Of a DNA stretch of 64,000 nucleotides, positions 1-64,000 are shown one piece after another (the stretch's first letter is position 1; each line of letters starts with the position of its first letter). Origin of the DNA: Pelotomaculum thermopropionicum SI (GTDB lineage Bacteria > Bacillota > Desulfotomaculia > Desulfotomaculales > Pelotomaculaceae); the NCBI GenBank assembly GCA_000010565.1, contig AP009389.1:2542001-2606000 (forward strand), read 5' to 3'. The position numbers and the translations under genes are program-made. Below the pieces are notes generated by a model, which worked only from the letters and a program-made list of their open reading frames with translations, did not search any database and was not told where the DNA came from.

Positions 1-451
1 AACCGTTTACCTGAACGTCTACAGCATAACTCAGAGATGCATAACCAAGTAAAGCAGCAATTCTCGGCCCTACCTGCCGTGAGTAAAAGTCGCTTGAACC
101 TTCACCGCATATAACAAGGTCTATGCCACCAATTTTCTTAATCATAGCAGCCAGCAATCGTGCCGTTACTGAACTGTCTAAAGAATCCAGCCCGGGTGAA
201 TCCATATAAAATACTTTTTCTGGCCCGCGGGATAATACATCATTAACGGATGCTTTAACACCTTTTCCTACCGTTGCTGCATACAATTCGCATCCAACGG
301 TTTCTTTTAAACTTGCCCCCAACTCTATGGCATTACGGTCATATTCATTAATCTTACCCTTCGCTTTATCAAAGTTGAGGCTGAGATCTTGCTCATTGAC
401 AAATATATCTGCTTCATCCAAAACCCATTTGTAACAAACCAAAACTTTCAT
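1..451 (-). CDS. etfB: Electron transfer flavoprotein beta subunit, 3' end outside window
   Basis: Reading back from ATG at 451, with GGAGTG just upstream, gives an ETF-beta N-terminus: MKVLVCYKWV, then a conserved nucleotide-binding core with NEYDRNAIELG, an ATVGKG turn and CGEGSSD. ETF beta binds AMP and, with EtfA, passes electrons from acyl-CoA dehydrogenases to the membrane or to bifurcating partners. Fifty bases separate it from the upstream acyl-CoA dehydrogenase, so it is the third gene of that operon, and etfA is expected just outside the window. The C-terminal half is missing only because the window ends. Confidence 0.9.
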   Translation of the reverse strand, partial: MKVLVCYKWVLDEADIFVNEQDLSLNFDKAKGKINEYDRNAIELGASLKETVGCELYAATVGKGVKASVNDVLSRGPEKVFYMDSPGLDSLDSSVTARLLAAMIKKIGGIDLVICGEGSSDFYSRQVGPRIAALLGYASLSYAVDVQVNG

Positions 452-501
452 CGATATCCACTCCTTGTGCAGGAACTGCTTGGTATTTTAGTCTTATAAC
501 C

Positions 502-1602
502 TTAAGTAATCGACTTTCGAGCAATCTGAAGAATTATTGGCTTTTCAGAAGTGTCAAATAGGCTAATCCCTTTCATATCCCGGTAAAGTGCATCTATACC
601 AAGATCTTTGCTGTAACCGTAACCTCCATGAATCTGAACCGCATCAATGCAGGTCTGCTCACCCGCAGTCTGGGCAATGTACCGGGCCATTTCCCCTGCC
701 TGAACAAAATCTTCACCCTGATCCCTTAAACTGGCTGCTTTGTAAGTTAATAAACGCGCAGCTTCTGTATATGCTGCCATTTTACCAACCATTACCTGTA
801 ATGCCTCAAACTTAATAATCGGCCTACCAAACTGTACTCTCTCTTTAGCATAACTAATGCTCTTTTCTAAAGCAGTTTGGGATATGCCAACAGCAATGGC
901 AGCTAAAGCCACATTCTGTAAACCTAAAACTCCAGCAGCAATTGCCAATCCTTGCCCAGGTGTGCCAATAAGATTGGCTGCAGGAACCTTTACATTCTCC
1001 AAGGTAATATCGGTAACACAGACTCCCTCTAAACCCATCTTCGCATGAGCCGGTCCAACCGTTACCCCTCCTGCATCTCCCTCTACCACAAATGAGCTAT
1101 ATTCTTTCTCTCCAGTTTTGGCCACAACAATAAATAGACTCTGCGGCTGGGCATTAACTACATAGGTCTTCTTCCCATTCAGAATATAGTAACCTCCCTG
1201 CCTCTCTGCAGTAGTGTTTATTAGCAACCAGTCTGTATTTAAACTGCCCTCGCTAAAAGCAAAACCACCAATCTTTTCACCCCGGCAAAGTTTGGAAAGA
1301 TACTCTTCTTTTAACTCATCTGAACCCCATTGATAAATGGCATTCTCTGCTAAGCAACAGTGATTCGCATATACAACAGCAGCGGAAGCTGAAACTTTTG
1401 CTAGCTCTTCTACGGCTATAATAAAACTGGTAAAATCAGAACCTGCCCCACCATAGATCTCTGGAAAAAAAATGCCTAGAAAATCAATGTCTGCTAATCT
1501 TTTCACAACTGCATAACTATCTTCATTCTCTGCATTTTCTTCAGCAAATTCTCTAATGCTATTCTTAATTAGAAGCTGCTCTTCGGTAAATTGAAAGTCC
1601 AT
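502..1602 (-). CDS. Acyl-CoA dehydrogenase-like protein with altered catalytic region
   Basis: 366 residues with the full acyl-CoA dehydrogenase layout: alpha-helical N-domain (FTEEQLLIKNSIREFAEE), middle beta-domain (LNGKKTYVVNA) and C-terminal helical domain (ERVQFGRPI, IHGGYGYSKD). Two hallmarks are degraded. The usual TEP-x-AGSD flavin/substrate loop reads FSEGSLNTDW. The usual IYEGTSE segment, which carries the catalytic Glu in most family members, reads SLFDTSE. It may use a base elsewhere, as isovaleryl-CoA dehydrogenase does, or be a non-catalytic partner of the canonical paralogue encoded just upstream. GAGAGGG precedes the ATG. It sits in the operon ACD-ACD-etfB. Confidence 0.85.
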   Translation of the reverse strand: MDFQFTEEQLLIKNSIREFAEENAENEDSYAVVKRLADIDFLGIFFPEIYGGAGSDFTSFIIAVEELAKVSASAAVVYANHCCLAENAIYQWGSDELKEEYLSKLCRGEKIGGFAFSEGSLNTDWLLINTTAERQGGYYILNGKKTYVVNAQPQSLFIVVAKTGEKEYSSFVVEGDAGGVTVGPAHAKMGLEGVCVTDITLENVKVPAANLIGTPGQGLAIAAGVLGLQNVALAAIAVGISQTALEKSISYAKERVQFGRPIIKFEALQVMVGKMAAYTEAARLLTYKAASLRDQGEDFVQAGEMARYIAQTAGEQTCIDAVQIHGGYGYSKDLGIDALYRDMKGISLFDTSEKPIILQIARKSIT

Positions 1603-1640
1603 AGTATGTCCCTCTCTTCTTTAAAAAATGTAAATTATAA

Positions 1641-2777
1641 TTACCTGAGTACATTATTGGCAATAACAATCCGCTGTACCTGATTGGTACCTTCATAAAT
1701 CTGCATCACTTTTACGTCCCGATAGAGCTTCTCTACAGGCGAGTCTTTCATATAACCGTAAATGCCAAATATATCTACTGCCTCCGAGGCTACCCACATC
1801 GCAGTATCTGTACAGTAAGCTTTGGCTATAGCTGCTTCCTTGCTAAAATGCTGACCTGAATCCTTTAAATAACACACCTTGTAAACCATATTCCGACACG
1901 TTTCTACAGCCATACACATATCTGCAACTTTAAACTGAATATACTGGGATTTGGCCAGTAACTTCCCTCCTCTTTGCTGCCCATTGACGAAATCAACAAC
2001 AGCTTCCAACGCAGCTTGGCTTAAACCAACTGCCATCGCAGCCTGGTTAATCCGCCCAGAATCTAATGTCTGCATGGCCAACTTAAAACCTTCCCCTTCT
2101 TTGCCTATAAGATTTTCCTTGGGTACCCTTACATTCTTAAACATTAACTCCACTGTATTGGAAGCCCGAATACCCATCTTGTTCTCATGCTTACCCACAA
2201 AAATACCCTCACGCTCAGCTTCTACAATAAAAGCGCTCAACCCCTTAACCCCTTTTGAAGTATCTGTAGAAGCAATCACAGTATATATGCTCGCATAACC
2301 GCCTGTAGTAATAAAACACTTGGAACCGTTAATTACATACTCATTCCCGTCAAGCACCGCGGTCGTCTGCACCGACCCAGCATCAGAACCTGCCCCAGGT
2401 TCGGTTAAAGCAAAAGAAGCTAGCTTGCCATCTAAAAGATACTGACACCACTTACGCTTTTGCTCACTACTCCCACCAATTAAAACCGCATACGAAGATA
2501 AACTGTTCCCCCCTATGGTTGTAGCTATACCAGCACAACCTCGACCAAGTTCCTCCGATATAATAGCAGCAGATAAAGCATCTACCCCCAACCCACCATA
2601 CTCTTTAGGCACCACCGTACATAATAACCCAATCTTGGCTGCTTCCTTTATTACGGGTAAGGGAAATTCACCTGTCTCATCATAATACTTAGCTACTGGA
2701 ATTACATGCTCTTCTACAAAAGCCCTAACTTTCTTCTTTAATTCTTGTTGTTCAGATGTCAGTTCCATGCTTGCCAT
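1641..2777 (-). CDS. Acyl-CoA dehydrogenase (canonical)
   Basis: About 378 residues. It oxidises an acyl-CoA thioester to the 2,3-enoyl-CoA using FAD and hands electrons to ETF, whose gene follows. Visible hallmarks are ALTEPGAGSDAGS in the flavin loop, INGSKCFITTGG, and VMQIYEGTNQVQR with the catalytic Glu. The ATG at 2777 is preferred over the TTG at 2786 because AGGAAGG is then correctly spaced. First gene of an operon with a second dehydrogenase 38 bases downstream. A sigma-54 promoter lies about 95 bases upstream. The substrate cannot be read from the sequence. Confidence 0.92.
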   Translation of the reverse strand: MASMELTSEQQELKKKVRAFVEEHVIPVAKYYDETGEFPLPVIKEAAKIGLLCTVVPKEYGGLGVDALSAAIISEELGRGCAGIATTIGGNSLSSYAVLIGGSSEQKRKWCQYLLDGKLASFALTEPGAGSDAGSVQTTAVLDGNEYVINGSKCFITTGGYASIYTVIASTDTSKGVKGLSAFIVEAEREGIFVGKHENKMGIRASNTVELMFKNVRVPKENLIGKEGEGFKLAMQTLDSGRINQAAMAVGLSQAALEAVVDFVNGQQRGGKLLAKSQYIQFKVADMCMAVETCRNMVYKVCYLKDSGQHFSKEAAIAKAYCTDTAMWVASEAVDIFGIYGYMKDSPVEKLYRDVKVMQIYEGTNQVQRIVIANNVLR

Positions 2778-2870
2778 AAAACTCAACCTTCCTTCTTAAT
2801 TAGTCAACTTCTTGCTTACTTTATTGCTTTATTACTTTACTGCTTCATCACTTCAATTTTTTTAGTAGCG

Positions 2871-2886
2871 AGCAAAAACTATGCCA
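2871..2886 (-). promoter_or_regulatory. Sigma-54 (-24/-12) promoter for the dehydrogenase/etf operon
   Basis: On the minus strand the sequence is TGGCATAGTTTTTGCT: GG and GC separated by exactly ten bases, matching TGGCAC-N5-TTGCT nearly base for base. It lies 94 bases upstream of the acyl-CoA dehydrogenase start. A second site of the same type precedes the glycyl radical enzyme, and a sigma-54 activator gene is at 11263-12720. Confidence 0.7.
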
Positions 2887-3080
2887 TCCCAATTTGCTAA
2901 AAGTGTCAGTAATAACAATGCAAAAACTAACGCTATTTCTAAACTATTCTCACTTAAACTTTTTTTGAAAAACTTTAGTAAAATATATTACTTTTCTAAA
3001 GTATGTTACGATAATGCTACATATTATGTTGTTTTTTTGATACTCTGTATCTTTTACGATAACTTCAACAAAGTTATCTT
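2887..3080. other. AT-rich intergenic region
   Basis: Very AT-rich stretch between the MutL-type gene and the sigma-54 promoter, suited to activator binding or DNA bending. The 85-codon plus-strand frame running through it has no ribosome site and no recognisable protein, so I call no gene. Confidence 0.5.
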
Positions 3081-4466
3081 TTATAACTTGGCAAGGTACT
3101 TCTTAATAATTTTCAAAGCCTTAAGCGGTTCGCTCTGAGCCAGTAATCCGATAGCAAAAAGAATATATTTTTCATCTAACATCATTTCTGGATTTATAGG
3201 TTTAAGCATATTGGGGGAATTTTTCTGGAATAATGCACCCTTTAGAACATAACGTGGATCGGGAGAAAAAGCTACCGGCCCTCCTGTGCCAATTACCAGC
3301 TTTAGTTGGGTCAGGTCCTTCCCCCTCTGCACCATAAAGTCACCATTATGGGTAGTAATTATGTCAATTTTACCTACATGTCGTTCCACCGCTGTCTTTA
3401 CCGCTAAATGAGATAAAATAAGATGAGACCTAATTTGTTTATCTCCCTCGGGAAACTTCCCTATCTGATGAAACAACCTAACGCTTTCCTCAAATTCCTC
3501 CAGGCTCTCAATTAATTCTGCACCTTCTGTACTGGCAATCTCAATCAAGGAATCCAGGTTGTGAAATAAACCAAGATCGCCCTCAACCGTCCGTTTGACA
3601 TAAGGCTGAGGCAAACCTATCATGCTAACTTCTTTTCTAGACGGCGCACCCTTGGCTACAGAATATACATCTGTAGTGGCACCGCCCACGTCTACTAAAA
3701 GCAGTTCACCCAAACCCGCACACCCTGCAACACCTTCCGCGATTAGTTTAGCTGCCTCCATAACAGCAGATGGAGTAGGCATAATAACATTGTTAATCAT
3801 GCTTCTAACCCGGGCAATCCCTTTGGCTTCCGTAATCCTGTTAATAAATAGTTCTCTAATTGCCCGGTTTGCTGAATCTACATTCAAAACCCCTATCTCT
3901 GACATTACGTTTTTTGTATAAACAATATTTTTGCTGGTCTTGATTAAGATTTCTTTAATATCGTCATAGGCAGATTTATTCCCGGCTACGATGATATTCT
4001 TAACGCCGCCTTTAATCTCTGAAAGCATTTTTGCATTATGGATGATTACTTTCTTATTTCCTCCATCTGTGCCGCCTGTCAGCAAAACAATATCTGGAGC
4101 AGTTTCTTCAATCTCTGCTACCTCAGATTTCGATAATTCATAGGAGTATGTTCCTACTATCTTCGCCCCGGCACCTAGAGCAGCCATGCGGGCTGCCTCT
4201 GTAGTATACTCTGGCACTAAGCCAACACAAACAACCCGTAACCCTCCTGCCGCACTGCTGCATGCTAAAGCTTGCTTCTTTTCTTTCTCCCCAAAATCAA
4301 CTTCTTCCGCTAGCCTTTTTAATGCTTCTTCCAGCCCAATGGTAATATCGCTTTCAACAGTAGAAGGCGCCTGAACTCTTGCAACAAGCTCCTCTTTATC
4401 TAAATCAAAGGCAACAACTTTTGTAAATGTACTGCCAAAATCCATGAAAATCCTGATATCACTCAT
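3081..4466 (-). CDS. MutL/GlmL-type mutase reactivase (actin-like ATPase)
   Basis: 461 residues, the usual length of the GlmL/MutL family encoded with glutamate mutase and related cobalamin-dependent mutases. The N-terminus IRIFMDFGSTFTKVVAFD is the phosphate-1 loop of the ASKHA fold. VLLTGGTDGG and LLLVDVGGATTDVYSV are further nucleotide-binding segments, and VIGTGGPVAF lies near the C-terminus. Family members are thought to act as chaperones that maintain radical mutases. The ATG at 4466 has GGAGGG eight bases upstream; the longer frame to 4571 has nothing. No mutase gene is in the window, so its partner must lie elsewhere, or it may serve the nearby radical enzyme; the latter is speculation. 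Confidence 0.85.
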   Translation of the reverse strand: MSDIRIFMDFGSTFTKVVAFDLDKEELVARVQAPSTVESDITIGLEEALKRLAEEVDFGEKEKKQALACSSAAGGLRVVCVGLVPEYTTEAARMAALGAGAKIVGTYSYELSKSEVAEIEETAPDIVLLTGGTDGGNKKVIIHNAKMLSEIKGGVKNIIVAGNKSAYDDIKEILIKTSKNIVYTKNVMSEIGVLNVDSANRAIRELFINRITEAKGIARVRSMINNVIMPTPSAVMEAAKLIAEGVAGCAGLGELLLVDVGGATTDVYSVAKGAPSRKEVSMIGLPQPYVKRTVEGDLGLFHNLDSLIEIASTEGAELIESLEEFEESVRLFHQIGKFPEGDKQIRSHLILSHLAVKTAVERHVGKIDIITTHNGDFMVQRGKDLTQLKLVIGTGGPVAFSPDPRYVLKGALFQKNSPNMLKPINPEMMLDEKYILFAIGLLAQSEPLKALKIIKKYLAKL

Positions 4467-4631
4467 TCTTAGGGCCCTCCGTGTTAGCTCAAACAGTGTA
4501 GTGAACATTTGAAGTATTCGCACAACCGTGACTGGTTTACTTATATTAAATAACCCAACTAATAAATCCAAACTTGCTAAAAATATGTACTAATCAACCA
4601 TATTCTTTTATTTCCTTGCCCAGGAATGCTA

Positions 4632-5030
4632 TTAATAAAAAACATTTAATATGTCACTGGCTACAATTACTAAAAGTATCTCGTTATAACCGCCAAAAGT
4701 CATAATATAACCTACTATAATTGAACCCAGCATTCCCAAAAGTCAGCCGCAGCCTGGAATCATCACATGCCTGTACCCCGGATATTATGTAGAAGTAATT
4801 CCGGCCAATAAGTCGAAACAGCACATATTGTATTCGTATTGACAGAACTGATAAATGAAACCAGCTACCACAATGGTGATAAAAACTTTCCATACTACCT
4901 TAAATATAGGAGTGATATCGGCCATCAGGGCCATAGTAATACAAGCCACTTTTCTGCCAAACCTGCTAAGCAGCCAAACCATGCTAAAGTAAGCCCGAAC
5001 ACCACCTAAGGCAAAAATAGCAATCATGCT
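4632..5030 (-). pseudogene. Decayed MFS-type transporter
   Basis: Two frames together read like the C-terminal part of a major facilitator transporter. The first carries ALGGVRAYFSMVWLLSRFGRK, whose SRFGRK resembles the MFS loop signature. The second, after a frameshift near 4770, carries GMLGSIIVGYIMTFGG and stops at 4632. There is no intact start, and there are frame changes and short intact pieces only. It lies between the radical enzyme and the reactivase and may once have imported the substrate of this pathway. Confidence 0.5.
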
Positions 5031-5094
5031 GGTAGGCTTAACTACCGAAAATCCTATAGATACCTCTCAGATTTTAACTATGATTAATATTTAG

Positions 5095-5127
5095 GAGAAG
5101 AGCTACCAAGAAGGTAACTCTTCTCTC
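5095..5127 (-). terminator. Hairpin after the glycyl radical enzyme gene
   Basis: Thirteen-base arms (GAGAAGAG-TACC type, one mismatch) around an AAGA loop, 18 bases past the stop codon of the radical enzyme. The T-tract is weak, so termination may be partial or bidirectional. Confidence 0.55.
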
Positions 5128-5144
5128 GCTTTTAGATCTTGCTT

Positions 5145-7652
5145 TTACAATTCATGCATTGTTCGTTGGACAATTTCTTCCTGCAGTTCTGGCGGCAGAT
5201 CTATAAAGTAGGCACTGTAACCACCAACCCTGACCAACAAGTTCCTATACCTTTCAGGATGCTTTTGCGCATCCAGCAACTCTTCCACACTGTGAATGTT
5301 AAACTGAATATGCCATCCACCCCGTTTGAAGAAAGTCTTTAATATATTAATCAACTTCTTCAGTTTTTCCGGAGTGTTTAGAGTTTGCTTGGAAAACTTC
5401 ATATTATGAGTAAAACCAACATACTCAAAAGCATAGTTGCCCTTTGTTGCAGAGTTAATTACGGCAGTAGGCCCATTAACGTCCATCCCAGGCATTGCCG
5501 ATGAAGCAGCGTCGTTTAAAGGTTTGTAAGCAAATCTGCCGTTAGGCAGCGCTCCAACTGAAGCGCCTTGAGTTATGTGCCCAGCGGCCGCCCCCTTAAA
5601 CAGTATCGGCTTTTCTCCCGTTATAGGATCCGGCCTGCTCTGCATGATTCTTTGAGTACCAAACATTAATTCACCAAATAAATTGTCCGGCAAGTCTTCA
5701 TCGTTCCCATATTTGGGAGCATTTAAGCACATCTGGCGAAGTTCTTCTTTCCCTTCCCAGTTATTCCTCATAGCATCCAGCAACTCAGCCATGGTGACTT
5801 GCTTGGTATCAAATACCAAGTGTTGAATAGCTGCTAAACTATCGGCAATATCTGTAATACCCCTGTCACCAATCCAGGAAGAACGTAGGCTTGGATAACG
5901 AGCGCCGCCCTCACGAGAACACAGACCAGCGGGAATACAATCTTCATAAAGCATTGCAGCTCTTAACCCACTCATGGGGCTTATCTCTTGCTCTACACAC
6001 CACCAAATAAAATAGTGCTTACGTAACCTCTCACAGAAATAATCTACTTGTTTATAGAATGCATCTATAAACTGTTGCAGGGATGTAAACTTGGTGACAT
6101 CACCAGTCTTCAAACCTAACTGTTTTCCAGTCCTTGGATCAAATCCATTATATAAAGTTATCTCAAAAATCTTCGCATGGTTAAGACTGAAAAACCCTCC
6201 CTGATGCTCACCACAGTCTAAGTGATAACCCAAACAACCGCTAGCATTCCAGTTTACTGCATCCTTCAACGGGACACCCCGAGCTAAATACCTTTGGGTT
6301 CCTAATTCATCATTAAGGAAAGCGGGATTACCACCACCAAAGTCACGGTTGCATTCCAAAGCATGAATCATAAAATCTTCGTCAATACCATCGTGATAAC
6401 GAATATAGATTGCAGGCTCAGACAACTTGGTCTGGCGCATTACCTCTAGTACTATCCAGGACACTTCATTAATCAAATCTTCACCTAATTCGTTCCGCCC
6501 ACCAAGAGTAACATTCGGCAACAAGGTTCCCGGAGCAGCCCGGTGCTCTCTTTTAATGGTAACCAGGTTCTCAGTCTCCCTGATCTTTAGCCACAAAGCC
6601 CCTAAAAGCTCTGCCGCATCCTGACGGGTAAGAGTACCTTCATCTATATCCTTTTTGTAATAGGGATAAAGAATTTGATCAATTCTGCCAACTCCAACTT
6701 CAGGTCGTTCAGTGCTTTCTTTCCAGGCGGCTAAGTGTAAGAAACGCAGAGACTGAACAGCTTCCCAAAAGTTCCTAGGACGATTGGCAGGCACGTTCTG
6801 ACAAACTTCGGCTATTTTTAACAGCTCTGCTTTCCTTACAGGATCAGTGCAACTTTCTGCTTGCTTTCTGGCAAGTTCAGCATGCCTTTCTGCAAATTTT
6901 ATAACCGCGTTACAGGAAATAATGATCGCCTTGAGCAGGTTGTACTTCCGGAAAGCATTGGAGGCTGCCCCTTGTACAAAAGCTCCTAACTTCTCCATCC
7001 TGTTCAGTTCGTCCTTAGCAAGAGCAATAATATAATTTAAACCATTATCAATGGCTGGCTTGGTAGGCATGCAGTTACCACCGCCAAAAGCTCCCCAGTT
7101 CTGGAACAACCCTCTGTCTCTATGATGCCTCACTGCACGACCTTCATAGATCATGCCATGGTCAAACATCAAATCAAAATGGTCATCGCCCAACTCCGCC
7201 CTGATAGCTTCGTTTACTGCATCATACTTAGGCATATGCTCTACCCAGTACTCAGCATCTTCTTTAAGCTTCCGTAAATCTTCTGGATCAATATTAACCG
7301 CGGAAATGTCGCTGGATTTGCGGTCAAACCTGCCAGATTCACACATGGCAAGTATTTCACGCGGCTTCATAGCCACCAATGTGCTGTTACCCCTAATGAA
7401 TTTCGTGTTTGAACCTACTATAAGTTCACCATCTCTGATGACTATAGGACACTCCAACATCTTCTTTTCAAATGCCTTAGCCCACCTAATATCCAAAGGC
7501 AAGCCCTCTGTCTCTTTCCAGGACTCTGTAAATAAAAGCGTGTCATCTACATAAACGGTCGGCTGCGCATCTTCCCATTCCTTTTTGAGCCTTTGCAGCC
7601 TGGGAGTCATAACATTTACTTTCTTAATTTCCTCGGCAATAATTTTATCCAC
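5145..7652 (-). CDS. Glycyl radical enzyme of unassigned substrate class
   Basis: 835 residues, the size of pyruvate formate-lyase relatives. The C-terminus has the radical motif RVGGY (residues 808-812, Gly811 the likely radical site). The active-site Cys is in NASGCLGYH (Cys473). The residue two after Cys is Gly, not the Glu seen in diol dehydratases, choline lyase and 4-hydroxyphenylacetate decarboxylase, so it is not simply one of those. Length and neighbours (acyl-CoA dehydrogenases, ETF, mutase reactivase) would suit a fumarate-adding (X-succinate synthase) role or a new class. GTG start with GGAGG eight bases upstream. The required radical-SAM activase is not adjacent. A sigma-54 promoter lies about 550 bases upstream. 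Confidence 0.88.
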   Translation of the reverse strand: MDKIIAEEIKKVNVMTPRLQRLKKEWEDAQPTVYVDDTLLFTESWKETEGLPLDIRWAKAFEKKMLECPIVIRDGELIVGSNTKFIRGNSTLVAMKPREILAMCESGRFDRKSSDISAVNIDPEDLRKLKEDAEYWVEHMPKYDAVNEAIRAELGDDHFDLMFDHGMIYEGRAVRHHRDRGLFQNWGAFGGGNCMPTKPAIDNGLNYIIALAKDELNRMEKLGAFVQGAASNAFRKYNLLKAIIISCNAVIKFAERHAELARKQAESCTDPVRKAELLKIAEVCQNVPANRPRNFWEAVQSLRFLHLAAWKESTERPEVGVGRIDQILYPYYKKDIDEGTLTRQDAAELLGALWLKIRETENLVTIKREHRAAPGTLLPNVTLGGRNELGEDLINEVSWIVLEVMRQTKLSEPAIYIRYHDGIDEDFMIHALECNRDFGGGNPAFLNDELGTQRYLARGVPLKDAVNWNASGCLGYHLDCGEHQGGFFSLNHAKIFEITLYNGFDPRTGKQLGLKTGDVTKFTSLQQFIDAFYKQVDYFCERLRKHYFIWWCVEQEISPMSGLRAAMLYEDCIPAGLCSREGGARYPSLRSSWIGDRGITDIADSLAAIQHLVFDTKQVTMAELLDAMRNNWEGKEELRQMCLNAPKYGNDEDLPDNLFGELMFGTQRIMQSRPDPITGEKPILFKGAAAGHITQGASVGALPNGRFAYKPLNDAASSAMPGMDVNGPTAVINSATKGNYAFEYVGFTHNMKFSKQTLNTPEKLKKLINILKTFFKRGGWHIQFNIHSVEELLDAQKHPERYRNLLVRVGGYSAYFIDLPPELQEEIVQRTMHEL

Positions 7653-8206
7653 TTATAAAACCTCCTTTTTTAATCAGTTGAGTAATTCACTTGAAATACT
7701 CTTTTTCGCTGCGTCTGCTCCTGTATACCCCCCTTCTCTCAATACTGTCCCCAACATTAAAGCGCTTACTTGTCGCTGATATATAGCAAGTTCATAAAAC
7801 CCACGGGTGAATCTCTTAACATAGACGGCTTTTACATCTCTTTACCCTAGCTAGAGTGCTAAATTTATGATTCAAGTTATGTCCAAAAAGAGCAGCTTGG
7901 GAAAGTATATTAACAACAGCCTGGACTTCTCTAAAAGCAAGGAAATTTCGGAGATTTAGATGTTAGCGGTAAGCTATTAGATCTTTTCGCAACTAGATCA
8001 TCCATCATGTTAAACTTGTCATATTAATCCGCATTAAAAGCTCGGACTGTTTAGAACGGCCGTTCGCCGGGTTACTGTCTATTCTCTCCATAGGTAAAGC
8101 TGGTGGTAAAGCTGGTCACATTCCTTCATCGTCAGCATTCTCAACATGGGATGCTCAAATTTGCTTTGCCATAAAATGGATTTTTTTGCACTTTATAAGG
8201 TATTTT
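7653..8206. other. Long untranslated leader upstream of the radical enzyme
   Basis: About 550 bases with no convincing reading frame on either strand. If the sigma-54 site at 8207 is the promoter, this becomes an unusually long 5' leader. I see no recognisable riboswitch fold. Confidence 0.4.
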
Positions 8207-8222
8207 TGCAAACTTAATGCCA
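8207..8222 (-). promoter_or_regulatory. Sigma-54 (-24/-12) promoter upstream of the radical enzyme
   Basis: On the minus strand the sequence is TGGCATTAAGTTTGCA: GG-N10-GC with the TGGCA and TTGCA cores. It has the same TGGCAT start as the site at 2871-2886, which makes chance less likely. It faces the glycyl radical enzyme, with nothing coding in between. Confidence 0.6.
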
Positions 8223-8616
8223 TTTAAATAACTGAAAAAACATGCTTAAAAAAAGGCATCACTTAGATAATAGGTTTACCAGCATTATTGGGAACTGTCG
8301 TTTATTAAATGAAATGCCATCAGATAAATACACAAGTTCTTTGCTGCCAATTATTTATGAGTAAAGTATAGTATGATGTTGCATAAAGTCTACAATTCAG
8401 GTTGCAAAAAAAATATATGTAGTAGCGATATGACATTATATTTTAATTTTTTTAACCCAACCGGAGCTTAAGCGAAACATAGTAAAAAAATAGTAAAATA
8501 AAAAAATCCTTTTTCTTGGTGTAATAGGTTACTAAACCAAAAATAAAGGATTTCTTATACGATCCTAAATAGCATTCCTGTAACAACGTGTAGCGGGTGT
8601 TGAGGGTAAGAAAAAA

Positions 8617-8664
8617 TCCTGGTATGGTTTAATTGACCAACAAAAACACCAATACCAGGAGGGA
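8617..8664 (+). promoter_or_regulatory. Hairpin covering the transposase ribosome site
   Basis: TCCTGGTAT and ATACCAGGA form perfect 9-base arms just before the transposase. The 3' arm overlaps the ribosome-binding segment CCAGGAGGG, so folding would mask it. This would limit translation when RNA reads in from outside, or it may be a sub-terminal repeat of the element. Confidence 0.5.
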
Positions 8665-8670
8665 TCAAAC

Positions 8671-9981
8671 ATGTACAATCCCCTTTCCCTAAAACTGGCC
8701 ATGGTCACACCCGAAACCCTGATTGTAGGTGTAGATGTGGCAAAGCGCATCCACTACGCACAGATGATCAATTTCCGAGGGGAGGGACTGCACAAGCCGT
8801 TCCCATTCCAGAATACCACATCCGGCATTGGCAATCTAGTCCGTCAAATAAAAACGATCCAGATGAAGTACGGCCTTTCCGATGTCCTGGTGGCCATGGA
8901 ACCCACCGGCCACTACTGGCTCCCCCTAGCCTGTACCTTGATTGCGCAGGGGATTACGGTAGTTATGGTCAACCCGCACCATGTAAAAAAGGCCAAGGAA
9001 CTGGACGACAATTCCCCCACCAAGCGGGACGATAAGGATGCCGGAGTAATTGCCCGCTTAGCCAGAGATGGACGGTTTCACCTCCCATATATTCCGACCG
9101 GGGTGACGGCGGATATTCGCAACCTGGTCAATTTCCGGGAACGGCTGAACAAAGAGCTGCAGCAGACAAAGGCGGAAATAACCACCATTTTAGACCGCTA
9201 CTTCCCGGAATTTCTGGACGTTTTTAAATCAGTGGAAGGCAAGGCAGCCATGGCTGCCCTGGAAAACTTTCCTTTTCCCGCCGATCTGCTTGAACGGACA
9301 GTAGAGGATGTGGCTTCTGTTCTGAGCGAAGCTACTCACAAGCGGGTTGGCGGCAGGCATGCCGAATTGCTTCATGAAAGCGCCAGGAATTCGGTGGGCA
9401 TAAAGGATGGAGCAGAAGGTGCCCGGATCGACCTCCAATACCAGCTGCGCAGGGTTAAACAGATCCTTGATGAATGCGAACTGGTTGAAGCCCGGCTGGC
9501 AGAACTGCTCAAAGAAGTCCCTTATGCCGGGTACCTGCTCACCATCCCGGGAACGAGCATACTTCAGGTAGCCGCCGTAGTTTCCGAGGTGGGTGACCTG
9601 AGCAACTACCGCAGTGCCAGGCAGTTGATCAAGCTGGCCGGCCTGAACCTGGTGGAAAACAGTTCTGGTAGCCACAAAGGGCGGAGCCGTATTAGCAAGC
9701 GGGGCAGGTCAAAACTACGCTGCACCCTCTTCCGGGTAGCGCTGATACTGGTAGCCAGAACACAGGAGTTTTCCCTGCTTCACCATTACTACACCACCAG
9801 GCCCAACAACCCGTTGAAAGGCAAGCAGTCACTGGTGGCAATCTGCTGTAAACTGTTGCGCATCATCTTTGCTCTGAGCCAAAAGAAAATGGCCTACGAT
9901 AAAAATATGGTTATTTCTCAGGACCATCCAGCCTTTATGTATATGAAATCAGCAGTGAAATCCAAAAAAGCAGCAGCATAA
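8671..9981 (+). CDS. IS110-family DEDD transposase
   Basis: 436 residues. The N-terminal RuvC-like DEDD domain shows VGVDVAKR (first Asp), AMEPTGHYW (Glu) and KRDDKDAGVIARLA (last Asp pair). A coiled segment follows, then the C-terminal Transposase_20 domain with TIPGTSILQVAAVVSEVGD, AGLNLVENSSG and SKRGRSKLRCTLFR, which includes the conserved serine region. These enzymes recombine DNA guided by a structured RNA encoded in the element's own non-coding end. GGAGGG lies nine bases before the ATG. The frame is intact and probably active. Confidence 0.93.
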   Translation: MYNPLSLKLAMVTPETLIVGVDVAKRIHYAQMINFRGEGLHKPFPFQNTTSGIGNLVRQIKTIQMKYGLSDVLVAMEPTGHYWLPLACTLIAQGITVVMVNPHHVKKAKELDDNSPTKRDDKDAGVIARLARDGRFHLPYIPTGVTADIRNLVNFRERLNKELQQTKAEITTILDRYFPEFLDVFKSVEGKAAMAALENFPFPADLLERTVEDVASVLSEATHKRVGGRHAELLHESARNSVGIKDGAEGARIDLQYQLRRVKQILDECELVEARLAELLKEVPYAGYLLTIPGTSILQVAAVVSEVGDLSNYRSARQLIKLAGLNLVENSSGSHKGRSRISKRGRSKLRCTLFRVALILVARTQEFSLLHHYYTTRPNNPLKGKQSLVAICCKLLRIIFALSQKKMAYDKNMVISQDHPAFMYMKSAVKSKKAAA

Positions 9982-9989
9982 GTTCGATT

Positions 9990-10400
9990 CAGCTGAAAAA
10001 CAGACGGCGGTCCAGAGCCACACTCTCCGGCGCCGCCCCGATAGAAACCTCAAGGGTAGCCAGGCCGAAAGACATGCTTATTTTCATCTTTCCTTCCGTC
10101 CGACAGGGTTGCAGGCGGAAGGCGCTGTTAGCAATACGAAATAGAATTATCTGTACTTGCTCTTTAACAATAATGCAGCGCGGAGAGCCGATAACAACTC
10201 CATGAGGGCGAGAAGACCCCGTTAGGTAGCACGAAGGCCTCCACCCCTGGACAGGTTGGACGAAGGAAAGTCTGGAACCGGCATTGTTCACTGGTATCCC
10301 GGGAGGTATGAGAGGGTAGACCGCCAGGCTTAAAATGTGGAGAACTATATGCGCGCGAAATATTGGATTCAAGCAACCCAAGTTGGTTGCTGAAATATGA
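9990..10400 (+). ncRNA. Candidate bridge (seek) RNA region of the IS110-type element
   Basis: About 400 bases downstream of the transposase with no credible frame, much richer in G+C than the DNA beyond the element, and containing several short complementary stretches. In the IS1111 branch of this family the guide RNA is encoded in the long right end, which fits this placement. I cannot identify the target- and donor-binding loops by eye. Confidence 0.35.
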
Positions 10401-10509
10401 TACCATATATCAACATATATGTTAACGGGTGTATAATAAAAATCCTTGGACAAAATGAAAATGGCTGAAATAAAGAGAAATGCAAAGAATGAACGACCTT
10501 AATGAGAGA

Positions 10510-11083
10510 GAGTTGGTAAAACCATTCTAACAAGACGAAAGGGTGTCCTTGAAAAACAGTTTAACTCTCGTGTAGATAATTTTTTATCCAGGTACGAAAT
10601 TGGTAAAAAATTACGCTACTCCAATTTTCAAAAGGAAAAGGGGCTTAGCTGCCTTGAACTTTTCAAGTTCATTTTTCTGCTTGTCTTTAACGGCAAGAAT
10701 CTTTATCGCACATTGCAAACTGATGATATTCCTGGGAGGCCGGAGAAAGACGCAATTTATCGCTTTTTGAATTCGTTCCGGTACAATTAGCGAAAATTTT
10801 TACTTATCCTGAGATTCAACCGTAATCAAGGAAGCCATTGAGCCGTTAACCTCCCGTAACTGGAAAAATGTCCTTATTCTTGATGATTCTCTCTACAGCC
10901 ACAACAGAAGTAAAGCTGTTGAATTGCTGGCCAGGGTGAGGGACCATGTTGAAAACAAGTATGTCTGTGGATTTCGAATGCTCACCCTGGGTTGATCGGA
11001 CGGCAACACTTTTCTGCCGGTTGCTTTCTCCTTGCTTAGCTCAGAAAATGAAGCAACCGGCTTTGTGGAATTGACCCACTTTT
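10510..11083 (+). pseudogene. Dead 5' copy of the IS4-type element found intact at 14.5-16 kb
   Basis: From the AACCATTCTAACAAGACG leader onward it tracks the intact copy closely, but it lacks about 33 bases that include the start codon (after GGGTGTCCTT). It carries in-frame stops (for example TAG where the intact copy has TGG in NWRKF) and ends abruptly at GAATTGACCCAC, matching position about 15143 of the intact copy. No transposase can be made from it. Confidence 0.85.
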
Positions 11084-11262
11084 ATTCTTTTGGGTTACTC
11101 GTCCTTTGGTAAGGTAAGTGATGCCTTCTCTTTTCCCTCTAAAATTCCTACAATAATCTTTTACACTAACAATTTTTTAAGTTTAGAGGAATATTAATTT
11201 ATATGTCGTACTAGTAAATATCGTATAAGTACATAATAAAAACCAAAAGGAGTATTGTTAAG
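11084..11262. other. Upstream region of the sigma-54 activator gene
   Basis: AT-rich, with no reading frame of note. AAAAGGAG lies just before the activator start. The junction with the truncated IS4 copy is at about 11083. I see no clear sigma-70 promoter. Confidence 0.4.
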
Positions 11263-12720
11263 ATGGTTACTAAATATAGAAAAGAAATCACAACATCCTC
11301 AAATTATTCCATATATGAAAAAAATATTCTTAATAACACAACTATGAATCGAATTGTTAAAGAAAACACAAACTCCATTTCCATTCTTGATGCATATGGA
11401 AATGTTCTATTAGTTTTTATAGGAGTTAAAGTAGGCAATTTAGTAGGTAGAAATGTAAAAGAAATAGGTAAATATGGAATGTATGAAGTATCTATGAGTG
11501 AAAAGGCCATAAAAGCACATTCTACGGTAATAGGAGTAGTGAATTCAAGGTTCGGTACTAGTCAAGTAGTTTCCAGTACACCGATAAAAGATGAAAATGG
11601 TAATATAATAATGGTTATTAACACCGCGCTTGACAAGCAATTATATGATAACTTGAAAATGACTTTAAAAGATGGTAAAGCAACTAATGAAACTTTCAAA
11701 AAAGTGATAGATTATTTAAGCGATGCAAATATTCCTTATGAAACACCAGTAGCCGAGAGTCCACAAATGCGAGAAATCATTAAAAATATTGACACTATAG
11801 CAAAAACTCATAGTACCATCCTTATCACAGGTGAATCAGGTACTGGAAAAGAAGTAATAGCAAGATATATTCATAAGCATAGCTTGCAAGCTGAAGGCCC
11901 CTTTATCCCGATCAATTGCGCTTCAATTCCTCATGAATTACTAGAATCAGAATTTTTTGGCTATGTCGGGGGAGCTTTCACAGGAGCAAACCCCCAAGGA
12001 AAACCTGGGTTATTTGAAATTGCTAATAATGGTACGCTGTTCCTGGATGAAATTGCGGAATTGCCGTTAACTATGCAGCCCAAGCTACTTCGTGTATTAG
12101 AAAGCGGCGAAATTAAAAGAGTGGGCGGAACCGATATTATTCGTACCAACGTGCGCTTAATTGCGGCAACTAATAAAGACCTAAAAACAATGGTGCGCCA
12201 AAATTTGTTTCGCAACGACTTATACTATCGTTTAAATGTTCTGCCTATCAATATACCGCCTTTAAGGGAAAGGCCTGAAGATATCGTGGCACTGTCAAAG
12301 AGATTTTTAGAATATATAAATAAAAAGTATAATCTTAAGAAAAGATTTACTGAACAAGCTATTAATGCTTTTCTTAATTATAGCTGGCCTGGAAATGTCC
12401 GTGAATTGCGAAATGTTGTGGAAAGGCTAGCCATTACATCACCAGATGATAATATAGGTAATATAAATATTCATTTATTATTAGATGGAAATTCCCTGGA
12501 AGAAAGTAATATAACCACTGGAACATATTTACCCCACGAAAATAAAATATATCAGGGAACACTAAAAAGCTTTTTAAAAAAGGTTGAAGCGGAATATATA
12601 AAGCAAGTGCTGGATATTTGTAACGGCAAAGTTGGAGAAGCAGCAAAGCTTTTAGGAATTCATCGCACCATGCTATACCGGAAAATAAAGAACAATACCA
12701 AAGCTATTGATAGTCAATAG
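11263..12720 (+). CDS. Sigma-54-dependent transcriptional activator (PAS-AAA+-Fis)
   Basis: 485 residues. The N-terminal sensory part is PAS-like (LDAYGNVLLVFIG; DENGNIIMVINTA). The central AAA+ domain has Walker A GESGTGKE, the sigma-54-contacting loop GAFTGA and Walker B TLFLDEIAEL, with an arginine-finger segment RLNVLPINIPPLRERPEDI. The C-terminal Fis-type helix-turn-helix is GEAAKLLGIHRTMLYRKIK. It remodels sigma-54 polymerase at -24/-12 promoters. AAGGAG precedes the ATG. Two good sigma-54 promoters lie at 2871 and 8207, so it is the natural regulator of the dehydrogenase and radical-enzyme genes. There is no receiver domain, so a small ligand is the likely signal. Confidence 0.9.
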   Translation: MVTKYRKEITTSSNYSIYEKNILNNTTMNRIVKENTNSISILDAYGNVLLVFIGVKVGNLVGRNVKEIGKYGMYEVSMSEKAIKAHSTVIGVVNSRFGTSQVVSSTPIKDENGNIIMVINTALDKQLYDNLKMTLKDGKATNETFKKVIDYLSDANIPYETPVAESPQMREIIKNIDTIAKTHSTILITGESGTGKEVIARYIHKHSLQAEGPFIPINCASIPHELLESEFFGYVGGAFTGANPQGKPGLFEIANNGTLFLDEIAELPLTMQPKLLRVLESGEIKRVGGTDIIRTNVRLIAATNKDLKTMVRQNLFRNDLYYRLNVLPINIPPLRERPEDIVALSKRFLEYINKKYNLKKRFTEQAINAFLNYSWPGNVRELRNVVERLAITSPDDNIGNINIHLLLDGNSLEESNITTGTYLPHENKIYQGTLKSFLKKVEAEYIKQVLDICNGKVGEAAKLLGIHRTMLYRKIKNNTKAIDSQ

Positions 12721-13014
12721 ATTTGACCCCTGATCTACAAATAAAACTGATCCCTTTTTAAGAAAAAATCAAAATTATAAGGCAAGCTTGATTCAAGGAT
12801 TTAACCCAAAAATATTTCCATTTGAGAGTTAAAATGTGTAAGTAGAGTAGACCCTGGCATAATAGGCTGTCCTCGATAAAAATAGACACATAAAACTGCG
12901 ACTTTAGCTATAAGGCTTCGATTTCCTGATTTATTTGGGGCGTTTACCCACAAACCCTGCCCTCGCCGGGAGGCAGGAACCAGGCATGCCTGACCATGTA
13001 ACAATAGGGTATAA
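12721..13014. other. Gap without a recognisable gene
   Basis: About 290 bases with only short unsupported frames. It follows the activator gene directly and probably contains debris from the loss of the rest of the P-loop gene next door. Confidence 0.4.
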
Positions 13015-13278
13015 TTACCATCTGTTAAGGGTAAAGACCATGGTCTCCGTAACAAAGGTTCCATACATCTCTTCCGCGGCAAGCTGAGACATCAGGACGG
13101 CTTTCTGAAATTCCAGAGTTTCCTGATTGCCGCTTCGGAGCGTTTTTAAGTTCACGCCTAACACTTCTGCTACCTGGCGCGCTTGGTCTTTGATGAGCGG
13201 CAACCCCAGCTTTTTGGCAATCTGCGCCGCTAGGGCAGTTTTGCCGGTGCCAGGCACGCCTGTTATTCCTATCCGCAA
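13015..13278 (-). pseudogene. Truncated P-loop kinase/ATPase
   Basis: Starts well: TTG at 13278 with GGGAG upstream, then RIGITGVPGTGKTALAAQIAKKLG, a clean Walker A, and segments typical of small AAA_28/adenylate-kinase-like proteins (LIKDQARQVAEVLG). It stops after only about 87 residues at FVTETMVFTLNRW, where relatives run to 170 or more residues with a lid and Walker B. I read it as the 5' remnant of a longer gene. Confidence 0.55.
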
Positions 13279-13316
13279 CAGCCGACACTCCCTTATTAGC
13301 ATGATTGATAAATTTT

Positions 13317-13577
13317 TCAGATTAACAGCCGCATTTCCGCCACGGCAATCTTAGGCGGTAACTTTGGCAGAGACCCCCTTCTGTAATTCCTGCAATTCAA
13401 AACGTAATACAGTTCCATCGGCTTCACTTTGCGGCCGCCTCGCGCTTTTCTTGTTGAGTACTCTATCACGCCCGAAGAAAGGTCGCCTTCATCTATCCAG
13501 CGGCATAATTGCGGCACGGCGTTGGCGCACTCCCAGCATAAGCTGAAAGATAAGGTGAATTTACTTTCTTCATGCAT
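13317..13577 (-). CDS. Small Cys-containing phage-type protein
   Basis: 86 residues beginning MHEESKFTLSFSLCWECANAVPQLCRWIDEG and ending with VLNCRNYRRGS. The C-x2-C, C-x-W and terminal C pattern resembles small zinc-binding proteins common in Firmicute prophages (CWEC...C.W...C). Function unknown. It sits in a zone of phage and IS fragments. Confidence 0.45.
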   Translation of the reverse strand: MHEESKFTLSFSLCWECANAVPQLCRWIDEGDLSSGVIEYSTRKARGGRKVKPMELYYVLNCRNYRRGSLPKLPPKIAVAEMRLLI

Positions 13578-13637
13578 AAAAAATTATTATCAACTCCTTT
13601 GTTTTCTAATTTTCGAAATCGTACTGCATTATTAAAA

Positions 13638-13672
13638 AGAAAAAAGGGCGGGAATCGCCCCGCCCCTCTTTA
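13638..13672. terminator. Strong GC hairpin, likely bidirectional terminator
   Basis: GGGCGGG and CCGCCC arms around a short loop, flanked by an A-tract on one side and CTCTTTAAAA on the other. It separates the phage-like fragment (13682-14049) from the small Cys protein. Confidence 0.6.
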
Positions 13673-13681
13673 AAATCGGCA

Positions 13682-14049
13682 TCAATCTCTTCCCTGGAGC
13701 ACTACAAACCAGTCCTCATACACGCTCCCCTGCGTTATGACCACCCCCGCCGCGTAGGGAGGCGCGTTCAAATTCGTCGCTCCCGCCGTACCGTTTCCCG
13801 GAGCTGCATCTGCACCACCGTCCCCGAGGGTCAGACCGCCAGGCTGGGGTCCGTCCAGAACTCGACGGCCCACCTGTTCCAGGCGAAATATTTAACCTCG
13901 TTTCCGTCCACGATTATGCGGTCGTAACTCCCCGGCCTCACGGCCACCGCTCTGGGCGACATCAGGCCGGACGTTACTGAAAGGGTGGCTTTATATACCA
14001 TCCCGGAACCGGTAAAGCTGTAATGCTTTACCTGCGTGCCGTCGACCAC
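13682..14049 (-). pseudogene. Broken phage-type surface/structural protein fragment
   Basis: One frame (from 14049) reads VKHYSFTGSGMVYKATLSVTSG and SYDRIIVDGNEVKYFAWN, with repetitive beta-strand character. The second frame (to 13682) continues GLTLGDGGADAAPGNG to YEDWFVVLQGRD. A frame change near 13850 splits them, and the 5' end is cut at about 14060 where IS3-type sequence begins. The pieces suggest the C-terminal part of a beta-rich structural or adhesin-like protein. Confidence 0.45.
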
Positions 14050-14084
14050 GGCGACGTCCCAACCTGTGTTGGAATGGGGTCATC

Positions 14085-14235
14085 CAAAACTTACTGTCGG
14101 GAAACAAGCCGAGCTTTTAATCTAGACCGTTCCAGCTTATATTACCACCCAGTGCCCCCTTCCCCAGAAGAAATAGCCCTAAAAGACCGCATCGACGAAA
14201 TATACACCGAGTCCAATTTTAACCGAAATGCTATT
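14085..14235 (+). pseudogene. IS3-family OrfB fragment
   Basis: In-frame segment SRAFNLDRSSLYYHPVPP followed by LKDRIDEIYTES, which is the start of IS3-type OrfB transposases (helical N-terminus before the DDE core). The catalytic core is missing, and the frame runs into unrelated sequence after about 14235. Confidence 0.65.
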
Positions 14236-14239
14236 CTTC

Positions 14240-14515
14240 ATGGGGCGGATACGGGATTTGGAACTGAAGTATGCTCATTAAAAGCAATTTCAACATTTGA
14301 TACATTATAGGATTTTTTCATAGTAACTAAACCGGATGAGATAGATGAATAAAATCCCCCCTTCCCCTCGCTTGGCGAGCAGGAAAGGCGGGAGGCGCGG
14401 GGACTTCCCGGCAGGGAGTTAAAAATTATTTACTCGACTTTCTCACAAAGATAACAGTCTCGAAGCCTTGATATAACTGGATTTTTTGCAATAATTTTTG
14501 AAGAAAAACAGCAAA
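14240..14515. other. Gap between IS3 and IS4 sequences
   Basis: No gene. Includes a GC-rich patch (about 14363-14420) with CCCCTCGCTTGGCGAGC-type self-complementarity inside otherwise AT-rich DNA. Confidence 0.35.
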
Positions 14516-14525
14516 AGACACCCTT

Positions 14526-14577
14526 GTCTTGGTAAAATAGAGTTGGCAAGACCATTCTAACAAGACGAAAGGGTGTC
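14526..14577 (+). promoter_or_regulatory. Leader hairpin of the IS4-type transposase
   Basis: Fifteen paired bases with one small bulge end three bases before the transposase ATG. The structure would block initiation on read-through RNA, a common way for elements to avoid activation by outside promoters. Confidence 0.55.
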
Positions 14578-14580
14578 CTT

Positions 14581-15978
14581 ATGAACTCTATTTTACCAGA
14601 ACAATATCAAATTGAAAAACAGTTTTACTCTCGTGTGGATAATTTTTTATCTAGGCACGAAATTGGTAAAATATTACGCCGCTCCAATTTTCAAAAGGAA
14701 AAAGGATTTAGCTGCCTTGAACTTTTCAAGTTCATTTTTCTGCTTGTCTTTAAAGGCAAGAACCTTTATCGCACATTGCAATCTGAAGCTGAACCCGGAA
14801 GGCCAGAGAAAGACACGATTTATCGCTTTTTGAATTCGTTCCGGTACAATTGGCGAAAATTTTTGCTCATCCTGAGTTCATCTGTAATCAATGAAACCAT
14901 TGAACCTTTGACCTCCCGCAACTGGAAAAATGTTCTTGTTCTTGACGATTCCCTCTACAGCCGCAACAGAAGCAAGGCTGTTGAATTGCTGGCCAGGGTA
15001 AAAGACCATGTTGAAAACAAGTATGTCCGTGGATTTAGGATGCTCACCCTGGGCTGGTCGGACGGCAATACTTTTCTGCCGGTTGCTTTCTCCTTGCTCA
15101 GCTCAGAAAATGAACGCAACCGGCTTTGCGGAATTGACCCACGGATCGATAAGCGTACCACTGGCTATAAAAGAAGGGTGGAAAGCATCAAAAAGTCTAC
15201 CGAAGTAATGTTTGATCTCTTGCGTCAAGCCCGGGAATATGGTGTACAGACAAGGTATCTTCTTTTCGATAGCTGGTTTGCCTTCCCGTCTATTATCTGC
15301 AGGGTTCGTGAACAGCATCTCCTCCATGTGATATGCATGCTTAAATCAATGAAAAGAGTTCTGTATACCTATAAAGGGGAGAAGGTGACCCTTGATACCC
15401 TTTACAAAGAACTTCTCAAAAAGCCTGGTAAAGCCAAGATCCTGGCAAGTGCTCTTGTCCAAATCGGCATTGATTCAGAGGGTAATCCGGTACCGGCACG
15501 GATTGTATTCATCCGGGACCGGAACCGGTCTAAAAAATGGCTGGCATTGCTTTCAACTGATCTAGAGCTGACCGATGAAGAAATCATTCGTATTTACGGA
15601 AAACGCTGGAGTATCGAGGTGTTCTTTAAAACCACCAAATCCTTTTTGAACCTGGCCAGGGAATTCCAGGGAAGAACATATGATTCTATGGTGGCCCATA
15701 CCACGATTGTCTTCTGCCGTTACATCATGCTCGCTCTAGAAAACCGTGAAAGCAAGGACCCGAGGACTCTCGGTGATCTATTTTATGTTTGCTGTGACGA
15801 ACTGCAGGACATAAGTTTTGCAGAGGCATTTCAATTGCTTTTGGCAATGCTCAAAAATACGTTGAGAAAATTTCTTGCAATAACAGATGGTGCTTTGCAG
15901 GAGCTAGTCAATAATTTTATTTCCTGTTTGCCTTCGTTCTTAAAGGGTCGCCTCAAACTTTCGCCCTGCGAAAGTTGA
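14581..15978 (+). CDS. IS4-family DDE transposase
   Basis: 465 residues. Catalytic segments: VLVLDDSLYSR (first Asp), RYLLFDSWFAFP (second Asp), and YGKRWSIEVFFKTTK, which is the Y-R-E-K signature of the IS4 family with the catalytic Glu. An insertion-type beta region lies between the last two, as is usual for the family. Full length with no internal stops, so probably active. Best explanation for the dead copy at 10510-11083. Confidence 0.93.
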   Translation: MNSILPEQYQIEKQFYSRVDNFLSRHEIGKILRRSNFQKEKGFSCLELFKFIFLLVFKGKNLYRTLQSEAEPGRPEKDTIYRFLNSFRYNWRKFLLILSSSVINETIEPLTSRNWKNVLVLDDSLYSRNRSKAVELLARVKDHVENKYVRGFRMLTLGWSDGNTFLPVAFSLLSSENERNRLCGIDPRIDKRTTGYKRRVESIKKSTEVMFDLLRQAREYGVQTRYLLFDSWFAFPSIICRVREQHLLHVICMLKSMKRVLYTYKGEKVTLDTLYKELLKKPGKAKILASALVQIGIDSEGNPVPARIVFIRDRNRSKKWLALLSTDLELTDEEIIRIYGKRWSIEVFFKTTKSFLNLAREFQGRTYDSMVAHTTIVFCRYIMLALENRESKDPRTLGDLFYVCCDELQDISFAEAFQLLLAMLKNTLRKFLAITDGALQELVNNFISCLPSFLKGRLKLSPCES

Positions 15979-16033
15979 GTTACTTACTTCTCTTACCGGA
16001 AAAGAAATTTCTAAAAAAGTTCGTGACACTGTT

Positions 16034-16747
16034 TTAACCCCCACCCTTACCAATATTATCCATTAACTCCTCCCAGAAGTCCTTAACTGCCTGGAAATAT
16101 AACCTTATTTCCTCGGGTGTTAAATATAAATCCTCACCTGCCAGAGGTTTAAAAATCTGAGTTGGAGGTGGAGCATTTCTCAAAAAAAACTCATCACGTA
16201 CATCAGGAGGAATAAATATTTCTGGCCGTTGCTTTTTTAATTGATTAGCAGATATACCGTCAGCATGTTTAACGGTATTAGCGACTAAGCGAAGTTCCTC
16301 TAGTTTGTTCCATGACCGGAACTTCTCTATATTGATCCCAATTTGTTTTAACCTTCTTTTTACCTCACCAAGCTTAAACAACTCCGCGTCGTTTTCTTCT
16401 TGCGGCAATAGCAATTCCCTTCGATGAATAAAAAAAAAGTTTTGTTCAAAAAGGTGCCAGAGACCAACAGCAAAAATATTGAGAAGACCCTGCCGAATAC
16501 CCATCATAGTAATGTAATAGCTAATGCCCTCTTCTAAGGCTTCTTCCGCCAGATCTGATAAGTTTTCATTTGGATCCCCAGGTTGGTGGATTAGTTGCTC
16601 CCATTTTTTGCTTGAGATCTGTTCAGCCTCACTTTCAACTGTCTCAAAAGCAGTTAAAATCCTTTGATTAAAAGTTTTTTCTAAAAGCTCAACATGTGGG
16701 ATTATGAGTCCTCGAATATATTCAATCCAAAATAAAGCATTATGCAT
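16034..16747 (-). CDS. Alpha-helical protein of the SNF2/nuclease operon (HEPN-like?)
   Basis: 237 residues from the ATG at 16747 (MHNALFWIEY), which has GAGGG upstream; the longer frame to 16795 overlaps the helicase and has no ribosome site. Almost entirely helical. The segment ELRLVANTVKHADG recalls HEPN-type ribonucleases, although the spacing is R-x7-H and not the usual R-x4-6-H, so this is only a suspicion. It follows the helicase stop by 28 bases and ends the operon. A toxin, adaptor or nuclease role in a defence module is plausible but unproven. Confidence 0.7.
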   Translation of the reverse strand: MHNALFWIEYIRGLIIPHVELLEKTFNQRILTAFETVESEAEQISSKKWEQLIHQPGDPNENLSDLAEEALEEGISYYITMMGIRQGLLNIFAVGLWHLFEQNFFFIHRRELLLPQEENDAELFKLGEVKRRLKQIGINIEKFRSWNKLEELRLVANTVKHADGISANQLKKQRPEIFIPPDVRDEFFLRNAPPPTQIFKPLAGEDLYLTPEEIRLYFQAVKDFWEELMDNIGKGGG

Positions 16748-16775
16748 TTTCCGTTCCCTCTTCAAAGAAAATGAG

Positions 16776-19700
16776 TTAAATAAGATTGCTCTCAACTTTA
16801 TACGCAGTTTTGCGCCAATCCCTCACTATATACCGCACAATCTCCACCACTTCCTCCGGCTTCAGGTGTGCCGCCGGGTTCTGCAGGGTATACAGCACCG
16901 GCGCAGATGCGGCCTGCTCCACCACGTAAAGCCAGTACTCGTCTTCCAGGCGGTTGGCCATCAGCCATTCGTTTGGCGTCAAGGCGACGGCACCGCTTTT
17001 TGCCCGAGCTTTCACCTCGATGTAGCGGCAGTTCCCGGCAGCGTCAACCGAGCGGATGTCGTAACCCAGGGCCTGGTCGGAAACATCCTCGGGTTCCCTC
17101 CCCTGTTCCCGCTCGTACCTTATGGCCAACTCCATCCCCACCTGCTCGATTGATTCGTCGCTGGCCATCCCTTCCAGCAGGGGCACTCCCGGCAATATGC
17201 GGATTACGGCCAGGACATCCGGTTCGGAAGGGTAGAGGCTGGTCTGAGCACGGATCTCATCCTGCAGCCGGATTTTTTTCCGTTCCAGGTCTTCCCTTTT
17301 GCGGCCCTCCTGGATGATCGTTACTTCCGGGATGTTCTCACCTTTGATCTTCCTCGTTTCGTAGTCGGCAAGTTTGGCCTCGGACTCTAAAATCAAAGAT
17401 TCGATAGACCTGAGCCCGTATTTTTCTTTGAGGGCGGCGTCCCGCTGCCTTTGCTGCAATAATTCTTCACGGTACGGAAGCAGCTGGTGATTCAAAGCAA
17501 AAGTAATCACATCTTCTTTTGAAACAGGTAAGGCCGCCGTTTCCGGTTCAGCATTATCTTTCTGCGGCTTGAGATCCCAGAGCAGCGAAGGGTTAACGGA
17601 AGAAAACCTGCCGTCAACTGCCTGATAGATGCAGAGCAAGCGGCGGCCGGCAACTTCCCCTCTGCCGTCTTTAATTTCGCCGGTTAAAAACCACAACAGC
17701 CCGTTCTTCCTGCCGTCGGGGTCGGTAAAGACCGCGCCCCGGGCGGCGTCCTGCTGATATTTTTTAAACACGGTTTCCAGCACGGCTTCCATTAAAGGAT
17801 GCCCCATCGTGACAAACTCGGCCTGAGCGTTAAAGGACGATTCTTTATCGAAAGCCACTTTCAGGTACTCCCGGTGCACCTCGCCGTATTTGATCTTGAA
17901 TTCATACGGCTGGTGGCGCACTTCAAAGGGAACTGAACTCACCCGCCAGAAACCGTCATGACGTTTTTCGCATTTTATTTCGAGCTTCTGGGCCGCTCGC
18001 AGGAAAAACTTTTCAATGTACTCCGGCACCAGCCGGTTTTCTCTGGCAATCCTTTGCTCGCCAACAATCCGGGAAAGGTCGAGGTGGCGGGTGGCCAGGG
18101 CCTCCATTGTCGCTTCCTTTACCCGGCGGATGGCCTCTTCGTCCGGCACCCGCTCTATTTCAGCCAGGATTTCCTCCATTGTCCGCCTGCCTGCAATTGC
18201 TTCCAGGATAAGGTCTTTTAAGCTTACCCCCGGCAGGATATCACCGATGACGTCGAAAACCCGGTCGGAACCTAGGTGCTCTTTCATGCGGTTCAGTTTC
18301 TCAAAGAGCGTTTCTAAAATTCTCCCCTCCCGGGTATCGGCAGCCACCAGATTGTAAATGTGCACCTCGTTGCGCTGCCCGTAGCGGTGTATACGGCCCA
18401 TCCTCTGCTCCAGGCGGTTCGGGTTCCAGGGAATATCGTAATTTACCATCAACCAGCAGAATTGCAGGTTGATCCCTTCCCCTGCGGCCTCGGTGGCCAC
18501 CATCACCTGGGCGCGGTTTTTAAATTCGTACTCCGCCCTGATGCGGGCGTCCATGCCCATACCGCCGTGAACAATGGTAACGGTGTATCCCCATTTCCTG
18601 CCGATTTTTTCAGCCAGGTACTCCAGCGTGTCCCTCGATTCGGTGAAAATGAGGAGTTTGGTGCCAGTTTCCCGCAGCTTTTCATCGTCAATCACTTCTC
18701 TTAGGCGGTTCAGTTTGGTTTCGATTTCTTGCTTTTCCACTTCTTTAGCTAGGAGCACTAGGTCGTTGAGCTTTTCAATCTCTTCTTTCAGTTCTTCCAA
18801 AGTTTCCGCTGAGGTAAGTTTTTCAAGAAGCTCTTCTTCTTTTTGCCAGCGGACTTTCTCTTCCAGGTCCTCCAGATAATCTTCGGTATAACCCAGGTCC
18901 TGGAGCAATTGCCCCTTTTTATACAGTTCCTGCAGCCGGTCCCGGCGGCGTTCCAGCGATTTGCGGGCAGCTCTGACGCTGGAAGCCAGCCTCCGCTGGA
19001 GGATGGTCAGGGCAAAGGCTACGTTACGCTTTTCTTTCTGGAGGGCTTTATTGAAGTTCTGCTCCACGTAGGTAGTTACGGCATTATAGAGTTCTTTCTC
19101 GACCTCGCTCAGCCTGTATTTGATGGTTTCTACCTGCCGGGGCGGAAAGAGAGGGGTGTTATCGAAACCTTTTAAGTCTTCTTTGAGTCTCCTCAAGAAA
19201 AGCGGGTTGTCCTTGTTTTGAATAGAGGCGGCCAGCATTTCAGTGTTGGCAAAAAAGCCGGGCTGCAGGAGGTCCAGAAAGAGGCGGAAGTTCTCCGGGT
19301 CCCCGCGGTGAGGGGTGGCGGTGAGGAAAAGGAGGTACTTCGTTATCTGGGAAATCAGTTCGCCAAACTGGTAGCGGGCTGTTTTACTGATCTTGTCGCC
19401 ATACCGGTAGGCAGACATCTTATGGGCCTCGTCCACGATCACCAGATCCCAGGAGGAATCCTTTAAAGCAAACATAACGTCTTCCTGTTTGGCAAAATCC
19501 AGGGAGGTGATGATCTGGTGATTTTCGGTCCAGATGTTTTGACCCCAGCTGGCGTTCATTACGCCGCGGTCGACGACCAGGAATTTTTCACCAAAGCGCT
19601 CTTTCATTTCCCTCAGCCACTGGTCCTTTAAGTGGCCGGGAACGATGATCAATATGCGGTTGACTAGGCCCCGGTACTTTAACTCTTTAATGAGGAGTCC

Positions 19701-20105
19701 AGCCATGATAGTTTTGCCCGCGCCGGGGTCGTCAGCCAAAAGAAAGCGAATGTTTGGGGTTTTAAGGATGTGGTGGTACACCGCTTCAATCTGGTGCGGC
19801 AGCGGGTCGACCTGGGAAACGCTTACCCCGTACAAGGGGTCAAACTGAAAGGCATTGCGGATACGCATACCCTCCAGAAATAGGAAGACGTGCTCGGCCT
19901 CGCCTATAAATTCAAGGCGCTGCTCCGAAGATTTGGTAAGCGCGCCCAGTTCGGCAGGGCCGAGGACAGGGTCGTAGTATCTTTTTGAGTGAAGCCCGAC
20001 GGCTTCGATCTTGGTCAGCTCCGGGCTGATCGTTCTGCACGCCAGCACCTTCACAGGTTCAGAGAAAATCGGACCAGTTACTATATCTCCAGGTTGTAGG
20101 TTCAC
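16776..20105 (-). CDS. SNF2-family helicase with C-terminal DUF3883-like domain
   Basis: 1109 residues. Order: N-terminal domain (PGDIVTGPIFSEPVKV), SNF2 core with Walker A ADDPGAGKT (near 125) and DEAH box VIVDEAHK (near 217), motif III FLTATPHRG, a long coiled insertion (about 340-460), then the helicase C lobe with VATEAAGEGINLQF and RLEQRMGRIHRYGQ. The C-terminal part contains GYDIRSVD and YIEVKARAKS, a DUF3883-like nuclease-related module. GTG start with GGAGGG seven bases upstream. It resembles DISARM DrmD and other SNF2 proteins in phage-defence islands, but no methylase or DUF1998 gene is adjacent. Central motor of the four-gene operon. Confidence 0.9.
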   Translation of the reverse strand: MNLQPGDIVTGPIFSEPVKVLACRTISPELTKIEAVGLHSKRYYDPVLGPAELGALTKSSEQRLEFIGEAEHVFLFLEGMRIRNAFQFDPLYGVSVSQVDPLPHQIEAVYHHILKTPNIRFLLADDPGAGKTIMAGLLIKELKYRGLVNRILIIVPGHLKDQWLREMKERFGEKFLVVDRGVMNASWGQNIWTENHQIITSLDFAKQEDVMFALKDSSWDLVIVDEAHKMSAYRYGDKISKTARYQFGELISQITKYLLFLTATPHRGDPENFRLFLDLLQPGFFANTEMLAASIQNKDNPLFLRRLKEDLKGFDNTPLFPPRQVETIKYRLSEVEKELYNAVTTYVEQNFNKALQKEKRNVAFALTILQRRLASSVRAARKSLERRRDRLQELYKKGQLLQDLGYTEDYLEDLEEKVRWQKEEELLEKLTSAETLEELKEEIEKLNDLVLLAKEVEKQEIETKLNRLREVIDDEKLRETGTKLLIFTESRDTLEYLAEKIGRKWGYTVTIVHGGMGMDARIRAEYEFKNRAQVMVATEAAGEGINLQFCWLMVNYDIPWNPNRLEQRMGRIHRYGQRNEVHIYNLVAADTREGRILETLFEKLNRMKEHLGSDRVFDVIGDILPGVSLKDLILEAIAGRRTMEEILAEIERVPDEEAIRRVKEATMEALATRHLDLSRIVGEQRIARENRLVPEYIEKFFLRAAQKLEIKCEKRHDGFWRVSSVPFEVRHQPYEFKIKYGEVHREYLKVAFDKESSFNAQAEFVTMGHPLMEAVLETVFKKYQQDAARGAVFTDPDGRKNGLLWFLTGEIKDGRGEVAGRRLLCIYQAVDGRFSSVNPSLLWDLKPQKDNAEPETAALPVSKEDVITFALNHQLLPYREELLQQRQRDAALKEKYGLRSIESLILESEAKLADYETRKIKGENIPEVTIIQEGRKREDLERKKIRLQDEIRAQTSLYPSEPDVLAVIRILPGVPLLEGMASDESIEQVGMELAIRYEREQGREPEDVSDQALGYDIRSVDAAGNCRYIEVKARAKSGAVALTPNEWLMANRLEDEYWLYVVEQAASAPVLYTLQNPAAHLKPEEVVEIVRYIVRDWRKTAYKVESNLI

Positions 20106-20124
20106 TTAATTTACCCTCCGCCAT

Positions 20125-20412
20125 TCAAAAACTCATAAAAATAACTTGATTTCGAGTTGGATCGATTCCTCCATCGATTAAGATAGCAGAAAAGTAGTTA
20201 TCAATTGATAGATAACAATCGGCCACAGCTAACCTACCTGAACCAACTGATTGAGCACTGAGATATTGAGCAAGCCCAGTAATTACAATGGCGTATAACG
20301 TTCTGAGCGTAACTGAAGTTCCCTGAAGGAGAATTTTGGCGTAATGGCGAAGACACGTAGCCAGATACGCTCTGTTTCTTTTATCTACCGTGGGAGTTAT
20401 AAATACCTTTAT
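20125..20412 (-). CDS. Small ORF with apparent ATA start overlapping the nuclease stop
   Basis: Open frame of 95 codons between the nuclease and the helicase, ending TGA at 20125-20127, 19 bases before the helicase start. It reads KVFITPTVDKRNRAYLATC at the front and VADCYLSIDNYFSAILIDGG later, a protein-like composition. No ATG, GTG or TTG exists before the middle of the frame. The only codon in start position is ATA at 20410-20412, which overlaps the nuclease TAA as ATAA, just where coupled genes normally show ATGA. So it is either a translationally coupled gene with a rare ATA start or one whose ATG has mutated. Product unrecognised. Confidence 0.55.
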   Translation of the reverse strand: MKVFITPTVDKRNRAYLATCLRHYAKILLQGTSVTLRTLYAIVITGLAQYLSAQSVGSGRLAVADCYLSIDNYFSAILIDGGIDPTRNQVIFMSF

Positions 20413-21656
20413 TTTGGAACATTAAACGCCATTATGGTCAAGAGTACCTCTCTGTTTACGTCTTGAGGTTGATGAAATACATAACTAAATATTGTCTCAC
20501 TCTTCAAGTTACCACTTTTCAGACGCCATTCTCGTTTATAACAATTATGTGACTTGACCGTAGGATCAAGTCTTCTTAGTGTCAAACTAAAATCTTGATT
20601 TCTATTAAACAAAAGGATAGCCGTTTTAGTATCTCGCCAACTTGTATAGCCTAATAATTGATCTATCGTTTCAACCAATTTCTTTTCGCCTCTCCAGAAC
20701 TTGCATTCTGCTATAAACACATTCCTCCCATTAATACGTATGAGAATATCTGTTTTTCCTCCATAATTGAAAGTTTCTCCTGTGGCTTGTCCCTCATAAT
20801 GTGCGTTAAGCATCATCAAAAAGTGGTCACGAATTTCTTCCTCTTTAAGTTTAGAAAACGTTTGGGGGCTTCTTTCCATAACTAAAGCCATATTGGAAAT
20901 CATCTCCAAGATATTTTCGTATTCTTCTAATGCTAAAACAGGTTCTGGCTTAAAAGGCTCTTTTGAAACCTTAGGTGGCTCGAATTTAAGTTTCTCTCGA
21001 ATAGATGGAATTGTATAAGTCTCTGGCATATCTTCACAGCGTTTTATCGGGATTCCAAGAGAACTAACCAATCCGAGGTCATCCAAAAGCTTCTTTTTTC
21101 TTTGAGAGATAAGCTGCTTGACAAATTGATCAAGTGAACCATTGAAAGCGTTAATATCTCCTTCAACCCATTCTAGATACCTTTTGATCTCACTCAACTC
21201 CTGTTGATACCCTTGTTTAAGTCTTTCTGCATTATGTTCGACCATTTCATAGATTAAATGAATTTCTTCCCCTACAACCTCTCCACGTGGAGGATTAAAG
21301 GTAAATGTTGAGGGTTTATATTGGAACAGCTCTCCATCGCCTTTAAACGGAACGGCTATTATAATTTGTACGCCCTTTACATAAAATGGGCGATTCCTAT
21401 CAAAAATAACTCTCATAGGGTCTCTACTTACATCAACATCTACTTCTTTTTGACTGTAAACATATATTTTATCTTCATAAATTTTGGGTGGCTTAAGAGA
21501 ATATTTAGACACAAGATATTGGTAAAAATCCTCCTCACTCACATTAAGAATATAATTAGAATCATGCCTCTCAACTTCCTTTTTTAACTCAAGTTTCTTG
21601 TGCTCTAAAAAGTCGCGAAGGTCTCCCTTTCGAAAAAACAACAGGTCGGGCCTCAT
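20409..21656 (-). CDS. PD-(D/E)XK nuclease of the SNF2 operon
   Basis: 415 residues. The C-terminal third holds a restriction-type nuclease core: KTDILIRINGRNVFIAECKFW (Asp, then Glu-x-Lys) followed by the supporting QLLGY motif. The N-terminal two-thirds has a coiled stretch (ERLKQGYQQELSEIKRYLEW) and no recognised domain. First gene of the operon nuclease - small ORF - helicase - helical protein. GGAG precedes the ATG. AT-rich compared with the helicase. A DNA-cleaving effector is the likely role. Confidence 0.8.
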   Translation of the reverse strand: MRPDLLFFRKGDLRDFLEHKKLELKKEVERHDSNYILNVSEEDFYQYLVSKYSLKPPKIYEDKIYVYSQKEVDVDVSRDPMRVIFDRNRPFYVKGVQIIIAVPFKGDGELFQYKPSTFTFNPPRGEVVGEEIHLIYEMVEHNAERLKQGYQQELSEIKRYLEWVEGDINAFNGSLDQFVKQLISQRKKKLLDDLGLVSSLGIPIKRCEDMPETYTIPSIREKLKFEPPKVSKEPFKPEPVLALEEYENILEMISNMALVMERSPQTFSKLKEEEIRDHFLMMLNAHYEGQATGETFNYGGKTDILIRINGRNVFIAECKFWRGEKKLVETIDQLLGYTSWRDTKTAILLFNRNQDFSLTLRRLDPTVKSHNCYKREWRLKSGNLKSETIFSYVFHQPQDVNREVLLTIMAFNVPK

Positions 21657-22091
21657 TTACTTTCATCTCCCATTGCAGATAACTTAAAATAACCGAAAAT
21701 GGCTCGTTTATCCCCTCCAAAATGGGAGATAATCCGAACTTATTTGTTTCGTTTATCCTCTACTTCAGGCGAAGAATACTAAAATTTATCTGCATTCTTT
21801 CTAGGCAATTATTTCCCTCTAGGAATTTTGACACCCTCAGCCTTTAGAAGGTAATATTAGGATTATTTAGTAAAATTGTCCCTAACTCCCAAATTCAAAC
21901 CAGAACTGTCCCAAATACAGGCTCTCACTCCCACGCGATCTTCTCTACCGCCGCCTCCAGGTCGGTCCTGCCGGGCCAGCCGCCCGTACTTCGCCAGGGT
22001 CTTCTGCCCTGCCGGTCATGGGGCCGCTTTTCTTCGCTTAATCAATTCGCTGTTTTATCCCAAAAATCCTTGTCAAAATTTGAAATATTTT
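21657..22091. other. Upstream region of the defence operon with recombinase debris
   Basis: No intact gene. Near 21925-22020 the minus strand reads like a shredded recombinase tail: TLAKYGRLARQ in one frame and TDLEAAVEKIAWE before a stop in another. The operon promoter should lie in the AT-rich part (21660-21880), but I see no clear consensus. Confidence 0.4.
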
Positions 22092-22235
22092 CTATGCCTC
22101 CCCCCTTTCCAGGGCTTCCGCCATCCTCCTGACGCTCGGCCTGGTGTAGACCGCCGTTTCATTTAAATTGGAATGGCCCAAAATTTGCGCCACCGTCACC
22201 AGGTCGGCTACACGCCGGGAGTAGGTCTCCAGGGG
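22092..22235 (-). pseudogene. Tyrosine recombinase (integrase) C-terminal remnant
   Basis: Minus-strand frame VADLVTVAQILGHSNLNETA followed by VYTRPSVRRMAEALERGEA and a stop at 22092. This is the end of a tyrosine recombinase, with the LGHSN helix and nucleophile Tyr in VYTRPS. The N-terminal catalytic part is gone beyond about 22235. It marks the edge of a former integrated element. Confidence 0.7.
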
Positions 22236-22305
22236 GGGCGACGCAGCCGCGAGAGCCTAGCGGGCAGGGGGCGGAAATTCATTACTTATATTGTTGAATT
22301 TTCTA

Positions 22306-22334
22306 TTGACGCAACATCACTAATGATGTATTTT
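22306..22334 (+). promoter_or_regulatory. Promoter and operator of the higBA pair
   Basis: TTGACG, 17 bases, TATTTT. The palindrome ACATCA-CTAA-TGATGT (22314-22329) lies between the two boxes, a natural site for autorepression by the antitoxin. Confidence 0.65.
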
Positions 22335-22375
22335 TGTTTAATAAAAAGAATAATATATTTGTGAGGACACCTGAT

Positions 22376-22699
22376 TTGAAGCTACAAACTTACCACACAA
22401 GCGGAGGCAAGGACTTAATTATAGAATACCTGGATAGCTTGCCTAAAGATGAATCTGCGCTAGGATACGCAATATTAGAAATGCTCGCAAACCGCGGATT
22501 TGAAGCATTGGAGGCGCTGGAAACGCGCCAGGTCAGAGGCAAGCTCTGGGAGATTAAGTTTCGTAGAAAAAACAGGATTTTTTATGCGGTAGTTGAAGAT
22601 GGATGTGTATATTTGCTTCACGCTTGCAAAAAACAGAAAGGAAAGGCCGAAATCCACGAAATTGAAACGGCGCTACAAAGAATGAAAGAAATACTGTAA
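22376..22699 (+). CDS. higB: HigB/RelE-type toxin
   Basis: 108 residues from the TTG at 22376, chosen because GAGG is nine bases upstream; the ATG at 22334 would sit in the promoter. It has the phage Gp49-like/HigB fold: LKLQTYHTSGGKDLIIEYLD, RQVRGKLWEIKFRRKNRIFY, LLHACKKQKGKAEIHEIETA. Such toxins cleave mRNA on the ribosome. The antitoxin gene follows by 12 bases in the usual toxin-first HigBA order. Confidence 0.85.
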   Translation: MKLQTYHTSGGKDLIIEYLDSLPKDESALGYAILEMLANRGFEALEALETRQVRGKLWEIKFRRKNRIFYAVVEDGCVYLLHACKKQKGKAEIHEIETALQRMKEIL

Positions 22700-22711
22700 G
22701 GAGGGTTGGCA

Positions 22712-22999
22712 ATGCCGTTCCGCGAGGTTGATATTAGTAAAATAATAAAACAGAAATGCGAATCCGATCCAGAGTTTAGCAGGGCTTACCGGCAGGCAAG
22801 CGCCGAGCTCGACTTAATTGCGCAAATAATAAAAACCAGAAAAGAAAAAGGCATGACACAGAAAGATGTAGCGGACAAAGCAGGGCTGACGCAACAAATG
22901 GTGTCCAGGATTGAGAGCAGGGAGCATCTGCCCAATTATCGAAATTTGGTTAAAATAGCGGACGCGCTGGACTCTAAAATTCAACTGGTGAGTAAGTGA
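22712..22999 (+). CDS. higA: HigA-type XRE antitoxin
   Basis: 95 residues. ATG at 22712 preceded by AAGGAGG. The C-terminal XRE helix-turn-helix is RKEKGMTQKDVADKAGLTQQ then MVSRIESREHLPNYRNLVKI. It binds HigB and, with it, most likely the palindrome in the promoter. A HigB-family toxin immediately upstream supports the assignment. Confidence 0.88.
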   Translation: MPFREVDISKIIKQKCESDPEFSRAYRQASAELDLIAQIIKTRKEKGMTQKDVADKAGLTQQMVSRIESREHLPNYRNLVKIADALDSKIQLVSK

Positions 23000-23029
23000 A
23001 CCGGAGGTAAAACGCTTCCGGTTCCTTTT
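22999..23029. terminator. Terminator between higA and the resolvase gene
   Basis: AACCGGA / TCCGGTT arms followed by CCTTTTA. It lies between convergent genes and starts on the last base of higA, so it can serve both. Confidence 0.65.
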
Positions 23030-23633
23030 ACCCCCACGTCAATTCCTTGGCCGCCTTGTAAAAGCTCGTTTTCTTCATCCCAGCCCGGCGCATGGCTTCC
23101 ACGGCTGTTATTTTGCCTTCCTTCCACTCCTGGCATATCTCCCGGAAATTCGGCGGCACCTGGCAGCCCGGCCTCCCGAAGCGCACGCCTTTCGCCTTAG
23201 CCACCGCGATCCCTTCCTGCTGGCGCTGCTTCATTTTCTTGCGCTCCTGCTCGGCCACGTAAGCTAATAGGGCCAGAAACTGATCTTCCATCAGCTTGCC
23301 TATGTCGCCCATTTCCCGGAACTTCCGGCTGTCGAAAAGGGAGGCGTTTTCCAGCACCACTATGTCGGCCCCCAGGTCGCAGGTGATCTCCTTCCACTCC
23401 TTGATTATGCCGTCGTAGTCCCGCCCCAGCCGGTCGAGGGCGTCCAGGTAAATAACGTCCCCCGGCCGGACGATCCGCTTCATAGCCTGGTATTCGGGCC
23501 GGTCGAAGTCTTTGCCGCTCCAGCCGTGGTCAACAAATATGAACCTGTCCTCAATGCCCAGTTCGCGCATTTTCTGCAGCTGGCGCTCCACCGGCTGGTC
23601 TTTCATGCTCACTCGGACGTAGCCGATCTTCAT
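23028..23633 (-). CDS. Serine recombinase (resolvase/invertase type)
   Basis: 201 residues. IGYVRVSMKDQPVERQ contains the catalytic Ser. DHGWSGKDFDRPEYQAM, YLDALDRLGRDYDGI and EQERKKMKQRQQEGI are the conserved catalytic-domain blocks. The C-terminal helix-turn-helix is KITAVEAMRRAGMKKTSFYK. Resolvase-sized. Likely involved in resolution of plasmid or transposon co-integrates. It lies between a toxin-antitoxin pair and an RHH gene typical of a plasmid backbone. Confidence 0.9.
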   Translation of the reverse strand: MKIGYVRVSMKDQPVERQLQKMRELGIEDRFIFVDHGWSGKDFDRPEYQAMKRIVRPGDVIYLDALDRLGRDYDGIIKEWKEITCDLGADIVVLENASLFDSRKFREMGDIGKLMEDQFLALLAYVAEQERKKMKQRQQEGIAVAKAKGVRFGRPGCQVPPNFREICQEWKEGKITAVEAMRRAGMKKTSFYKAAKELTWG

Positions 23634-23760
23634 GGCTAAAATCCCTCCGCAAAAGTGTCATTAATTATCTAAACGTTCAAAAACAGATTTTAGAACTTTT
23701 CCGGACAGCCCGCAAACGGTGGTTTAACCCTGTCCCAAAACCTGGGTTTTGCGGACAAAA

Positions 23761-24126
23761 CTAAAACCCCCGCCTGACTATCCCCGCCCAGGTGCGCTTA
23801 ATGCTCCGCTCTCCGCAGCAGGGACACCGCTCCGGCGGCGAAGGCCAAGCGTCGTCCAGCCAAAAGGCATGACCGTTAGAGCAGACGTAGCCGCTCAGGT
23901 ACTCCACGTCCTTCTTTATGATGTCCTCATATCTGGCCTGGGCAAGCTGGGCGGGCGGGTTTTCGAGCCGGGCGATCTCGTTGTTTATGGCCTTCACCAC
24001 GAATTTAGCTTTGTCTATTCCCAGGTGCCCGGCTATCATATTGAGCCGGTCTTCTTCTTTCTCCGTGAGGTAGACGGTCAAACGCCTGTCGCGCTTCTCG
24101 CCGGGCTGCTTCTTCGGTCGGGGCAT
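23761..24126 (-). CDS. RHH DNA-binding protein with C-terminal zinc ribbon
   Basis: 121 residues. The N-terminus RRLTVYLTEKEEDRLNMIAG is a ribbon-helix-helix of MobC/CopG type. The C-terminus has CSNGHAFWLDDAWPSPPERC followed by PCCGE, a four-cysteine zinc knuckle. AAGGAG precedes the ATG. Two inverted repeats with the same CAGGT half-sites flank its promoter, which suggests autoregulation. Probably a plasmid maintenance or mobilisation accessory protein; no relaxase gene is adjacent. Confidence 0.7.
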   Translation of the reverse strand: MPRPKKQPGEKRDRRLTVYLTEKEEDRLNMIAGHLGIDKAKFVVKAINNEIARLENPPAQLAQARYEDIIKKDVEYLSGYVCSNGHAFWLDDAWPSPPERCPCCGERSIKRTWAGIVRRGF

Positions 24127-24143
24127 AAGCCGTACAACTCCTT

Positions 24144-24160
24144 ACAGGTTATTTACCTGT
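24144..24160. promoter_or_regulatory. Operator O1 of the RHH gene
   Basis: ACAGGT-TATTT-ACCTGT, perfect 6-base arms, 18 bases upstream of the RHH start codon and over the probable transcription start (a TAATAT -10 lies just upstream on the minus strand). Confidence 0.6.
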
Positions 24161-24201
24161 AAATATTATGCCACTTCGGGTGGTAATATACAAGGTTTTT
24201 T

Positions 24202-24222
24202 ACAGGTAAATTATTAACCTGG
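24202..24222. promoter_or_regulatory. Operator O2 of the RHH gene
   Basis: CAGGT and ACCTG half-sites separated by nine AT-only bases; the same half-site as O1, 42 bases away. The pair brackets the promoter. Confidence 0.5.
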
Positions 24223-24623
24223 CTATACTTCGGAATACTTCGGAAAAATTTTACCACGGATTTCCCCGCCTCACCCTCAACCCACCGCACCTTTCCCTCA
24301 ACAATGCCCCTCAGACGCACAGAAACGGCCCAAATTTGAGAGAAAACATGCTTTTTCCTGCCATGATACACAAGGATACGTCCCCAGATTTAACCCAGGC
24401 GGTTTCTATATATCAAAAGTCATTATTTATTAATGCAAATGTGCAATTTTTGCAAAAAATACCGGCTTTGTAGAATGGCCTACAATGAGTTAGTTAAGCA
24501 GGTTAAGTATTTTAAGCCTTGATTTTCAAGGCTTCCGGGAGAGGGGGTTTTACCCGGTTTTGGCCGCAATAAAATAAAAAGTTGCAAGAAGTCCCTATAT
24601 TATAATGAAAAGAATAGCGATAA
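24223..24623. other. Intergenic region, no gene recognised
   Basis: About 400 bases with poor codon structure. Contains TACTTCGGAATACTTCGG direct repeats near 24230 and AT-rich stretches around 24400-24460. A 72-codon minus-strand frame here has no ribosome site and overlaps the operators, so I do not call it. Confidence 0.4.
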
Positions 24624-24661
24624 TAAAAACAACAAGGGCAGCGGTACTGGCCGCCGCCCTT
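24624..24661 (-). terminator. Intrinsic terminator of the brnTA operon
   Basis: AAGGGCGGCGG / CCGCTGCCCTT-type arms followed on the minus strand by TTGTTGTTTTTATT, starting right at the antitoxin stop codon. Confidence 0.7.
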
Positions 24662-24977
24662 ATGCCTGCTGTTCCCGCCTGATGGCCTCGGCCACCCAGG
24701 AGCGGATCAGGGTCTGGTACGGAATGTCTTTCTTTTTGGCGATCTCTTTGACTGCCTCGATCTGAGACACCCGCAGGCGCAGGGTGACTTGCTTTGTCTT
24801 TGCCCGCTCCCGGATTTTCGCAGCCAACTCGGGGTCAAGTTCAACCTTTTCCGGTTCAAACAAGCCTCTCTCCGTAGCCTCGGCAAAACTGTAACTATCA
24901 AAAAACTCAGCAGCTTCTTCCTCGGTAGCGAATTCAGGTATCCTATCACCTTTAAATTCTGGCAAATTCTTAGGCAT
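24660..24977 (-). CDS. brnA: BrnA-type antitoxin
   Basis: 105 residues from ATG 24977; AAAGGAG is correctly spaced for it, and the upstream GTG is not. N-terminal toxin-wrapping part KNLPEFKGDRIPEFATEEEA; C-terminal RHH QVTLRLRVSQIEAVKEIAKK with PYQTLIRSWVAEAI. Typical BrnA/CopG antitoxin, four bases after the toxin stop. It binds BrnT and represses the operon. Confidence 0.85.
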   Translation of the reverse strand: MPKNLPEFKGDRIPEFATEEEAAEFFDSYSFAEATERGLFEPEKVELDPELAAKIRERAKTKQVTLRLRVSQIEAVKEIAKKKDIPYQTLIRSWVAEAIRREQQA

Positions 24978-24981
24978 CGAC

Positions 24982-25263
24982 TTACTCACTCCTTTGTTTG
25001 CGATAGTAGCGCCTTTCGGTTGGTGTCATATTCCGGGCAGTGATGACGCGAGCTACGCCACCAGGTTTTCGCACATACACAACGAACAGATAGCGTCCTT
25101 CTTCAGTACGTCCGTACACAATATGAAATCCGTCGCGTCCCTTCTGAAACACTGGATTGTTTTGAAAAGCATCCTCGGCTTCGTCGGGTTTAACTCCATG
25201 TCTAGCTATGTGCCCGATATTTCGAGCATCCCACTCAAACCGGCTTACTTTCACCGACAGCAC
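24982..25263 (-). CDS. brnT: BrnT-type ribonuclease toxin
   Basis: 93 residues or slightly fewer. The hallmark start FEWDARNIGHIARHGVKPDEAEDAF is the BrnT motif (shortened here to FEWDARNIGHIARHGV for recognition), followed by GRTEEGRYLFVVYV and ITARNMTPTERRYYRK. RelE-fold mRNA interferase, toxin-first operon. The start is GTG at 25263 or 25254. The promoter -10 is so close that the message may be nearly leaderless. Confidence 0.85.
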   Translation of the reverse strand: MLSVKVSRFEWDARNIGHIARHGVKPDEAEDAFQNNPVFQKGRDGFHIVYGRTEEGRYLFVVYVRKPGGVARVITARNMTPTERRYYRKQRSE

Positions 25264-25271
25264 CCACTTTC

Positions 25272-25300
25272 ATTTTAACTTTCCATATTGCTATTGTCAA
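25272..25300 (-). promoter_or_regulatory. brnTA promoter
   Basis: On the minus strand TTGACA, exactly 17 bases, TAAAAT. The -10 ends about nine bases before the first possible GTG start of brnT, leaving almost no 5' leader. Confidence 0.75.
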
Positions 25301-25429
25301 TATAATGCCGCTTTAGAAGAATAGGCCGGGCAAATGTTATATAGACCAAGAAAGAAAAAACCTTGCTAACACAAGGCATTCACGTTCTGTATATATTCAC
25401 AACGTATATTTTTGCATTAGGAGACAAGG

Positions 25430-25437
25430 AGTTTCCC
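25430..25437. repeat. Target-site duplication, left copy
   Basis: AGTTTCCC directly outside the left inverted repeat of the IS256-type element; identical to 26926-26933. Confidence 0.8.
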
Positions 25438-26925
25438 GGGAGTGTAAATTATTTTGTGTAAATGGGTATTCCCAGAAAAAATTGGTTAAGCTATAAATGG
25501 CTCTTACCTGCCAGGAGGGTAGGGCACTGCTGGAGAGCAACCCGAGCGCCTGGCAGGGTTCTGCCGAGGATAGCAGGGGTGGCCTAAAGGCTGCCCTGCT
25601 TATCATTTTCCTACTATCCTTGGGAAAAAAAAAGCGGTAAACTCATTATCCAACCATCAGTTCCGGTTCCAGCCTATCGCTGAAGTGGATGGCAAACTGT
25701 GAGATACAACTTTTCCATTCCTTAATAGGTACTGTCCACTTTTTGGATGCCTCAACAGTAGCCAGGTAGATAATCTTTTTTAAGGCGTCATCCGTCGGAT
25801 ACGCGGTTTTTGTCTTGGTTACCTTGCGTAGCTGCCGGTGGTATCCTTCGATGATATTGGTAGTGTAAATGAGTTTGCGAATCTCGTATGGGTACTTGAA
25901 GTAAGCCGTCAGTTCCAGCCAGTTTTTCTCCCAGGAGCGGATAATAACCGGGTGTTTTTTACCCCACTTCTCCTTGAACATTTTAAAGGCGAGTTCCGCT
26001 TCCTCCATGGTAAGGGCCTGGTATACTTTCTTGAGGTCGGCCATTAATTCCTTTTGTTCCTTCCAAGGCACGTATTTCAGGGAATTACGGATTTGATGTA
26101 TTATGCATAGCTGGATTTCTGTCCGGGGAAACACGGTATTGATAGCCTCGGAAAACCCGGAAAGCCCGTCTTTACAGGCAATCAGGATGTCCTGCACGCC
26201 TCTGTTTTTCAGGTCGTTGCACACTCCAAGCCAGAAGCTGGCACTTTCATTTTCCCCAATCCAGATGCCCAGTATGTCCTTCTGGCCGGCCATGTTGATG
26301 CCCAGTACGCTGTAGGCAGCCTTGTTTATAATACGGTTGTCCTTGCGCACTTTAAAGAAAATGGCATCCAGGTAAATGATAGGGTATACGCGCTCCAGGG
26401 GTCTTGACTGCCACTCGGCGATCATAGGCATTATTTTGTCCGTCACCTTGCTGACCATTACCGGGGATACGTCGATACCATAGATATCCCGCATATGATC
26501 CTCAATATCCCGGGTGGTCATACCCTTGGCGTACATGGCGATAATCTGGTCTTCCAGGTCATTTGAGGTTGTCTGGTACTTTTTGATAATCCTGGGTTCA
26601 AATTCTCCATTGCGATCACGGGGTATTTCTATTTCGGTTTTGCCCAGCTTGGTCTGGATGGTTTTCTTGCTGTAACCATTGCGGCTGTTACCTGTATTAT
26701 TACCCTCCGGGCTATGCTTTTTATACCCCAGGTGTTCATCCATCTCGGCCTCAAATATTTGCTGCAAAGTGTCTTTAAAGAGGTTCTTAAGCATGTTGTG
26801 TACATCTTCTACGGTTTCACATTCTCTGGCTAATTCTTTGATGGTTTTGTCCATAGTGTTTTGCATAAATGGTCAGCTCCTTTTATTGTTAGTTATAACC
26901 ATTTACACAAAACTTTTTACTTCTC
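25438..26925 (-). mobile_element. IS256-type insertion element, 1488 bp, intact
   Basis: Bounded by 26-28 base imperfect inverted repeats that share a 14-base core TTTTGTGTAAATGG (left near 25453, right near 26899), and by an 8-bp direct repeat AGTTTCCC on both sides. Size, single transposase and 8-bp duplication all fit the IS256 family. It inserted between brnTA and the Tn554-like end. The duplication is still perfect, so the insertion is recent. Confidence 0.9.
25646..26866 (-). CDS. IS256-family (Mutator-type) transposase
   Basis: 406 residues. Key blocks: RNGYSKKTIQTKLGKTEIEI and PRDRNGEFEPRIIKKYQ near the front, YPIIYLDAIFFKVR (first Asp), LIACKDGLSGFSEAI (second Asp), IQLCIIHQIRNSLKYV, and YTTNIIEGYHRQLRKVTK (Glu). 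AAGGAG ten bases before the ATG. Full length, with no stops. Confidence 0.95.
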   Translation of the reverse strand: MQNTMDKTIKELARECETVEDVHNMLKNLFKDTLQQIFEAEMDEHLGYKKHSPEGNNTGNSRNGYSKKTIQTKLGKTEIEIPRDRNGEFEPRIIKKYQTTSNDLEDQIIAMYAKGMTTRDIEDHMRDIYGIDVSPVMVSKVTDKIMPMIAEWQSRPLERVYPIIYLDAIFFKVRKDNRIINKAAYSVLGINMAGQKDILGIWIGENESASFWLGVCNDLKNRGVQDILIACKDGLSGFSEAINTVFPRTEIQLCIIHQIRNSLKYVPWKEQKELMADLKKVYQALTMEEAELAFKMFKEKWGKKHPVIIRSWEKNWLELTAYFKYPYEIRKLIYTTNIIEGYHRQLRKVTKTKTAYPTDDALKKIIYLATVEASKKWTVPIKEWKSCISQFAIHFSDRLEPELMVG

Positions 26926-26933
26926 AGTTTCCC
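26926..26933. repeat. Target-site duplication, right copy
   Basis: AGTTTCCC, matching the left copy at 25430-25437 exactly. Confidence 0.8.
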
Positions 26934-26988
26934 CAAAACAAACCTAACGGCAAAGATTCTCGTGAAGAACCTCCAAATCATGCTTTAA

Positions 26989-27165
26989 GCCTGTGGATAT
27001 GCCGCTCGTGTGGACTTGTGGACAGGCAAAAGGGAGAATCCTCCCAGACAAAAGGTTATCTGCCCGAACCATGAATTTCCAGGTAAATTGTGGTTTGCTT
27101 TCCGCCTGTCCACAGGGTCCACACTCGCTTGGACAACACTTCGAGTTGCCCACATATCCACAGGC
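26989..27165. repeat. Nested inverted repeats at the end of the Tn554-like cassette
   Basis: Outer arms GCCTGTGGATATG (26989) and CATATCCACAGGC (27153) are perfect. Inner arms GTGTGGACTTGTGGACAGGC (27008) and its near-complement (27104-27124) differ by two positions. They lie just past tnpC and probably form the recombination end or a control site for the tyrosine recombinases. ATATCCACA is one base from a DnaA box, but that is likely coincidence. Confidence 0.6.
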
Positions 27166-27213
27166 CCGGCGGCGACGATAACAAGCATGGCCATATTTTG
27201 AGGATGATAAAAC

Positions 27214-27618
27214 TCACAAAATCAATCCTAACTCCAGCGATTCGTAAAGTTTTCCTTGCAGTATTTTCAGCTCCTCTTTCAACCGCTTGTTTTCGGCCTC
27301 CAGTTCCTTGATGCGCTTGTTCTTCGCGGCAATGATGATGTCCTTGCTGGCATCGGTCATTTCCCGTTTAATATGCTTCGGAGAAGGCACGGCCTCCTGC
27401 TGCTTGCGGAGGTTCTCGATGCGTTCCTTGATCTCCTGGTGGGTGTAAAGATAGGACTTGCTCACCCTGGCCTCCAGGGACACACTGTTGAAGTTGATTT
27501 TCTCCCCGGCTTTAATCAGCCTTTGGATGGCCTCGTCAACCTTTTTCACGGTTTCCTCGCTCTTGCGCCGGGCGTGTTTTTTCATTCCTTCCGTGTTACG
27601 CTGGTGTTTGCCGGACAT
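27214..27618 (-). CDS. tnpC: Tn554-type transposition protein TnpC
   Basis: 134 residues, close to TnpC of Tn554 (about 125). Highly charged and helical, with a DNA-binding front half (FNSVSLEARVSKSYLYTHQE) and a C-terminal coiled coil (KNKRIKELEAENKRLKEEL). Third gene of the cassette; its start overlaps the end of tnpB by 23 bases. In Tn554, TnpC influences orientation and efficiency and is not a recombinase. Confidence 0.8.
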   Translation of the reverse strand: MSGKHQRNTEGMKKHARRKSEETVKKVDEAIQRLIKAGEKINFNSVSLEARVSKSYLYTHQEIKERIENLRKQQEAVPSPKHIKREMTDASKDIIIAAKNKRIKELEAENKRLKEELKILQGKLYESLELGLIL

Positions 27619-29566
27619 TTAAACGTTCCTCCCCCACGTACTCCCGCCCTTTTTTTCCTGCCAGGTGGTGGGTATGGCCTTCCTTTAGAACAGTCAGAAT
27701 CGCTTCGTAACGTCCCAGAATGACCTCGTTTTTCTCCACCCAGATGGTCCGGCCCTGGGCCTTGCCGCGCTCGATGACAGCCTTTACCTCCCTGATTTCC
27801 GCCTCGAACTGCGGAATAAAATCAGGGGTGATGCACAAATTGCGGCAGGTTAGGCAAGGGTTCAGCTGATGCTTACACTCCACCTTGTGGGGCTTGAGGC
27901 AATAACCCAAAGGCGTCCTCACGGCGTCTAGGTTGTAACGAATATACTCCCACTCGATCAGGCCCTCGTTCTCAACGTCGGAAGGGTCAATTTTTACCGG
28001 CTTCCCTGTAGGGTCAATCCGGAAAAGGCCGTTTTTAGTGGCCTCTTCCCAGGACTTCCGCATGGTTGTGTCGAGAATCCTGGCGTAGCGCAGGGTCATT
28101 TCTGGGGAGGCGTGGGCCATCCACTTCTGGACATGGACAAGGTTCATCCCGTTGTTAATTAGTTCGACGCCCTTGGTGTGGCGGAAAGCGTGGTTGCCAA
28201 AGTGGAATAACCGGCCTTGGTCGTCTACAATACTACATTTTTGGGCCAATATGTTAAGGGCTCGCCGAATGGACGACCCCATTGGTGGCCGACCCCTGCG
28301 TTTTCCATCAAGTCGGACAAACAACAATTTTTTAGGGTTGTTTTCAGGCGTGCTTTTTTCCTCAACCTCATCAACTACTGCCTGAACCACTGTAGCCACC
28401 TCGTCGGTAATGGGAACGCGGTGGTTTAGCACCTGCGTTTTCAGAATATCCCCGCAGAGCCACCATCCTTGGGCAGTACGGTCCAGGCAGTTATCGTAAC
28501 GGAGGTTCAGGATGTCGGAGCTGCGCCAGCCCGTGGCACGAAGAATAACGATTACAGGGATGTACTCCGGAGGCGTCAACTGGTCCAGATTTTCTTCCAG
28601 TTGCCTTAGAACCCCTTCAGGGATAAATTTAATATCTTCTTCCGATCGCTTAGCCAACTTAGGAAAATCTTCCTTAAACAACAGCGAAACGTAAGGTTTC
28701 TCTGGCGCCTCCGGATACCCCGCCCGTTGTATGTAATCTAAAAAGTTCCGCAGGCTGACTAAATATTCATAGTGCCGTTTTTGCCAGCCTTCTGTGTACG
28801 ACCGATACCATAGAAGATAATTTTCCATATCCTTACGAGATAAACTCTTAAGGTCTTTCCAGTCAGGATATTGCTTGTGGATGAAACGCAGAAACAAACG
28901 CAGAGCCATCAAGTCTGTTGCACATTGGGCATATGACCGAATGCCTACCCGTACCTTCAGGTATCTTTTAGCCAGGGGCCGGAAGGGAAGGGGAATGTCC
29001 GTAAAAGAAAGCAGGTAATGAGCTTTGTTTTGGGTATATTTCGCTCCCGGTATTTTCCGCATGTCCCAGACGTTCTTTTCAAACTCCTCCCGCTCGTCGT
29101 AGAAGTTGACCATAAACTGATATACCTGCTGTAACAGAGTTTCGTATTGGGTACTGGATAAACGGCCTTTTTTGCTGACCGAAACCCCCTGTTCAACCAG
29201 GTAAGAACGCCACCTGGTCATAACTCTCTCTATCTCCAAATACGTAAAACTTCTGATCCTGGGATAGGCCCGTTCCAGAAAGTCAGCAAAGCGGGCAAAG
29301 CAAAATCCGTAAACGACCGCCGTTTGTAACCGCAAGGTGTGTTCACGGAGGCGGTGAACAAAGAAAAACTTGACCTCTTCCTTAATGCCTGGCTGTAGAC
29401 GAGAAAAGTCAACAATTTTATTGGGTAGTGTCCAACGTTCAGACCGAAACTCATCAAAGATGGGGTCAGTAATGTCCCACACATCCTCTTTCCAGCAGCC
29501 CGTCAGGGTTTCCTCGATTTCCTGCAATTTTGCCGGCGTCGGGGCCGGCCTGTAAACCGTACTCAA
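27596..29566 (-). CDS. tnpB: Tn554-type tyrosine recombinase TnpB
   Basis: 656 residues (TnpB of Tn554 is about 630). The recombinase core has LRATGWRSSDILNLRYD (first Arg), FGNHAFRHTKGVELINNG (HxxR) and WMAHASPEMTLRYARI (Tyr). A C-terminal cysteine cluster KVECKHQLNPCLTCRNLC is typical of this subfamily. Overlaps tnpA by four bases (ATGA-type coupling). Acts with TnpA in cut-out and insertion without terminal repeats. Confidence 0.88.
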   Translation of the reverse strand: MSTVYRPAPTPAKLQEIEETLTGCWKEDVWDITDPIFDEFRSERWTLPNKIVDFSRLQPGIKEEVKFFFVHRLREHTLRLQTAVVYGFCFARFADFLERAYPRIRSFTYLEIERVMTRWRSYLVEQGVSVSKKGRLSSTQYETLLQQVYQFMVNFYDEREEFEKNVWDMRKIPGAKYTQNKAHYLLSFTDIPLPFRPLAKRYLKVRVGIRSYAQCATDLMALRLFLRFIHKQYPDWKDLKSLSRKDMENYLLWYRSYTEGWQKRHYEYLVSLRNFLDYIQRAGYPEAPEKPYVSLLFKEDFPKLAKRSEEDIKFIPEGVLRQLEENLDQLTPPEYIPVIVILRATGWRSSDILNLRYDNCLDRTAQGWWLCGDILKTQVLNHRVPITDEVATVVQAVVDEVEEKSTPENNPKKLLFVRLDGKRRGRPPMGSSIRRALNILAQKCSIVDDQGRLFHFGNHAFRHTKGVELINNGMNLVHVQKWMAHASPEMTLRYARILDTTMRKSWEEATKNGLFRIDPTGKPVKIDPSDVENEGLIEWEYIRYNLDAVRTPLGYCLKPHKVECKHQLNPCLTCRNLCITPDFIPQFEAEIREVKAVIERGKAQGRTIWVEKNEVILGRYEAILTVLKEGHTHHLAGKKGREYVGEERLNVRQTPA

Positions 29567-30693
29567 TGTTCAGAGCCCTCCTTTTGCTGCCGTTTAAGGC
29601 GCATTTTTTCCTCTGCCTTCTCCCAATCCTTGCGCAGGTCTTCGTCGCTTGGGTGCAGGTAAATTTGCATGGTGGTCTGGACATGGGCATGTCCAGCCCT
29701 TTTTCGTAAGTGTTCCGGCTTCCAGCCGGCCCGGCGCAGTTCGGTTAAGGAACTGTGCCGGAGGATGTGGGGGCTGACGTCAATTCCCGTTTTGGCCTTT
29801 AGCCTGCGGAAAAGGGAGGCAACGTCCTGGTACTCCATGGGTTGGTATTGGTTTTTTCCAGACAGCTTAATAAAAATGTGATTCGTATCCACTTCGTCCG
29901 TATGAAATTCAGCCACATAGTCGAAAAACAGGTTGATTAAATCCGGGGAAACGTCCACCGTCCGGGGGCTGCAGATGGTTTTGATCTCGGCGAGGTTGGG
30001 AAGTTCGCCCCTGTCCCGGATGTGGATCTTCTGTCCGTCGGGCTCAAAGTCTTCCAGCCACAGGGCCAGGGCCTCGCCGATGCGCATGGAGCTTTCCCAC
30101 AAAAGCTGGATTAAAAATTTGTCCCTTAAATTTGAGCAGGCGTCAATTAACTTGCCCACCTGCTCTTTGGGTATGGTCTTGGGCCGGGAACGGCGGACCT
30201 TAACCTTCAAAATCTTGGCCGGATACTCCTTGTCCTTGTTGATGTGGTAGAGAAAGTCTTTAAAACCCCTCCTGCTCCCCGGGATGGTTTTTTTCAGCCT
30301 TTCAGAGAGCTGGACGCTGTAGTCCTCGTGGCGCATAAGGTAGTCGTAGAAATTGAGGACCGTGGAGATAACGGTGTTCACGGTGGCCGGTCCGCGGGGG
30401 GACGTCACGGGCGTCACCGGGATTACTTTCAGGTTCCCGTAAGGGTTCTGAAGCCAGCGCAAAAAGGCAGCCATCTCGTCTATGTTGATTTTACGGTAAT
30501 CCAGCTCCTCCTGCTCAAGGAACTCGAAAAAGAGTTTCAGGTGCTGGCAGTAGGCGCGGAGGCTGTTCCGTGCGGCTCCGCTGTTATCCTTGAACTTGAT
30601 GAACCGCATGACGGGAAGGACGGGTTCGCCGTCCGAATCAACCAGCATGTACCGGGTTTTCCCATCGGAAGTCGTAATTGTTTCCACCCTCAC
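29563..30693 (-). CDS. tnpA: Tn554-type tyrosine recombinase TnpA
   Basis: 376 residues. The N-terminal SAM-like DNA-binding domain is followed by the catalytic core: LLWESSMRIGEALALW (Arg), SPHILRHSSLTELRRAG (HxLRH) and AGHAHVQTTMQIYLHPSDED (Tyr). First gene of the tnpA-tnpB-tnpC operon. The apparent start is GTG, with a weak ribosome site. No passenger genes comparable to those of Tn554 can be assigned with certainty, although the block at 31 kb onward lies directly upstream. Confidence 0.88.
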   Translation of the reverse strand: MRVETITTSDGKTRYMLVDSDGEPVLPVMRFIKFKDNSGAARNSLRAYCQHLKLFFEFLEQEELDYRKINIDEMAAFLRWLQNPYGNLKVIPVTPVTSPRGPATVNTVISTVLNFYDYLMRHEDYSVQLSERLKKTIPGSRRGFKDFLYHINKDKEYPAKILKVKVRRSRPKTIPKEQVGKLIDACSNLRDKFLIQLLWESSMRIGEALALWLEDFEPDGQKIHIRDRGELPNLAEIKTICSPRTVDVSPDLINLFFDYVAEFHTDEVDTNHIFIKLSGKNQYQPMEYQDVASLFRRLKAKTGIDVSPHILRHSSLTELRRAGWKPEHLRKRAGHAHVQTTMQIYLHPSDEDLRKDWEKAEEKMRLKRQQKEGSEH

Positions 30694-30869
30694 TGGGATG
30701 CACCACCATCAGAAGCAATGTTTTCTATACTATACTACTAGTACTATCTTAATACAATATATTTAATTAATTTTTTACGAATAAAAATAGGGATAAACCC
30801 TTTCGTAGAGTACTATAAGGTCTATCCCTTACTTTAGTGCATTTAACAAAATACCCGGCCCTCGCAGTT
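30694..30869. other. AT-rich end region upstream of tnpA
   Basis: No gene. Contains AGGGATA / TATCCCT arms spaced by about 27 bases (30790-30830) and the self-complementary run ACTACTAGTACT near 30735. Candidate other end of the Tn554-like unit and its promoter. Confidence 0.4.
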
Positions 30870-31289
30870 CTAATTGAGATAATCAGCCCCGTCCTGGTGG
30901 CTGTACGCCGCGTCCACCAACAAGGCCACGTTGGCCAGCATTCCGCTGATGCTGTCCAAAAAATCCCCGTCAACCCTCTGCGTCAGTCTAAGGTAAAGGA
31001 CGACGGACGCAATATCCGACATCAGACGGAGAGCTTCGTCTAAATCGAAGGCTTCAAAGGCTTTCTCCAGCATTTTAACCATACCTAAAACCACAACTTT
31101 AACAGCCTGCTTTCCGTTTAAATTTTCCTGTTCAACCATATCCGCCAGGTTGAGGACCAAATCAGCCAGGTCGCCGCCGGTCTTCCCGCTCTCGGCATAT
31201 TCATATAGTTCATGAATGAAATTGACATATGCTTTGTTTCTTTCTGACAACCCCAAACTCTCTAAAAACTCTAACACCTCTGGGTACAT
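30870..31289 (-). CDS. Helical protein of unknown function
   Basis: 139 residues, entirely helical by composition (LERNKAYVNFIHELYEYAES-like amphipathic runs), with no transmembrane segment or motif I recognise. Last gene of the accessory block before the transposon. Sixteen bases after the RNase H stop, so probably co-transcribed. Function unknown. Confidence 0.6.
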   Translation of the reverse strand: MYPEVLEFLESLGLSERNKAYVNFIHELYEYAESGKTGGDLADLVLNLADMVEQENLNGKQAVKVVVLGMVKMLEKAFEAFDLDEALRLMSDIASVVLYLRLTQRVDGDFLDSISGMLANVALLVDAAYSHQDGADYLN

Positions 31290-31305
31290 TTTTTATCTGC
31301 CTCCT

Positions 31306-31704
31306 TTACTGCTGGTATTTTCTTGCCGCCTTCCGGCAGAGGCCGTCAGCGTAAGCGTTCATCTCGCGCGGAACCCAATTCACGCTGGCTTTCAGGGTTT
31401 TTACCAGGCTCCTGATTTGCCACAGGATCTCCATATACTTCTCCAGCCGCCTTCCCTGAATGGTGAGCACGGCGGCTTTGCTGTCTGTGAACACCTGTAC
31501 GCCTTTAGCCCTGCGCCCGGCGGCCCACTGCAGGGCCTCCAGGATCGCTTGAAGCTCGGCGGCGGTCACATCGACGGCTTCAATACGGCCGCTCCACTCC
31601 GCGACGACCGTATTGCCCCTGCACGCTGCAAAAGCGGCGAAGCTGGGTTTCCCCTGACGGTGCGGCAGCACGGAGCCGTCGCAGTAAATGGTGTAAGTGT
31701 GCAT
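31306..31704 (-). CDS. RNase H family protein
   Basis: 132 residues from ATG 31704 (MHTYTIYCDGS). The four acidic residues are visible: YCDGS, AAELQAILEAL, VFTDSKAA and MNAYADGLCRKA, so the enzyme should cut RNA in RNA-DNA hybrids. Compact, without a hybrid-binding domain. Its start lies behind one copy of the repeated hairpin leader (31705-31775); the upstream in-frame ATG at 31722 lies inside that hairpin and is unlikely to be used. Confidence 0.85.
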   Translation of the reverse strand: MHTYTIYCDGSVLPHRQGKPSFAAFAACRGNTVVAEWSGRIEAVDVTAAELQAILEALQWAAGRRAKGVQVFTDSKAAVLTIQGRRLEKYMEILWQIRSLVKTLKASVNWVPREMNAYADGLCRKAARKYQQ

Positions 31705-31775
31705 TGTGTCGGGCAGGCCCATCTCCGGCCTGCCCTCCCTCCTTTCGGTAGATAGGGTCAGGCCGGTTGGCCTGT
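31705..31775 (-). promoter_or_regulatory. Hairpin leader element, copy 1 (RNase H gene)
   Basis: Reading the minus strand: upstream arm CCGGCCTGACCCT, loop with AAAGGAGGG, then the 5' hairpin arm AGGGCAGGCCGG, then 3' arm GGCCTGCCC, then GACACA and the ATG. The middle segment can pair either upstream (12 pairs, one bulged A) or with the 3' arm (9 pairs). Confidence 0.6.
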
Positions 31776-31779
31776 AAAA

Positions 31780-31820
31780 TAAAAAGGCCGGGGTTTTTAT
31801 AAGCTCCCGGTCTCTCTCGC
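31780..31820 (-). terminator. Probable terminator after fic
   Basis: On the minus strand, CCGGGAGC...CCCCGG arms are followed by CCTTTTTATTTT, just past the fic gene and its repeat array. Confidence 0.5.
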
Positions 31821-31825
31821 GTAGT

Positions 31826-31890
31826 ATTGCCGATAAATTGCCGTTATTTTGCCGATAAATTGCCGATAAATTGCCGATAAATTGCCGCTA
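31826..31890. repeat. 11-bp tandem array at the 3' end of fic
   Basis: About five to six copies of an 11-base unit (plus strand TTGCCGATAAA), one with variant bases. It overlaps the last 12 or so codons of fic. Because 11 is not a multiple of 3, each copy is read in a different frame and encodes different residues, so copy-number change would alter or extend the C-terminus. Confidence 0.8.
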
Positions 31891-33031
31891 AGGTGTATCG
31901 CCTTCCTTTCCTGGAATGGCCTTCGGGAATTAACCATCCCTGTCCGGCCCACTCCCGGAGAAGTTCACGGGCCATTCTTTCTGAAAGCCCCAGCGCGGCG
32001 GCTACATCTTTTGCGCCAATGGTTTCATTATTGGCAAACAATCCAAAGACAATCCGCGCCCGCCGGTCAAGCAGGCGTACCTGCTCCGGTTCGGCAGGCA
32101 CACGTTTTTCGGCCAGCTTCAGCGCCTCGTCTTTTGCCTCAATAAAAACTCTCGCTGTCAGGGCAAGGAAATATTCTAACCAGGGGGTCAAATCAGCTTC
32201 CGCCCTGCCCATGTAGTAGTTGTGGTGAGGGTGAACGGCGATTGCCTGATAATACGCTTTCAAATCCCTTGCGTGTTGTTCCTCCAGCGAAAAAAAGCCG
32301 TTCAGCCCATAACCTCCTTTATGCAGGACAAAGGTCGCCAACAGCCTTGCTGTCCTGCCGTTGCCGTCATAGAACGGGTGAATCGTTACGAATTGATAGT
32401 GGACAAGGGCTGCGATAAGCGGAACGGGCAGGTTTTCTCTTTCAGCCTGGCTGTTCCAGGCCACCATCTCACCCATCAGTGCAGGAACATCCTTTGCCTC
32501 CGGCGGCATATAGACAATTGCCCCTGTAGAGGCGTCTCTGATTACATTTTGCCCGTCGCGGTAAGGAGTTGGTTTCGCCCTCCGCCCTTTCATAACCGCT
32601 GCGTGAAGTTTCCTGATTAAATCTTCGGTCAGCGGCGCTTTTTGGGCCGCCCACTCTTCCACACGCAGAAGGGCGTTCCAGTAGTTGCGGACTTCCCCGG
32701 CATCGTGCTCCCTTCCCTGGACAGATGCCTTTTCGTCTTTGATCACGCTCTCGGCTTCCTCAAAAGTCAGCCGGTTGCCCTCTATATAGGTAGAGTAGTG
32801 AGAGGCCCTTACGCGGGCTTTTTCTCTCAGTTTGTTTTCCACCCACGGGGGCAGGGGCGTATGCTCCACTACCGCTTTCGCCGCCTCTATTTCCATTAGG
32901 AACCTGGCAATTGCGGGCGTTATGGTGTAGCGCGGTTGCCAGTGAGGTATTTTTTTAGGCATGTTCGCTTCTCCCGCTTTTTCCACCATTATAACCGAAT
33001 TTCCCGCTTTTCTGCCAGCGGTTTCACTCAC
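31844..33031 (-). CDS. Fic-domain AMP-transferase with autoinhibitory motif and winged helix
   Basis: About 395 residues, start GTG 33031 with GGAGG seven bases upstream. The active loop HPFYDGNGRTARLL is canonical, so the enzyme should transfer AMP. The inhibitory helix STYIEGNRLT precedes it (S/T-x3-E-G/N, class II arrangement). Fic_N-like front (PWVENKLREKARVRASH) and a C-terminal winged-helix part (VAAALGLSERMARELLREWA). Target protein unknown. Part of the mobile block's accessory genes next to ardC. Confidence 0.9.
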   Translation of the reverse strand: MSETAGRKAGNSVIMVEKAGEANMPKKIPHWQPRYTITPAIARFLMEIEAAKAVVEHTPLPPWVENKLREKARVRASHYSTYIEGNRLTFEEAESVIKDEKASVQGREHDAGEVRNYWNALLRVEEWAAQKAPLTEDLIRKLHAAVMKGRRAKPTPYRDGQNVIRDASTGAIVYMPPEAKDVPALMGEMVAWNSQAERENLPVPLIAALVHYQFVTIHPFYDGNGRTARLLATFVLHKGGYGLNGFFSLEEQHARDLKAYYQAIAVHPHHNYYMGRAEADLTPWLEYFLALTARVFIEAKDEALKLAEKRVPAEPEQVRLLDRRARIVFGLFANNETIGAKDVAAALGLSERMARELLREWAGQGWLIPEGHSRKGRRYTLAAIYRQFIGNLSAK

Positions 33032-33086
33032 CAAAATCCCTCCTTCTTCGCGGGAGAGCAGGCCGGACGAAAGCCCGGCCCCTCCC

Positions 33087-33920
33087 TCAAGCCGCTTTTA
33101 CTCCCATTTCATCAGCTACCCCCAGGATCACGTCCAGCACCTTCTCCACGTCCGCAAGCACTCCCATGACGGCCTTCAGCGCCTGCTGGCCGTCCTGGGC
33201 GGCGTAAGCCTGAATGTAGCGCCAGCCATGCCAGATGTATCCTTCATAGCCGTACAGCTCGCACAGGGTACAGGCGACGACTTCCGCCACAGTTTCCTGG
33301 TCGGCGTGCTGGCCGCCTTTGAGGCCGCCGGGTTTCACCTGGTGGTGTACGGCGTGGGCCAGCTCATGGAAAAAGGTTTTCGCGTCGTGGGTGTTGAGCA
33401 CGATTTCTTTTGTGAGATGGTTAAAGTAGCCGTAATACCCTCCGATAAAGGGCCGGTACCTGATATCCTCCGCAAACCGGCTGGCCACTTCGAACAGCGG
33501 CGGCGGCACCGGCGGTTCGTAAGTCGGCAGGGGGTCGCCCTCCGTGTCCTCCAGTCGGAATACCGGGACGCCCCGGAAGCCGATTATGACCGTCCGCTCT
33601 TCGGTGACTTCCCGCTCTTCGCCGGTGTCCGGATCGGTTTCAATCCGGCGCACGGCTTTCTTCCGGGTCACGGGAGCCAAGATGTAGAAAGCTTTAGCGC
33701 CCTTTTTCACCCTGCGGCCCACCTCCTGCCACTGTTTGAATCCCCGCGCGTCCTCTGTGCCGGCCAGCAGCATGAGCAGCCGGTTGCCCAGGCTCCACCT
33801 GTCGCATGGCCTGGCGTCGCCCTTGATTACCGTCCTGGCGACGGCGGCGGGCAGGTTGCCGCTCTCGAACATATTTAAGAGACGCTTAAGCGCCTCTTTG
33901 GCTCGTTCTGTCTTTATCAC
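33087..33920 (-). CDS. ArdC-like antirestriction protein (ssDNA-binding domain + metallopeptidase)
   Basis: About 277 residues. The N-terminal ArdC domain (RAKEALKRLLNMFESGN; CDRWSLGNRLLMLLAG; KGAKAFYILAPVTRKK) binds single-stranded DNA. The C-terminal zinc-peptidase-like domain has FFHELAHAVHH and the downstream QETVAEVVA. ArdC protects incoming conjugative DNA. I place the start at GTG 33920, after the hairpin leader. The in-frame ATG at 33953 is too close to the Shine-Dalgarno (three bases) to be efficient. Confidence 0.88.
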   Translation of the reverse strand: MIKTERAKEALKRLLNMFESGNLPAAVARTVIKGDARPCDRWSLGNRLLMLLAGTEDARGFKQWQEVGRRVKKGAKAFYILAPVTRKKAVRRIETDPDTGEEREVTEERTVIIGFRGVPVFRLEDTEGDPLPTYEPPVPPPLFEVASRFAEDIRYRPFIGGYYGYFNHLTKEIVLNTHDAKTFFHELAHAVHHQVKPGGLKGGQHADQETVAEVVACTLCELYGYEGYIWHGWRYIQAYAAQDGQQALKAVMGVLADVEKVLDVILGVADEMGVKAA

Positions 33921-33990
33921 AACTCGCGGGGCAGGCCCTCCGGCCCGCCCCATTCACCTCCTTAACAATGAATGGCTTGGGCCAGAAGGC
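33921..33990 (-). promoter_or_regulatory. Hairpin leader element, copy 2 (ardC)
   Basis: Minus strand: CCTTCTGGCCC, AAG, CCATTCA, loop with TTAAGGAGG, TGAATGG, GGC, GGGCCGGAGGG, then 3' arm GGCCTGCCCC. CCATTCA/TGAATGG replaces the CCATTTC/GAAATGG of other copies by a compensating change. The outer pairing is complete, with two G-U pairs. Confidence 0.65.
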
Positions 33991-33994
33991 TATT

Positions 33995-34441
33995 TCATAT
34001 TAACAGCTTCTGCAAAAGGCTGGTGTACTGCCCCCCACTACCTATGACGATATGATCCAAAACGCTTATGCCGAGAAGATCCCCGCACTCTTTCAAACGC
34101 CTGGTGATTTCAATATCTTCCCGGCTGGGTGCAGGGTCGCCGCTGGGGTGGTTGTGCGCCAGTATTATTCCCGCTGAATTAGCAAGCAAGGCAACCTTGA
34201 ACACCTCTCGCGGGTGAACCTGGCTGCTGTTTAATGTCCCAACAGCTACCGTGTGGACAGCCGTCGGCTCGTTCCTGGTATTGAGGCATATGATTAAAAA
34301 CTTCTCCCGGTCGGCGTCCTCTATAAAATCTCTTACGAAGCCTGCCGCGTCATCCGGCGAAGATATTCGCCTGGCTGCGTAAAGCACGCTGGCTTCTTTG
34401 ACTATTTTCAGGGACACAATATTAACCCGTTTCGCTTTCAT
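33995..34441 (-). CDS. RadC-like JAB/MPN-domain protein
   Basis: 148 residues, only the JAMM domain of RadC, without the N-terminal helix-hairpin-helix. Metal site HNHPSGDPAPSREDIEIT plus the upstream Glu (FVRDFIEDADREKFLII). VLDHIVIGSGGQYTSLLQ is the conserved C-terminus. Such short RadC/YkfG-type proteins are common on plasmids and ICEs; their role is unsettled. The start lies behind copy 3 of the leader element. Confidence 0.88.
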   Translation of the reverse strand: MKAKRVNIVSLKIVKEASVLYAARRISSPDDAAGFVRDFIEDADREKFLIICLNTRNEPTAVHTVAVGTLNSSQVHPREVFKVALLANSAGIILAHNHPSGDPAPSREDIEITRRLKECGDLLGISVLDHIVIGSGGQYTSLLQKLLI

Positions 34442-34515
34442 AAACTCGCGGGGCAGGCCCTCCCGGCCCGCCCCATTTCCTCCTTTCGTTGGAATGGTTT
34501 GGGCCGGGAGGCCCT
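34442..34515 (-). promoter_or_regulatory. Hairpin leader element, copy 3 (radC-like)
   Basis: Upstream arm CCTCCCGGCCC pairs perfectly (11 bases) with GGGCCGGGAGG, enclosing CCATTCC / GGAAATGG and the AAAGGAGG loop. Alternatively GGGGCGGGCC pairs with GGCCTGCCCC, leaving GCGAGTTT before the ATG. Confidence 0.7.
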
Positions 34516-34529
34516 AAAAAAACGCAAGG

Positions 34530-34572
34530 AGCGGCCCATTCAAAGACCGCTCTCGACTCGCAAGGTTTTTTA
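34530..34572 (-). terminator. Terminator after the Rpn nuclease gene
   Basis: On the minus strand GAGCGG / CCGCTC arms are followed by CTTGCGTTTTTTTAG, directly after the stop at 34574. Confidence 0.55.
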
Positions 34573-34573
34573 T

Positions 34574-35506
34574 TTAAGCGCCGCGTTGTTGAGGCACGGC
34601 GCGGGAGATGATTTCGGCGGCTTCCTCCGGCGTTTCAGCCTCAAGCAGCCTGTCGTAAAGCCGGCTGAGGGTTTCAGCGTCCGTTATCTGCCTGACTCTA
34701 TCCGCAAGGCTGCCAGCCTTAAATCTTTTCTGCAAATACCGGATTATGCTGTCCTGTATCCCTTCAGTCCGGCCTTTAGCCCGGCCTTCAGCCCGGCCTC
34801 TTTCCTCCGCGTCCGCCATCATTGAAACATGGTCCCAAATCGCCTTTTCCCGCAGCTCGTACAGACGGCGCTCCAACTCGCTTTTCTTGAAAATTTCTTC
34901 GACGGTCAGAGCTTTTTTGATCGCCGGGTTTTTCTCCGCAAGCATCCTCAACCCCTCGCCTTCCAGGTTGTTCAGGTACATCAGCCACGCTTCTAAAGGA
35001 TCGTCCGGGTTCCACTCGCGCTTTTGCACTTTGTTCAGTTCCAGGAAGTGAATTTCCAGGTGGTCATTCATCAGTTCCCCGGTTTCAACGTCCCGAACGC
35101 GAAAGACATGGTGGTAACGCCCGTCGGCAAACCAGTCGAAACCCAGAATGTTGATGTTGATGGTCTTGCGCAGTTCCGAGAACCGCTGGCCGGATTTCAG
35201 TTGGCCGCCGTACAGCCGCGCCCAGTAAAACAATGTTCGCTTGTCGATGTCCTGCTGCCTGGCGATCTGTATTTCGACGTTGACCAGCACGCCGCCGGCC
35301 GTCCTCGCCAGAATATCCAGCCGGGCGGCTTTGTCCAGCAGGTATTCCGGGTCCAGCTCCCTGTCCAACAGCTCCAGGTCGGTTATTTCTTTGCCGGGCG
35401 GCAGTTTAAACACCGCGTTAAGGAACCCCAACAGCGCCTCTTTGCCTTCCTCGGAACCGAATATGCGCTTAAAAGCGTAATCGTTGGTGCGGTTTATTCC
35501 GTTCAC
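34574..35506 (-). CDS. Rpn/PDDEXK_2-family nuclease
   Basis: 310 residues from GTG 35506. Homologues usually begin near INRTNDYAFKRIFGSEEGKE, as here, and AAGGGAG is correctly spaced. Nuclease core: ARLDILARTAGGVLVNVEIQ (Asp, then Glu-x-Gln) with RTLFYWARLYGGQL. C-terminal repeats EERGRAEGRAKGRTEGIQDS form a charged helix typical of the family. Rpn proteins promote recombination by DNA cleavage. A longer in-frame start at ATG 35566, directly after leader element copy 4, is the alternative. It would place a good promoter (35531-35559) inside the gene. Confidence 0.85.
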   Translation of the reverse strand: MNGINRTNDYAFKRIFGSEEGKEALLGFLNAVFKLPPGKEITDLELLDRELDPEYLLDKAARLDILARTAGGVLVNVEIQIARQQDIDKRTLFYWARLYGGQLKSGQRFSELRKTININILGFDWFADGRYHHVFRVRDVETGELMNDHLEIHFLELNKVQKREWNPDDPLEAWLMYLNNLEGEGLRMLAEKNPAIKKALTVEEIFKKSELERRLYELREKAIWDHVSMMADAEERGRAEGRAKGRTEGIQDSIIRYLQKRFKAGSLADRVRQITDAETLSRLYDRLLEAETPEEAAEIISRAVPQQRGA

Positions 35507-35530
35507 CCGATGGGCACTCCCTTTGCCAGT

Positions 35531-35559
35531 ATTATACCGGCTTTTAGCTTTCCTTTCAA
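35531..35559 (-). promoter_or_regulatory. Consensus sigma-70 promoter for the Rpn gene
   Basis: On the minus strand TTGAAA, exactly 17 bases, TATAAT, about 25 bases upstream of the GTG start at 35506. It gives the nuclease its own transcription inside the polycistronic block. Confidence 0.65.
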
Positions 35560-35566
35560 GGTTCAT

Positions 35567-35643
35567 ACGCTGCGGGGCAGGCCCATCTCTGACCCGCCCC
35601 ATTTCCTCCTTTCAGCGAAATGGTTTGGGCTGGAACTGGCCCT
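35567..35643 (-). promoter_or_regulatory. Hairpin leader element, copy 4 (Rpn gene)
   Basis: CCATTTC / GAAATGG around a GCTGAAAGGAG loop, then GGGGCGGG... and GGCCTGCCCC arms, ending at GCAGCGT before the ATG at 35566. The outer pairing is weaker here (AGCCC with GGGTC only). Confidence 0.55.
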
Positions 35644-35649
35644 TAAAAC

Positions 35650-36144
35650 TTAAATATATTGCTTAAGCACGGCGTAGTCTTCAGGCGGCGCCACTACCCA
35701 GGAATCCACCTGGACGGCCCGGCAGCAGTCGCCGGAATAGTAGCGCCTCCCCTCACGAACAGTGCCATCAAAAAAGAAATCGCTGAAGTACCTATCAACC
35801 GCTTCTTCGGGGGACACGCTGCCGTCCCAGGGGATGAGGGCTGTGCAGCAGAATTCCGCTTCGCCGCTTATAGCTGTGTATTTGACAAGGATGCCTCTTT
35901 CCGCCGAAGTGTCCTCGCTCTGGTTTGAACGGTCCAGGCCAGGCCCTGCCGGATTCACCTCTTCTTCCGGGCAGAAGTGCACCAGGCAGCCGTACTCGAC
36001 GTCCCTGGCGTTCCACGGGGTCTCGTCCCCGCAGTCCCTGCACCTTCCACCGAAGGGGAGGGGCTGGGGGTCAGGAATTTTCCGGCAGAGCATGTCGTCG
36101 TTAAAAACAAAGAAACCGTTTATCGGTATGTCTTTAAACAGCAT
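35650..36144 (-). CDS. Cys-rich protein of a duplicated family (copy A)
   Basis: 164 residues. Contains CRDCGDETPWNARDVEYGCL then VHFCPEEEV, the same zinc-knuckle-like block as the gene at 36587-37006 (CPACGDAAPWNARSV...HVCKNEEV). The rest is unrelated to anything I know. Its start overlaps the end of the preceding gene by 11 bases, with CCGGAG ten bases before the ATG, so the two are translated together. Function unknown. Confidence 0.7.
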   Translation of the reverse strand: MLFKDIPINGFFVFNDDMLCRKIPDPQPLPFGGRCRDCGDETPWNARDVEYGCLVHFCPEEEVNPAGPGLDRSNQSEDTSAERGILVKYTAISGEAEFCCTALIPWDGSVSPEEAVDRYFSDFFFDGTVREGRRYYSGDCCRAVQVDSWVVAPPEDYAVLKQYI

Positions 36145-36460
36145 TTTTGTTCATCTCCGGTTCTTCCAACCAGCCGGGGCAAAGCTCCACCATGCCGGGG
36201 TGTTTGCCTCCACCGGAAGGTCCCATATTGGTCCATAACATGCCGACGGCGATGCGGATATCGATTTCGTTCATCCCTGTAATAACAGTTTTGGCGTGTT
36301 CGATTTCTCTGCTTAACATAGCCAGCCAGTCATCTTCACTTAACCGGACCTTAGACGAGTCGACATCTTTTTTGCCATCCCAGCCCAACTTGCGATACAG
36401 CTCTTCCAGCCGGGCGTATGGTTGGCTTTCGGTAAGTTCGGGTATAGGCTTTATTTTCAT
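36134..36460 (-). CDS. Small hypothetical protein
   Basis: 108 residues, helical, with WLAMLSREIEHAKTVITGMN and the Gly-rich segment WTNMGPSGGGKHPGMVELCP. I do not recognise the family. Preceded by leader element copy 5; overlaps the next gene. Confidence 0.65.
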   Translation of the reverse strand: MKIKPIPELTESQPYARLEELYRKLGWDGKKDVDSSKVRLSEDDWLAMLSREIEHAKTVITGMNEIDIRIAVGMLWTNMGPSGGGKHPGMVELCPGWLEEPEMNKNAV

Positions 36461-36534
36461 GAATTGCGGGGCAGGCCCTTCCGGCCCGCCCCATTTCCTC
36501 CTTTCGTGAAATGGTTTGGACCGGAACCGGCCCC
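36461..36534 (-). promoter_or_regulatory. Hairpin leader element, copy 5
   Basis: TTCCGGTCC-AAA-CCATTTC, loop ACGAAAGGAG, GAAATGG-GGC-GGGCCGGAA: a continuous 16-pair stem with one internal loop. Alternative: GGGGCGGGCC with GGCCTGCCCC, leaving GCAATTC before the ATG. Confidence 0.7.
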
Positions 36535-36586
36535 TAAAACTTAAACATGCGGTCTATGAGCCGTGAGAACCGGCCATGTTTCTGGC

Positions 36587-37006
36587 TCAACTTCCTGCTC
36601 CGGCGCACTGGGAGCACAAGAAGCCGCACAGGTTGCCGCCCCGGTCGTAATCGCCGTGGACCTCGCACCCTCCGAAGCGGTCCGGCCTGGCCCACTCGCC
36701 CGCAGGGCGCAGGCAGCTTTCGCAGTAGCCTTCTTTGAAAAACCGCCGCGCGTCATCGCCCTGCAGGTACACGGTTTCATGTATTGCCCTGTCCTGCTTG
36801 CTTTCCAGGAGTACAACCTCTTCGTTTTTGCAAACATGCGCGAGGCGGCCGGAACTGACGCTCCTCGCATTCCAGGGAGCGGCATCGCCGCACGCGGGGC
36901 ACGGTCCTTCTTCCCAGGTTTCAGGCTGCGAAACCTTATAAAAAACTATCCTGGCCCCCAGGACGCACGCAAACAACGATCCAGGTTTGACTTTATTGAA
37001 TCTCAT
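36587..37006 (-). CDS. Cys-rich protein of a duplicated family (copy B)
   Basis: 139 residues with two cysteine clusters: CPACGDAAPWNARSVSSGRL/HVCKNEEV, shared with copy A, and a C-terminal set CESCLRPAGEW, CEVHGDYDRGGNLCGFLCSQC like a small zinc ribbon. Probably binds zinc and perhaps nucleic acid. Leader element copy 6 precedes it. The overlapping frame 36541-36885 is a shadow. Confidence 0.7.
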   Translation of the reverse strand: MRFNKVKPGSLFACVLGARIVFYKVSQPETWEEGPCPACGDAAPWNARSVSSGRLAHVCKNEEVVLLESKQDRAIHETVYLQGDDARRFFKEGYCESCLRPAGEWARPDRFGGCEVHGDYDRGGNLCGFLCSQCAGAGS

Positions 37007-37086
37007 AAACGCATGGGGTGGGATCCCGGCAGCCCGCCCCTCTCACCTCCCTAATTGGCGTGAGTTAAGGCGGGCCGGGCCGCCTG
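37007..37086 (-). promoter_or_regulatory. Hairpin leader element, copy 6
   Basis: Upstream CCCGGCCCGCC pairs with GGCGGGCTGCCGGG (three-base bulge). The inner CTCAC/GTGAG stem carries GGGAGG in its 3' side. Then GGGG...CCCC and GCGTTT before the ATG. Confidence 0.5.
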
Positions 37087-37094
37087 ATAATTTT

Positions 37095-37715
37095 TTACGC
37101 CACCTTCTCCAGCAGGTAGCGGTACTCTTCCAGGATATGGTCGGCCATGCCGTTTTCCATCCAATCCGTCCCATAGAACCCCCAGCAGGAATCTATGTGA
37201 TTCCCCTGGGTGTCCTCCAGAACAAACCCGTACACGTCGCCCCCCAACCACTGATTGTAGGTTTCCACCTCAGCTTCAAGCACGGCAATCACGCGGTCGC
37301 GGACCTTTTTGGTGACGCGTTTGACGCCGTACTCTTCGCGTACTTTAGCCTTAGTGACGTAAATCCAGCCCACCTGACCGCTGTCCCAGGGGCACGAGAA
37401 AGGGTAAGTCCTCATCGTCAGCCCGCTGTGGTCATACAGGTACAGCGGCAGAATGATGGCGTTCTTACGCACGTATTCTTCCCGCTGTCTGGGAGTCATC
37501 TGCTCGGTCCGGTACGTCGAACCCGATATTTCTTCGGCCAGGTAAAACCAGAAGTCATCCGGGTCGCGGTAATCGTGCCTGTCGCCGAGGTTGTACCTGC
37601 GGTGCCAGCACACCATCGTCCCCAGGTTGTCCCAGTTACGGGGGCTTTCGGAATCTTCGTCGACGTAAATTTTCAGCACAACATCTTTGTCTTTTACTTC
37701 GCTTACTTTATACAT
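37095..37715 (-). CDS. Conserved plasmid/phage-type hypothetical protein
   Basis: 206 residues from ATG 37715 (MYKVSEVKDKDVVLKIYVDE). Characteristic segments: SPRNWDNLGTMVCWHRRYNLGD, here seen as NWDNLGTMVCWHRRYNLGD, then ILPLYLYDHSGLTMRTYPFS, and VYGFVLEDTQGNHIDSCWGF near the end. I have seen this arrangement in plasmid and phage accessory genes; its function is not established. Acidic overall. Leader element copy 7 precedes it. Confidence 0.7.
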   Translation of the reverse strand: MYKVSEVKDKDVVLKIYVDEDSESPRNWDNLGTMVCWHRRYNLGDRHDYRDPDDFWFYLAEEISGSTYRTEQMTPRQREEYVRKNAIILPLYLYDHSGLTMRTYPFSCPWDSGQVGWIYVTKAKVREEYGVKRVTKKVRDRVIAVLEAEVETYNQWLGGDVYGFVLEDTQGNHIDSCWGFYGTDWMENGMADHILEEYRYLLEKVA

Positions 37716-37793
37716 AAAATTCAGGGCAGGCCCCCGGCGGCCCGCCCCAATCACCTCCTTGTTTTTGGTGATTAAAGCGGGCCGGGCCGCCTG
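37716..37793 (-). promoter_or_regulatory. Hairpin leader element, copy 7
   Basis: AATCACC / GGTGATT (7 pairs, different sequence from copies 3-5 but the same position) with ACAAGGAGG. Outer GGCCCGC / GCGGGCC. The alternative hairpin GGGC...GCCC lies before TGAATTTT and the ATG. Confidence 0.6.
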
Positions 37794-37796
37794 AAA

Positions 37797-37832
37797 AACA
37801 AAAGGCAATCCCTTTAAAAGAGATTGCCTTTA
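37797..37832 (-). terminator. Terminator after the coiled-coil membrane protein gene
   Basis: On the minus strand AAAGGCAATC / GATTGCCTTT arms followed by TGTTTTTC, about 45 bases past the stop at 37875. Confidence 0.75.
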
Positions 37833-37874
37833 CTCGCTGTAGTTTAGTTTATCGGGACGTCGGTTACAAGGCTT

Positions 37875-38246
37875 CTACTGCCAGATTTTAACCGCCACGC
37901 TTATACTCACGGCCAGAGAGGCCAGGGCTATGCCGACGACCGCCCAGAAGAAGCCTTTCATTTCTTGCCGTAAACCGTTCATTTCTTGCCGCAGTCCAGT
38001 CTCGACAGCTTTAATTTCCTGCCGCAGACTGTTTATTTCCTGCTTCATTTCTTGCCGCAGTCCAGTCTCGACAGCTTTTATTTCCTGCCGCAAGGATGTT
38101 TCCACGGACTTTAAGTCCTGCCTGACTTCCCTGATCTCCTGCTTGACTTCTCTTAGTTCGTTTTGTACCCAACTGCCAAGGTAAAACACCTGGCCAAACT
38201 GACGGTATTGTTCTTGTTCAAAGTTTTCCCTGGTCTCTTCGCTCAT
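37875..38246 (-). CDS. Coiled-coil protein with C-terminal membrane anchor
   Basis: About 123 residues from MSEETRENF. The centre repeats an ETGLRQEM / LRQEIKAV type unit several times (also visible as direct DNA repeats at 37965-38095), giving a long coiled coil. The last 25 residues (FFWAVVGIALASLAVSISVA) are one transmembrane helix. It looks like the tail-anchored coiled-coil proteins often annotated next to mobile DNA. The repeats make it prone to length variation. Confidence 0.7.
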   Translation of the reverse strand: MSEETRENFEQEQYRQFGQVFYLGSWVQNELREVKQEIREVRQDLKSVETSLRQEIKAVETGLRQEMKQEINSLRQEIKAVETGLRQEMNGLRQEMKGFFWAVVGIALASLAVSISVAVKIWQ

Positions 38247-38288
38247 CCCGCTCACTTCCCCTTGCCTCCATTCTACCACAGGCGGGGT

Positions 38289-38918
38289 TTACCCGGCAAT
38301 CTGGACGTTTACGGCCCAAAGGCCCTTGTCCACCCGCCGGTACTTGACATTGACGGTCTTGCCGACCGCCCCTGCCAGCGCCTGGCCGTTGCCGTTCTTG
38401 GCGTAGATGGCGTATTTATTGCCATCCTCCGCCTGGCAGTAGGCCCGGACGGTGCCCAGCGATTTCCCCAGCCTGACCTCCAGCACGGTGAAGGTGCCGG
38501 TCTCGGTGCCGTCGCCGTTCGCCGGAGCGGAAGCCGGAGGCTGCGCCGGAGCCGGTTCAGCCGGAGCGGCGGGAGCGGGCTGCGGTTGGGTCTGCGCCGG
38601 AGCGGGCTGGGTCGGTTCGTCCTGGAGCAGCTTGACCATAGCCAGCCGGATCGGGTTCGTATCCTTCCCAGCACTGGTCATTGCGGCCAGGAGCTGGGTC
38701 AGGGCGACAAGCCCGGCGTGTTCGGCCTTCGCCTTTTCCAGCGCGGCCTCAGCCAGCGCGTAGGCGACCCTGGCCTCTTCCAGCGCGCCCTTCGCCTGCG
38801 GGCCGGCTTTGGCTCTCTCGGCGGCCTCGAAGACCTTTGCCCTGGCGTCGTGAAGCTGGAGCACCAGGCCGTCGATACCTGCGCCGGTGACCTTCTGGAC
38901 AAGTTTATCGCTGAACAT
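38289..38918 (-). CDS. Helical / Pro-Ala linker / beta-domain protein
   Basis: 209 residues in three parts: a helical Ala-rich front (residues 1-95), a Pro-Ala-Gln linker (about 105-135, TQPAPAQTQPQPAPAAPAEP) and a C-terminal beta-rich domain (TFTVLEVRLGKSLGTVRAYC ... VGKTVNVKYRRVDKGLWAVN) that could be an OB or SH3-like fold. The linker resembles that of ssDNA-binding proteins, but I see no SSB motif. Overlaps the peptidase gene by 14 bases. Confidence 0.65.
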   Translation of the reverse strand: MFSDKLVQKVTGAGIDGLVLQLHDARAKVFEAAERAKAGPQAKGALEEARVAYALAEAALEKAKAEHAGLVALTQLLAAMTSAGKDTNPIRLAMVKLLQDEPTQPAPAQTQPQPAPAAPAEPAPAQPPASAPANGDGTETGTFTVLEVRLGKSLGTVRAYCQAEDGNKYAIYAKNGNGQALAGAVGKTVNVKYRRVDKGLWAVNVQIAG

Positions 38919-39723
38919 TTTTTAAAACACTCCTTTCAAAATTTTGTATTTTTTTTGGCGACGCACCTTTGACCAGCCCGACGGCAGTATTAAAAGTCAT
39001 GTCGTCGTAATACTCGTAATCGTAATCCCAGTAATCCACAATCCGGCGATCTTTTGCGTAAGAGAAACGGGCCGGATCGGCAGGCAACTCCTGCAACATC
39101 TTACAAACCCTGGCCGCCGTCCGGTAAAGCTCCGGCAGGCGCAGATACTCGCCCCTAGTATGCTGGCAGTAGTAACCGACGCTAAGGTTGGCGCCGGGTA
39201 TCCTCCAGGAGGGGCACAAAACGGCAATGTCGCTGAAACTGCCGGAAGTCCGCCGGAAGCCGTGGCGCTCCAACAGCGCCTCCAGCTCCGGCGACCGCCA
39301 GCCGTACAGCACATAGTCGTCCGCGCCCTGCCTGTCCAGCTCCAGGATGAAAGCGACGTCGGGCCGGGATAGCCGTTCCACGGCTTCCCGCGCTCCCAGA
39401 CCGCCGCTTTCCTCCAGGTCGCAGAACAGGACGTGAGGCCGGAACCCGTAGCCCAACACGTGCAGGGCCGCCAGCACGCCGGCCCGGTCGTCCGCGCCCA
39501 ACCCTTCCGGCGACCACATCACTCCTTCCTCCCGGTCGTGAAAAATATTCACCGGGGGAGAGGGGTGAACGGTGTCCAGGTGGGCCACTAGCATGACCGG
39601 TAAGTTACCGGGGGCGTATATAAAGCGCCCGGTGGCGACCTGCGGGGCGTAACCGAAGTTTCTCAAAACGCTCTTAATGTAGGCGGACAGGGCGGCCGCC
39701 GTCATGGTGAATATTTTTTTCAT
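38905..39723 (-). CDS. M20/M28/M42-like zinc peptidase
   Basis: 272 residues. Metal-ligand blocks: VAHLDTVHPSPP (His, Asp), GLGADDRAGVLAAL (bridging Asp), CDLEESGGLGA (Glu-Glu), FILELDRQGADD and a late YYCQHTRGEYL (His). All ligands seem present, so it should be an active di-zinc amino- or carboxypeptidase. Shorter than most M20 enzymes and without an obvious dimerisation domain. Unusual cargo for a mobile element; perhaps it processes a peptide signal, but nothing shows this. Confidence 0.8.
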   Translation of the reverse strand: MKKIFTMTAAALSAYIKSVLRNFGYAPQVATGRFIYAPGNLPVMLVAHLDTVHPSPPVNIFHDREEGVMWSPEGLGADDRAGVLAALHVLGYGFRPHVLFCDLEESGGLGAREAVERLSRPDVAFILELDRQGADDYVLYGWRSPELEALLERHGFRRTSGSFSDIAVLCPSWRIPGANLSVGYYCQHTRGEYLRLPELYRTAARVCKMLQELPADPARFSYAKDRRIVDYWDYDYEYYDDMTFNTAVGLVKGASPKKIQNFERSVLKNVQR

Positions 39724-39738
39724 AATGCCGCCCCTTTC

Positions 39739-41031
39739 TTAAACATAAAACCGGACAACTCTTTTGCCCGATTTTATGTTTATTTTTTCCTCCCATAAAT
39801 TGTCGCAGTAAGGCATCGCCATCGAAGCGGGTACGTCGCCCTCGACGTAGATGCCTTTTCCGGCGAATTCCCGGATCGGCCTGATACCAGCCTCTTCAAG
39901 CTTCTTGACAAGCACCGGGGTGTCGTCCGGGTTGCCGTAAAGCCTATCGTACACAAGCTGGCCGTTTTCCAGCTTGTGTACGAGGCACCTGGCCCGCATC
40001 CTCCGCCGCTCCACGCCGGCGATATTCATCGTCCGGTCAGATAAAAACACCGCGACGGACGTTCCGGGCAGGGCCAGCCAGGCCATGACGCCCTTGCGGT
40101 ACTCACCCCCGTCCATCCTCATGCAGGACTTCCAGCCGGTAGTAAAGGTGGACATCCCCATGAAGTAGGCAGGGTCGTTGGTTATATAGCAATTATCGCC
40201 CAGGTCTTTTTCCGGAATGACCTTTCTCGACACGGCTTTAGCCATGTCGATTTTCCGCAGCTTCCAGTGCTTGCGGAGCTCGTCTAAGCCCTCGGTGGTC
40301 TCCCGCGCCTTCTGCCGCTTCCCGCTGGGAACCTTTAATTTGCACCACTCTTCCAGGCCGGCGGCTTCCAGTTCGTTGCCCTGGTGCTTCGCGGCCCGCA
40401 GGCGGCGCTTCACTTCCCGCGTTGGGTGAACCCCTTCGTCGTCCACGGCGACGCCGCAAATGATCCGCCTCCCGGCTACTGCAGCTTGTACCGTGGTCTT
40501 GTCAGTGTTCACCCTGAACCCGGATCGCCGAATGATCTCCGGCACTTTCTTTTGAATTACCGGAATAAGTTCCGGGTCATCAAAAGAGAACGCCAGGTCA
40601 TCGGCGTACCGGGTGTAGACGACGCTTTTGCCGGACTTTTCGATCCACTTCAGGATCGCCCTGTCCATGTCGGTTGCCGCCAGGTTGGCGACAGCCGGGG
40701 ACGTTGGAAGGCCCTGCCTGGCCGCGCCGTCAACAAACACAAGCTCCTTCTGCTCTTTCGTGAGGCACTTCGATGCCTTTTCGGGCGTCACGGTGTCGAA
40801 GAAGTCCTCCAGGTCGAAGGAAACAGTGTACTTGCGCCCGACGTGCGCCAGGGCGTTTGTCACCGGCGACTTCAGCGGCATGAAGCCGTGGACGGCCGCC
40901 GGATCGCAAACATGCTGGCATTTCTGGTTTAAGATACCGACGATCCCGCGCAGGGCGCGCTTTTCTTCCGCGTCCGGCGCGTAAATCGTGCGGTACTTGC
41001 CATTTTTTTTAGGTATTTTTAATATTTTCAT
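39739..41031 (-). CDS. Retron-like reverse transcriptase with an unusual C-terminal domain
   Basis: 430 residues. The RT domain (about 1-240) has FDLEDFFDTV (motif A), QGLPTSPAVANLA (motif B), YTRYADDLAFSF (catalytic YADD, 142-145) and the retron-type NALAHVG ahead of motif A. The expected retron VTG triplet region reads ICG (RRIICGVAVDDEGV). The last 190 residues form a separate domain (YFMGMSTFTTGWKSCMRMDG; VAVFLSDRTM; RARCLVHKLENGQLVYDRLY) that resembles a phage-protein module and is not a maturase or endonuclease. Standalone, not intron-encoded. A group II intron lies 30 bases upstream, and a structured non-coding region lies beyond it. Confidence 0.85.
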   Translation of the reverse strand: MKILKIPKKNGKYRTIYAPDAEEKRALRGIVGILNQKCQHVCDPAAVHGFMPLKSPVTNALAHVGRKYTVSFDLEDFFDTVTPEKASKCLTKEQKELVFVDGAARQGLPTSPAVANLAATDMDRAILKWIEKSGKSVVYTRYADDLAFSFDDPELIPVIQKKVPEIIRRSGFRVNTDKTTVQAAVAGRRIICGVAVDDEGVHPTREVKRRLRAAKHQGNELEAAGLEEWCKLKVPSGKRQKARETTEGLDELRKHWKLRKIDMAKAVSRKVIPEKDLGDNCYITNDPAYFMGMSTFTTGWKSCMRMDGGEYRKGVMAWLALPGTSVAVFLSDRTMNIAGVERRRMRARCLVHKLENGQLVYDRLYGNPDDTPVLVKKLEEAGIRPIREFAGKGIYVEGDVPASMAMPYCDNLWEEKINIKSGKRVVRFYV

Positions 41032-41060
41032 GGTTAAACCACCTTTCTAAGTTTTTTGGA

Positions 41061-43155
41061 ATCAAGTAGGGTAATGCTGCAGTAATTTTCTGCAGCATTA
41101 TCCCTCTCACAGAACCGTACGTACGGGCCTCGTATACGGCTCCTGATAAACCTCAGTCACTTCTCATAGAAGTGATGCAAAATGCCGACATTATACGAAG
41201 CGAGATTGACCAAGCCAACCTCATCAAACCATTTGTTCGGCAATGCCATATTTATTAGCGGGCTGGCAGAGTTGCGCCATCTCCTCATGGAGATTTTCTG
41301 AAACTCCCCTTTGTAACCCCGCCTCCGCAGTGCCTTGTGCAATGGCCTCCAGCTCTTCCACTCCTTCATCTGCTTCATTCGCAGCCTCCGCCGTATCCAC
41401 TCCATTAATTGAGCGAACAGCTTTTTACAGTTGGCTACCCTGAAGTAATTCGCCCATCCTCTTAAGACCGGGTTCAGCCGCTTTATCATTTCTTTCAGGC
41501 TCATTCCATGATTTCTGGGAGTAAGCTCTCTTATTCTGTCCTTGAATTTCTTTATTTTCTTGGGATGAATGGAGACGTGTTTCTTGTGAATTATAAACCC
41601 AAGGTAGGCTACTCCCTCATGTACGCTGGTGAGGTGTGTCTTTTCTTTATTAACCTCTAGCTTTAATTCGCCTTCGAGAATCTGGGTTGCTACCTGCCGG
41701 TAGTTCCCGGCTTCTTTGCGTGTGCGCGCAAACACCAGGATATCGTCGGCATAGCGGACGATGCGTATCCCCCTGCTTTTCATGGCCTGGTCAAAGCGGT
41801 CAAGATATATGTTTGCCAGCAGGGGTGAAATGACGCCTCCCTGGGGGCTACCTGTATCTATCTCATCCCACTGCCCGTCTTTCATGACTCCTGCGGTCAG
41901 AAATTTCTTTATCAGCTTCAACACGCTGCCGTCGCTTATCTTCCGGTTTACTTCTTCCAGTATTAGTTCGTGATCCAGCCGGTCAAAGCATTTTGATAGG
42001 TCCATGTCAACTACGTATTCTAATCCGTACTTATTCATGAATCTCTCTGCTTTGGCTACTGCCTGGTGACAGGAGCGCCCCGGCCGGTATCCGTAACTGG
42101 ATGGGTGAAATCCGGGTTCGAAGATGGGTTGTAAAATATTAAGGAGTGCCTGCTGTACCACCCGGTCTCTTACGGTGGGTATGCCCAGTGGCCGCGTGCT
42201 GCCGTCTGGTTTTGGAATCTCCACTCTTTTTACCGGTTGGGGTTCGTATGTGCCGGTTTTCAGCTCGTGATGAAGCTGGATGAGCCTCTGTCCCAGGTTC
42301 TGGCCGAAGGCTTCCACGGTCTCTCCGTCTATTCCGGGAGCTCCTCTGTTGGCCCTGACGGCCTGATAGGCTTTTTCAAGGTTGTCAAGCCGGTATACTT
42401 TGTCTATGAGGCTGTACCATTTCTTCATCTCTTCACCTGATTTCGCTGTGCTCCCCTGGTTCCTTGCGATTTCGCGGCGGTTCCTTTCCCGTGCCTTCCC
42501 GGTGTCTCTAGCTCTGTGGCAATCTTACCGTTCGGTGTCACGGTACTCCGCCTGAGCGGACGTTGGAACCAGCAAGCTCGTCACCCCCGGTTCTAACGTT
42601 CCCCTGGCATTTCAGCCCTGGTTATCTTCTCATCCCACCGCTCGTTACCTGAAGTCGCACTCTTTGGTTTATCTTCGCCCCTTCGCAAACATAAAGGCTT
42701 TTGGCTCTTTATGTCCCGCTGCAACCTGGTGCAGCGTCCCCTCAGTTTTATCCTCCGGTCTGTTACCAGCCTTCACTGGCTGAGGGTTAATCGCTACTAC
42801 GGGCTCATCTGCCACCCGGCACCACGTATTCCCTTCCTTGCATTTCTGCTTGTTTGGGCTTACCTGCTGGCTGCAGGATGATGCCGGGCTTCCCCGGTTA
42901 AGTCTGCTTGCCTGAACTTGAACGCATCCGTCTTAACTTCTCAGATTATCCAGCTTTTGGGCTTTCCCACTTAATGCAAGGTTACCCACCTGAGTAGCCA
43001 ACGCCGGTTCGCTTTCGCTATGTTCCAAGTTCCCCCTTCGACTTCCTTCAGACCTCACCGTTACCAGTGACGCCCTTGCCTACGGGTTGTCTTCCCGCTG
43101 GTTAGGTGACAGGGTCTCTTTCAACCCATCGGCTCGGCAGACATGCCGGGCGAAC
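41061..43155 (-). mobile_element. Group II intron (probably class C), about 2.1 kb
   Basis: The 3' end shows a domain V-like hairpin (GAGCCGTATACGAG...GTACGTACGGTTC, about 41107-41142) and a domain VI-like hairpin with CTGCAG arms (41075-41105), finishing CCCTACTTGAT. The 5' end is placed at GTTCG (43151-43155). It sits immediately after a terminator-like hairpin (43158-43193), which is the preferred target of class C introns. It encodes its own maturase. Transcribed in the same direction as the RT gene that follows. Confidence 0.8.
41157..42428 (-). CDS. ltrA: Group II intron-encoded reverse transcriptase/maturase
   Basis: 423 residues: RT domain with RANRGAPGIDGETVEAF, VDMDLSKCFDRLDHELI, SPQGGVISPLLANIYLD and RYADDILVFARTRKEA. 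The group II maturase (domain X) is LNPVLRGWANYFRVANCKKL, with the C-terminal tail RRYKGEFQKISMRRW. There is no HNH endonuclease, consistent with class C introns. Catalyses splicing and retrohoming. Confidence 0.95.
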   Translation of the reverse strand: MKKWYSLIDKVYRLDNLEKAYQAVRANRGAPGIDGETVEAFGQNLGQRLIQLHHELKTGTYEPQPVKRVEIPKPDGSTRPLGIPTVRDRVVQQALLNILQPIFEPGFHPSSYGYRPGRSCHQAVAKAERFMNKYGLEYVVDMDLSKCFDRLDHELILEEVNRKISDGSVLKLIKKFLTAGVMKDGQWDEIDTGSPQGGVISPLLANIYLDRFDQAMKSRGIRIVRYADDILVFARTRKEAGNYRQVATQILEGELKLEVNKEKTHLTSVHEGVAYLGFIIHKKHVSIHPKKIKKFKDRIRELTPRNHGMSLKEMIKRLNPVLRGWANYFRVANCKKLFAQLMEWIRRRLRMKQMKEWKSWRPLHKALRRRGYKGEFQKISMRRWRNSASPLINMALPNKWFDEVGLVNLASYNVGILHHFYEK

Positions 43156-43157
43156 AT

Positions 43158-43193
43158 TAAAAAGGAGCTACGGTCAAAACCGTAACTCCTTAA
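43158..43193 (-). terminator. Terminator-type hairpin at the intron insertion site
   Basis: AAGGAG-TACGGT arms with a TTTG loop followed by CTTTTTAAT on the minus strand. The intron begins right after the T-tract. Without the intron, this hairpin would stand about 30 bases before the retron-like RT gene. Confidence 0.75.
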
Positions 43194-43607
43194 AAACTTT
43201 CCCGCTGTGCAAAGCGGAGGGAGGGAGCGACCGGCAAAGACGCGGGGGCAGCCCGTAGGGGGTGCCGCGTCTTTGAAAAGCGGACGACCGAAGCCTCCTA
43301 TCTCGAACAGCGTCATAAGCTTACCCGGCGAAACGCGCGGGGCCTCGCTGCTCCAGCCACAGCGGAGGGGAAGGACAGCCTTCCCGGAAACTGAAAGCTG
43401 AAAAATTAGCGCGCCAAATCATGCAAGACGGAGAGAGCGGAGCGACCGATAGGCCCGAGTACCGGAGGCGAAGCCGAGGAAACGCAGGGCCTAAAGAGCG
43501 CAGCGACCGCAGTGTTCCGTCAATGCCACCGTAATAGCGACTTTCCCGGCGAACCGCGCAGGGTCTCCGATGGCAAAGCCATGAAGACAGCGGCGCGCCA
43601 ATTTTTC
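43194..43607 (-). ncRNA. Structured non-coding region upstream of the RT gene
   Basis: About 410 bases with no protein frame but dense pairing. A 19-base inverted repeat (one mismatch) lies at 43397-43415 and 43592-43610. A 10-base perfect hairpin AAAGACGCGG / CCGCGTCTTT lies at 43235-43275. CCGCT / AGCGG is near 43205, and two related blocks contain CCCGGCGAA...CGCGC. Once the intron is spliced out it lies directly before the RT, where a retron RNA would be expected. That role is an inference. Confidence 0.45.
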
Positions 43608-43636
43608 AGCGGCAGCCCTAGTAAAGGGCCGCCGCT
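43608..43636 (-). terminator. Hairpin overlapping the stop of the next gene
   Basis: GCGGC-GGCCCT / AGGGC-TGCCGC arms with a TTACT loop, followed by TGAAAAATT on the minus strand. It includes the stop codon of the membrane protein gene at 43618. Confidence 0.5.
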
Positions 43637-43995
43637 AGCTTCCTTTCCACTTTTCTTGCCCCAATTCCGACCAGCGTCAGCCCCAGCGCCGTCAGGATGA
43701 GAGGGATAAAAATCACTCCCACCCCTATTCCCGCAAACAGGCTTTCCCACCCGTCGCGGGGCCTGGCGCTGCGGTAAAAATACCTCGCCTCATTCAAAAG
43801 TGCGCCGGAAAAGAGGCTTTCTTCAGCCTTCCAGCCCAGCCAGGCAAGGCCGCGGCAGGTCCAGTACAAGCCGTACAGGACCGCCAGGACAGCCAGGGCA
43901 AGGGCAGCTTTCACCGCCTCAACCAGATACGGTTTCGCTGCCGTCCAAACCCGGACGGCGTTTTCCTTGTTAACGTACATACTCAAAGTTTTCAT
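43618..43995 (-). CDS. Small membrane protein, two transmembrane helices
   Basis: 125 residues from ATG 43995 (MKTLSMYVNKENAV), chosen because leader element copy 8 ends there. The ATG at 44037 is inside that element. Hydrophobic stretches ALALAVLAVLYGLYWTC and GIGVGVIFIPLILTALGLTL. No recognised family. Position near conjugation-like genes suggests an envelope role. Confidence 0.6.
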   Translation of the reverse strand: MKTLSMYVNKENAVRVWTAAKPYLVEAVKAALALAVLAVLYGLYWTCRGLAWLGWKAEESLFSGALLNEARYFYRSARPRDGWESLFAGIGVGVIFIPLILTALGLTLVGIGARKVERKLAAALY

Positions 43996-44076
43996 AATTC
44001 CAGGGCCGCCTTCCGGCTGGGCTGCCCTGTCCATCACCTCCTGAGAAGATGATTTTTTTAGGGCCGCCGCCCTGGA
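43996..44076 (-). promoter_or_regulatory. Hairpin leader element, copy 8
   Basis: ATTCCAGGGC (upstream) and GCCCTGGAAT (just before the ATG) pair perfectly over 10 bases, enclosing ATCA/TGAT with CAGGAGG in the loop. Alternative hairpin CAGGGC / GCCCTG between Shine-Dalgarno and ATG. Confidence 0.6.
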
Positions 44077-44081
44077 ATCTA

Positions 44082-44165
44082 TGATAAAAGCAAAAACCGG
44101 CCAAACGAGACGTGCCGGACTTTCCGCGCGTTTCGGAAAATCGCCTCGCTGGCCGGTTTAAGCCG
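44082..44165 (-). terminator. Long stem terminator
   Basis: On the minus strand AAACCGGCCAGCGAG and CTCGTTTGGCCGGTTT pair, with an internal GAAA/TTTC hairpin, followed by TTGCTTTTATC. Ends the 31-codon gene's message. Confidence 0.55.
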
Positions 44166-44191
44166 TTTATTTTCACTAGAGCCATAAGGCT

Positions 44192-44287
44192 CTAGGCTTG
44201 CGCTTTGGCCCTGCAGTTGACCGCCAGGTAAAGAATATACCTGATAACGGCAGCCGCAAAGCACATAGTCATTACTTTTGCAAACAT
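44192..44287 (-). CDS. Very small membrane peptide (31 aa)
   Basis: Reads MFAKVMTMCFAAAVIRYILY then LAVNCRAKAQA: one hydrophobic helix with a positive tail. Too short to identify. Believable because it has AAGGAGG and leader element copy 9 positioned exactly as in the other genes, and a terminator after it. Confidence 0.5.
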   Translation of the reverse strand: MFAKVMTMCFAAAVIRYILYLAVNCRAKAQA

Positions 44288-44352
44288 TTTCCCGGCGCGG
44301 CCTCCCTCCCCGCGCCTTTAACCTCCTTCCTGGAAAGAGTGAAAAGGCGCAG
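44288..44352 (-). promoter_or_regulatory. Hairpin leader element, copy 9
   Basis: GCGCCTTT (upstream) pairs with AAAGGCGC, enclosing the AAGGAGG. Alternatively GGCGCGG pairs with CCGCGCC, leaving GGGAAA before the ATG. The two pairings share GGCGC and exclude each other. Confidence 0.65.
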
Positions 44353-44734
44353 GGCCGAAGGGAGACGGCCTACTATATTTAAGCCTTTCAGCCAAAATAT
44401 ACCGGAAAAACGTAAAAAGCCCGCTGCAAACAACAGGCTTTCCAAAGCTCGCAAAAGTTTCTCATAATCCTGCCGGGTGGTTTACGCCCTCCGGCGGGCG
44501 TGCCGTCGCGCAACCCCAAAGGCCCCACGGCAACTAGGTGCAAGCGCCCAGACACGCGGCACCGGCTCAGCCGGGCCGGAAAAAACGGTAGTTCCCGAAG
44601 TTTCGGGAAACGCTGGAACCTGAAAAGGTCCAGGGGAAAAGGGATTGAGATAACCTCAAAATAAAAACTAGCACACCTAAAAATTTCCGTCAAGCGTTCC
44701 TAAAAAAAATTTTTTTTTCACTGCCTCCGCCGAT
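44353..44734. other. GC-rich non-coding stretch
   Basis: No credible gene. Self-complementary patches include GCCGGG/CCCGGC near 44470-44580 and GTTCCCGAAGTTTCGGGAAAC near 44591. May be leader or 3' RNA of neighbouring operons. The frames crossing it lack ribosome sites. Confidence 0.4.
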
Positions 44735-45199
44735 TTACATGGGCGGCAGAAGTGAGAGCATCCAGGGCAGGATGTAATGGTTTATAATTGCGACAGACGC
44801 TCCCACCGAAACCAGAAACGCCGCGACGGTCAGCGCGCCGGACGGCTTTTCCCTGTCCAGGCTGAACAGGCCGGACATAGAGAACACCGCCGGCACCCAG
44901 GCCAGCCAGAGGCCCAGCTGGAGGGCCAGACGCGCTTTTTCCGGCGCGACGGCCATAGACGCCAGCAAACCCATGCCGGCGGCCCAGCAGCCGGCGAAGG
45001 AAAAGGCGATGATGCCCGTAACCGTCAGCCATACGGCAAAAAACACCTCGTGCTCGAACACTCGCTCGAAAATGTCCTTTTCTTTTTCTTCTTCCGGCCC
45101 GCCCTCCAGAATCCTCTTCAGGTCGGCCAATCCCCGCCGCGCCCTCTCCCTGGCCCTTTCCTCTCTCTGTTCTTCCGTCAATTTTTCTTCCTCAAACAT
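44735..45199 (-). CDS. Membrane protein with charged N-terminus
   Basis: 154 residues. A highly charged helical front (EEEKLTEEQREERARERARR) is followed by about four hydrophobic helices (VFFAVWLTVTGIIAFSFAG, WLAWVPAVFSMSGLF, LTVAAFLVSVGASVAI, HYILPWMLSLL). No family recognised. Overlaps the upstream gene by 22 bases, so translation is coupled. Confidence 0.65.
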   Translation of the reverse strand: MFEEEKLTEEQREERARERARRGLADLKRILEGGPEEEKEKDIFERVFEHEVFFAVWLTVTGIIAFSFAGCWAAGMGLLASMAVAPEKARLALQLGLWLAWVPAVFSMSGLFSLDREKPSGALTVAAFLVSVGASVAIINHYILPWMLSLLPPM

Positions 45200-45687
45200 T
45201 CTCTTAAACCCCTTTCTTTTAGATTTTCATAAACAGCGTAATACCAGCCGCCGGGCACCAGGCCCAGGCTGCTCCCGTCAGTCAATACAGCTATCCCCTC
45301 CTTTCCCTCCGGCTTAGGCGGTACAACAGCCAGCGGCAGCCGCCGCCCGGTCCTGAACGCCGCCTCTTTGCCTTCCAGCCTGCCCCCGGCTTCGTACAGG
45401 CGGCAGGCGAACCAGCCCAGAGCGCAGCGGGCCTCATAAGTTTCGTCCGTGGGGAGCGGTTTGTTCGCCGGGCACCAGAACGGCTCCTTCCCCGGCTTCC
45501 AGCACCGCCGGACGTAATCTGCGCCGCGCAGGATTTTCAACAATAGGGTGTACTTCTTCGGAAACAGCAGGGCAATCGCGGCTTCCGGCGCGCCCGCGCA
45601 CTTCTCCAGGAAGGCCAACAGCCGTTCAGCCCGGCGGTCAACGATTATGCCCGGCTCCTTCACGGGATCCACTAACACGGCCAACAT
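45178..45687 (-). CDS. Hypothetical protein, coupled to the YdjM-like gene
   Basis: 169 residues from ATG 45687, which overlaps the preceding stop as TGATG. Mixed alpha/beta with the CALGWFACRLYEAGGRLEGK and GLVPGGWYYAVYENL segments; no recognisable motif. The frame to 45717 has no ribosome site. Confidence 0.6.
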   Translation of the reverse strand: MLAVLVDPVKEPGIIVDRRAERLLAFLEKCAGAPEAAIALLFPKKYTLLLKILRGADYVRRCWKPGKEPFWCPANKPLPTDETYEARCALGWFACRLYEAGGRLEGKEAAFRTGRRLPLAVVPPKPEGKEGIAVLTDGSSLGLVPGGWYYAVYENLKERGLRECLRKKN

Positions 45688-46187
45688 CACCACCCCCGCC
45701 ACAGGTACAGGGCGCACCCGGCCAGCGCAGCAAGGAGGAAAAACAAAAATACGTCCAGAAGCGAACCTGTCGCCAGCGGGCCGGAAACCCTGAAACCAAG
45801 CGGGGGCAGCGGCTCTACGCCCGACCGGGTGCAGGCGTCCAGCGCCAGGTGAGAGAGCGCGCCGGCCAGGGCGGGCAGGGCGAGTTTAAACCCCAGGAAC
45901 GCCGCCAGCCCTGTTTTTGCAACCAGCCAACTGCCTAAAAAACCGAACCCCAGAGCGGCTAACAGGCAGAAGTAAACCGTATGGGTTATGGTCCGGTGCC
46001 CTGCTGTCATGCTTATTATGCTTGGAATTATCGGCACCCTGCGCCCTATCGTACTCCCCGGCGTGTCGATGTCGGGTAATAATGCCGCTATCAGCCCGGC
46101 CAAAAAGCCCGCTTCAGCTGAACCAAACGCCGCCCCTGCCAGAGCGCCTACGGCCGCGCCTGCGGCTACGTGCGTCCTTCCGGTCAT
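45687..46187 (-). CDS. YdjM/DUF457-type membrane-bound metal-dependent hydrolase (copy 1)
   Basis: 166 residues from ATG 46187 with AAGGAGG upstream. Family signature MTGRTHVAAGAAVGALAG, ALLPDIDTPGSTIGRR, TAGHRTITHTVYF and ALSHLALDACTRSGV: His and Asp ligands in a multi-helix membrane protein. Substrate unknown. A paralogue is at 51614-52186. ATGA overlap with the upstream HicA-like gene. Confidence 0.85.
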   Translation of the reverse strand: MTGRTHVAAGAAVGALAGAAFGSAEAGFLAGLIAALLPDIDTPGSTIGRRVPIIPSIISMTAGHRTITHTVYFCLLAALGFGFLGSWLVAKTGLAAFLGFKLALPALAGALSHLALDACTRSGVEPLPPLGFRVSGPLATGSLLDVFLFFLLAALAGCALYLWRGW

Positions 46188-46432
46188 CTTCGCCCACACC
46201 TCCTTTTTCCGTAGTACCATTCCGCGAATTCCTCCGGCGTAACGGCAAGCCGTTTCAGGATGAACGACACTTCCCGCCGGTCCAGCCTTCGTCCGGGGTG
46301 ATAGTGGATGGTGAACGGCAGGCCCCGGCGGTTGCGGCCCACCACTATTGGCGAACCCAGGCCGCGCAGGTCCGTCCCGAAATCTCTCGCCAGGGCCTGC
46401 CACTCCTTGAATGTAAGCGATGGAAGTTTCAC
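46184..46432 (-). CDS. HicA-like small protein
   Basis: 82 residues with the HicA/YcfA-type double-stranded-RNA-binding fold pattern: KLPSLTFKEWQALARDFGTD, FTIHYHPGRRLDRREVSFIL, KRLAVTPEEFAEWY. The catalytic His position of HicA toxins may be HYHPG. No HicB antitoxin is adjacent, so it may not be a toxin. It is coupled by 4-base overlaps on both sides. Confidence 0.6.
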   Translation of the reverse strand: MKLPSLTFKEWQALARDFGTDLRGLGSPIVVGRNRRGLPFTIHYHPGRRLDRREVSFILKRLAVTPEEFAEWYYGKRRCGRR

Positions 46433-46653
46433 CAGGCGGCACCCGCCTTCCGGACCTTCCCCAGGTCCGTCACGTGGACCGTCACGGCGTACCCGCAGGG
46501 GTGGCGGATAAGGATGAAGGCCGGGTAAATTTTTTCTACCACTCCGGTAAATTTTTTAGGATACAAACCAGCGTCCCGGTACTCGACAGCAACCCGGTCA
46601 CCGGGGCGGAGAGGGTGTTCCTGGGGAACCGCCGGCAAAGGGAGAACAGACAC
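46429..46653 (-). CDS. Small SH3-like beta protein
   Basis: 74 residues: LRPGDRVAVEYRDAGLYPKK then FTGVVEKIYPAFILIRHPCG, the look of a KOW/SH3-type barrel. GTG or ATG start near 46653 with AAAGGAGC. Overlaps the HicA-like gene by four bases. Function unknown. Confidence 0.6.
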   Translation of the reverse strand: MSVLPLPAVPQEHPLRPGDRVAVEYRDAGLYPKKFTGVVEKIYPAFILIRHPCGYAVTVHVTDLGKVRKAGAAW

Positions 46654-46669
46654 GGTAAATCAGCTCCTT

Positions 46670-47623
46670 TCAAGAAATGTCGAGGCCCCGGCTTTGACTG
46701 GCCGGAGCCTGTTTTCTGGACTTTTTCGGTTTAGCCGGCTGGGCTCCCAGCCACTGCCGCACCAGGGAGCGCAGCACGGGCACGGCGGCCTCTTTGTAAA
46801 GGACTTGCTCGACCACCTTGCCCTCAATGGCCCTTCCGGTCTTGCGGTTGACGGCAGGTGTTACGGACATGAATGAAAACTCGTTTTCCCTCTCCCCGGC
46901 CTTGTCGTCAATCCTTATGCCGTGTTCTGTCGCCAGCATTGATATTCTCTTGCCGGTGATCCTTGTCCCAAACTCGAAAGTAAACTGCCCGGCCAACTGC
47001 TCCGTGGCATAATATTTTGCCGCCGGCTGGACTTCCAGCCCGGCCAGGCGGGAGATGACGGCCTTCTGGAAGTCGGCGGGCAGGGGGTACTTTTCGACAA
47101 AGGCCAGCAGGCGCATGTTCTTTTCTCGCTCGGCCTGAATCCGCTCAAGCTCCGCCTGGGCTTTTATGCGCTCAATTTTAAGCCTTTCTGTTTCCGCTTC
47201 CAGTCTTGCCAGGTCAACGCGGGCGGGATTAATCGCATAACCCGGCCCGACAAAATAATCCCGCAGTACGCGGGCGGCTTCTTTTTGGTAAATGACAAGT
47301 TTATCGCGTAATTCAGAACATACCTTTGTGGGGTGAATAGTCATAAGGTATGCGGGTAAATAATCCAGGTTTAAACAAAGAGCAGTCTGCTGACCACCTT
47401 CCGAAGGTGTTGCCATTAAGGCAATCCCTTCAGAAAAAACAGAATGTCCCTTAATTTTTCTGAATTGCCTGGGCCAACTTAAACCAAATTTTTCGCAAAT
47501 AGGTTTAACTGCTACATAAATTTCCTGCTTCCCGTCTTTCTCAACAACCGCCGCCATTAGCTCGTCGTCGTAAAAGCGGACCTTCTGCACTGTAAGGACT
47601 TGCATGTCTTTGGTTTCGCTCAT
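46670..47623 (-). CDS. Phage antirepressor-type protein (P22_AR_N)
   Basis: 317 residues from the second ATG (47623), correctly spaced from AAGGAGG. The N-terminal P22 antirepressor domain shows VQKVRFYDDELMAAVVE, YVAVKPICEKFGLSWPRQFR and LCLNLDYLPAYLMTIHPTKV. A long charged coiled coil (about 130-190) and a C-terminal DNA-binding-like domain follow. Such proteins inactivate phage or ICE repressors and could control induction of this block. Confidence 0.85.
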   Translation of the reverse strand: MSETKDMQVLTVQKVRFYDDELMAAVVEKDGKQEIYVAVKPICEKFGLSWPRQFRKIKGHSVFSEGIALMATPSEGGQQTALCLNLDYLPAYLMTIHPTKVCSELRDKLVIYQKEAARVLRDYFVGPGYAINPARVDLARLEAETERLKIERIKAQAELERIQAEREKNMRLLAFVEKYPLPADFQKAVISRLAGLEVQPAAKYYATEQLAGQFTFEFGTRITGKRISMLATEHGIRIDDKAGERENEFSFMSVTPAVNRKTGRAIEGKVVEQVLYKEAAVPVLRSLVRQWLGAQPAKPKKSRKQAPASQSRGLDIS

Positions 47624-47717
47624 GCTCATTCCTCCTTGATCCTTTAATTTTGGCTTCCAGGGCCGCCCGGCTCCCTTGTAACCCCCCCTTCCGCCCGGAT
47701 AAGCAACCCCTCATAAA

Positions 47718-47750
47718 AACAAAAGCCCGGCCTTTTCAGCCGGACATGCT
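47718..47750 (-). terminator. Terminator after the small membrane protein gene
   Basis: On the minus strand GTCCGGC / GCCGGGC arms with a TGAAAAG loop then TTTTGTTTTT. Confidence 0.75.
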
Positions 47751-47775
47751 CATACTTCAGACAATTTGACCGAAG

Positions 47776-48096
47776 TTACCTGCCCGCGACCAACCCGGAC
47801 ACGTAATTCCACCCTGCCGTGATATATCCGGCAGTCTGGTGAAGTACGGGTATTTGCCCGTCGGTAAGGTGATTAGCGGCCAAGATGGTTACAGTCACAA
47901 AACATAGAACACCTGTGGTCCACAACAGGCTTTCCAGCGTCCACCAGACAAACGCATAAACATTCCATAACGTACTGCGAACCCGTTTCAGGCCGGCAAT
48001 CACGTCACGCATAGTTATGGTTGGTTTTGTGCGGGCAGGGTCACCTTCCTTGACCGTACGGTTCGTTTCGATTGCTTCCTGTGTTTTTATGTCCAC
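47776..48096 (-). CDS. Small membrane protein
   Basis: 106 residues, GTG start with AAAGGGGAG upstream. One or two hydrophobic helices (LWNVYAFVWWTLESLLWTTG and VLCFVTVTILAANHL). A strong hairpin (48125-48151, CAGGCCCGGC / GCCGGGCCTG) lies between it and the upstream secreted protein gene. No family known. Confidence 0.6.
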   Translation of the reverse strand: MDIKTQEAIETNRTVKEGDPARTKPTITMRDVIAGLKRVRSTLWNVYAFVWWTLESLLWTTGVLCFVTVTILAANHLTDGQIPVLHQTAGYITAGWNYVSGLVAGR

Positions 48097-48124
48097 GCTC
48101 GTCTCCCCTTTACCTGGATTTTCA

Positions 48125-48151
48125 GGCCCGGCGGGTTATGCCGGGCCTGTG
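48125..48151 (-). terminator. Perfect 10-base hairpin over the end of the secreted protein gene
   Basis: CAGGCCCGGC / GCCGGGCCTG around a 6-7 base loop that contains the TAA stop of the upstream gene. No T-tract follows, so it may be an attenuator or RNA-stability element and not a terminator. Confidence 0.5.
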
Positions 48152-49230
48152 GAATCAATGATAATAGACTTGTTTTTAGACAGGTTTCGGTACTTCCGTA
48201 CCCGCGCCGTGACCGTTCCGGTAAATACCGGCGGCAATTCCACCTGCAAGGTCTCACCCTTTGCCAGGGTCACTTCAGCCAGTGTGTTAGCGCCCGTTCG
48301 GAGCTGCGCCGTTACTTGTTTTGGCCCCCGTTTCGGCTCGTAAGTGACGTTCACCGCGCCCGGCCCGGACAGGGACAGGGACACATGCACCGCCCTGAGC
48401 GGCGGCAACAGCGGCAGCCATTTCTTCCGGGTCAGGCAGGCGGCCCCGGCCAGGGCTGCGCCGGTTATTATGACGGCAGCCTTCCCGCCGTGTCCGGGCG
48501 GCGGAGGCGATTCGGGTTGCGGCTTCGGCTCGGGCTCGGGTGTAGTTTTTACCTTGTCCAGCCAGGCTTGCACGGAAGCCGGGCAGAAAGGAAAACCGAA
48601 GGCAGGACCACAAACGGTACCGACGGTACCGGGAGCAATTTCGGGTATCTGATAGGACAGATGCATTGTGCCGTCCATCAGGCCGCCGTCGGCAGCCCGG
48701 TAATCCCAAACATCGCGGTGCTGATAATAATCGTCCTGGGATTTCTCGGTCGCCTTTTTCTCTAGCGCGATGTTTCCCGTGGCCGATAAACTATACGGCA
48801 AAGTGTAATTTATCGTGAACTCGGGAAGTTTGATAACCGGCTTTTCCGCCGAAACGGCATTGGTGACGTGTATTACTTCTTTTCTGCCGCCGATGTCGGC
48901 GACGACATCGCCGGTCCCTGAAAGCGCGGCCACCATCAGCCCGAAACTGTAATCTCCGCCGCCGCTTTTTAGGCTATATGCGCCGGGATCCACAACTGGA
49001 GTGAATATTGCCGTTCTCCAATCAGATTTGACCATTTGGCCGTAAACTTTTACCCCCGGCGGAATGTGAAGGGTGATATGGTCGCTGCACCAGTAATCGA
49101 AGGCATATAAAATACCGTCTTTGTAAAAAACCGTGCTTTGAAATTCCGGCTCTGGCGTATCGGCAAACGCCGCCAGGGGTACAACTACCGCCAACAGCGC
49201 CACAATAAGCGATATTGCCAACTTTTTCAA
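48136..49230 (-). CDS. Secreted protein with C-terminal membrane helix
   Basis: 364 residues from TTG 49230 (AAGGAGG upstream). Signal peptide KKLAISLIVALLAVVVPLAAFA; a beta-rich domain with Trp and Cys residues (WCSDHITLHIPPGVKV; VCGPAFGFPFCPASVQ); a Pro-Glu linker (TPEPEPKPQPESPPPPG); a transmembrane-like stretch AAVIITGAALAGAACL followed by a beta domain. Possibly a surface adhesin or pilus-associated protein of the conjugation apparatus. No family recognised. Confidence 0.65.
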   Translation of the reverse strand: MKKLAISLIVALLAVVVPLAAFADTPEPEFQSTVFYKDGILYAFDYWCSDHITLHIPPGVKVYGQMVKSDWRTAIFTPVVDPGAYSLKSGGGDYSFGLMVAALSGTGDVVADIGGRKEVIHVTNAVSAEKPVIKLPEFTINYTLPYSLSATGNIALEKKATEKSQDDYYQHRDVWDYRAADGGLMDGTMHLSYQIPEIAPGTVGTVCGPAFGFPFCPASVQAWLDKVKTTPEPEPKPQPESPPPPGHGGKAAVIITGAALAGAACLTRKKWLPLLPPLRAVHVSLSLSGPGAVNVTYEPKRGPKQVTAQLRTGANTLAEVTLAKGETLQVELPPVFTGTVTARVRKYRNLSKNKSIIIDSTGPA

Positions 49231-49282
49231 GATAATCCCCTCCTTGTTTGATTTTTTAGGTCCGGCCATCACAGCCGGACCT

Positions 49283-50092
49283 CTACCTCGCCAGCTTCCC
49301 GCCCCTGATCTTCAGGTGCAGCTTCTTCGCCGCCCGGTCGAATACCGTAACCATTACCGGCACGGTGTCGCCTTTCCGCAGGACGCCGCGTAAAGGGGCC
49401 TGCGCTATGCCGGTCACGCCGGGCCGCACCTCCAGGAAAACGATTTTGCCGGACTGCCTCACAACCTTACCGGCCAAAAAATCCCCTCGTTTCGCGTCGA
49501 AGCCCTCCCACGGGTCGGCCTCCGGCACCAGACTCACGCGGATTTTCCCGGTCTGCCGGTCGGCCTGGATTACCTTCACCGCCACGGGCTTCCCCGGTGG
49601 GTAAAGCTCACTCAGGCGAGCCACTCTGGACAGCGTGGCGTCCCTCCGGGGCACTTCTGCCAGCACCCCGCCGCCCACGTCCACCACCAGGCGCTCCGGC
49701 AGGCCGCTCACCTCGTCGCGGGGCAGGACGGCCTTGATTGCAGCGGGGATGACCATGCCCTCCTTCACCTCGTCAAAAAACTTTTCCAGGGCGTTCGCCA
49801 CGGCTTCACGCCGGGAGCAGGCCACTATCCCGGCCTGGCGGTCGATGCCCTTCACGATGACGTTCACCTTCTGCCCGACATAGCGCGGCATCAGGGACAC
49901 GTCGTCCAGCCCGGTCTCGCTGGCAGGCACCAGACCGGTCGCGCCGTCGAGGTCCAGCTCCCACACGGGGCGTTCATCCACCCAGGTTACGCGGGAGACG
50001 GTGCCCTCCACGGGGTAGCCGCGCTCTTTTGCGAAAAAAAGCTCTTCCAGCCGGTCAACCGGCTGGGTAAAACCTTCAGGCTTAAACAGCAT
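49283..50092 (-). CDS. Protein with three S1-type RNA-binding repeats
   Basis: About 269 residues. Repeats: GYPVEGTVSRVTWVDERPVW with LVPASE; KEGMVIPAAIKAVLPRDEV with a degenerate core; and KRGDFLAGKVVRQSGKIVFL with GIAQAPLRGVLRKGDTVPV. These are S1 domains as in ribosomal protein S1, fewer in number. S1 domains unwind and bind mRNA leaders, so a role in translating this block's structured messages is tempting but unproven. Start uncertain (GTG 50104 or ATG 50092). Confidence 0.8.
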   Translation of the reverse strand: MLFKPEGFTQPVDRLEELFFAKERGYPVEGTVSRVTWVDERPVWELDLDGATGLVPASETGLDDVSLMPRYVGQKVNVIVKGIDRQAGIVACSRREAVANALEKFFDEVKEGMVIPAAIKAVLPRDEVSGLPERLVVDVGGGVLAEVPRRDATLSRVARLSELYPPGKPVAVKVIQADRQTGKIRVSLVPEADPWEGFDAKRGDFLAGKVVRQSGKIVFLEVRPGVTGIAQAPLRGVLRKGDTVPVMVTVFDRAAKKLHLKIRGGKLAR

Positions 50093-50157
50093 AATAAAAT
50101 TCACTCTCCTTTGTATTGAATTAGATTGAGGCCCCGGTTTCCCGGAGCCTCCGGGTC

Positions 50158-50553
50158 CTAATCGGCAAACAATACGGAAGTCACCTGAGCGGGCACGTAC
50201 AGCCTGCCGCCACGCAGGGCCGCCGGAAGCGGCATGGTCACCGAAACGCCGTTGATTGCGGCAACGTTGCTGCCAGGGACGAACCTGGCCGCCAGCACGC
50301 CGGCCTCAGCCGGCCTGACCACGGCCCCGAATTCGTCCAGCACGGCGGGGCGCTTGATCACCTCACGGATGACTACTGCGGCACCGCCGGCATCCCAGAT
50401 CACCTGAGCGCCGTTGGCCTCAGCCATCAAGCGGAGCGGCATCATGGAAACGCCGTCCTGGACGTAGGGTTCGGGAATTTCACTGGCATAGGCCGACAGC
50501 GCAAAGACAAACAGGGACAGCACCACAAGAAGTAAAACTACAGGCTTTCTCAA
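50158..50553 (-). CDS. Exported copper-amine-oxidase-N (stalk) domain protein
   Basis: 131 residues from TTG 50553 (AGGAGG upstream). Signal peptide VVLLLVVLSLFVFALSAYA, then one stalk domain: VQDGVSMMPLRLMAEANGAQ, VIWDAGGAAVVIRE, LRGGRLYVPAQVTSVLF. Despite the name, these are non-enzymatic extracellular modules common in Clostridia. Related to the two-domain protein at 59647-60618. Confidence 0.75.
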   Translation of the reverse strand: MRKPVVLLLVVLSLFVFALSAYASEIPEPYVQDGVSMMPLRLMAEANGAQVIWDAGGAAVVIREVIKRPAVLDEFGAVVRPAEAGVLAARFVPGSNVAAINGVSVTMPLPAALRGGRLYVPAQVTSVLFAD

Positions 50554-50714
50554 CGCAAATTCCTCCTTTTGGTTTTGGTTTAGGGACTTTCCGGCATATT
50601 TTTTACAAGCAAAAAGCCTTGCACAACCCTCCTTTCCGGCTCGCCGCCTTACGGCGTCTCGGCCTTCGGTCGCCGCAAAATTTGCCCTCATAAAATACAA
50701 AAATAAAATACAAA

Positions 50715-50745
50715 AAGCCCGGCTTAATGCCGGGCATGGCGTAAC
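50715..50745 (-). terminator. Terminator
   Basis: On the minus strand GCCCGGC ATTAA GCCGGGC TTTTTG, downstream of the gene at 50912. Confidence 0.7.
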
Positions 50746-50911
50746 CTGAGTGCCACCGTTCTAACCCCCGTGGCTGTAAGGTTTTCGGGTGAAAACCGCC
50801 AAAACAGTGTCACCGGCTCAAGGTGGCCGGCAGCCAGTGGCACCATTCCGGGAATTTGCCGCTCCAATCCCTTGCAGCCGTAGGGCTAGGGCAGTGGCAT
50901 AGTGGCATCAA
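50746..50911 (-). other. Structured untranslated region
   Basis: GC-rich and self-complementary: GTGCCACC/GGTGGC-like and CCGGC/GCCGG segments, plus GGCAGTGGCATAGTGGCATC direct repeats. Lies between the stop at 50912 and its terminator, so it is probably a long 3' RNA. Similar style to 54560-54745. Confidence 0.4.
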
Positions 50912-51592
50912 TCACTCGAAAGACAACCCCCCTAGCACAACGGGGAAGAACGGCCCGTACTGGTCACTGGTCTCTACGTATGAGCTGTTCTCCTTCTTGA
51001 TTTTCTTCCCAGCGGTATCGAATTTTACCGTCACCTGGTTTGCCCCTGCAATCTCAAGCGTGACCGGCTGGGCCTTGGCTAACAGAGTGTCTTTCGTGAT
51101 TGTCTTGTCCAGCAGCACCGTTTTACCATCGGCAACCACTTGAATATGCGTGGAATAGGCGTATGCCTGCATGTCGCCGGTCAGCCCCTGCTGCGCCAGG
51201 ACGAAACTCATCTTCTGGTACTTCCCTGCCAGGGGGAAGGTCACCGAAGCCTGTACGCTGTCCTTGCCCTTCAGGTCACCGGTAGCGGTCAGTACCAGCG
51301 GGGATTCTATCACGCTCCCGTCCAAAGCCGCCGCCGATTTCGGGGCCGTAGGCGCTACGGGGCCGGAAACCAGCACGGGCACGCCTTTCCAGGCCAGCTG
51401 CGCCGGGCCGGCCTGCTGGGATGCCGATTGCCTGGCGGGCTGTTTGCCGCCAGGCTGGGAGGCGGGTTTCGTCGTCTGGGATACGGCAACCGCAAATAAC
51501 ACCAGCAGAACCAGGGCGGCAATAAAAGCCAGGTGGGGCTTCTCTTTTACTTTCCCTGCAAGAGTTTGGAATGCCTGCCTTATTTTGTCCAT
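50912..51592 (-). CDS. Membrane-anchored protein with NPCBM-like beta domain
   Basis: 226 residues: short cytoplasmic start, one helix (LAFIAALVLLVLFAVAVS), a Gln/Pro/Ala linker, then a beta domain (YQKMSFVLAQQGLTGDMQAY; HIQVVADGKTVLLDKTI; PVTLEIAGANQVTVKFD) like NPCBM/NEW2 carbohydrate-associated modules. Extracellular. Partner unknown. Confidence 0.65.
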   Translation of the reverse strand: MDKIRQAFQTLAGKVKEKPHLAFIAALVLLVLFAVAVSQTTKPASQPGGKQPARQSASQQAGPAQLAWKGVPVLVSGPVAPTAPKSAAALDGSVIESPLVLTATGDLKGKDSVQASVTFPLAGKYQKMSFVLAQQGLTGDMQAYAYSTHIQVVADGKTVLLDKTITKDTLLAKAQPVTLEIAGANQVTVKFDTAGKKIKKENSSYVETSDQYGPFFPVVLGGLSFE

Positions 51593-51613
51593 TTTCTCCT
51601 TCTCCCTCCTTTC

Positions 51614-52186
51614 TCAATTCGAATAACTCTGCATAAATAAGATCAGCAGCAGAACCAGGCTGGCAGCGCATATCGCCGCCTCCCGCCCGTCCTGGCCGGT
51701 ATGGATGTCGCCCCTCCACTGCCTGCCCGCCCAGGCATGTGCCGCCGCCCGTGCCGCAAAACTGTTCCATTTTTCAGCCTGCCGCCACTTTTCCAGTTTT
51801 CCGGGTAGTTTGGGCAAATAAACCCGGTAGGGCTTCACCCCGCTCCGGGTCATGCCGTCCAGGACTATGTGAGACACTCCGCCCAGGACGCCAGAGAGCG
51901 CCAGCAGTGGGGCTTTCAGGACTATGGCCGCCGTGATTCCCAGGATTAGCCCGGCCAAAGCCGCAAAAAACAAAGTGTGCGTCGGGCTTTCCCGGTGCCC
52001 GAACCTTTCCTCCAGCCAGCAGGCCAGCAGCCTCAACCGCTGCCCGGCGTAGCTGCCGGGGTGGTCCAGGTCGGGGAGTAAAGCCGCCAGGCCGCCTGCC
52101 GCCGCGCCGGCTGCAGCAGCCCCGCCCAGCGCGCCGGCTGCTGCTCCTATGGCCGCGCCTGCGGCAGCGTGCGTTATGCCGGTCAT
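51614..52186 (-). CDS. YdjM/DUF457-type membrane-bound metal-dependent hydrolase (copy 2)
   Basis: 190 residues from ATG 52186, AAAGGAGG upstream. MTGITHAAAGAAIGAAAGAL, ALLPDLDHPGSYAGQR, GHRESPTHTLFFAAL and SHIVLDGMTRSGVKPY repeat the ligand pattern of the copy at 45687-46187. Two paralogues on one element suggest a duplicated, element-specific function. Confidence 0.85.
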   Translation of the reverse strand: MTGITHAAAGAAIGAAAGALGGAAAAGAAAGGLAALLPDLDHPGSYAGQRLRLLACWLEERFGHRESPTHTLFFAALAGLILGITAAIVLKAPLLALSGVLGGVSHIVLDGMTRSGVKPYRVYLPKLPGKLEKWRQAEKWNSFAARAAAHAWAGRQWRGDIHTGQDGREAAICAASLVLLLILFMQSYSN

Positions 52187-52200
52187 GACACCGCCTCCTT

Positions 52201-52728
52201 TCAGGTCCACATAGGGCCGTCCGGGGTCCATACCTGCGCCGGAGTGAAGGACAGCCCGGCAGCCCAGCCGGACGCGGGAGGTTCAATGTCTGGGTCGTAG
52301 TGCACAGAAAACCATTTTTCACTTAATGCCAACAATTCTTCCGCGTTCGCTATCCCCGCCGGGATGTCGCCCTTGCCCCACACAGGCAGCAGGACGGCAA
52401 TAACATCGGCACATTCCAGCAGTATTCTTTTGATATTGTTAGGAATAACTCTCCATTTAAAGGTAAACACAGCGCAGGGGACAGATATAAACCCCTCTCT
52501 GCGGCTCTTTAAAACCGCAAGGGCTAATATCATATCGACGTCCCCAGGGACTTCGGGTATGACCATTACTTTTATTCCCCTGGTTTCTAAAGCGAATTGA
52601 TAATATTCCGCTCCAAAACTGCCGACAACAAGGGCGCTGCTGCCCGCCGCGACGCGGTTTGCCAGGGCTGGGGCAGCTAAATCGCTGGTGTAAACGCCGC
52701 ATCTGAAATTTCGTTCCGCGGTTTTCAT
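52201..52728 (-). CDS. Hypothetical protein, Rossmann-like
   Basis: 175 residues. Alternating strands and helices (ALVVGSFGAEYYQFALETRG; IKVMVIPEVPGDVDMILALA; CADVIAVLLPVWGKGDIPAG) suggest a small alpha/beta domain. I recognise no motif. Fifteen bases before the YdjM-like copy 2, so the two are co-transcribed. Confidence 0.6.
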   Translation of the reverse strand: MKTAERNFRCGVYTSDLAAPALANRVAAGSSALVVGSFGAEYYQFALETRGIKVMVIPEVPGDVDMILALAVLKSRREGFISVPCAVFTFKWRVIPNNIKRILLECADVIAVLLPVWGKGDIPAGIANAEELLALSEKWFSVHYDPDIEPPASGWAAGLSFTPAQVWTPDGPMWT

Positions 52729-52771
52729 GCAACTGCACGCTCCTTTTGGTTGTTTTTTTAAAATAATTTAT

Positions 52772-52807
52772 AAGCCCTGCTATATATGTCATATAATAAC
52801 AGGGCTT
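52772..52807 (-). terminator. Hairpin after the AAA+ ATPase gene
   Basis: AAGCCCTG / CAGGGCTT perfect 8-base arms with an AT-rich loop, followed on the minus strand by ATAAATTATTTT. Confidence 0.55.
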
Positions 52808-52851
52808 CCATTTCTACCGCCCGATTTAAGCGCCTGAAAAACATCCTGGAA

Positions 52852-53880
52852 TCAGGCAAAATTGCCCGGTTCCAAGACGTCAACCCTGCCCGCCACGACT
52901 GCTTTCCTGACGGCCTGCTCCACCAGCTTCCGGGCGTAGCGCCCGTTGCCGGCGGCCCCGATCCCCCTGCCTAAAGAGCGGAACCTCCAGTACAGCTCTT
53001 CCTCCACGCCGGGGGCCGCGGAAAAACCCTGCTTCCGGACTTCCATCATCGCTATTTCTACCAGTTCTTCAGGGGAGTAATCAGGGAATTCGCAGGTGAA
53101 GGCTACGCGGCTTTCCAGCCCTGGGTTCAGCTCAAACAGCTTCCGCATCTCGTTCGTGTACCCGGCCAGGATAACCACAAAACGGTCCCGGTAGTCTTCC
53201 ATAGCCTTGATCAGAACTGCCAGAGCCTCGCTTCCGAAGTCATACTGCGACCCCTTTCCCCCGGCCAGGGCGTATGCCTCGTCCACGAACAGCACCCCGC
53301 CCATCGCTTTTCCGACCATTTCCCAGGTTTTCGGGGCGGTTTGCCCCACATACTGGCCCACCAGGCCGGAGCGGTCGGTCTCCACCAAATGGCCGGACGG
53401 CAATGCCCCCATCGCGGCCAGCAGTTTTCCCACCAGCCGGGCTACGGTGGTTTTGCCCGTGCCGGGGTTGCCGGTGAACATCATGTGCAGGGACTGTTTC
53501 AAAGGCGGCAGTCCCTTTTGCCTGCGGATGACGTTAGCCCGGACCACTGCCTCCACCTCCCGCAGAAACTCCTTTACCGGGGCCAGGCCGGTCAAACCGT
53601 CGATTTCAGCCCAGACTTCCTGCAGTGCGTCCTGCCGCTGCCGCCAGTGCGCCTCGATTTTTTTCTGCTGCCTTTGGTGCTGCATGATGGCGTTATACAC
53701 AAAGCCTAACAACGCTATTAACAGAGCAATAAACGTCCTGAAAAACCCGAAGGAAGCAGGCATGATGATATAGACAGCCAGCGCAGCCGCAAGCGCGAGA
53801 GTCACCGGCCAGTGCTCGGCGGCCTTTTCCATGAGTTCGAAAACAAGGTCTATCCCGTCACTCTGTTGCTGTCGCTGCAT
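52852..53880 (-). CDS. CbbX/SpoVK-type AAA+ ATPase with N-terminal membrane helices
   Basis: 342 residues. Two hydrophobic helices near the front (PVTLALAAALAVYIIMPASF; FRTFIALLIALLGFVYNAI), then AAA+ core: MFTGNPGTGKTTVARL (Walker A), GGVLFVDEAYALAGG (Walker B) and GLESRVAFTCEFPDYSPEEL (arginine finger). CbbX/SpoVK enzymes remodel protein complexes. Related ATPases occur with type VII-like or conjugative secretion, and the gene lies next to pilin-like and coupling-protein genes. Confidence 0.88.
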   Translation of the reverse strand: MQRQQQSDGIDLVFELMEKAAEHWPVTLALAAALAVYIIMPASFGFFRTFIALLIALLGFVYNAIMQHQRQQKKIEAHWRQRQDALQEVWAEIDGLTGLAPVKEFLREVEAVVRANVIRRQKGLPPLKQSLHMMFTGNPGTGKTTVARLVGKLLAAMGALPSGHLVETDRSGLVGQYVGQTAPKTWEMVGKAMGGVLFVDEAYALAGGKGSQYDFGSEALAVLIKAMEDYRDRFVVILAGYTNEMRKLFELNPGLESRVAFTCEFPDYSPEELVEIAMMEVRKQGFSAAPGVEEELYWRFRSLGRGIGAAGNGRYARKLVEQAVRKAVVAGRVDVLEPGNFA

Positions 53881-53883
53881 TTT

Positions 53884-54138
53884 TTACCCCTCTTTCCTGG
53901 GGAAATACCGCTCTTTCAGGGCCTTTGCCTTTTCCGGGTGCCGCTTTTCATACCGCACCCAGAGGCAAACCAGCGTGACGATGCCGCTTATAACCAAAGC
54001 TACGGGGTATGAAACATAAAAAAATTCGGTCAGTATCGCGCCGGTTAGCACTCCTGCGCCGAACGGCCACCCCTTGGTGGCAAGCCACGCATAGAATTTA
54101 ACAAACGCCGTAAATACCAGGTTCATTAATCCAAACAT
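53884..54138 (-). CDS. Small membrane protein
   Basis: 84 residues, two hydrophobic helices (WPFGAGVLTGAILTEFF and VALVISGIVTLVCLWV) and a basic tail. Three bases upstream of the AAA+ gene. Unknown family; part of the transfer-like gene cluster. Confidence 0.6.
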   Translation of the reverse strand: MFGLMNLVFTAFVKFYAWLATKGWPFGAGVLTGAILTEFFYVSYPVALVISGIVTLVCLWVRYEKRHPEKAKALKERYFPRKEG

Positions 54139-54196
54139 TTTTTCTCACCTCTCTAAAATTTTTATTTTTGAGGGGGCAGTCCCCGCCCTCTCTCAA

Positions 54197-54550
54197 TCAC
54201 GACGCCGCCTTTACCATCATCCCGATAATCCAGCCGGCTATCAATATAGCTCCGCCAAGCGCAATGCCGCCGCCAATGATGTAAGGTATACTGCCTATGA
54301 CTTTGCCGCGGTCGTCAGGCTTGCCGGCGCTGGCGATTAGCTTAAACGCTACTATGACAACCGACACAAAGATTACAGCCGCTCCCAGCGGCATAGTGAT
54401 GTCCCTCACAACTTCTACGACCTTCTGGCCGACTTCGTTCGCCGTTTTCGTGCTTATCCCAGCGGTCTCGGCCCAGGCCGCGGCCTGCCCGGCCAGGAAG
54501 GCCGCCAGCGCAAAAACAGCCGCCGCGATTTTCCTGGATTTTTTAAACAT
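54197..54550 (-). CDS. VirB2/TrbC-like pilin candidate (1)
   Basis: 117 residues: signal peptide (IAAAVFALAAFLAGQAAAWA), short mature N-terminus, then two long hydrophobic helices (PLGAAVIFVSVVIVAFKLIA; YIIGGGIALGGAILIAGWII) with a short polar GKPDDRGK loop. This is the architecture of VirB2/TrbC-type conjugative pilins. No VirB4 or VirB6 is visible in the window, so the assembly context is incomplete. Confidence 0.65.
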   Translation of the reverse strand: MFKKSRKIAAAVFALAAFLAGQAAAWAETAGISTKTANEVGQKVVEVVRDITMPLGAAVIFVSVVIVAFKLIASAGKPDDRGKVIGSIPYIIGGGIALGGAILIAGWIIGMMVKAAS

Positions 54551-54748
54551 ATTGCCTTTCCCCTTTTCTTTGTTTTTTCTGGCCCACCTTTCAGCCTTAC
54601 AGCCGCAAGGGCTAAAGGGCGTTTTTAAGGCTTTTTCGGGCCAGCCGGGAAGCCGGTTTCCCCGACGGAATCACCGATTGGCCCAAAAACCCCTGAAAAT
54701 CGCCTTCAAGCCTTTGCCGCCGTAAGGCTTGCGGGTGGGCCAAACACA
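54551..54748 (-). other. Long inverted-repeat region between pilin and coupling-protein genes
   Basis: GGCCCACC...GCAAGGGCTAAAGGGCG on one side and CGCCTTCAAGCC...GCGGGTGGGCC on the other are complementary in blocks over about 190 bases, with an inner CCGGGAAGCCGG / CCGGTTTCCC patch. No gene. Probably a folded RNA spacer that insulates or protects the messages of the two neighbours. Confidence 0.5.
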
Positions 54749-56716
54749 CTAGCCCAGCAAATCAGTCACGTCCTCCACGTCCGCGCCGCTTCCCCCGCTC
54801 CCGCCGCTATCAGGCCCCCTGCGCCTGGTCCTGTCGCCCCTGGTGGGCGGCTCGCCGTCACCGCCTTCAGGGACGGGCGGCAGGGGCAAAGGTTCGTCTG
54901 CTCTGGCCGGGACCACTTCGGCCAGAGACTTCGCCGCCTTCTCCCGGATTTCATTAGCCTGCGGCAGCTCGGTCCAACCCACCTTCTGCAGATATGCCGG
55001 GAGCGTCCACCTGACCAGGGCCACCGCGGCCATCGGGTCCATGCCGCTCAGCTCTTCTGGCTCCATGAGCGCCCGCCTGGTCACAGATTCGGACTTCTTC
55101 GGGATCTCCAGCCGGTTCCAGGGCATGGTCGTCTCCCGCCGCTCGGTTTCGGCGTAGACCGCCGCCTCACCGAGACGCTGGCTGAAGTAGCGGGTCGTCG
55201 TGGCGTCGTCGCCGCCGAGGAAAAGCTGGACCGGGCAGTTGGACAAGATCGCCTCGCTCTCCGGGCCGCCGTACTGGTCTTGCAACTGCTTCAAACCTTG
55301 CAAAATAAACTGAATCTTGATTCCTAAACTCCGGGCCGTCGAAATAACTTCCACAAACCCCGGTATCTGGCCGACGTTCGCAAACTCGTCAAGTATAAAC
55401 CTGGTCGGGTTCGGCAGCTTTCCGCCGTGCTCGGCGGCCAGGCCGTAAAGCCTGCGGAAAAAGAAGTAGTAGAACGTCGAGAGCACCGGCTTCAGGTGCC
55501 CGCTGGCTATAGGCAGCACGCAGAACAGCACGGCCTTCTCCCGGCCCATCGCCGACAGGTCAATCTCCTGCCTGGACAGCAGCCGCGCCACCGGCTCGGC
55601 CCTGACGACGCCCAGCTTGGCGGTCAGCCCGGAGCAGGCGTTCTCGTAGTTTGAGCTGACCGCCCCGCGCCACTCTTCGTAGCCGGTCTGTGACAGCCTG
55701 CCCTCCTGGAAAGCCCGCGCAAACCTTTCGTCCAGAGCTTCCACAGGCCAGGACAGCAGGGACAGGGCACTCCGCAGGTGCGCCTGCTCGACCGGAAAGT
55801 CGGCCCTGAGCAAATACACCAGCGCCTTCAGGAGCTGGATTTCTTTCATCACGAAGTACCCGCTGCTGTCCTTCGCGGCGTTCAGTACTATCGCCGTGGC
55901 AAAGGCCGTGATCTCTTCGTCGTCCCGGCACTCCATCACCGGGTTCCAGTAGCTCGACCACTGCGGGTAGGCCAGGTTGAATATATATACCTTGTACCCC
56001 CGCTCGCGGAGCCACGGGGCCAGCAAGCAGGCCAGCTCCCCTTTCGGGTCGGTCATAACGATACTTTCCCCTTCCATCGCAGCCGCCACCGCGTTCGGGA
56101 TGGCGAAGCTGAAAGACTTCCCGGCCCCAGTGCCGGCGACAACACAGGTATGCTGCGGCAGGGGCGGCCTGCACTTCTCCGGCTGGAGCCGGACGATCCT
56201 CCGGTCCAGCCTGCCCACCAGGGTCCCCCCGCCGAACTTCCCTTCCTTCGGCGGCCCGAACTCGGCCACGTGCGCCAAATCTTTATCCCCGGCCCAGCGC
56301 CTGGTGCCTTTCGCGGCGTTCTCGGCCACCTTCAGCCCGTGCACGTGCTTTTCGTCGTGCTTCATACCCTTCGCTCCCCAGCCCAGGGAGACCGCCAGAG
56401 CGCCGAACAGGGATCCCGCGATTACGCCAAGCCGTCCGGCCCGGTCGGCCATGTCGGCCAGAGCTCCCCCGGCCAGCCAGGCCGCCGGGTGGAAGCCGCC
56501 GGTCCCTTTCACCGCCCCGGCCAGGGCAAAAGGGGCGCTGGCCAGCAGCCCTCCGGCCGCCGCCAGCGTGAGCGCCAGGCCGGCTCCCCGGTGTCCGCCG
56601 CGCCAGTATCCGTAAGCCGCCGCGCCCAGGACAAGGCAGGCGGCGGGGTAAGTGAAAATGACCGCCGCCGTCACGAGAGCGATAAGTCCGTAGATGGCCA
56701 GTTTTTGCTTGCCCAT
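54749..56716 (-). CDS. VirD4/TraG-family type IV coupling protein
   Basis: About 655 residues from ATG 56716. Three or four N-terminal transmembrane helices (LIALVTAAVIFTYPAACLVL and following), then the ATPase: CVVAGTGAGKSFSFAIPN (Walker A), SIVMTDPKGELACLLAPWL, PTRFILDEFANVGQIPG (Walker B), IKIQFILQGLKQLQDQYG and LFLGGDDATTTRYFSQRLGE. It delivers DNA-relaxase complexes or effector proteins to a type IV channel. Acidic and Gly-rich C-terminal tail. No relaxase gene found here. Confidence 0.92.
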   Translation of the reverse strand: MGKQKLAIYGLIALVTAAVIFTYPAACLVLGAAAYGYWRGGHRGAGLALTLAAAGGLLASAPFALAGAVKGTGGFHPAAWLAGGALADMADRAGRLGVIAGSLFGALAVSLGWGAKGMKHDEKHVHGLKVAENAAKGTRRWAGDKDLAHVAEFGPPKEGKFGGGTLVGRLDRRIVRLQPEKCRPPLPQHTCVVAGTGAGKSFSFAIPNAVAAAMEGESIVMTDPKGELACLLAPWLRERGYKVYIFNLAYPQWSSYWNPVMECRDDEEITAFATAIVLNAAKDSSGYFVMKEIQLLKALVYLLRADFPVEQAHLRSALSLLSWPVEALDERFARAFQEGRLSQTGYEEWRGAVSSNYENACSGLTAKLGVVRAEPVARLLSRQEIDLSAMGREKAVLFCVLPIASGHLKPVLSTFYYFFFRRLYGLAAEHGGKLPNPTRFILDEFANVGQIPGFVEVISTARSLGIKIQFILQGLKQLQDQYGGPESEAILSNCPVQLFLGGDDATTTRYFSQRLGEAAVYAETERRETTMPWNRLEIPKKSESVTRRALMEPEELSGMDPMAAVALVRWTLPAYLQKVGWTELPQANEIREKAAKSLAEVVPARADEPLPLPPVPEGGDGEPPTRGDRTRRRGPDSGGSGGSGADVEDVTDLLG

Positions 56717-56720
56717 AAAC

Positions 56721-57104
56721 TCACCACCCCGCAAACACGTACCGGATAACGTCGACAATCAGCTTCCAGCCGCCCAGGGCCAGGGCCGCCCCGGCCACGA
56801 CGTAGATCAAAAGTTTTTGCCCGGTCTTCGCCGAGAACATCAGGGCCACCGCCGCGACGATCAGCCCCACCGGCACCAGCGCGGCCGCCAGGTCGGTCAA
56901 CTTGTCCCCGATTCCGCCTACTTTTTCAGGGACATTCGGCGCGCTCTCCGGCAGGGTGGTCCCCTGCGCCGCCTGGGTGTCCGCCGCCTCAGCGTAAACC
57001 GCCGCCTGCGCCGTCTGGCTCTCCGCCGGTATGGTGGCCACCGCAGGCCCGGCGACAAGTGCCAGGGCCGCCAGGATTAAAAGCGCAAAAGTGATAATCC
57101 GCAT
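56721..57104 (-). CDS. VirB2/TrbC-like pilin candidate (2)
   Basis: 127 residues: signal peptide (LLILAALALVAGPAVA), polar Ala-rich mature N-terminus, then two hydrophobic helices (ALVPVGLIVAAVALMFSA; LLIYVVAGAALALGGWKLIV). Same layout as the protein at 54197-54550. Four bases upstream of the coupling-protein start, so co-translated. Confidence 0.65.
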   Translation of the reverse strand: MRIITFALLILAALALVAGPAVATIPAESQTAQAAVYAEAADTQAAQGTTLPESAPNVPEKVGGIGDKLTDLAAALVPVGLIVAAVALMFSAKTGQKLLIYVVAGAALALGGWKLIVDVIRYVFAGW

Positions 57105-57159
57105 TTTTCATTCCTCCCTTTGTTTTTTTTCGCAACGCCGTAACAGTGTAACTACGTAA

Positions 57160-57603
57160 CTACCGCCGCCTTTCCCTAACCCTCACCCCCCTTCTCCTGG
57201 CCTTCTCTCTCCCCCGCTCCAGCGCGGCCACCGCCTTCAGATCGTCCGGCCCCGGCCTGAACTCCCTGGGCTTCCCGGTCCGGGCGCAGGCTGCCAGGGT
57301 CTTGATCACCATCGTCACCTTCGGCCTGCCCGCTTTAGTCCGGCTCACCCCGGCGGCCCAGTCCAGGGCCAGCCCTGTCCGGGCCTCCAGGCCCCCTGCC
57401 GCTTCCCTGGCGGCCTGTACCGGGTCCCCGGCGGGGTACAGGTCGATGACTATTGCTTTGTTCCGAAGGGGGTGGGTGAAGTAGGTGCCGGACTGCCAGA
57501 ACTCTTCCGGGGACAGGTCGTCCGTGTGCCAGTCAATCAGGGGAGAGATTTCCTGTAACAGGGCGCGGATGTTCGCCCTGTTCTTCATCAGCCGGGCGTA
57601 CAT
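57160..57603 (-). CDS. Hypothetical protein following the RHH gene
   Basis: 147 residues from ATG 57603, overlapping the RHH stop by 16 bases. Contains PLIDWHTDDLSPEEFWQSGT, AIVIDLYPAGDPVQAAREA and a very basic tail (RGREKARRRGVRVRERRR). The tail suggests nucleic-acid binding, and the pairing with an RHH protein recalls relaxosome accessory operons. Family not recognised. The longer frame to 57867 is a shadow of the RHH gene. Confidence 0.6.
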   Translation of the reverse strand: MYARLMKNRANIRALLQEISPLIDWHTDDLSPEEFWQSGTYFTHPLRNKAIVIDLYPAGDPVQAAREAAGGLEARTGLALDWAAGVSRTKAGRPKVTMVIKTLAACARTGKPREFRPGPDDLKAVAALERGREKARRRGVRVRERRR

Positions 57604-57857
57604 TCTTTGTCCAGCTCCCTTTCGGCCAGCTCCAGGGCGGCCCTGCGGAGCGCTATCGCCTTCTCCTTGTCCCCGCCGGCCAGGGCGTTGGCGGCCAGGA
57701 TCAGGGCGGCCCTGGCCTCCCGCTCCAGCCTGCCGGAAAAGTACCGCTCCAAAGCCTCCAGCACTACCGCCGTGGCCGTGCTGTGCCTCTTCCGGGCCTC
57801 GGCCTGGACCTTTTTTACGATTTCGACCGGTAAGCGGGCGCTGAAACTGGTGTTCAT
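57588..57857 (-). CDS. RHH (CopG/Arc-type) DNA-binding protein
   Basis: 89 residues. The front MNTSFSARLPVEIVKKVQAE with KRHSTATAVVLEALERYFSG is a ribbon-helix-helix; the rest is a helical tail. GGAGAG precedes the ATG. Probable repressor or relaxosome accessory protein for the transfer genes that follow. Confidence 0.75.
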   Translation of the reverse strand: MNTSFSARLPVEIVKKVQAEARKRHSTATAVVLEALERYFSGRLEREARAALILAANALAGGDKEKAIALRRAALELAERELDKECTPG

Positions 57858-57881
57858 GGTACATCACTCTCCTTTCCTGGT

Positions 57882-58165
57882 TTAATCCCGGCCCCCTGGC
57901 CTCCGGCCCCTGGTTCTCCCCGGCCTGGACCCGGTTGGCCCGGGTTCCTGGACCTGGTTTTGCTGGGAGCCTGGCTCCTGGGACGTGGGCCTGGATTCCA
58001 GGTTCCCTGGCTCCCGGTCCCGGGTTTCCCCGGCCCGGGTTCGCCTGGGCCTGGGCCTGGCCGGGGATATGCGACGCAATACCGCGCTGTAACGCGAAGC
58101 GCCGGGTAATACGCCGGGGGCCAGGGGAGGCAAGGGGCGCAGGATTGTATTACGTTGTACTCCAT
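57882..58165 (-). CDS. Gly/Pro-rich repetitive ORF (doubtful)
   Basis: A 94-103 codon frame with PGPGPGEPGPGKPGTGSQG-like composition, resembling collagen-type repeats. The DNA is simple (CCTGG/CCGGG runs), so several frames look open. A start codon sits inside the perfect palindrome at 58158-58185 with AAAGG before it. Could be a real low-complexity surface peptide or only repetitive DNA. Confidence 0.3.
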
Positions 58166-58185
58166 TACCTTTAGGTAATGGAGTA
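58158..58185. repeat. Perfect 28-bp palindrome
   Basis: Thirteen-base arms TACTCCATTACCT / AGGTAATGGAGTA around TT. On the minus strand it contains AAAGGTAATGG, so it covers a possible ribosome site and start codon. Operator or RNA hairpin. Confidence 0.75.
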
Positions 58186-58218
58186 TAGGGGGGGCGAGCG
58201 GAGCGAGCCGGGAGTGGT

Positions 58219-58253
58219 AAAAATAAAAGGGCTGGAAAAATCTGGCCCTTTAA
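58219..58253 (-). terminator. Terminator of the HU gene
   Basis: On the minus strand AAAGGGC / GCCCTTT with TATTTTT, beginning right at the stop codon. Confidence 0.7.
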
Positions 58254-58528
58254 TCCAGTACGGCCTGCCGCAGGGCTTTGCCGGGTTTGAATACGATAAC
58301 CTTTTTCGCAGGAATTGAAATAGGCTGGCCGGTCCGGATGTCCCGCCCCGCGCGTGGGGAGCGGTCGCGGATGATAAACGCCCCGAAGCCGCGAAGACGA
58401 ACCGTATTGTGGTTCGCGGACGCGAATGTGATGGCTTCTGTGACAGCATCCAGAGCTCTTTTTGCTTCCGCGAGGGTTTTATAATTGCCTGCCGCCCGAA
58501 CTGCCTCCAAAAAGTCGCGCTTGATCAT
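58250..58528 (-). CDS. HU/IHF-family DNA-binding protein
   Basis: 92 residues, standard HU size. MIKRDFLEAVRAAGNYKTLA, VRLRGFGAFIIRDRSPRAGR (beta-arm) and TGQPISIPAKKVIVFKPGKA. It bends DNA, and on a mobile element it may assist recombination or transfer-origin architecture. It differs from typical HU at the N-terminus (KRDFLEAV rather than NKTELI). Confidence 0.92.
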   Translation of the reverse strand: MIKRDFLEAVRAAGNYKTLAEAKRALDAVTEAITFASANHNTVRLRGFGAFIIRDRSPRAGRDIRTGQPISIPAKKVIVFKPGKALRQAVLD

Positions 58529-58546
58529 TTTTTGTCGTCCTCCCTC

Positions 58547-58729
58547 TTATTTGCGTTTTTTGTAAACATTCAGCCCAACTCTAACACCATCGACACCAGG
58601 AACGTCGGCGTTCCCTTCAGACGACGCAATGATGATGCTCTTGCCGGATGACGAAGGGCCAAACTCTTTGGTCAGGTCAACCTTGATAGTCAAAGTATTG
58701 CCTTTCACGTCCATTTCCACGTTTTTCAC
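58547..58729 (-). CDS. Small conserved-looking protein
   Basis: 60 residues, MKNVEMDVKGNTLTIKVDLT then KEFGPSSSGKSIIIASSEGN. Pattern similar to small proteins annotated next to conjugation genes in Firmicutes; function unknown. AAAGGTGG upstream. Confidence 0.65.
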   Translation of the reverse strand: MKNVEMDVKGNTLTIKVDLTKEFGPSSSGKSIIIASSEGNADVPGVDGVRVGLNVYKKRK

Positions 58730-58756
58730 GGTTTCACCACCTTTCTAAAGCGCTCT

Positions 58757-58787
58757 AAAAAAAAGAAAAACCGGCTTTGCGCCGGTC
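58757..58787 (-). terminator. Terminator of the membrane-protein operon
   Basis: On the minus strand ACCGGC GCAAA GCCGGT TTTTCTTTTTTTT, directly after the stop at 58786. Confidence 0.8.
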
Positions 58788-59148
58788 AGAACGGGAAAAC
58801 GCTGCGGAATATGTCATCTATAGTGCCTTCTATAGCTCTTTCTATGCCACTGAAGCCGGGAAAGTTGGCGCTCCCTCCCCCTAAGCCAAGCGAGCAGGCC
58901 AGGCCGTAGCCGAAGTTTATCGCGGCCATGCGCGTGTCAGGCGAAGCCAGCACCAGGAAGGCCAGCCCATACGTGACCACGCTGGCAATCAGTTCGGCGG
59001 AGCGGCCCAGCCAGAACGACAGGACAGCCCACAGAGCGAACCGGAGTATGGCGAAAAAGAATATCAGAACCATGACACCGATTAACATTTTTTGGAAGTA
59101 AAAGATCGTGGATTGAAGCTGGCTGGCAAAACTGAACCCGAAATCCAT
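58786..59148 (-). CDS. Membrane protein of the transfer-like cluster
   Basis: 120 residues, about three hydrophobic helices (MLIGVMVLIFFFAILRFALW; IASVVTYGLAFLVLA; NFGYGLACSLGLG). Directly abuts the preceding gene, so the two are coupled. Unknown; a channel component is possible. Confidence 0.6.
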   Translation of the reverse strand: MDFGFSFASQLQSTIFYFQKMLIGVMVLIFFFAILRFALWAVLSFWLGRSAELIASVVTYGLAFLVLASPDTRMAAINFGYGLACSLGLGGGSANFPGFSGIERAIEGTIDDIFRSVFPF

Positions 59149-59346
59149 CTATCCTGCACCTCCCTCTTTTTTAGGTTCCGTGCCGGCAATAGCACCGGCA
59201 ATGACAGCCGACAGGACTACAGCCACCAAAAAGCCTAACAGGCTGAGCAAAACTGTTAGAAAGGGGATTTGTACAGCTTTCACTATTTCGCCGTTAATAA
59301 AAATGATCAGCCACAAGGGGTCAAGCAAGCCAAAATCCGGTATCAT
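59149..59346 (-). CDS. Small membrane protein
   Basis: 65 residues with two hydrophobic helices (LLDPLWLIIFINGEIV; LTVLLSLLGFLVAVVLSAVI). Overlaps the preceding gene and abuts the next one; tightly coupled operon. GGAGGTG precedes the ATG. Confidence 0.6.
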   Translation of the reverse strand: MIPDFGLLDPLWLIIFINGEIVKAVQIPFLTVLLSLLGFLVAVVLSAVIAGAIAGTEPKKEGGAG

Positions 59347-59647
59347 GCATTACACCTCCTGCAAGAAAATATTGGATCAGCAAACACACCGCCATGCTCA
59401 GCGCCGCGCCTGCCGCCATGACGAAAGGCCAGGCAAGCCAGGTGAGCCACGCGGAGCGGGACGGCTTCAGGTCGCGCAGCCAGAAGGCGGTGGAGAGCAG
59501 GCCACCACCCAGCAACACGGCATACCAGGTTAGGAAGTTGGCCGGACCGGCCGCCAGGTAGGTCGGCCCGGCCGCCAGGCCGAGGGCAGCGGCGAGGCAA
59601 AGCTCGCGCTTTTCGGGAGACATTATGTTATCGCCACCTGATACCAT
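59321..59647 (-). CDS. Membrane protein
   Basis: 100-108 residues, three hydrophobic helices (ELCLAAALGLAAGPTYLAAG; FLTWYAVLLGGGLLSTAFWL; FVMAAGAALSMAVCLLI). Starts at ATG 59647, overlapping the preceding stop as TAATG, or at 59623. Overlaps the next gene by 26 bases. Confidence 0.6.
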   Translation of the reverse strand: MVSGGDNIMSPEKRELCLAAALGLAAGPTYLAAGPANFLTWYAVLLGGGLLSTAFWLRDLKPSRSAWLTWLAWPFVMAAGAALSMAVCLLIQYFLAGGVMHDTGFWLA

Positions 59648-60618
59648 TATTTGATGGTAATTGTTATTTCTTTGGTGTTGTTAGAGCGGTCACGATCAAA
59701 AAATATTTCTCCTGGATCTACAACAGTTTTAACTTTATGCGTACCTGGAGCAAGGTAAACCGGCAGCTTCGCGGATGCCCCCCAGGACATCAGGGGGCTG
59801 TCTGCTTCCCACCAACCGCTGTCGGCAAACACCGCTTTTTGCTCCACCGTGCCTGCCATTTTGCCGTCCACGTAAAAAGCGACAGGCACGTCAGACAGCA
59901 TTGTGCCGCTGCGGCCCCCCGTGACAACAAAAGGAACAACGCCGCATACGGCCACCAAGTCAACCGGACCGGTTTTTATTGTGTTTTCATCGATGCTCCT
60001 AACAGCCAAGTCAGCTAGAACAATATCTTGCCGGTAAAAAGGACCTACATAGGGACTCCGGTTAGCTAAAACACTTTCGTCCGGCGGCCCGACCGTCACG
60101 GTGTAGGTGTCGCCGTCCCAGCTAACGCGGCATCCGAACGCCTCAGCCAGGACGCGCAGGGGAACGAAGGTGCGTCCGTCTTTTATTTCCGGCGCAACAT
60201 CGGAAGTAAGAATTTCGGCGTTCTGTTCAGAGAGCTGGCCTGTGAATACTTTCCGTCCTGCGGATTCGGTTCTGCGGGGGATAAACAAGATAGTGGTGTC
60301 CCCCGGCTTCAGGGCAAAAAATCCATAATCATCGGCCACGCCTTTCGCCTGATCGTTTACGCCCGGCAAAACAGGGTAAATCTGTACCGGGTGGACGGCG
60401 TTCATGCCTGCCCAGTTAACTTTGAACCCGAACGCCTCAGCGATAAACCGGATAGGAACCATCGTCCGGGCGTTTTTGATGTAGGCAGGGACATCGCTCT
60501 GGATTAATTTTCCGTTTACGTAAATGTCCGGGCTGCCCTCCGTACCGGCAAACGCCGGTATAGCCAGGCCCACCAGGAACAGGGCCGCCATAACTAAAAT
60601 GGTTAACTTTTTACGCAT
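59647..60618 (-). CDS. Exported protein with two copper-amine-oxidase-N (stalk) domains
   Basis: 323 residues. Signal peptide KKLTILVMAALFLVGLAIPAFA. Stalk domain 1: VNGKLIQSDVPAYIKNARTM, VPIRFIAEAFGFKVNW. Stalk domain 2: PEIKDGRTFVPLRVLAEAFG, CRVSWDGDTYTVTVG. The C-terminal beta domain (about 215-323, GTHKVKTVVDPGEIFFDRDR) resembles a CARDB-type module. Surface protein of the element; first gene of a coupled operon with three membrane proteins. Confidence 0.85.
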   Translation of the reverse strand: MRKKLTILVMAALFLVGLAIPAFAGTEGSPDIYVNGKLIQSDVPAYIKNARTMVPIRFIAEAFGFKVNWAGMNAVHPVQIYPVLPGVNDQAKGVADDYGFFALKPGDTTILFIPRRTESAGRKVFTGQLSEQNAEILTSDVAPEIKDGRTFVPLRVLAEAFGCRVSWDGDTYTVTVGPPDESVLANRSPYVGPFYRQDIVLADLAVRSIDENTIKTGPVDLVAVCGVVPFVVTGGRSGTMLSDVPVAFYVDGKMAGTVEQKAVFADSGWWEADSPLMSWGASAKLPVYLAPGTHKVKTVVDPGEIFFDRDRSNNTKEITITIK

Positions 60619-60738
60619 AGATTCAATTCCCCCTTAGTTTTTTTTGATTTAGGTTTGTCTTTTCCCGCGCTGCCCGGCTAAAACTGATACCCTCCCTTCC
60701 ACCGGTAAATTGCGCGAAAAAAAGTCCCCTATAAAAAA

Positions 60739-60766
60739 AAAAAAAGCCGGGCGCGTGGCCCGGCTC
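60739..60766 (-). terminator. Strong terminator
   Basis: On the minus strand AGCCGGGC CACGC GCCCGGCT followed by an uninterrupted run of 13 T. Ends the small zinc protein gene. Confidence 0.9.
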
Positions 60767-60932
60767 AGGCTGACGGCACAACATACACTCGATCCCTCTT
60801 TTCCCGTTTTTCCCGTTCCCGGATCATCTTCTCCAGCGGCACCCGGCAAACCCGGCAGGTAGACGTGAGGCCCCTGGCATCGGCGTCAGTGCAGTGCCTG
60901 TAACTGTGCGGGCAATGATCGCTTTTACGCAT
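60765..60932 (-). CDS. Small zinc-binding protein
   Basis: 55 residues from ATG 60932 (GGGAGG upstream): MRKSDHCPHSYRHCTDADAR then CRVCRVPLEKM. Cys/His pattern C-x2-H...C...C-x2-C suggests one zinc site. Basic C-terminus. Function unknown. Confidence 0.55.
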   Translation of the reverse strand: MRKSDHCPHSYRHCTDADARGLTSTCRVCRVPLEKMIREREKREKRDRVYVVPSA

Positions 60933-61014
60933 GGATTCATACCTCCCTTTAAATTTTTTGAAACCCCTGCAAAAATAAAACCGGGGATAAAAACCCGGTA
61001 AGGACCAAATAATA

Positions 61015-61191
61015 TTATTCACCTTTTAAAAACCTGTACATTTCCTCGATTGAAGCTAATTTTAATTCCCTCGTAGCGATTTTCTGCACCAGTCCAGCAC
61101 CTACGTTCCCTTTATGTTTAGCATGAATAACACACATCCTTTTGACGCCATCCGGCCCAACACCTAAACAAACCCTTGATAAATCGACCAA
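61015..61191 (-). CDS. Small ORF in frame downstream of the GHKL-nuclease stop
   Basis: From TTG 61191: VDLSRVCLGVGPDGVKRMCV then IHAKHKGNVGAGLVQKIATR, ending RFLKGE at 61015. It is in the same frame as the GHKL-nuclease gene, separated only by that gene's TAA and five sense codons. So it is either an independent small gene, the tail of an older gene, or a read-through extension. No good ribosome site. Confidence 0.4.
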   Translation of the reverse strand: MVDLSRVCLGVGPDGVKRMCVIHAKHKGNVGAGLVQKIATRELKLASIEEMYRFLKGE

Positions 61192-61206
61192 AACTTTGTT
61201 TGTTAT

Positions 61207-63198
61207 TTAAATGCCTAGTTTATCAAAAAGAACTCGATTACGTTTTTTAGCATCGTTAAGTATCTTATCATATGATAATATTTCAAAATAAGCGTTAAAA
61301 GTCCTATTGAAATTGTAGAATCCTAACTTATCAGGAGTTTGAGTAAAACCATATTGCTCAATAAACCGCTCTAATGTATTGGTTATATCACATATTGCAT
61401 ATAAATAATATTTTGTGGAATTATCGACTCGTATTGGTCGATGATATTTATCTTTTGCCTTTCCATTACGTATCTTTCGAACATAGTTGTAAAGCTGCGT
61501 AATTGGGTTATCACCATCAGTATAATCATCTCGCATTGGACGCTTTAGTTCAAAAATAATAATTGTATCAAATATTCCACCATCGTTTTTCTCATCTGAA
61601 ACCGCAACAGGATTGTCTAAAATCAAAATATCTGTACGTTCTTGTTCATAATCATTATCAAATGGAATATCCGAAGATATAAAGCTACAGTAAGAAAGTT
61701 TTTCATCTATAAGCCACAAATTATGGGATTCATAATCAATATCGTCAGATGTTGACTTCACAGGATATATTAGGCTATGCATATATTTTTCTTTGTTAAA
61801 TTTACCGTCTTCTTTCCTTCTTAAACCTCTTTCAAAGAGCTCTAGTATTACACGCCTATGTGCAACATATTCCGCTAAGACCGCACTATTGGCATCACTA
61901 ATCCTTCTAATTTGTTCTTTAAAATACTTTTCGTATTCTTCACTAGATAAAATAGGATTATCAATCTGTTCAAGCAATTCTTTTTGTTCTTTTTTTTGTA
62001 ACTTCTCAAATTCTCTTTTTATTTCATATAAAGCGTCATCTAAGTTATCATCACTAAGCTTTGGTTTAATATTTCTAATTCGATCTGGCATATATTTTAA
62101 TAAATGTCTATATTGAGGAGCATCATTTGTAACATAATCCTTAATACGGTTTAACTTTTCAGTTTCTATCGGTAACAAATAATCATTCAAATAATCTTTA
62201 ATATGGACACACGCTTGATTAACGATCTCCTCTAAAGATATCTCATCAAAAATGTTTGTGCCGCTTTCAGGCATGTTGAATGATAATCGATTCATATCAA
62301 CATGGTTATCCAAATAATTGCTTGTTAATACACCAACATACCAAAAGCCATATCGCTGAAAAATTTGGCCGTCTAAATCTACAATTAGCTTTTCCAAATC
62401 TTTGCTTTCAACTAACCTGTTATTAGCGCATAAGTATAACCTATTTCCTGGGAAAGCTTGCTCTTCTATTTTTAGATTAAGTAATTTGAATTCTATATCG
62501 TTAATTTGGAATACTGTTGTATTTTCTTCAATTTTAAACCTTTCCTTAAATATTTGGTTAAGAATGATAGTCTCATTATCATCACTGATAATAATTTTCG
62601 GACAATTATCATCTAAAAAGTATACAAGGCAATGTTGCATTATACGTATAGCAATCGTGTCAATTTGTTTTGGTACTTCTTTTCTGTATTCAGGAATATA
62701 TGTTTCAAGAGTAACAGTTGTTGAAAAATCACTAGCTTCTTCACACTCAACTAATGTTTCTTCGATATAAGGAGTATCTAATGAGAAGATAAATTCACGC
62801 TTTTTAAAAACGCCATTATCTTTAAACATGCTAGAAATGGATACAGATTTAAATGCCTTTAGCCAAGAGAAGCGGCCAACCCCTTTACCGCCGATTTTCG
62901 CTTTATAGGTTGTATCTGACTCTAGAAACGATTGCATATTGCGTTCATTAAACCCAACACCATTATCAGTTATTTTAAACCCCTCAATAGGTAAGAGTTC
63001 TTTCGCAAAAGACATTTGCGGGGATCGTAATACTTCTATTGTTATAATTCCATCTTTGAATGATTTATCTTCAAATTTTCTTTCATCTATGGCATGTATA
63101 GAGTTCACTATCGCCTCATACAGAGGAATGAGAGGGCGATTTTTTGGCAAAGGAAAGTTTTTTACTCTGCCCGATAGGTTTATTGAAAATGGCCTCAT
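61207..63198 (-). CDS. GHKL (Hsp90-type) ATPase fused to a PD-(D/E)XK nuclease
   Basis: 663 residues. The N-terminal GHKL fold has EAIVNSIHA (residues 28-36), ITDNGVGFNERN (about 76-87) and GGKGVGRFSWLKAF (103-116). The C-terminal nuclease has DILILDNPVAV (Asp523), IIIFELKRP (Glu-x-Lys, about 551-553) and the helper QLYNYVRK (about 569). A coiled region lies between. ATP-gated clamp plus nuclease is the layout of MutL/MORC-like restriction effectors. Very AT-rich against GC-rich neighbours, a clear sign of recent transfer. AAGGAGG precedes the ATG. Most likely a stand-alone defence gene. Confidence 0.85.
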   Translation of the reverse strand: MRPFSINLSGRVKNFPLPKNRPLIPLYEAIVNSIHAIDERKFEDKSFKDGIITIEVLRSPQMSFAKELLPIEGFKITDNGVGFNERNMQSFLESDTTYKAKIGGKGVGRFSWLKAFKSVSISSMFKDNGVFKKREFIFSLDTPYIEETLVECEEASDFSTTVTLETYIPEYRKEVPKQIDTIAIRIMQHCLVYFLDDNCPKIIISDDNETIILNQIFKERFKIEENTTVFQINDIEFKLLNLKIEEQAFPGNRLYLCANNRLVESKDLEKLIVDLDGQIFQRYGFWYVGVLTSNYLDNHVDMNRLSFNMPESGTNIFDEISLEEIVNQACVHIKDYLNDYLLPIETEKLNRIKDYVTNDAPQYRHLLKYMPDRIRNIKPKLSDDNLDDALYEIKREFEKLQKKEQKELLEQIDNPILSSEEYEKYFKEQIRRISDANSAVLAEYVAHRRVILELFERGLRRKEDGKFNKEKYMHSLIYPVKSTSDDIDYESHNLWLIDEKLSYCSFISSDIPFDNDYEQERTDILILDNPVAVSDEKNDGGIFDTIIIFELKRPMRDDYTDGDNPITQLYNYVRKIRNGKAKDKYHRPIRVDNSTKYYLYAICDITNTLERFIEQYGFTQTPDKLGFYNFNRTFNAYFEILSYDKILNDAKKRNRVLFDKLGI

Positions 63199-63308
63199 GT
63201 ATTTATACCTCCTTTGCCTCTGATCATAATATATTCCATTTCTATATTATAATGTTTATTCCTGCTATTCTGATACTATTATTTCGATTTTGGTAAAGGT
63301 ATATCCCA

Positions 63309-63764
63309 TTAACTCACCAATACTTTCTCCAGATCTAGAACGCGGAAAAGCTTCTCCCTGTCTCCTGCGCACCGGAGGACGCGCCTTAAATACCAGTAAT
63401 GAGCGCGCCTGCCACCAGACGGGCTTAAGTAATAAGGCAGGTCGGCAAAATAAACCTGAGCGTAATCAAGGATGTTGTCGATAAAGTCCTCAACCGCATC
63501 CTGCCTGGTCGGGCCAACCCCGTAGACGCCGGTTTCCACGTTGTACAGGGAATAATTCTCGCTTTCGCTGCCCGGCTGGTCGAGCCACTCATAAGAAAAA
63601 GTCTTAGTCTCACATAGCTCGTCAAGTAAGCCGGTGGAAATGAGAGATACCGGGGAATCGTCTTTCCGCCTTACGTCGGCCAGGAGAAATTCTTTGCCGG
63701 CAGCGGCCTCGCGCCGCAGCGCCGTTAATTTGTTTTTCGCTTCGTGGACGGATACCCGAAACAT
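63309..63764 (-). CDS. Small protein with Phd-like N-terminus
   Basis: 151 residues. Front MFRVSVHEAKNKLTALRREA then AGKEFLLADVRRKDDSPVSL resembles Phd/YefM-type antitoxins. The rest (WLDQPGSESENYSLYNVETG ... DAVEDFIDNILDYAQVYFAD) does not, and no toxin gene is adjacent. Function uncertain. Confidence 0.5.
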   Translation of the reverse strand: MFRVSVHEAKNKLTALRREAAAGKEFLLADVRRKDDSPVSLISTGLLDELCETKTFSYEWLDQPGSESENYSLYNVETGVYGVGPTRQDAVEDFIDNILDYAQVYFADLPYYLSPSGGRRAHYWYLRRVLRCAGDREKLFRVLDLEKVLVS

Positions 63765-63830
63765 AACCTCACCGCCTTTACTGCCTTTTTAAAGTTTCAC
63801 CCCCATTATATCAGATTATAGCCATAATAG

Positions 63831-64000
63831 CTATACATGTTTTTCAAGGTACATTATGACGGCCGCCCGAAGCAGCCTGGCGTCCCGCACCGGCAGCCCC
63901 ATCTCCAGCCGGGCTATCCTGGCCGCCGACACCCCCAGCACCCGCGCCAGCGCCGTCCGGCTCACCCCGGCCCGCTCACGCGTGGCTTGAATCTGCGCTC
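63831..64000 (-). CDS. XRE-type helix-turn-helix protein, 5' end outside window
   Basis: The frame ends TAG at 63831. Visible: ATRERAGVSRTALARVLGVS, AARIARLEMGLPVRDARLLR, AAVIMYLEKHV. The helix-turn-helix and following helix match Cro/C1-type regulators. Probably the repressor or orphan regulator of this end of the element. Confidence 0.7.
   Translation of the reverse strand, partial: AQIQATRERAGVSRTALARVLGVSAARIARLEMGLPVRDARLLRAAVIMYLEKHV

Follow-up and report, generated by a model that had tools for sequence, protein, structure and literature searches.

Gene Content of the Locus

The window analyzed here, a 64,000-nucleotide stretch of the Pelotomaculum thermopropionicum SI chromosome, carries near its left end the gene for an oxygen-sensitive glycyl radical enzyme (GRE) with the active site motif GCLG, within a gene cluster that continues past the left edge (Table 1). 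A GGAGG-type ribosome site, recognized by eye, lies 8 nt ahead of the GTG start of this gene. To the left of the window, the cluster encodes EtfA, FixC, FixX, a split CoA-transferase, a nitroreductase, and an MFS protein, and then the activase, GlmE, GlmS, and an MmgE/PrpD protein. EtfA and EtfB were named by eye and the other left-of-window genes by family scans, in which the CoA-transferase, nitroreductase, FixX, and PrpD scores fall below equivalog cut-offs.

Table 1. Features of the GRE gene cluster. Coordinates are window positions unless marked chr (chromosome; these genes lie left of the window, except EtfB-like, which spans its edge).
Feature	Coordinates	Strand	Evidence
MmgE/PrpD	chr 2526950-2528338		family scan, below equivalog cut-off
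GlmS	chr 2528392-2528817		above NCBIfam cut-off
GlmE	chr 2528921-2530390		TIGR01503 401 bits, cut-off 390
GRE activase (putative)	chr 2530560-2531504	same as GRE	TIGR02494 378 bits, cut-off 174
EtfB-like gene start	1..451 (chr 2541669-2542451)	(-)	by eye
Acyl-CoA dehydrogenase 2	502..1602	(-)	best NF042972 275 bits, cut-off 640 not reached
Acyl-CoA dehydrogenase 1	1641..2786	(-)	best NF042972 420 bits, cut-off 640 not reached
Second possible -24/-12 promoter, upstream of acyl-CoA dehydrogenase 1	2872-2886		pattern search
GlmL-type chaperone/reactivase of adenosylcobalamin mutase	3081..4571	(-)	NF040745 554 bits, cut-off 475
MFS transporter remnant (aromatic-acid/H+ symporter type)	4638..5063	(-)	no full-length open frame
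GRE, GCLG class, 835 aa	5145..7652	(-)	GTG start, complete ORF, family scans, predicted model
Gly811 codon, glycyl radical site (RVGGYSAYF)	5220..5222	(-)	alignment, column G811 invariant
Cys473 codon, thiyl radical site (SGCLGYHL...E482-H)	6234..6236	(-)	alignment, Cys invariant
Possible -24/-12 promoter, one mismatch, upstream of GRE	8208..8222	(-)	pattern search
Transposase-like gene between GRE and sigma-54 activator	8671-9981
Sigma-54-dependent activator, possible cluster regulator	11263..12720	(+)	NF041552 (PrdR) 411 bits, cut-off 795 not reached

In this strain, the pathway seems to be in partial decay. The CoA-transferase gene is in pieces separated by ∼3.5 kb, a gap in which transposase-like ORFs were recognized by eye, and the transporter remnant beside the GRE matches residues 304-445 of the 460 in a homolog from a related locus (L007:17011-18393; 51% identity, E 3e-32), which itself scores 207 bits, under the cut-off, against TIGR00895. 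Genes related to the sigma-54-dependent activator occur near the GRE in four relatives (L007, L008, L010, and L040). Because the -24/-12 pattern is no commoner in the window than expected (49 occurrences versus 64 expected), the promoter candidates are only suggestive. Short Cys-bearing ORFs are among those listed near the GRE.

Across relatives, the neighbors of the GRE vary, and include genes for Fe-dependent alcohol dehydrogenase (Fe-ADH), aldehyde dehydrogenase (ALDH), AOR, old-yellow-enzyme, or acetone-carboxylase-like proteins; given these differing contexts, the members need not all share one substrate. MmgE/PrpD (at least 52% identity) is present in 22 of 39 GRE genomes, in one as two pieces, and a HyuA-like gene (at least 65%) in eight of the 39. 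Neither is as constant as GlmE, and both were kept out of the core. A close acetone-carboxylase-like HyuA was not found in the window genome, where the best match has 25% identity.

A Proposed Separate Class of Glycyl Radical Enzymes

The original prediction of a GRE with Cys473 in a GCLGYH context is borne out by the reading frame and by both radical residues. The protein has Gly811 in an RVxGY motif, Cys473 in the Cys loop, a PFL-like domain (PF02901, 579 bits), and a barrel fold, and the PF02901 scan counts one GRE in the genome of the window strain. In fold comparison, the predicted model (pLDDT 90.4) reaches Z 42 to propanediol/glycerol dehydratases, with a maximum Z of 42.6, and benzylsuccinate synthase (4pkf) is within one Z unit of the top dehydratase entries. 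The nearest family models are those of the formate acetyltransferase/glycerol dehydratase family, a name that is probably wrong in substrate for this protein. The pocket was read from alignments.

The lack of Glu two residues past the Cys, noted originally for this protein, extends to its relatives. Among 44 family sequences with 54-76% identity to the window GRE (two short fragments, L062 and L077, omitted), 41 have Gly at this position, three have Ala, and none has Glu, while in 36 outgroup GREs it is Glu (26), Arg (6), or Ser (4); the Glu-less motif is thus not a chance feature of the window GRE. In a quick tree of 41 rows, the 18 GCLG rows (drawn from the 44) form a single clade (SH-aLRT 100, stem of 1.07 changes per column) on one side of a branch, outside the sampled succinate synthases and Cys-x-Glu enzymes, and the four CMSP rows occupy a separate branch. 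Long branches, including that of L054, which joins the family stem, leave the deep branch order unsure, with the family still on one side of a branch. Known classes are represented in this tree by relatives from the loci rather than by the characterized enzymes themselves, and L067 is the one stand-in that was matched against solved structures (1017 bits to TutD).

The GRE scores under the cut-off of all 12 NCBIfam families that it matched. The eliminase/dehydratase class (GDH, PDH, HypD, CutC, IslA, HpsG) was rejected on the Gly at +2 and on scores below the equivalog cut-offs (bits/cut-off: two sulfopropanediol dehydratase models, 475/1000 and 384/1000; HypD, 474/1100; CutC, 391/1050; PRK09983, 332/1109), and the arylacetate decarboxylase class on the same Gly and on the scores of both decarboxylase models (indoleacetate, 407/1100; HPA, 310/1150). 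Pyruvate formate-lyase has a Cys-Cys active site; it was rejected because the GRE has a single Cys and scores 84 bits against a TIGR01255 cut-off of 994. X-succinate synthases were rejected because the GRE is without their CMSP motif and fumarate-binding Arg and lies outside their clade. No characterized enzyme sharing this motif came up as a close match: among the best five alignments in the PDB, the top solved GRE reaches at most 380 bits and ∼30% identity. Judged by sequence, and in agreement with the original observation that the missing Glu sets it apart from the eliminase and decarboxylase classes, the GRE fits none of the characterized classes tested and almost certainly belongs to a class of its own, here termed the GCLG class. 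Members carry the labels Bacillota, Actinomycetota, Chloroflexota, Bacteroidota, Acidobacteriota, Myxococcota, and Bathyarchaeota, mostly in metagenome bins, and one is from a cultured isolate, Sporobacter termitidis DSM 10068 (L026).

Linked Activase and Adenosylcobalamin Mutase

The GRE had been described as having no activase gene within reach; none was found in the window, but a putative cognate radical SAM activase is encoded in the same cluster, at its far end, 15.6 kb downstream of the GRE and 10.5 kb past the left window edge. A scan of the genome for GRE activases gave this one strong match (287.6 bits; next best, 28.2 bits), and an orphan GRE was rejected on this basis. Of 45 relative loci, 35 have an activase gene, which mostly follows the GRE directly (gap usually ∼100 bp) and in 32 cases lies no more than 500 bp downstream of it; it was not seen in the other ten.

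The linked adenosylcobalamin (AdoCbl) mutase is more telling than the activase question, and could not be seen originally because its GlmE and GlmS genes are located beyond the window edge. A Glm gene accompanies the GRE in 23 of 45 relative loci, with none in the stretch examined for the remaining 22, and the order GRE-activase-GlmE-GlmS occurs in relatives from several phyla. A distinct GlmE clade (at least 55% identity) is present in 35 of 39 GRE genomes, in two as pieces; the four without it include divergent Dehalococcoidales and Bathyarchaeota members. Among 398 genomes of the phylum, the GRE occurs in four and the special GlmE in three, all among those four, and in none of the 394 GRE-less genomes (Fisher p 3.8e-7; with the query genome removed, 3.8e-5; the statistic ignores relatedness). 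The identities of GRE and GlmE to those of the window strain also fall in step (Spearman 0.81 over 33 genomes, relatedness again ignored). Being tied both in gene cluster and in genome distribution, the GRE and the B12 mutase appear to act in series, and they very probably serve the same pathway.

The linked GlmE keeps, in 35 of 35 sequences, the equivalents of Arg66, Arg100, and Arg149, the substrate-binding arginines of glutamate mutase. The position of Glu171, the amino-binding residue, is Pro in all 35. Trp replaces Tyr177 in nearly all rows, and there is a hydrophobic SFFGW-type segment; Tyr177 and Tyr181 are further glutamate mutase residues with assigned roles. Glutamate fermentation was rejected as the role of this GlmE/GlmS pair on the loss of the Glu171 equivalent and the separate grouping of the linked GlmE, and the name methylaspartate mutase is probably wrong in substrate.

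A Putative Two-Radical Pathway and Its Alternatives

The linkage of GRE, activase, and B12 mutase suggests an undescribed anaerobic degradation pathway with two radical chemistries in a row. The GCLG GRE and the glutamate-mutase-like AdoCbl enzyme would work in one catabolic pathway, and the whole chain of steps set out below, for a substrate left unnamed, we consider an even call. In this chain, the activase would generate the radical on Gly811, which would pass to Cys473, and the resulting thiyl radical would take hydrogen from the substrate. The Glu of the Cys-x-Glu motif is the general base in eliminase GREs; with no Glu at +2, a 1,2-elimination by the usual base-assisted route is unlikely. 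Carbon-carbon chemistry of a non-eliminase kind is the favored but unproven reading, at slightly under even odds. By radical C-C coupling or rearrangement, the GRE may yield, directly or after further steps, a non-amino dicarboxylate, which GlmE/GlmS would rearrange by a shift of the 2-substituted glutarate/3-methylsuccinate type, with GlmL keeping the mutase active. MmgE/PrpD may then epimerize or dehydrate the rearranged acid, and the CoA-transferase, acyl-CoA dehydrogenases, ETF, and FixCX would activate it to a CoA ester and oxidize it. A more specific and rather speculative form is that a GRE with a new reaction couples a hydrophobic C-H donor to an unsaturated acid, and that a repurposed relative of glutamate mutase rearranges the product as a free acid. 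If true, this would be a two-radical pathway, glycyl radical first and adenosylcobalamin second, parallel to and independent of fumarate addition followed by a methylmalonyl-CoA-type mutase. The linked mutase points the experimenter to non-amino dicarboxylic acids as the place to look, and makes a concrete pathway directly testable in strict anaerobes. These include S. termitidis DSM 10068, in whose locus GRE, activase, GlmE, GlmS, and GlmL are adjacent.

The main rival to C-C coupling is elimination with another base, in which the GRE would be an eliminase/dehydratase. Either His477 or Glu482, both in the GCLGYHL...EH loop, would stand in for the absent base, and linked alcohol and aldehyde dehydrogenases would handle the resulting aldehyde or ketone. 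His477 and Glu482, just past the Cys, are conserved in 93 and 95%, respectively, of the 44 family sequences, Foldseek and VIA-align both rank dehydratases and C-N/C-S lyases highest (28-32% identity), and several relatives (e.g., L025, L047, and L044) have Fe-ADH and ALDH genes flanking the GRE. Against this, the +2 Glu is missing throughout the family, no alcohol or aldehyde dehydrogenase is among the named genes of the window strain's cluster, and elimination alone leaves the link to a dicarboxylate mutase unexplained. The position aligned with Asp447, the diol-binding residue of glycerol dehydratase, is in most members occupied by Met, Val, Leu, or Gln. We hold this reading possible, though rather unlikely. 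We consider it improbable that the GRE represents a third lineage of X-succinate synthase, joining a hydrocarbon-like substrate to fumarate to give a substituted succinate, with a free-acid mutase in place of the CoA-ester mutase of the alkane pathway. This reading would accommodate the Glu-less motif (BssA [TutD] and MasD have CMSP), Trp593 (kept in 43 of 44 family sequences and corresponding approximately, by eye, to BssA Trp613), and the mutase, CoA-transferase, acyl-CoA dehydrogenases, and ETF, which resemble alkylsuccinate oxidation. The GCLG GRE is not within the CMSP clade, however. X-succinate synthases have small accessory subunits encoded next to the large one, and the gap of usually ∼100 bp between GRE and activase in relatives has no room for such genes at that spot, other places being possible. 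In both solved enzymes, fumarate is held by an Arg, Arg508 (BSS) or Arg492 (MASS) (PMC4848970; PMC12358834), a position that falls in an alignment gap in the GCLG GRE, so this residue lends fumarate no support as co-substrate.

Two further explanations were considered. The cluster may be a relic in the window strain, with GRE, activase, and mutase intact and the pathway itself dead, an outcome that is doubtful yet deserves weight: the interrupted CoA-transferase and the lost transporter would fit, and no growth substrate of the organism is known to be explained by the pathway. Conversely, the frames of GRE, GlmL, GlmE, GlmS, activase, and PrpD are each open over their full length, another CoA-transferase could fill the missing step, and the relic reading touches this strain only, not the GCLG family. 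Highly improbable is that the link between GRE and mutase reflects only shared ecology, that is, anaerobes with B12 and GREs fermenting several acids. Several relatives do have many GREs and more than one GlmE paralog, but ordinary GlmE occurs in 75 further genomes of the 398 that are without the GCLG GRE, only the special clade tracks the GRE, and the conserved gene order recurs across phyla.

Comparison With Known Systems

A search of the open-licence literature found nothing joining a GRE with a glutamate/methylaspartate mutase, a weak absence, and the parts consulted of one review (PMC8473912) describe no such pathway. From the parts consulted of two further reports, a limonene GRE is a BssA-like enzyme rather than a GCLG class member (PMC12583861), and 18 GREs in 11 metagenome bins carry no assignment to the GCLG class (PMC11362221).

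With the PFL2/glycerol dehydratase-type GREs (TIGR01774; glycerol, propanediol, and hydroxyproline dehydratases, CutC, IslA, and HpsG), the GCLG GRE has in common its fold, length, Cys and Gly loops, and TIGR02494-type activase (Z ∼39-43, ∼30% identity). It differs from them in having neither Cys-x-Glu nor the diol-binding polar position, in scoring 332-493 bits against cut-offs of 678-1109, and in its clade, separate from the sampled Cys-x-Glu rows. The mutase resembles glutamate (methylaspartate) mutase in that GlmE, GlmS, and GlmL all pass NCBIfam cut-offs and the three arginines are kept, but the linked GlmE is set apart by its Pro and Trp substitutions, by a gene tied to the GRE, and by forming its own group (at least 55% identity within, at most 41% to ordinary GlmE). 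In relatives, a HyuA/HyuB-like pair beside GlmE and PrpD, accompanied in L009 by an Acetone_carb_G small subunit, recalls acetone/acetophenone carboxylase-type enzymes, although its scores are far below the acetophenone carboxylase cut-offs.

In alkane degradation, an X-succinate synthase is followed by a skeleton mutase of the CoA type in the oxidation of alkylsuccinate. The GCLG system is like these synthases (BssA/TutD, MasD) in the absence of Glu after the Cys, the Trp near 593, and the CoA and acyl-CoA dehydrogenase genes downstream. It differs in the absence of CMSP and of the fumarate Arg, in its 26-28% identity and position outside their clade, and in a linked mutase that belongs to the glutamate type, with free acids as substrates, rather than to the CoA type.

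A Separate Class of Glycyl Radical Enzyme

The glycyl radical enzyme (GRE) of the window is the sole PFL-like GRE in the 3,025,375-base genome (PF02901, 579 bits), and alignment places its active-site Cys at residue 473 (SGCLGYHL) and its radical Gly at residue 811 (RVGGYSAYF). All 12 NCBIfam families that it matches score under their cut-offs, the best being TIGR01774 (493 bits vs. a cut-off of 678), and sequence comparison with the PDB gives at best 380 bits. A structure model built from 37 sequences (mean pLDDT 90.4) matches glycerol, propanediol, and hydroxyproline dehydratases, CutC, and also BssA (∼780 residues, 27–32% identity); the top structural match is 5i2a (Z 42.6), with BssA (4pkf) tied at Z 41.8.

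A scan of genome contigs yielded 76 GRE loci, 45 with a GRE 54–76% identical to the query and 31 with a more distant one (27–38%). According to the original prediction, the enzyme lacks the Glu found two residues after the active-site Cys (position +2), and this is borne out throughout the family: in 44 aligned sequences (the window GRE plus 43 relatives, with the fragments from loci L062 and L077 excluded), 41 have Gly and 3 have Ala at +2, 43 have Tyr at +3, and 41 have His at +4. The residue at +2 in the 36 GREs of the outgroup is Glu (26), Arg (6), or Ser (4). The Ser sequences (loci L067, L068, L080, and L071) all have the motif CMSP; the L067 GRE matches solved TutD with 1017 bits, and in its alignment to the solved enzymes TutD and MasD also show CMSP. 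In a 41-row tree from a quick maximum-likelihood search, a single branch sets the 18 GCLG rows apart from all others (SH-aLRT 100, stem of 1.07 changes per column), and the four CMSP rows and the six CMRW rows are each set apart in the same way. The GCLG motif almost certainly marks a separate GRE class.

Other GRE arrangements were also encountered. Four consecutive GRE genes in a Dehalococcoidia MAG (L053, 7398–17300) show the motif C-M-R-W and belong to a different class that also lacks the Glu. A Deltaproteobacteria MAG (L019, 14636–17869) encodes, next to its GCLG GRE and mutase, an additional GRE (GCVEPQ) and, after it, an additional activase. Large GRE expansions occur in single Clostridia genomes, with 14, 13, 9, and 8 matches to one GRE fragment in G025, G026, G016, and G020 (the genomes behind L032, L033, L022, and L026, respectively).

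Activase and Gene Order

No radical-SAM activase had been expected within reach of the GRE, which is correct inside the window, but the whole genome holds one 15.6 kb from the GRE on the same strand. This best activase-model match (288 bits; second best, 28 bits) falls in a predicted ORF of 314 aa, which reaches 378 bits against TIGR02494, well over the cut-off of 174. From GRE to activase, in transcription order, lie an MFS remnant, GlmL, two acyl-CoA dehydrogenases, EtfB, EtfA, FixC, FixX, a split CoA-transferase, a nitroreductase-family protein, and an MFS transporter; past the activase are GlmE, GlmS, and MmgE/PrpD. In the nearest relative, locus L007 (GRE 76% identical), the order is GRE, activase, GlmE, GlmS, PrpD, MFS, GlmL, CoA-transferase, and nitroreductase, which indicates that the activase-GlmE-GlmS-PrpD block and the GRE became separated in the window strain.

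Mobile elements have probably reshuffled the region around the GRE. The CoA-transferase is split into two pieces ∼3.5 kb apart (residues 6–352 and 345–531 of the 532-residue L007 homolog), separated by plus-strand ORFs. The GRE, activase, and mutase reading frames are intact.

Features of the GRE region and its putative mobile elements (window positions unless marked as chromosome)
Feature	Position	Strand	Remarks
GRE ORF	5145–7652; chromosome 2547145–2549652	minus	835 residues, GTG start
Activase	chromosome 2530569–2531465 (extent of the activase-model match)	minus	
Insertion (∼3 kb) splitting CoA-transferase	chromosome 2534681–2537870		left of window; transposase-like and ATPase-like ORFs, by eye
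MFS transporter remnant	4638–5063		
Transposase-like ORFs	8671–9981, 14581–15978, 25646–26866		by eye; upstream of GRE and further right
Conjugative or integrative element genes	52852–56758		by eye
AAA ATPase	52852–53880		by eye
Coupling-protein-like ATPase	54749–56758		by eye

An activase match (at least 43% identity) is present in 35 of the 45 relative loci, at most 500 bp after the GRE in 32; the exceptions are L023 (1.9 kb away), L077 (opposite strand), and L009 (upstream). No such match was found in L015, L018, L020, L022, L030, L031, L034, L035, L038, and L042; two of these, L020 and L038, stop <300 bp past the GRE.

Linkage to a B12 Mutase

A gene for GlmE, GlmS, or GlmL, the parts of a glutamate-mutase-like AdoCbl enzyme, lies inside 23 of the 45 loci. 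A search of the 39 whole genomes from which 43 of the loci come (all but L062 and L077) recovered GlmE at least 55% identical to that of the window strain in 35 (33 whole; G011 and G039 as pieces), and none at this level in G014, G027, G028, and G029. In a control of 398 genomes of the phylum (GRE counted at E ≤ 1e-150, ordinary GlmE at E ≤ 1e-60), the GRE occurs in four; three of these, and no other genome, have a GlmE at or above 55% identity (Fisher p for co-occurrence 3.8e-7, or 3.8e-5 with the query genome left out), and 75 other genomes carry only ordinary GlmE (≤41% identity). In the fourth GRE genome, G433, the search found no GlmE, and the GRE gene lies on a contig of 3 kb. GRE and GlmE identities to the window strain are correlated (Spearman 0.81, 33 genomes, kinship ignored, with GRE values for G030, G031, and G033 taken from partial sequences).

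Recurring neighbors in the relatives include Fe-ADH, aldehyde dehydrogenases, aldehyde:ferredoxin oxidoreductase, old-yellow-enzyme-type flavoproteins, SDRs, and TRAP and MFS transporters. A subset has a HyuA/HyuB pair, to which L009 adds an Acetone_carb_G subunit; HyuA (≥65%) occurs in 8 of the 39 genomes and PrpD (≥52%) in 22. Given these variable neighbors, the core comprises the GRE, its activase, and GlmE/S/L, and the tailoring genes differ from one relative to another.

The GlmE pocket was read by alignment to a solved glutamate mutase chain. In all 35 GlmE of the GRE-linked group, the equivalents of Arg66, Arg100, and Arg149 are retained and the Glu171 position is Pro; in place of the GGGISYNVPY segment stand residues of the SFFGW type, most of them hydrophobic. 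Given the roles of the four named residues in the glutamate mutase structure, such changes mean that the predicted substrate is a dicarboxylate without an amino group, probably carrying a hydrophobic group. Retention of the arginines is not automatic, since a third GlmE paralog set in some of the same genomes (28–37%, 8 matches) has lost at least one of them. Divergent GlmE paralogs lacking at least one arginine adjoin MmgE/PrpD and GlmL in L110, L111, L112, L113, and L115; the observations suggest that mutase and PrpD are a recurrent pair. A second kind of GRE and B12-mutase cluster occurs in L114 (G038, contig C10, 4019–10527), with a divergent GlmE paralog (31%) that has lost two of the three substrate arginines, GlmS, GlmL, an MFS transporter, and a radical-SAM protein resembling an activase. 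A different GRE also belongs to this cluster, but the contig ends after its first 219 residues.

Reaction Class and Comparison With Known Systems

In GREs, the activase generates a Gly radical, which is transferred first to the Cys and from there to the substrate. The cluster parts, their linkage, and the changed pockets are established here at the level of sequence, and in the window GRE the radical would likewise move from Gly811 to Cys473 and onward. With neither the +2 Glu nor the diol-contact position, the enzyme does not appear to be a standard eliminase, nor, without the fumarate Arg, a standard X-succinate synthase. An eliminase in which His477 or Glu482 (the latter present in 42 of the 44 family sequences) serves as the base is a serious, though less favored, rival. 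We favor C-C chemistry leading to a non-amino dicarboxylate, because this is what the partner mutase should handle.

The window GRE differs from the Cys-x-Glu eliminases at +2 and at the diol-contact position, and from BSS and MASS in the fumarate Arg, whose role in these two enzymes is described in PMC4848970 and PMC12358834. Our search of open-licence PMC papers found none on a GRE and a B12 mutase in one pathway; GREs and B12 enzymes are presented as mutual substitutes in PMC8473912. The new element here is the coupling of the GCLG GRE class to a B12 mutase.
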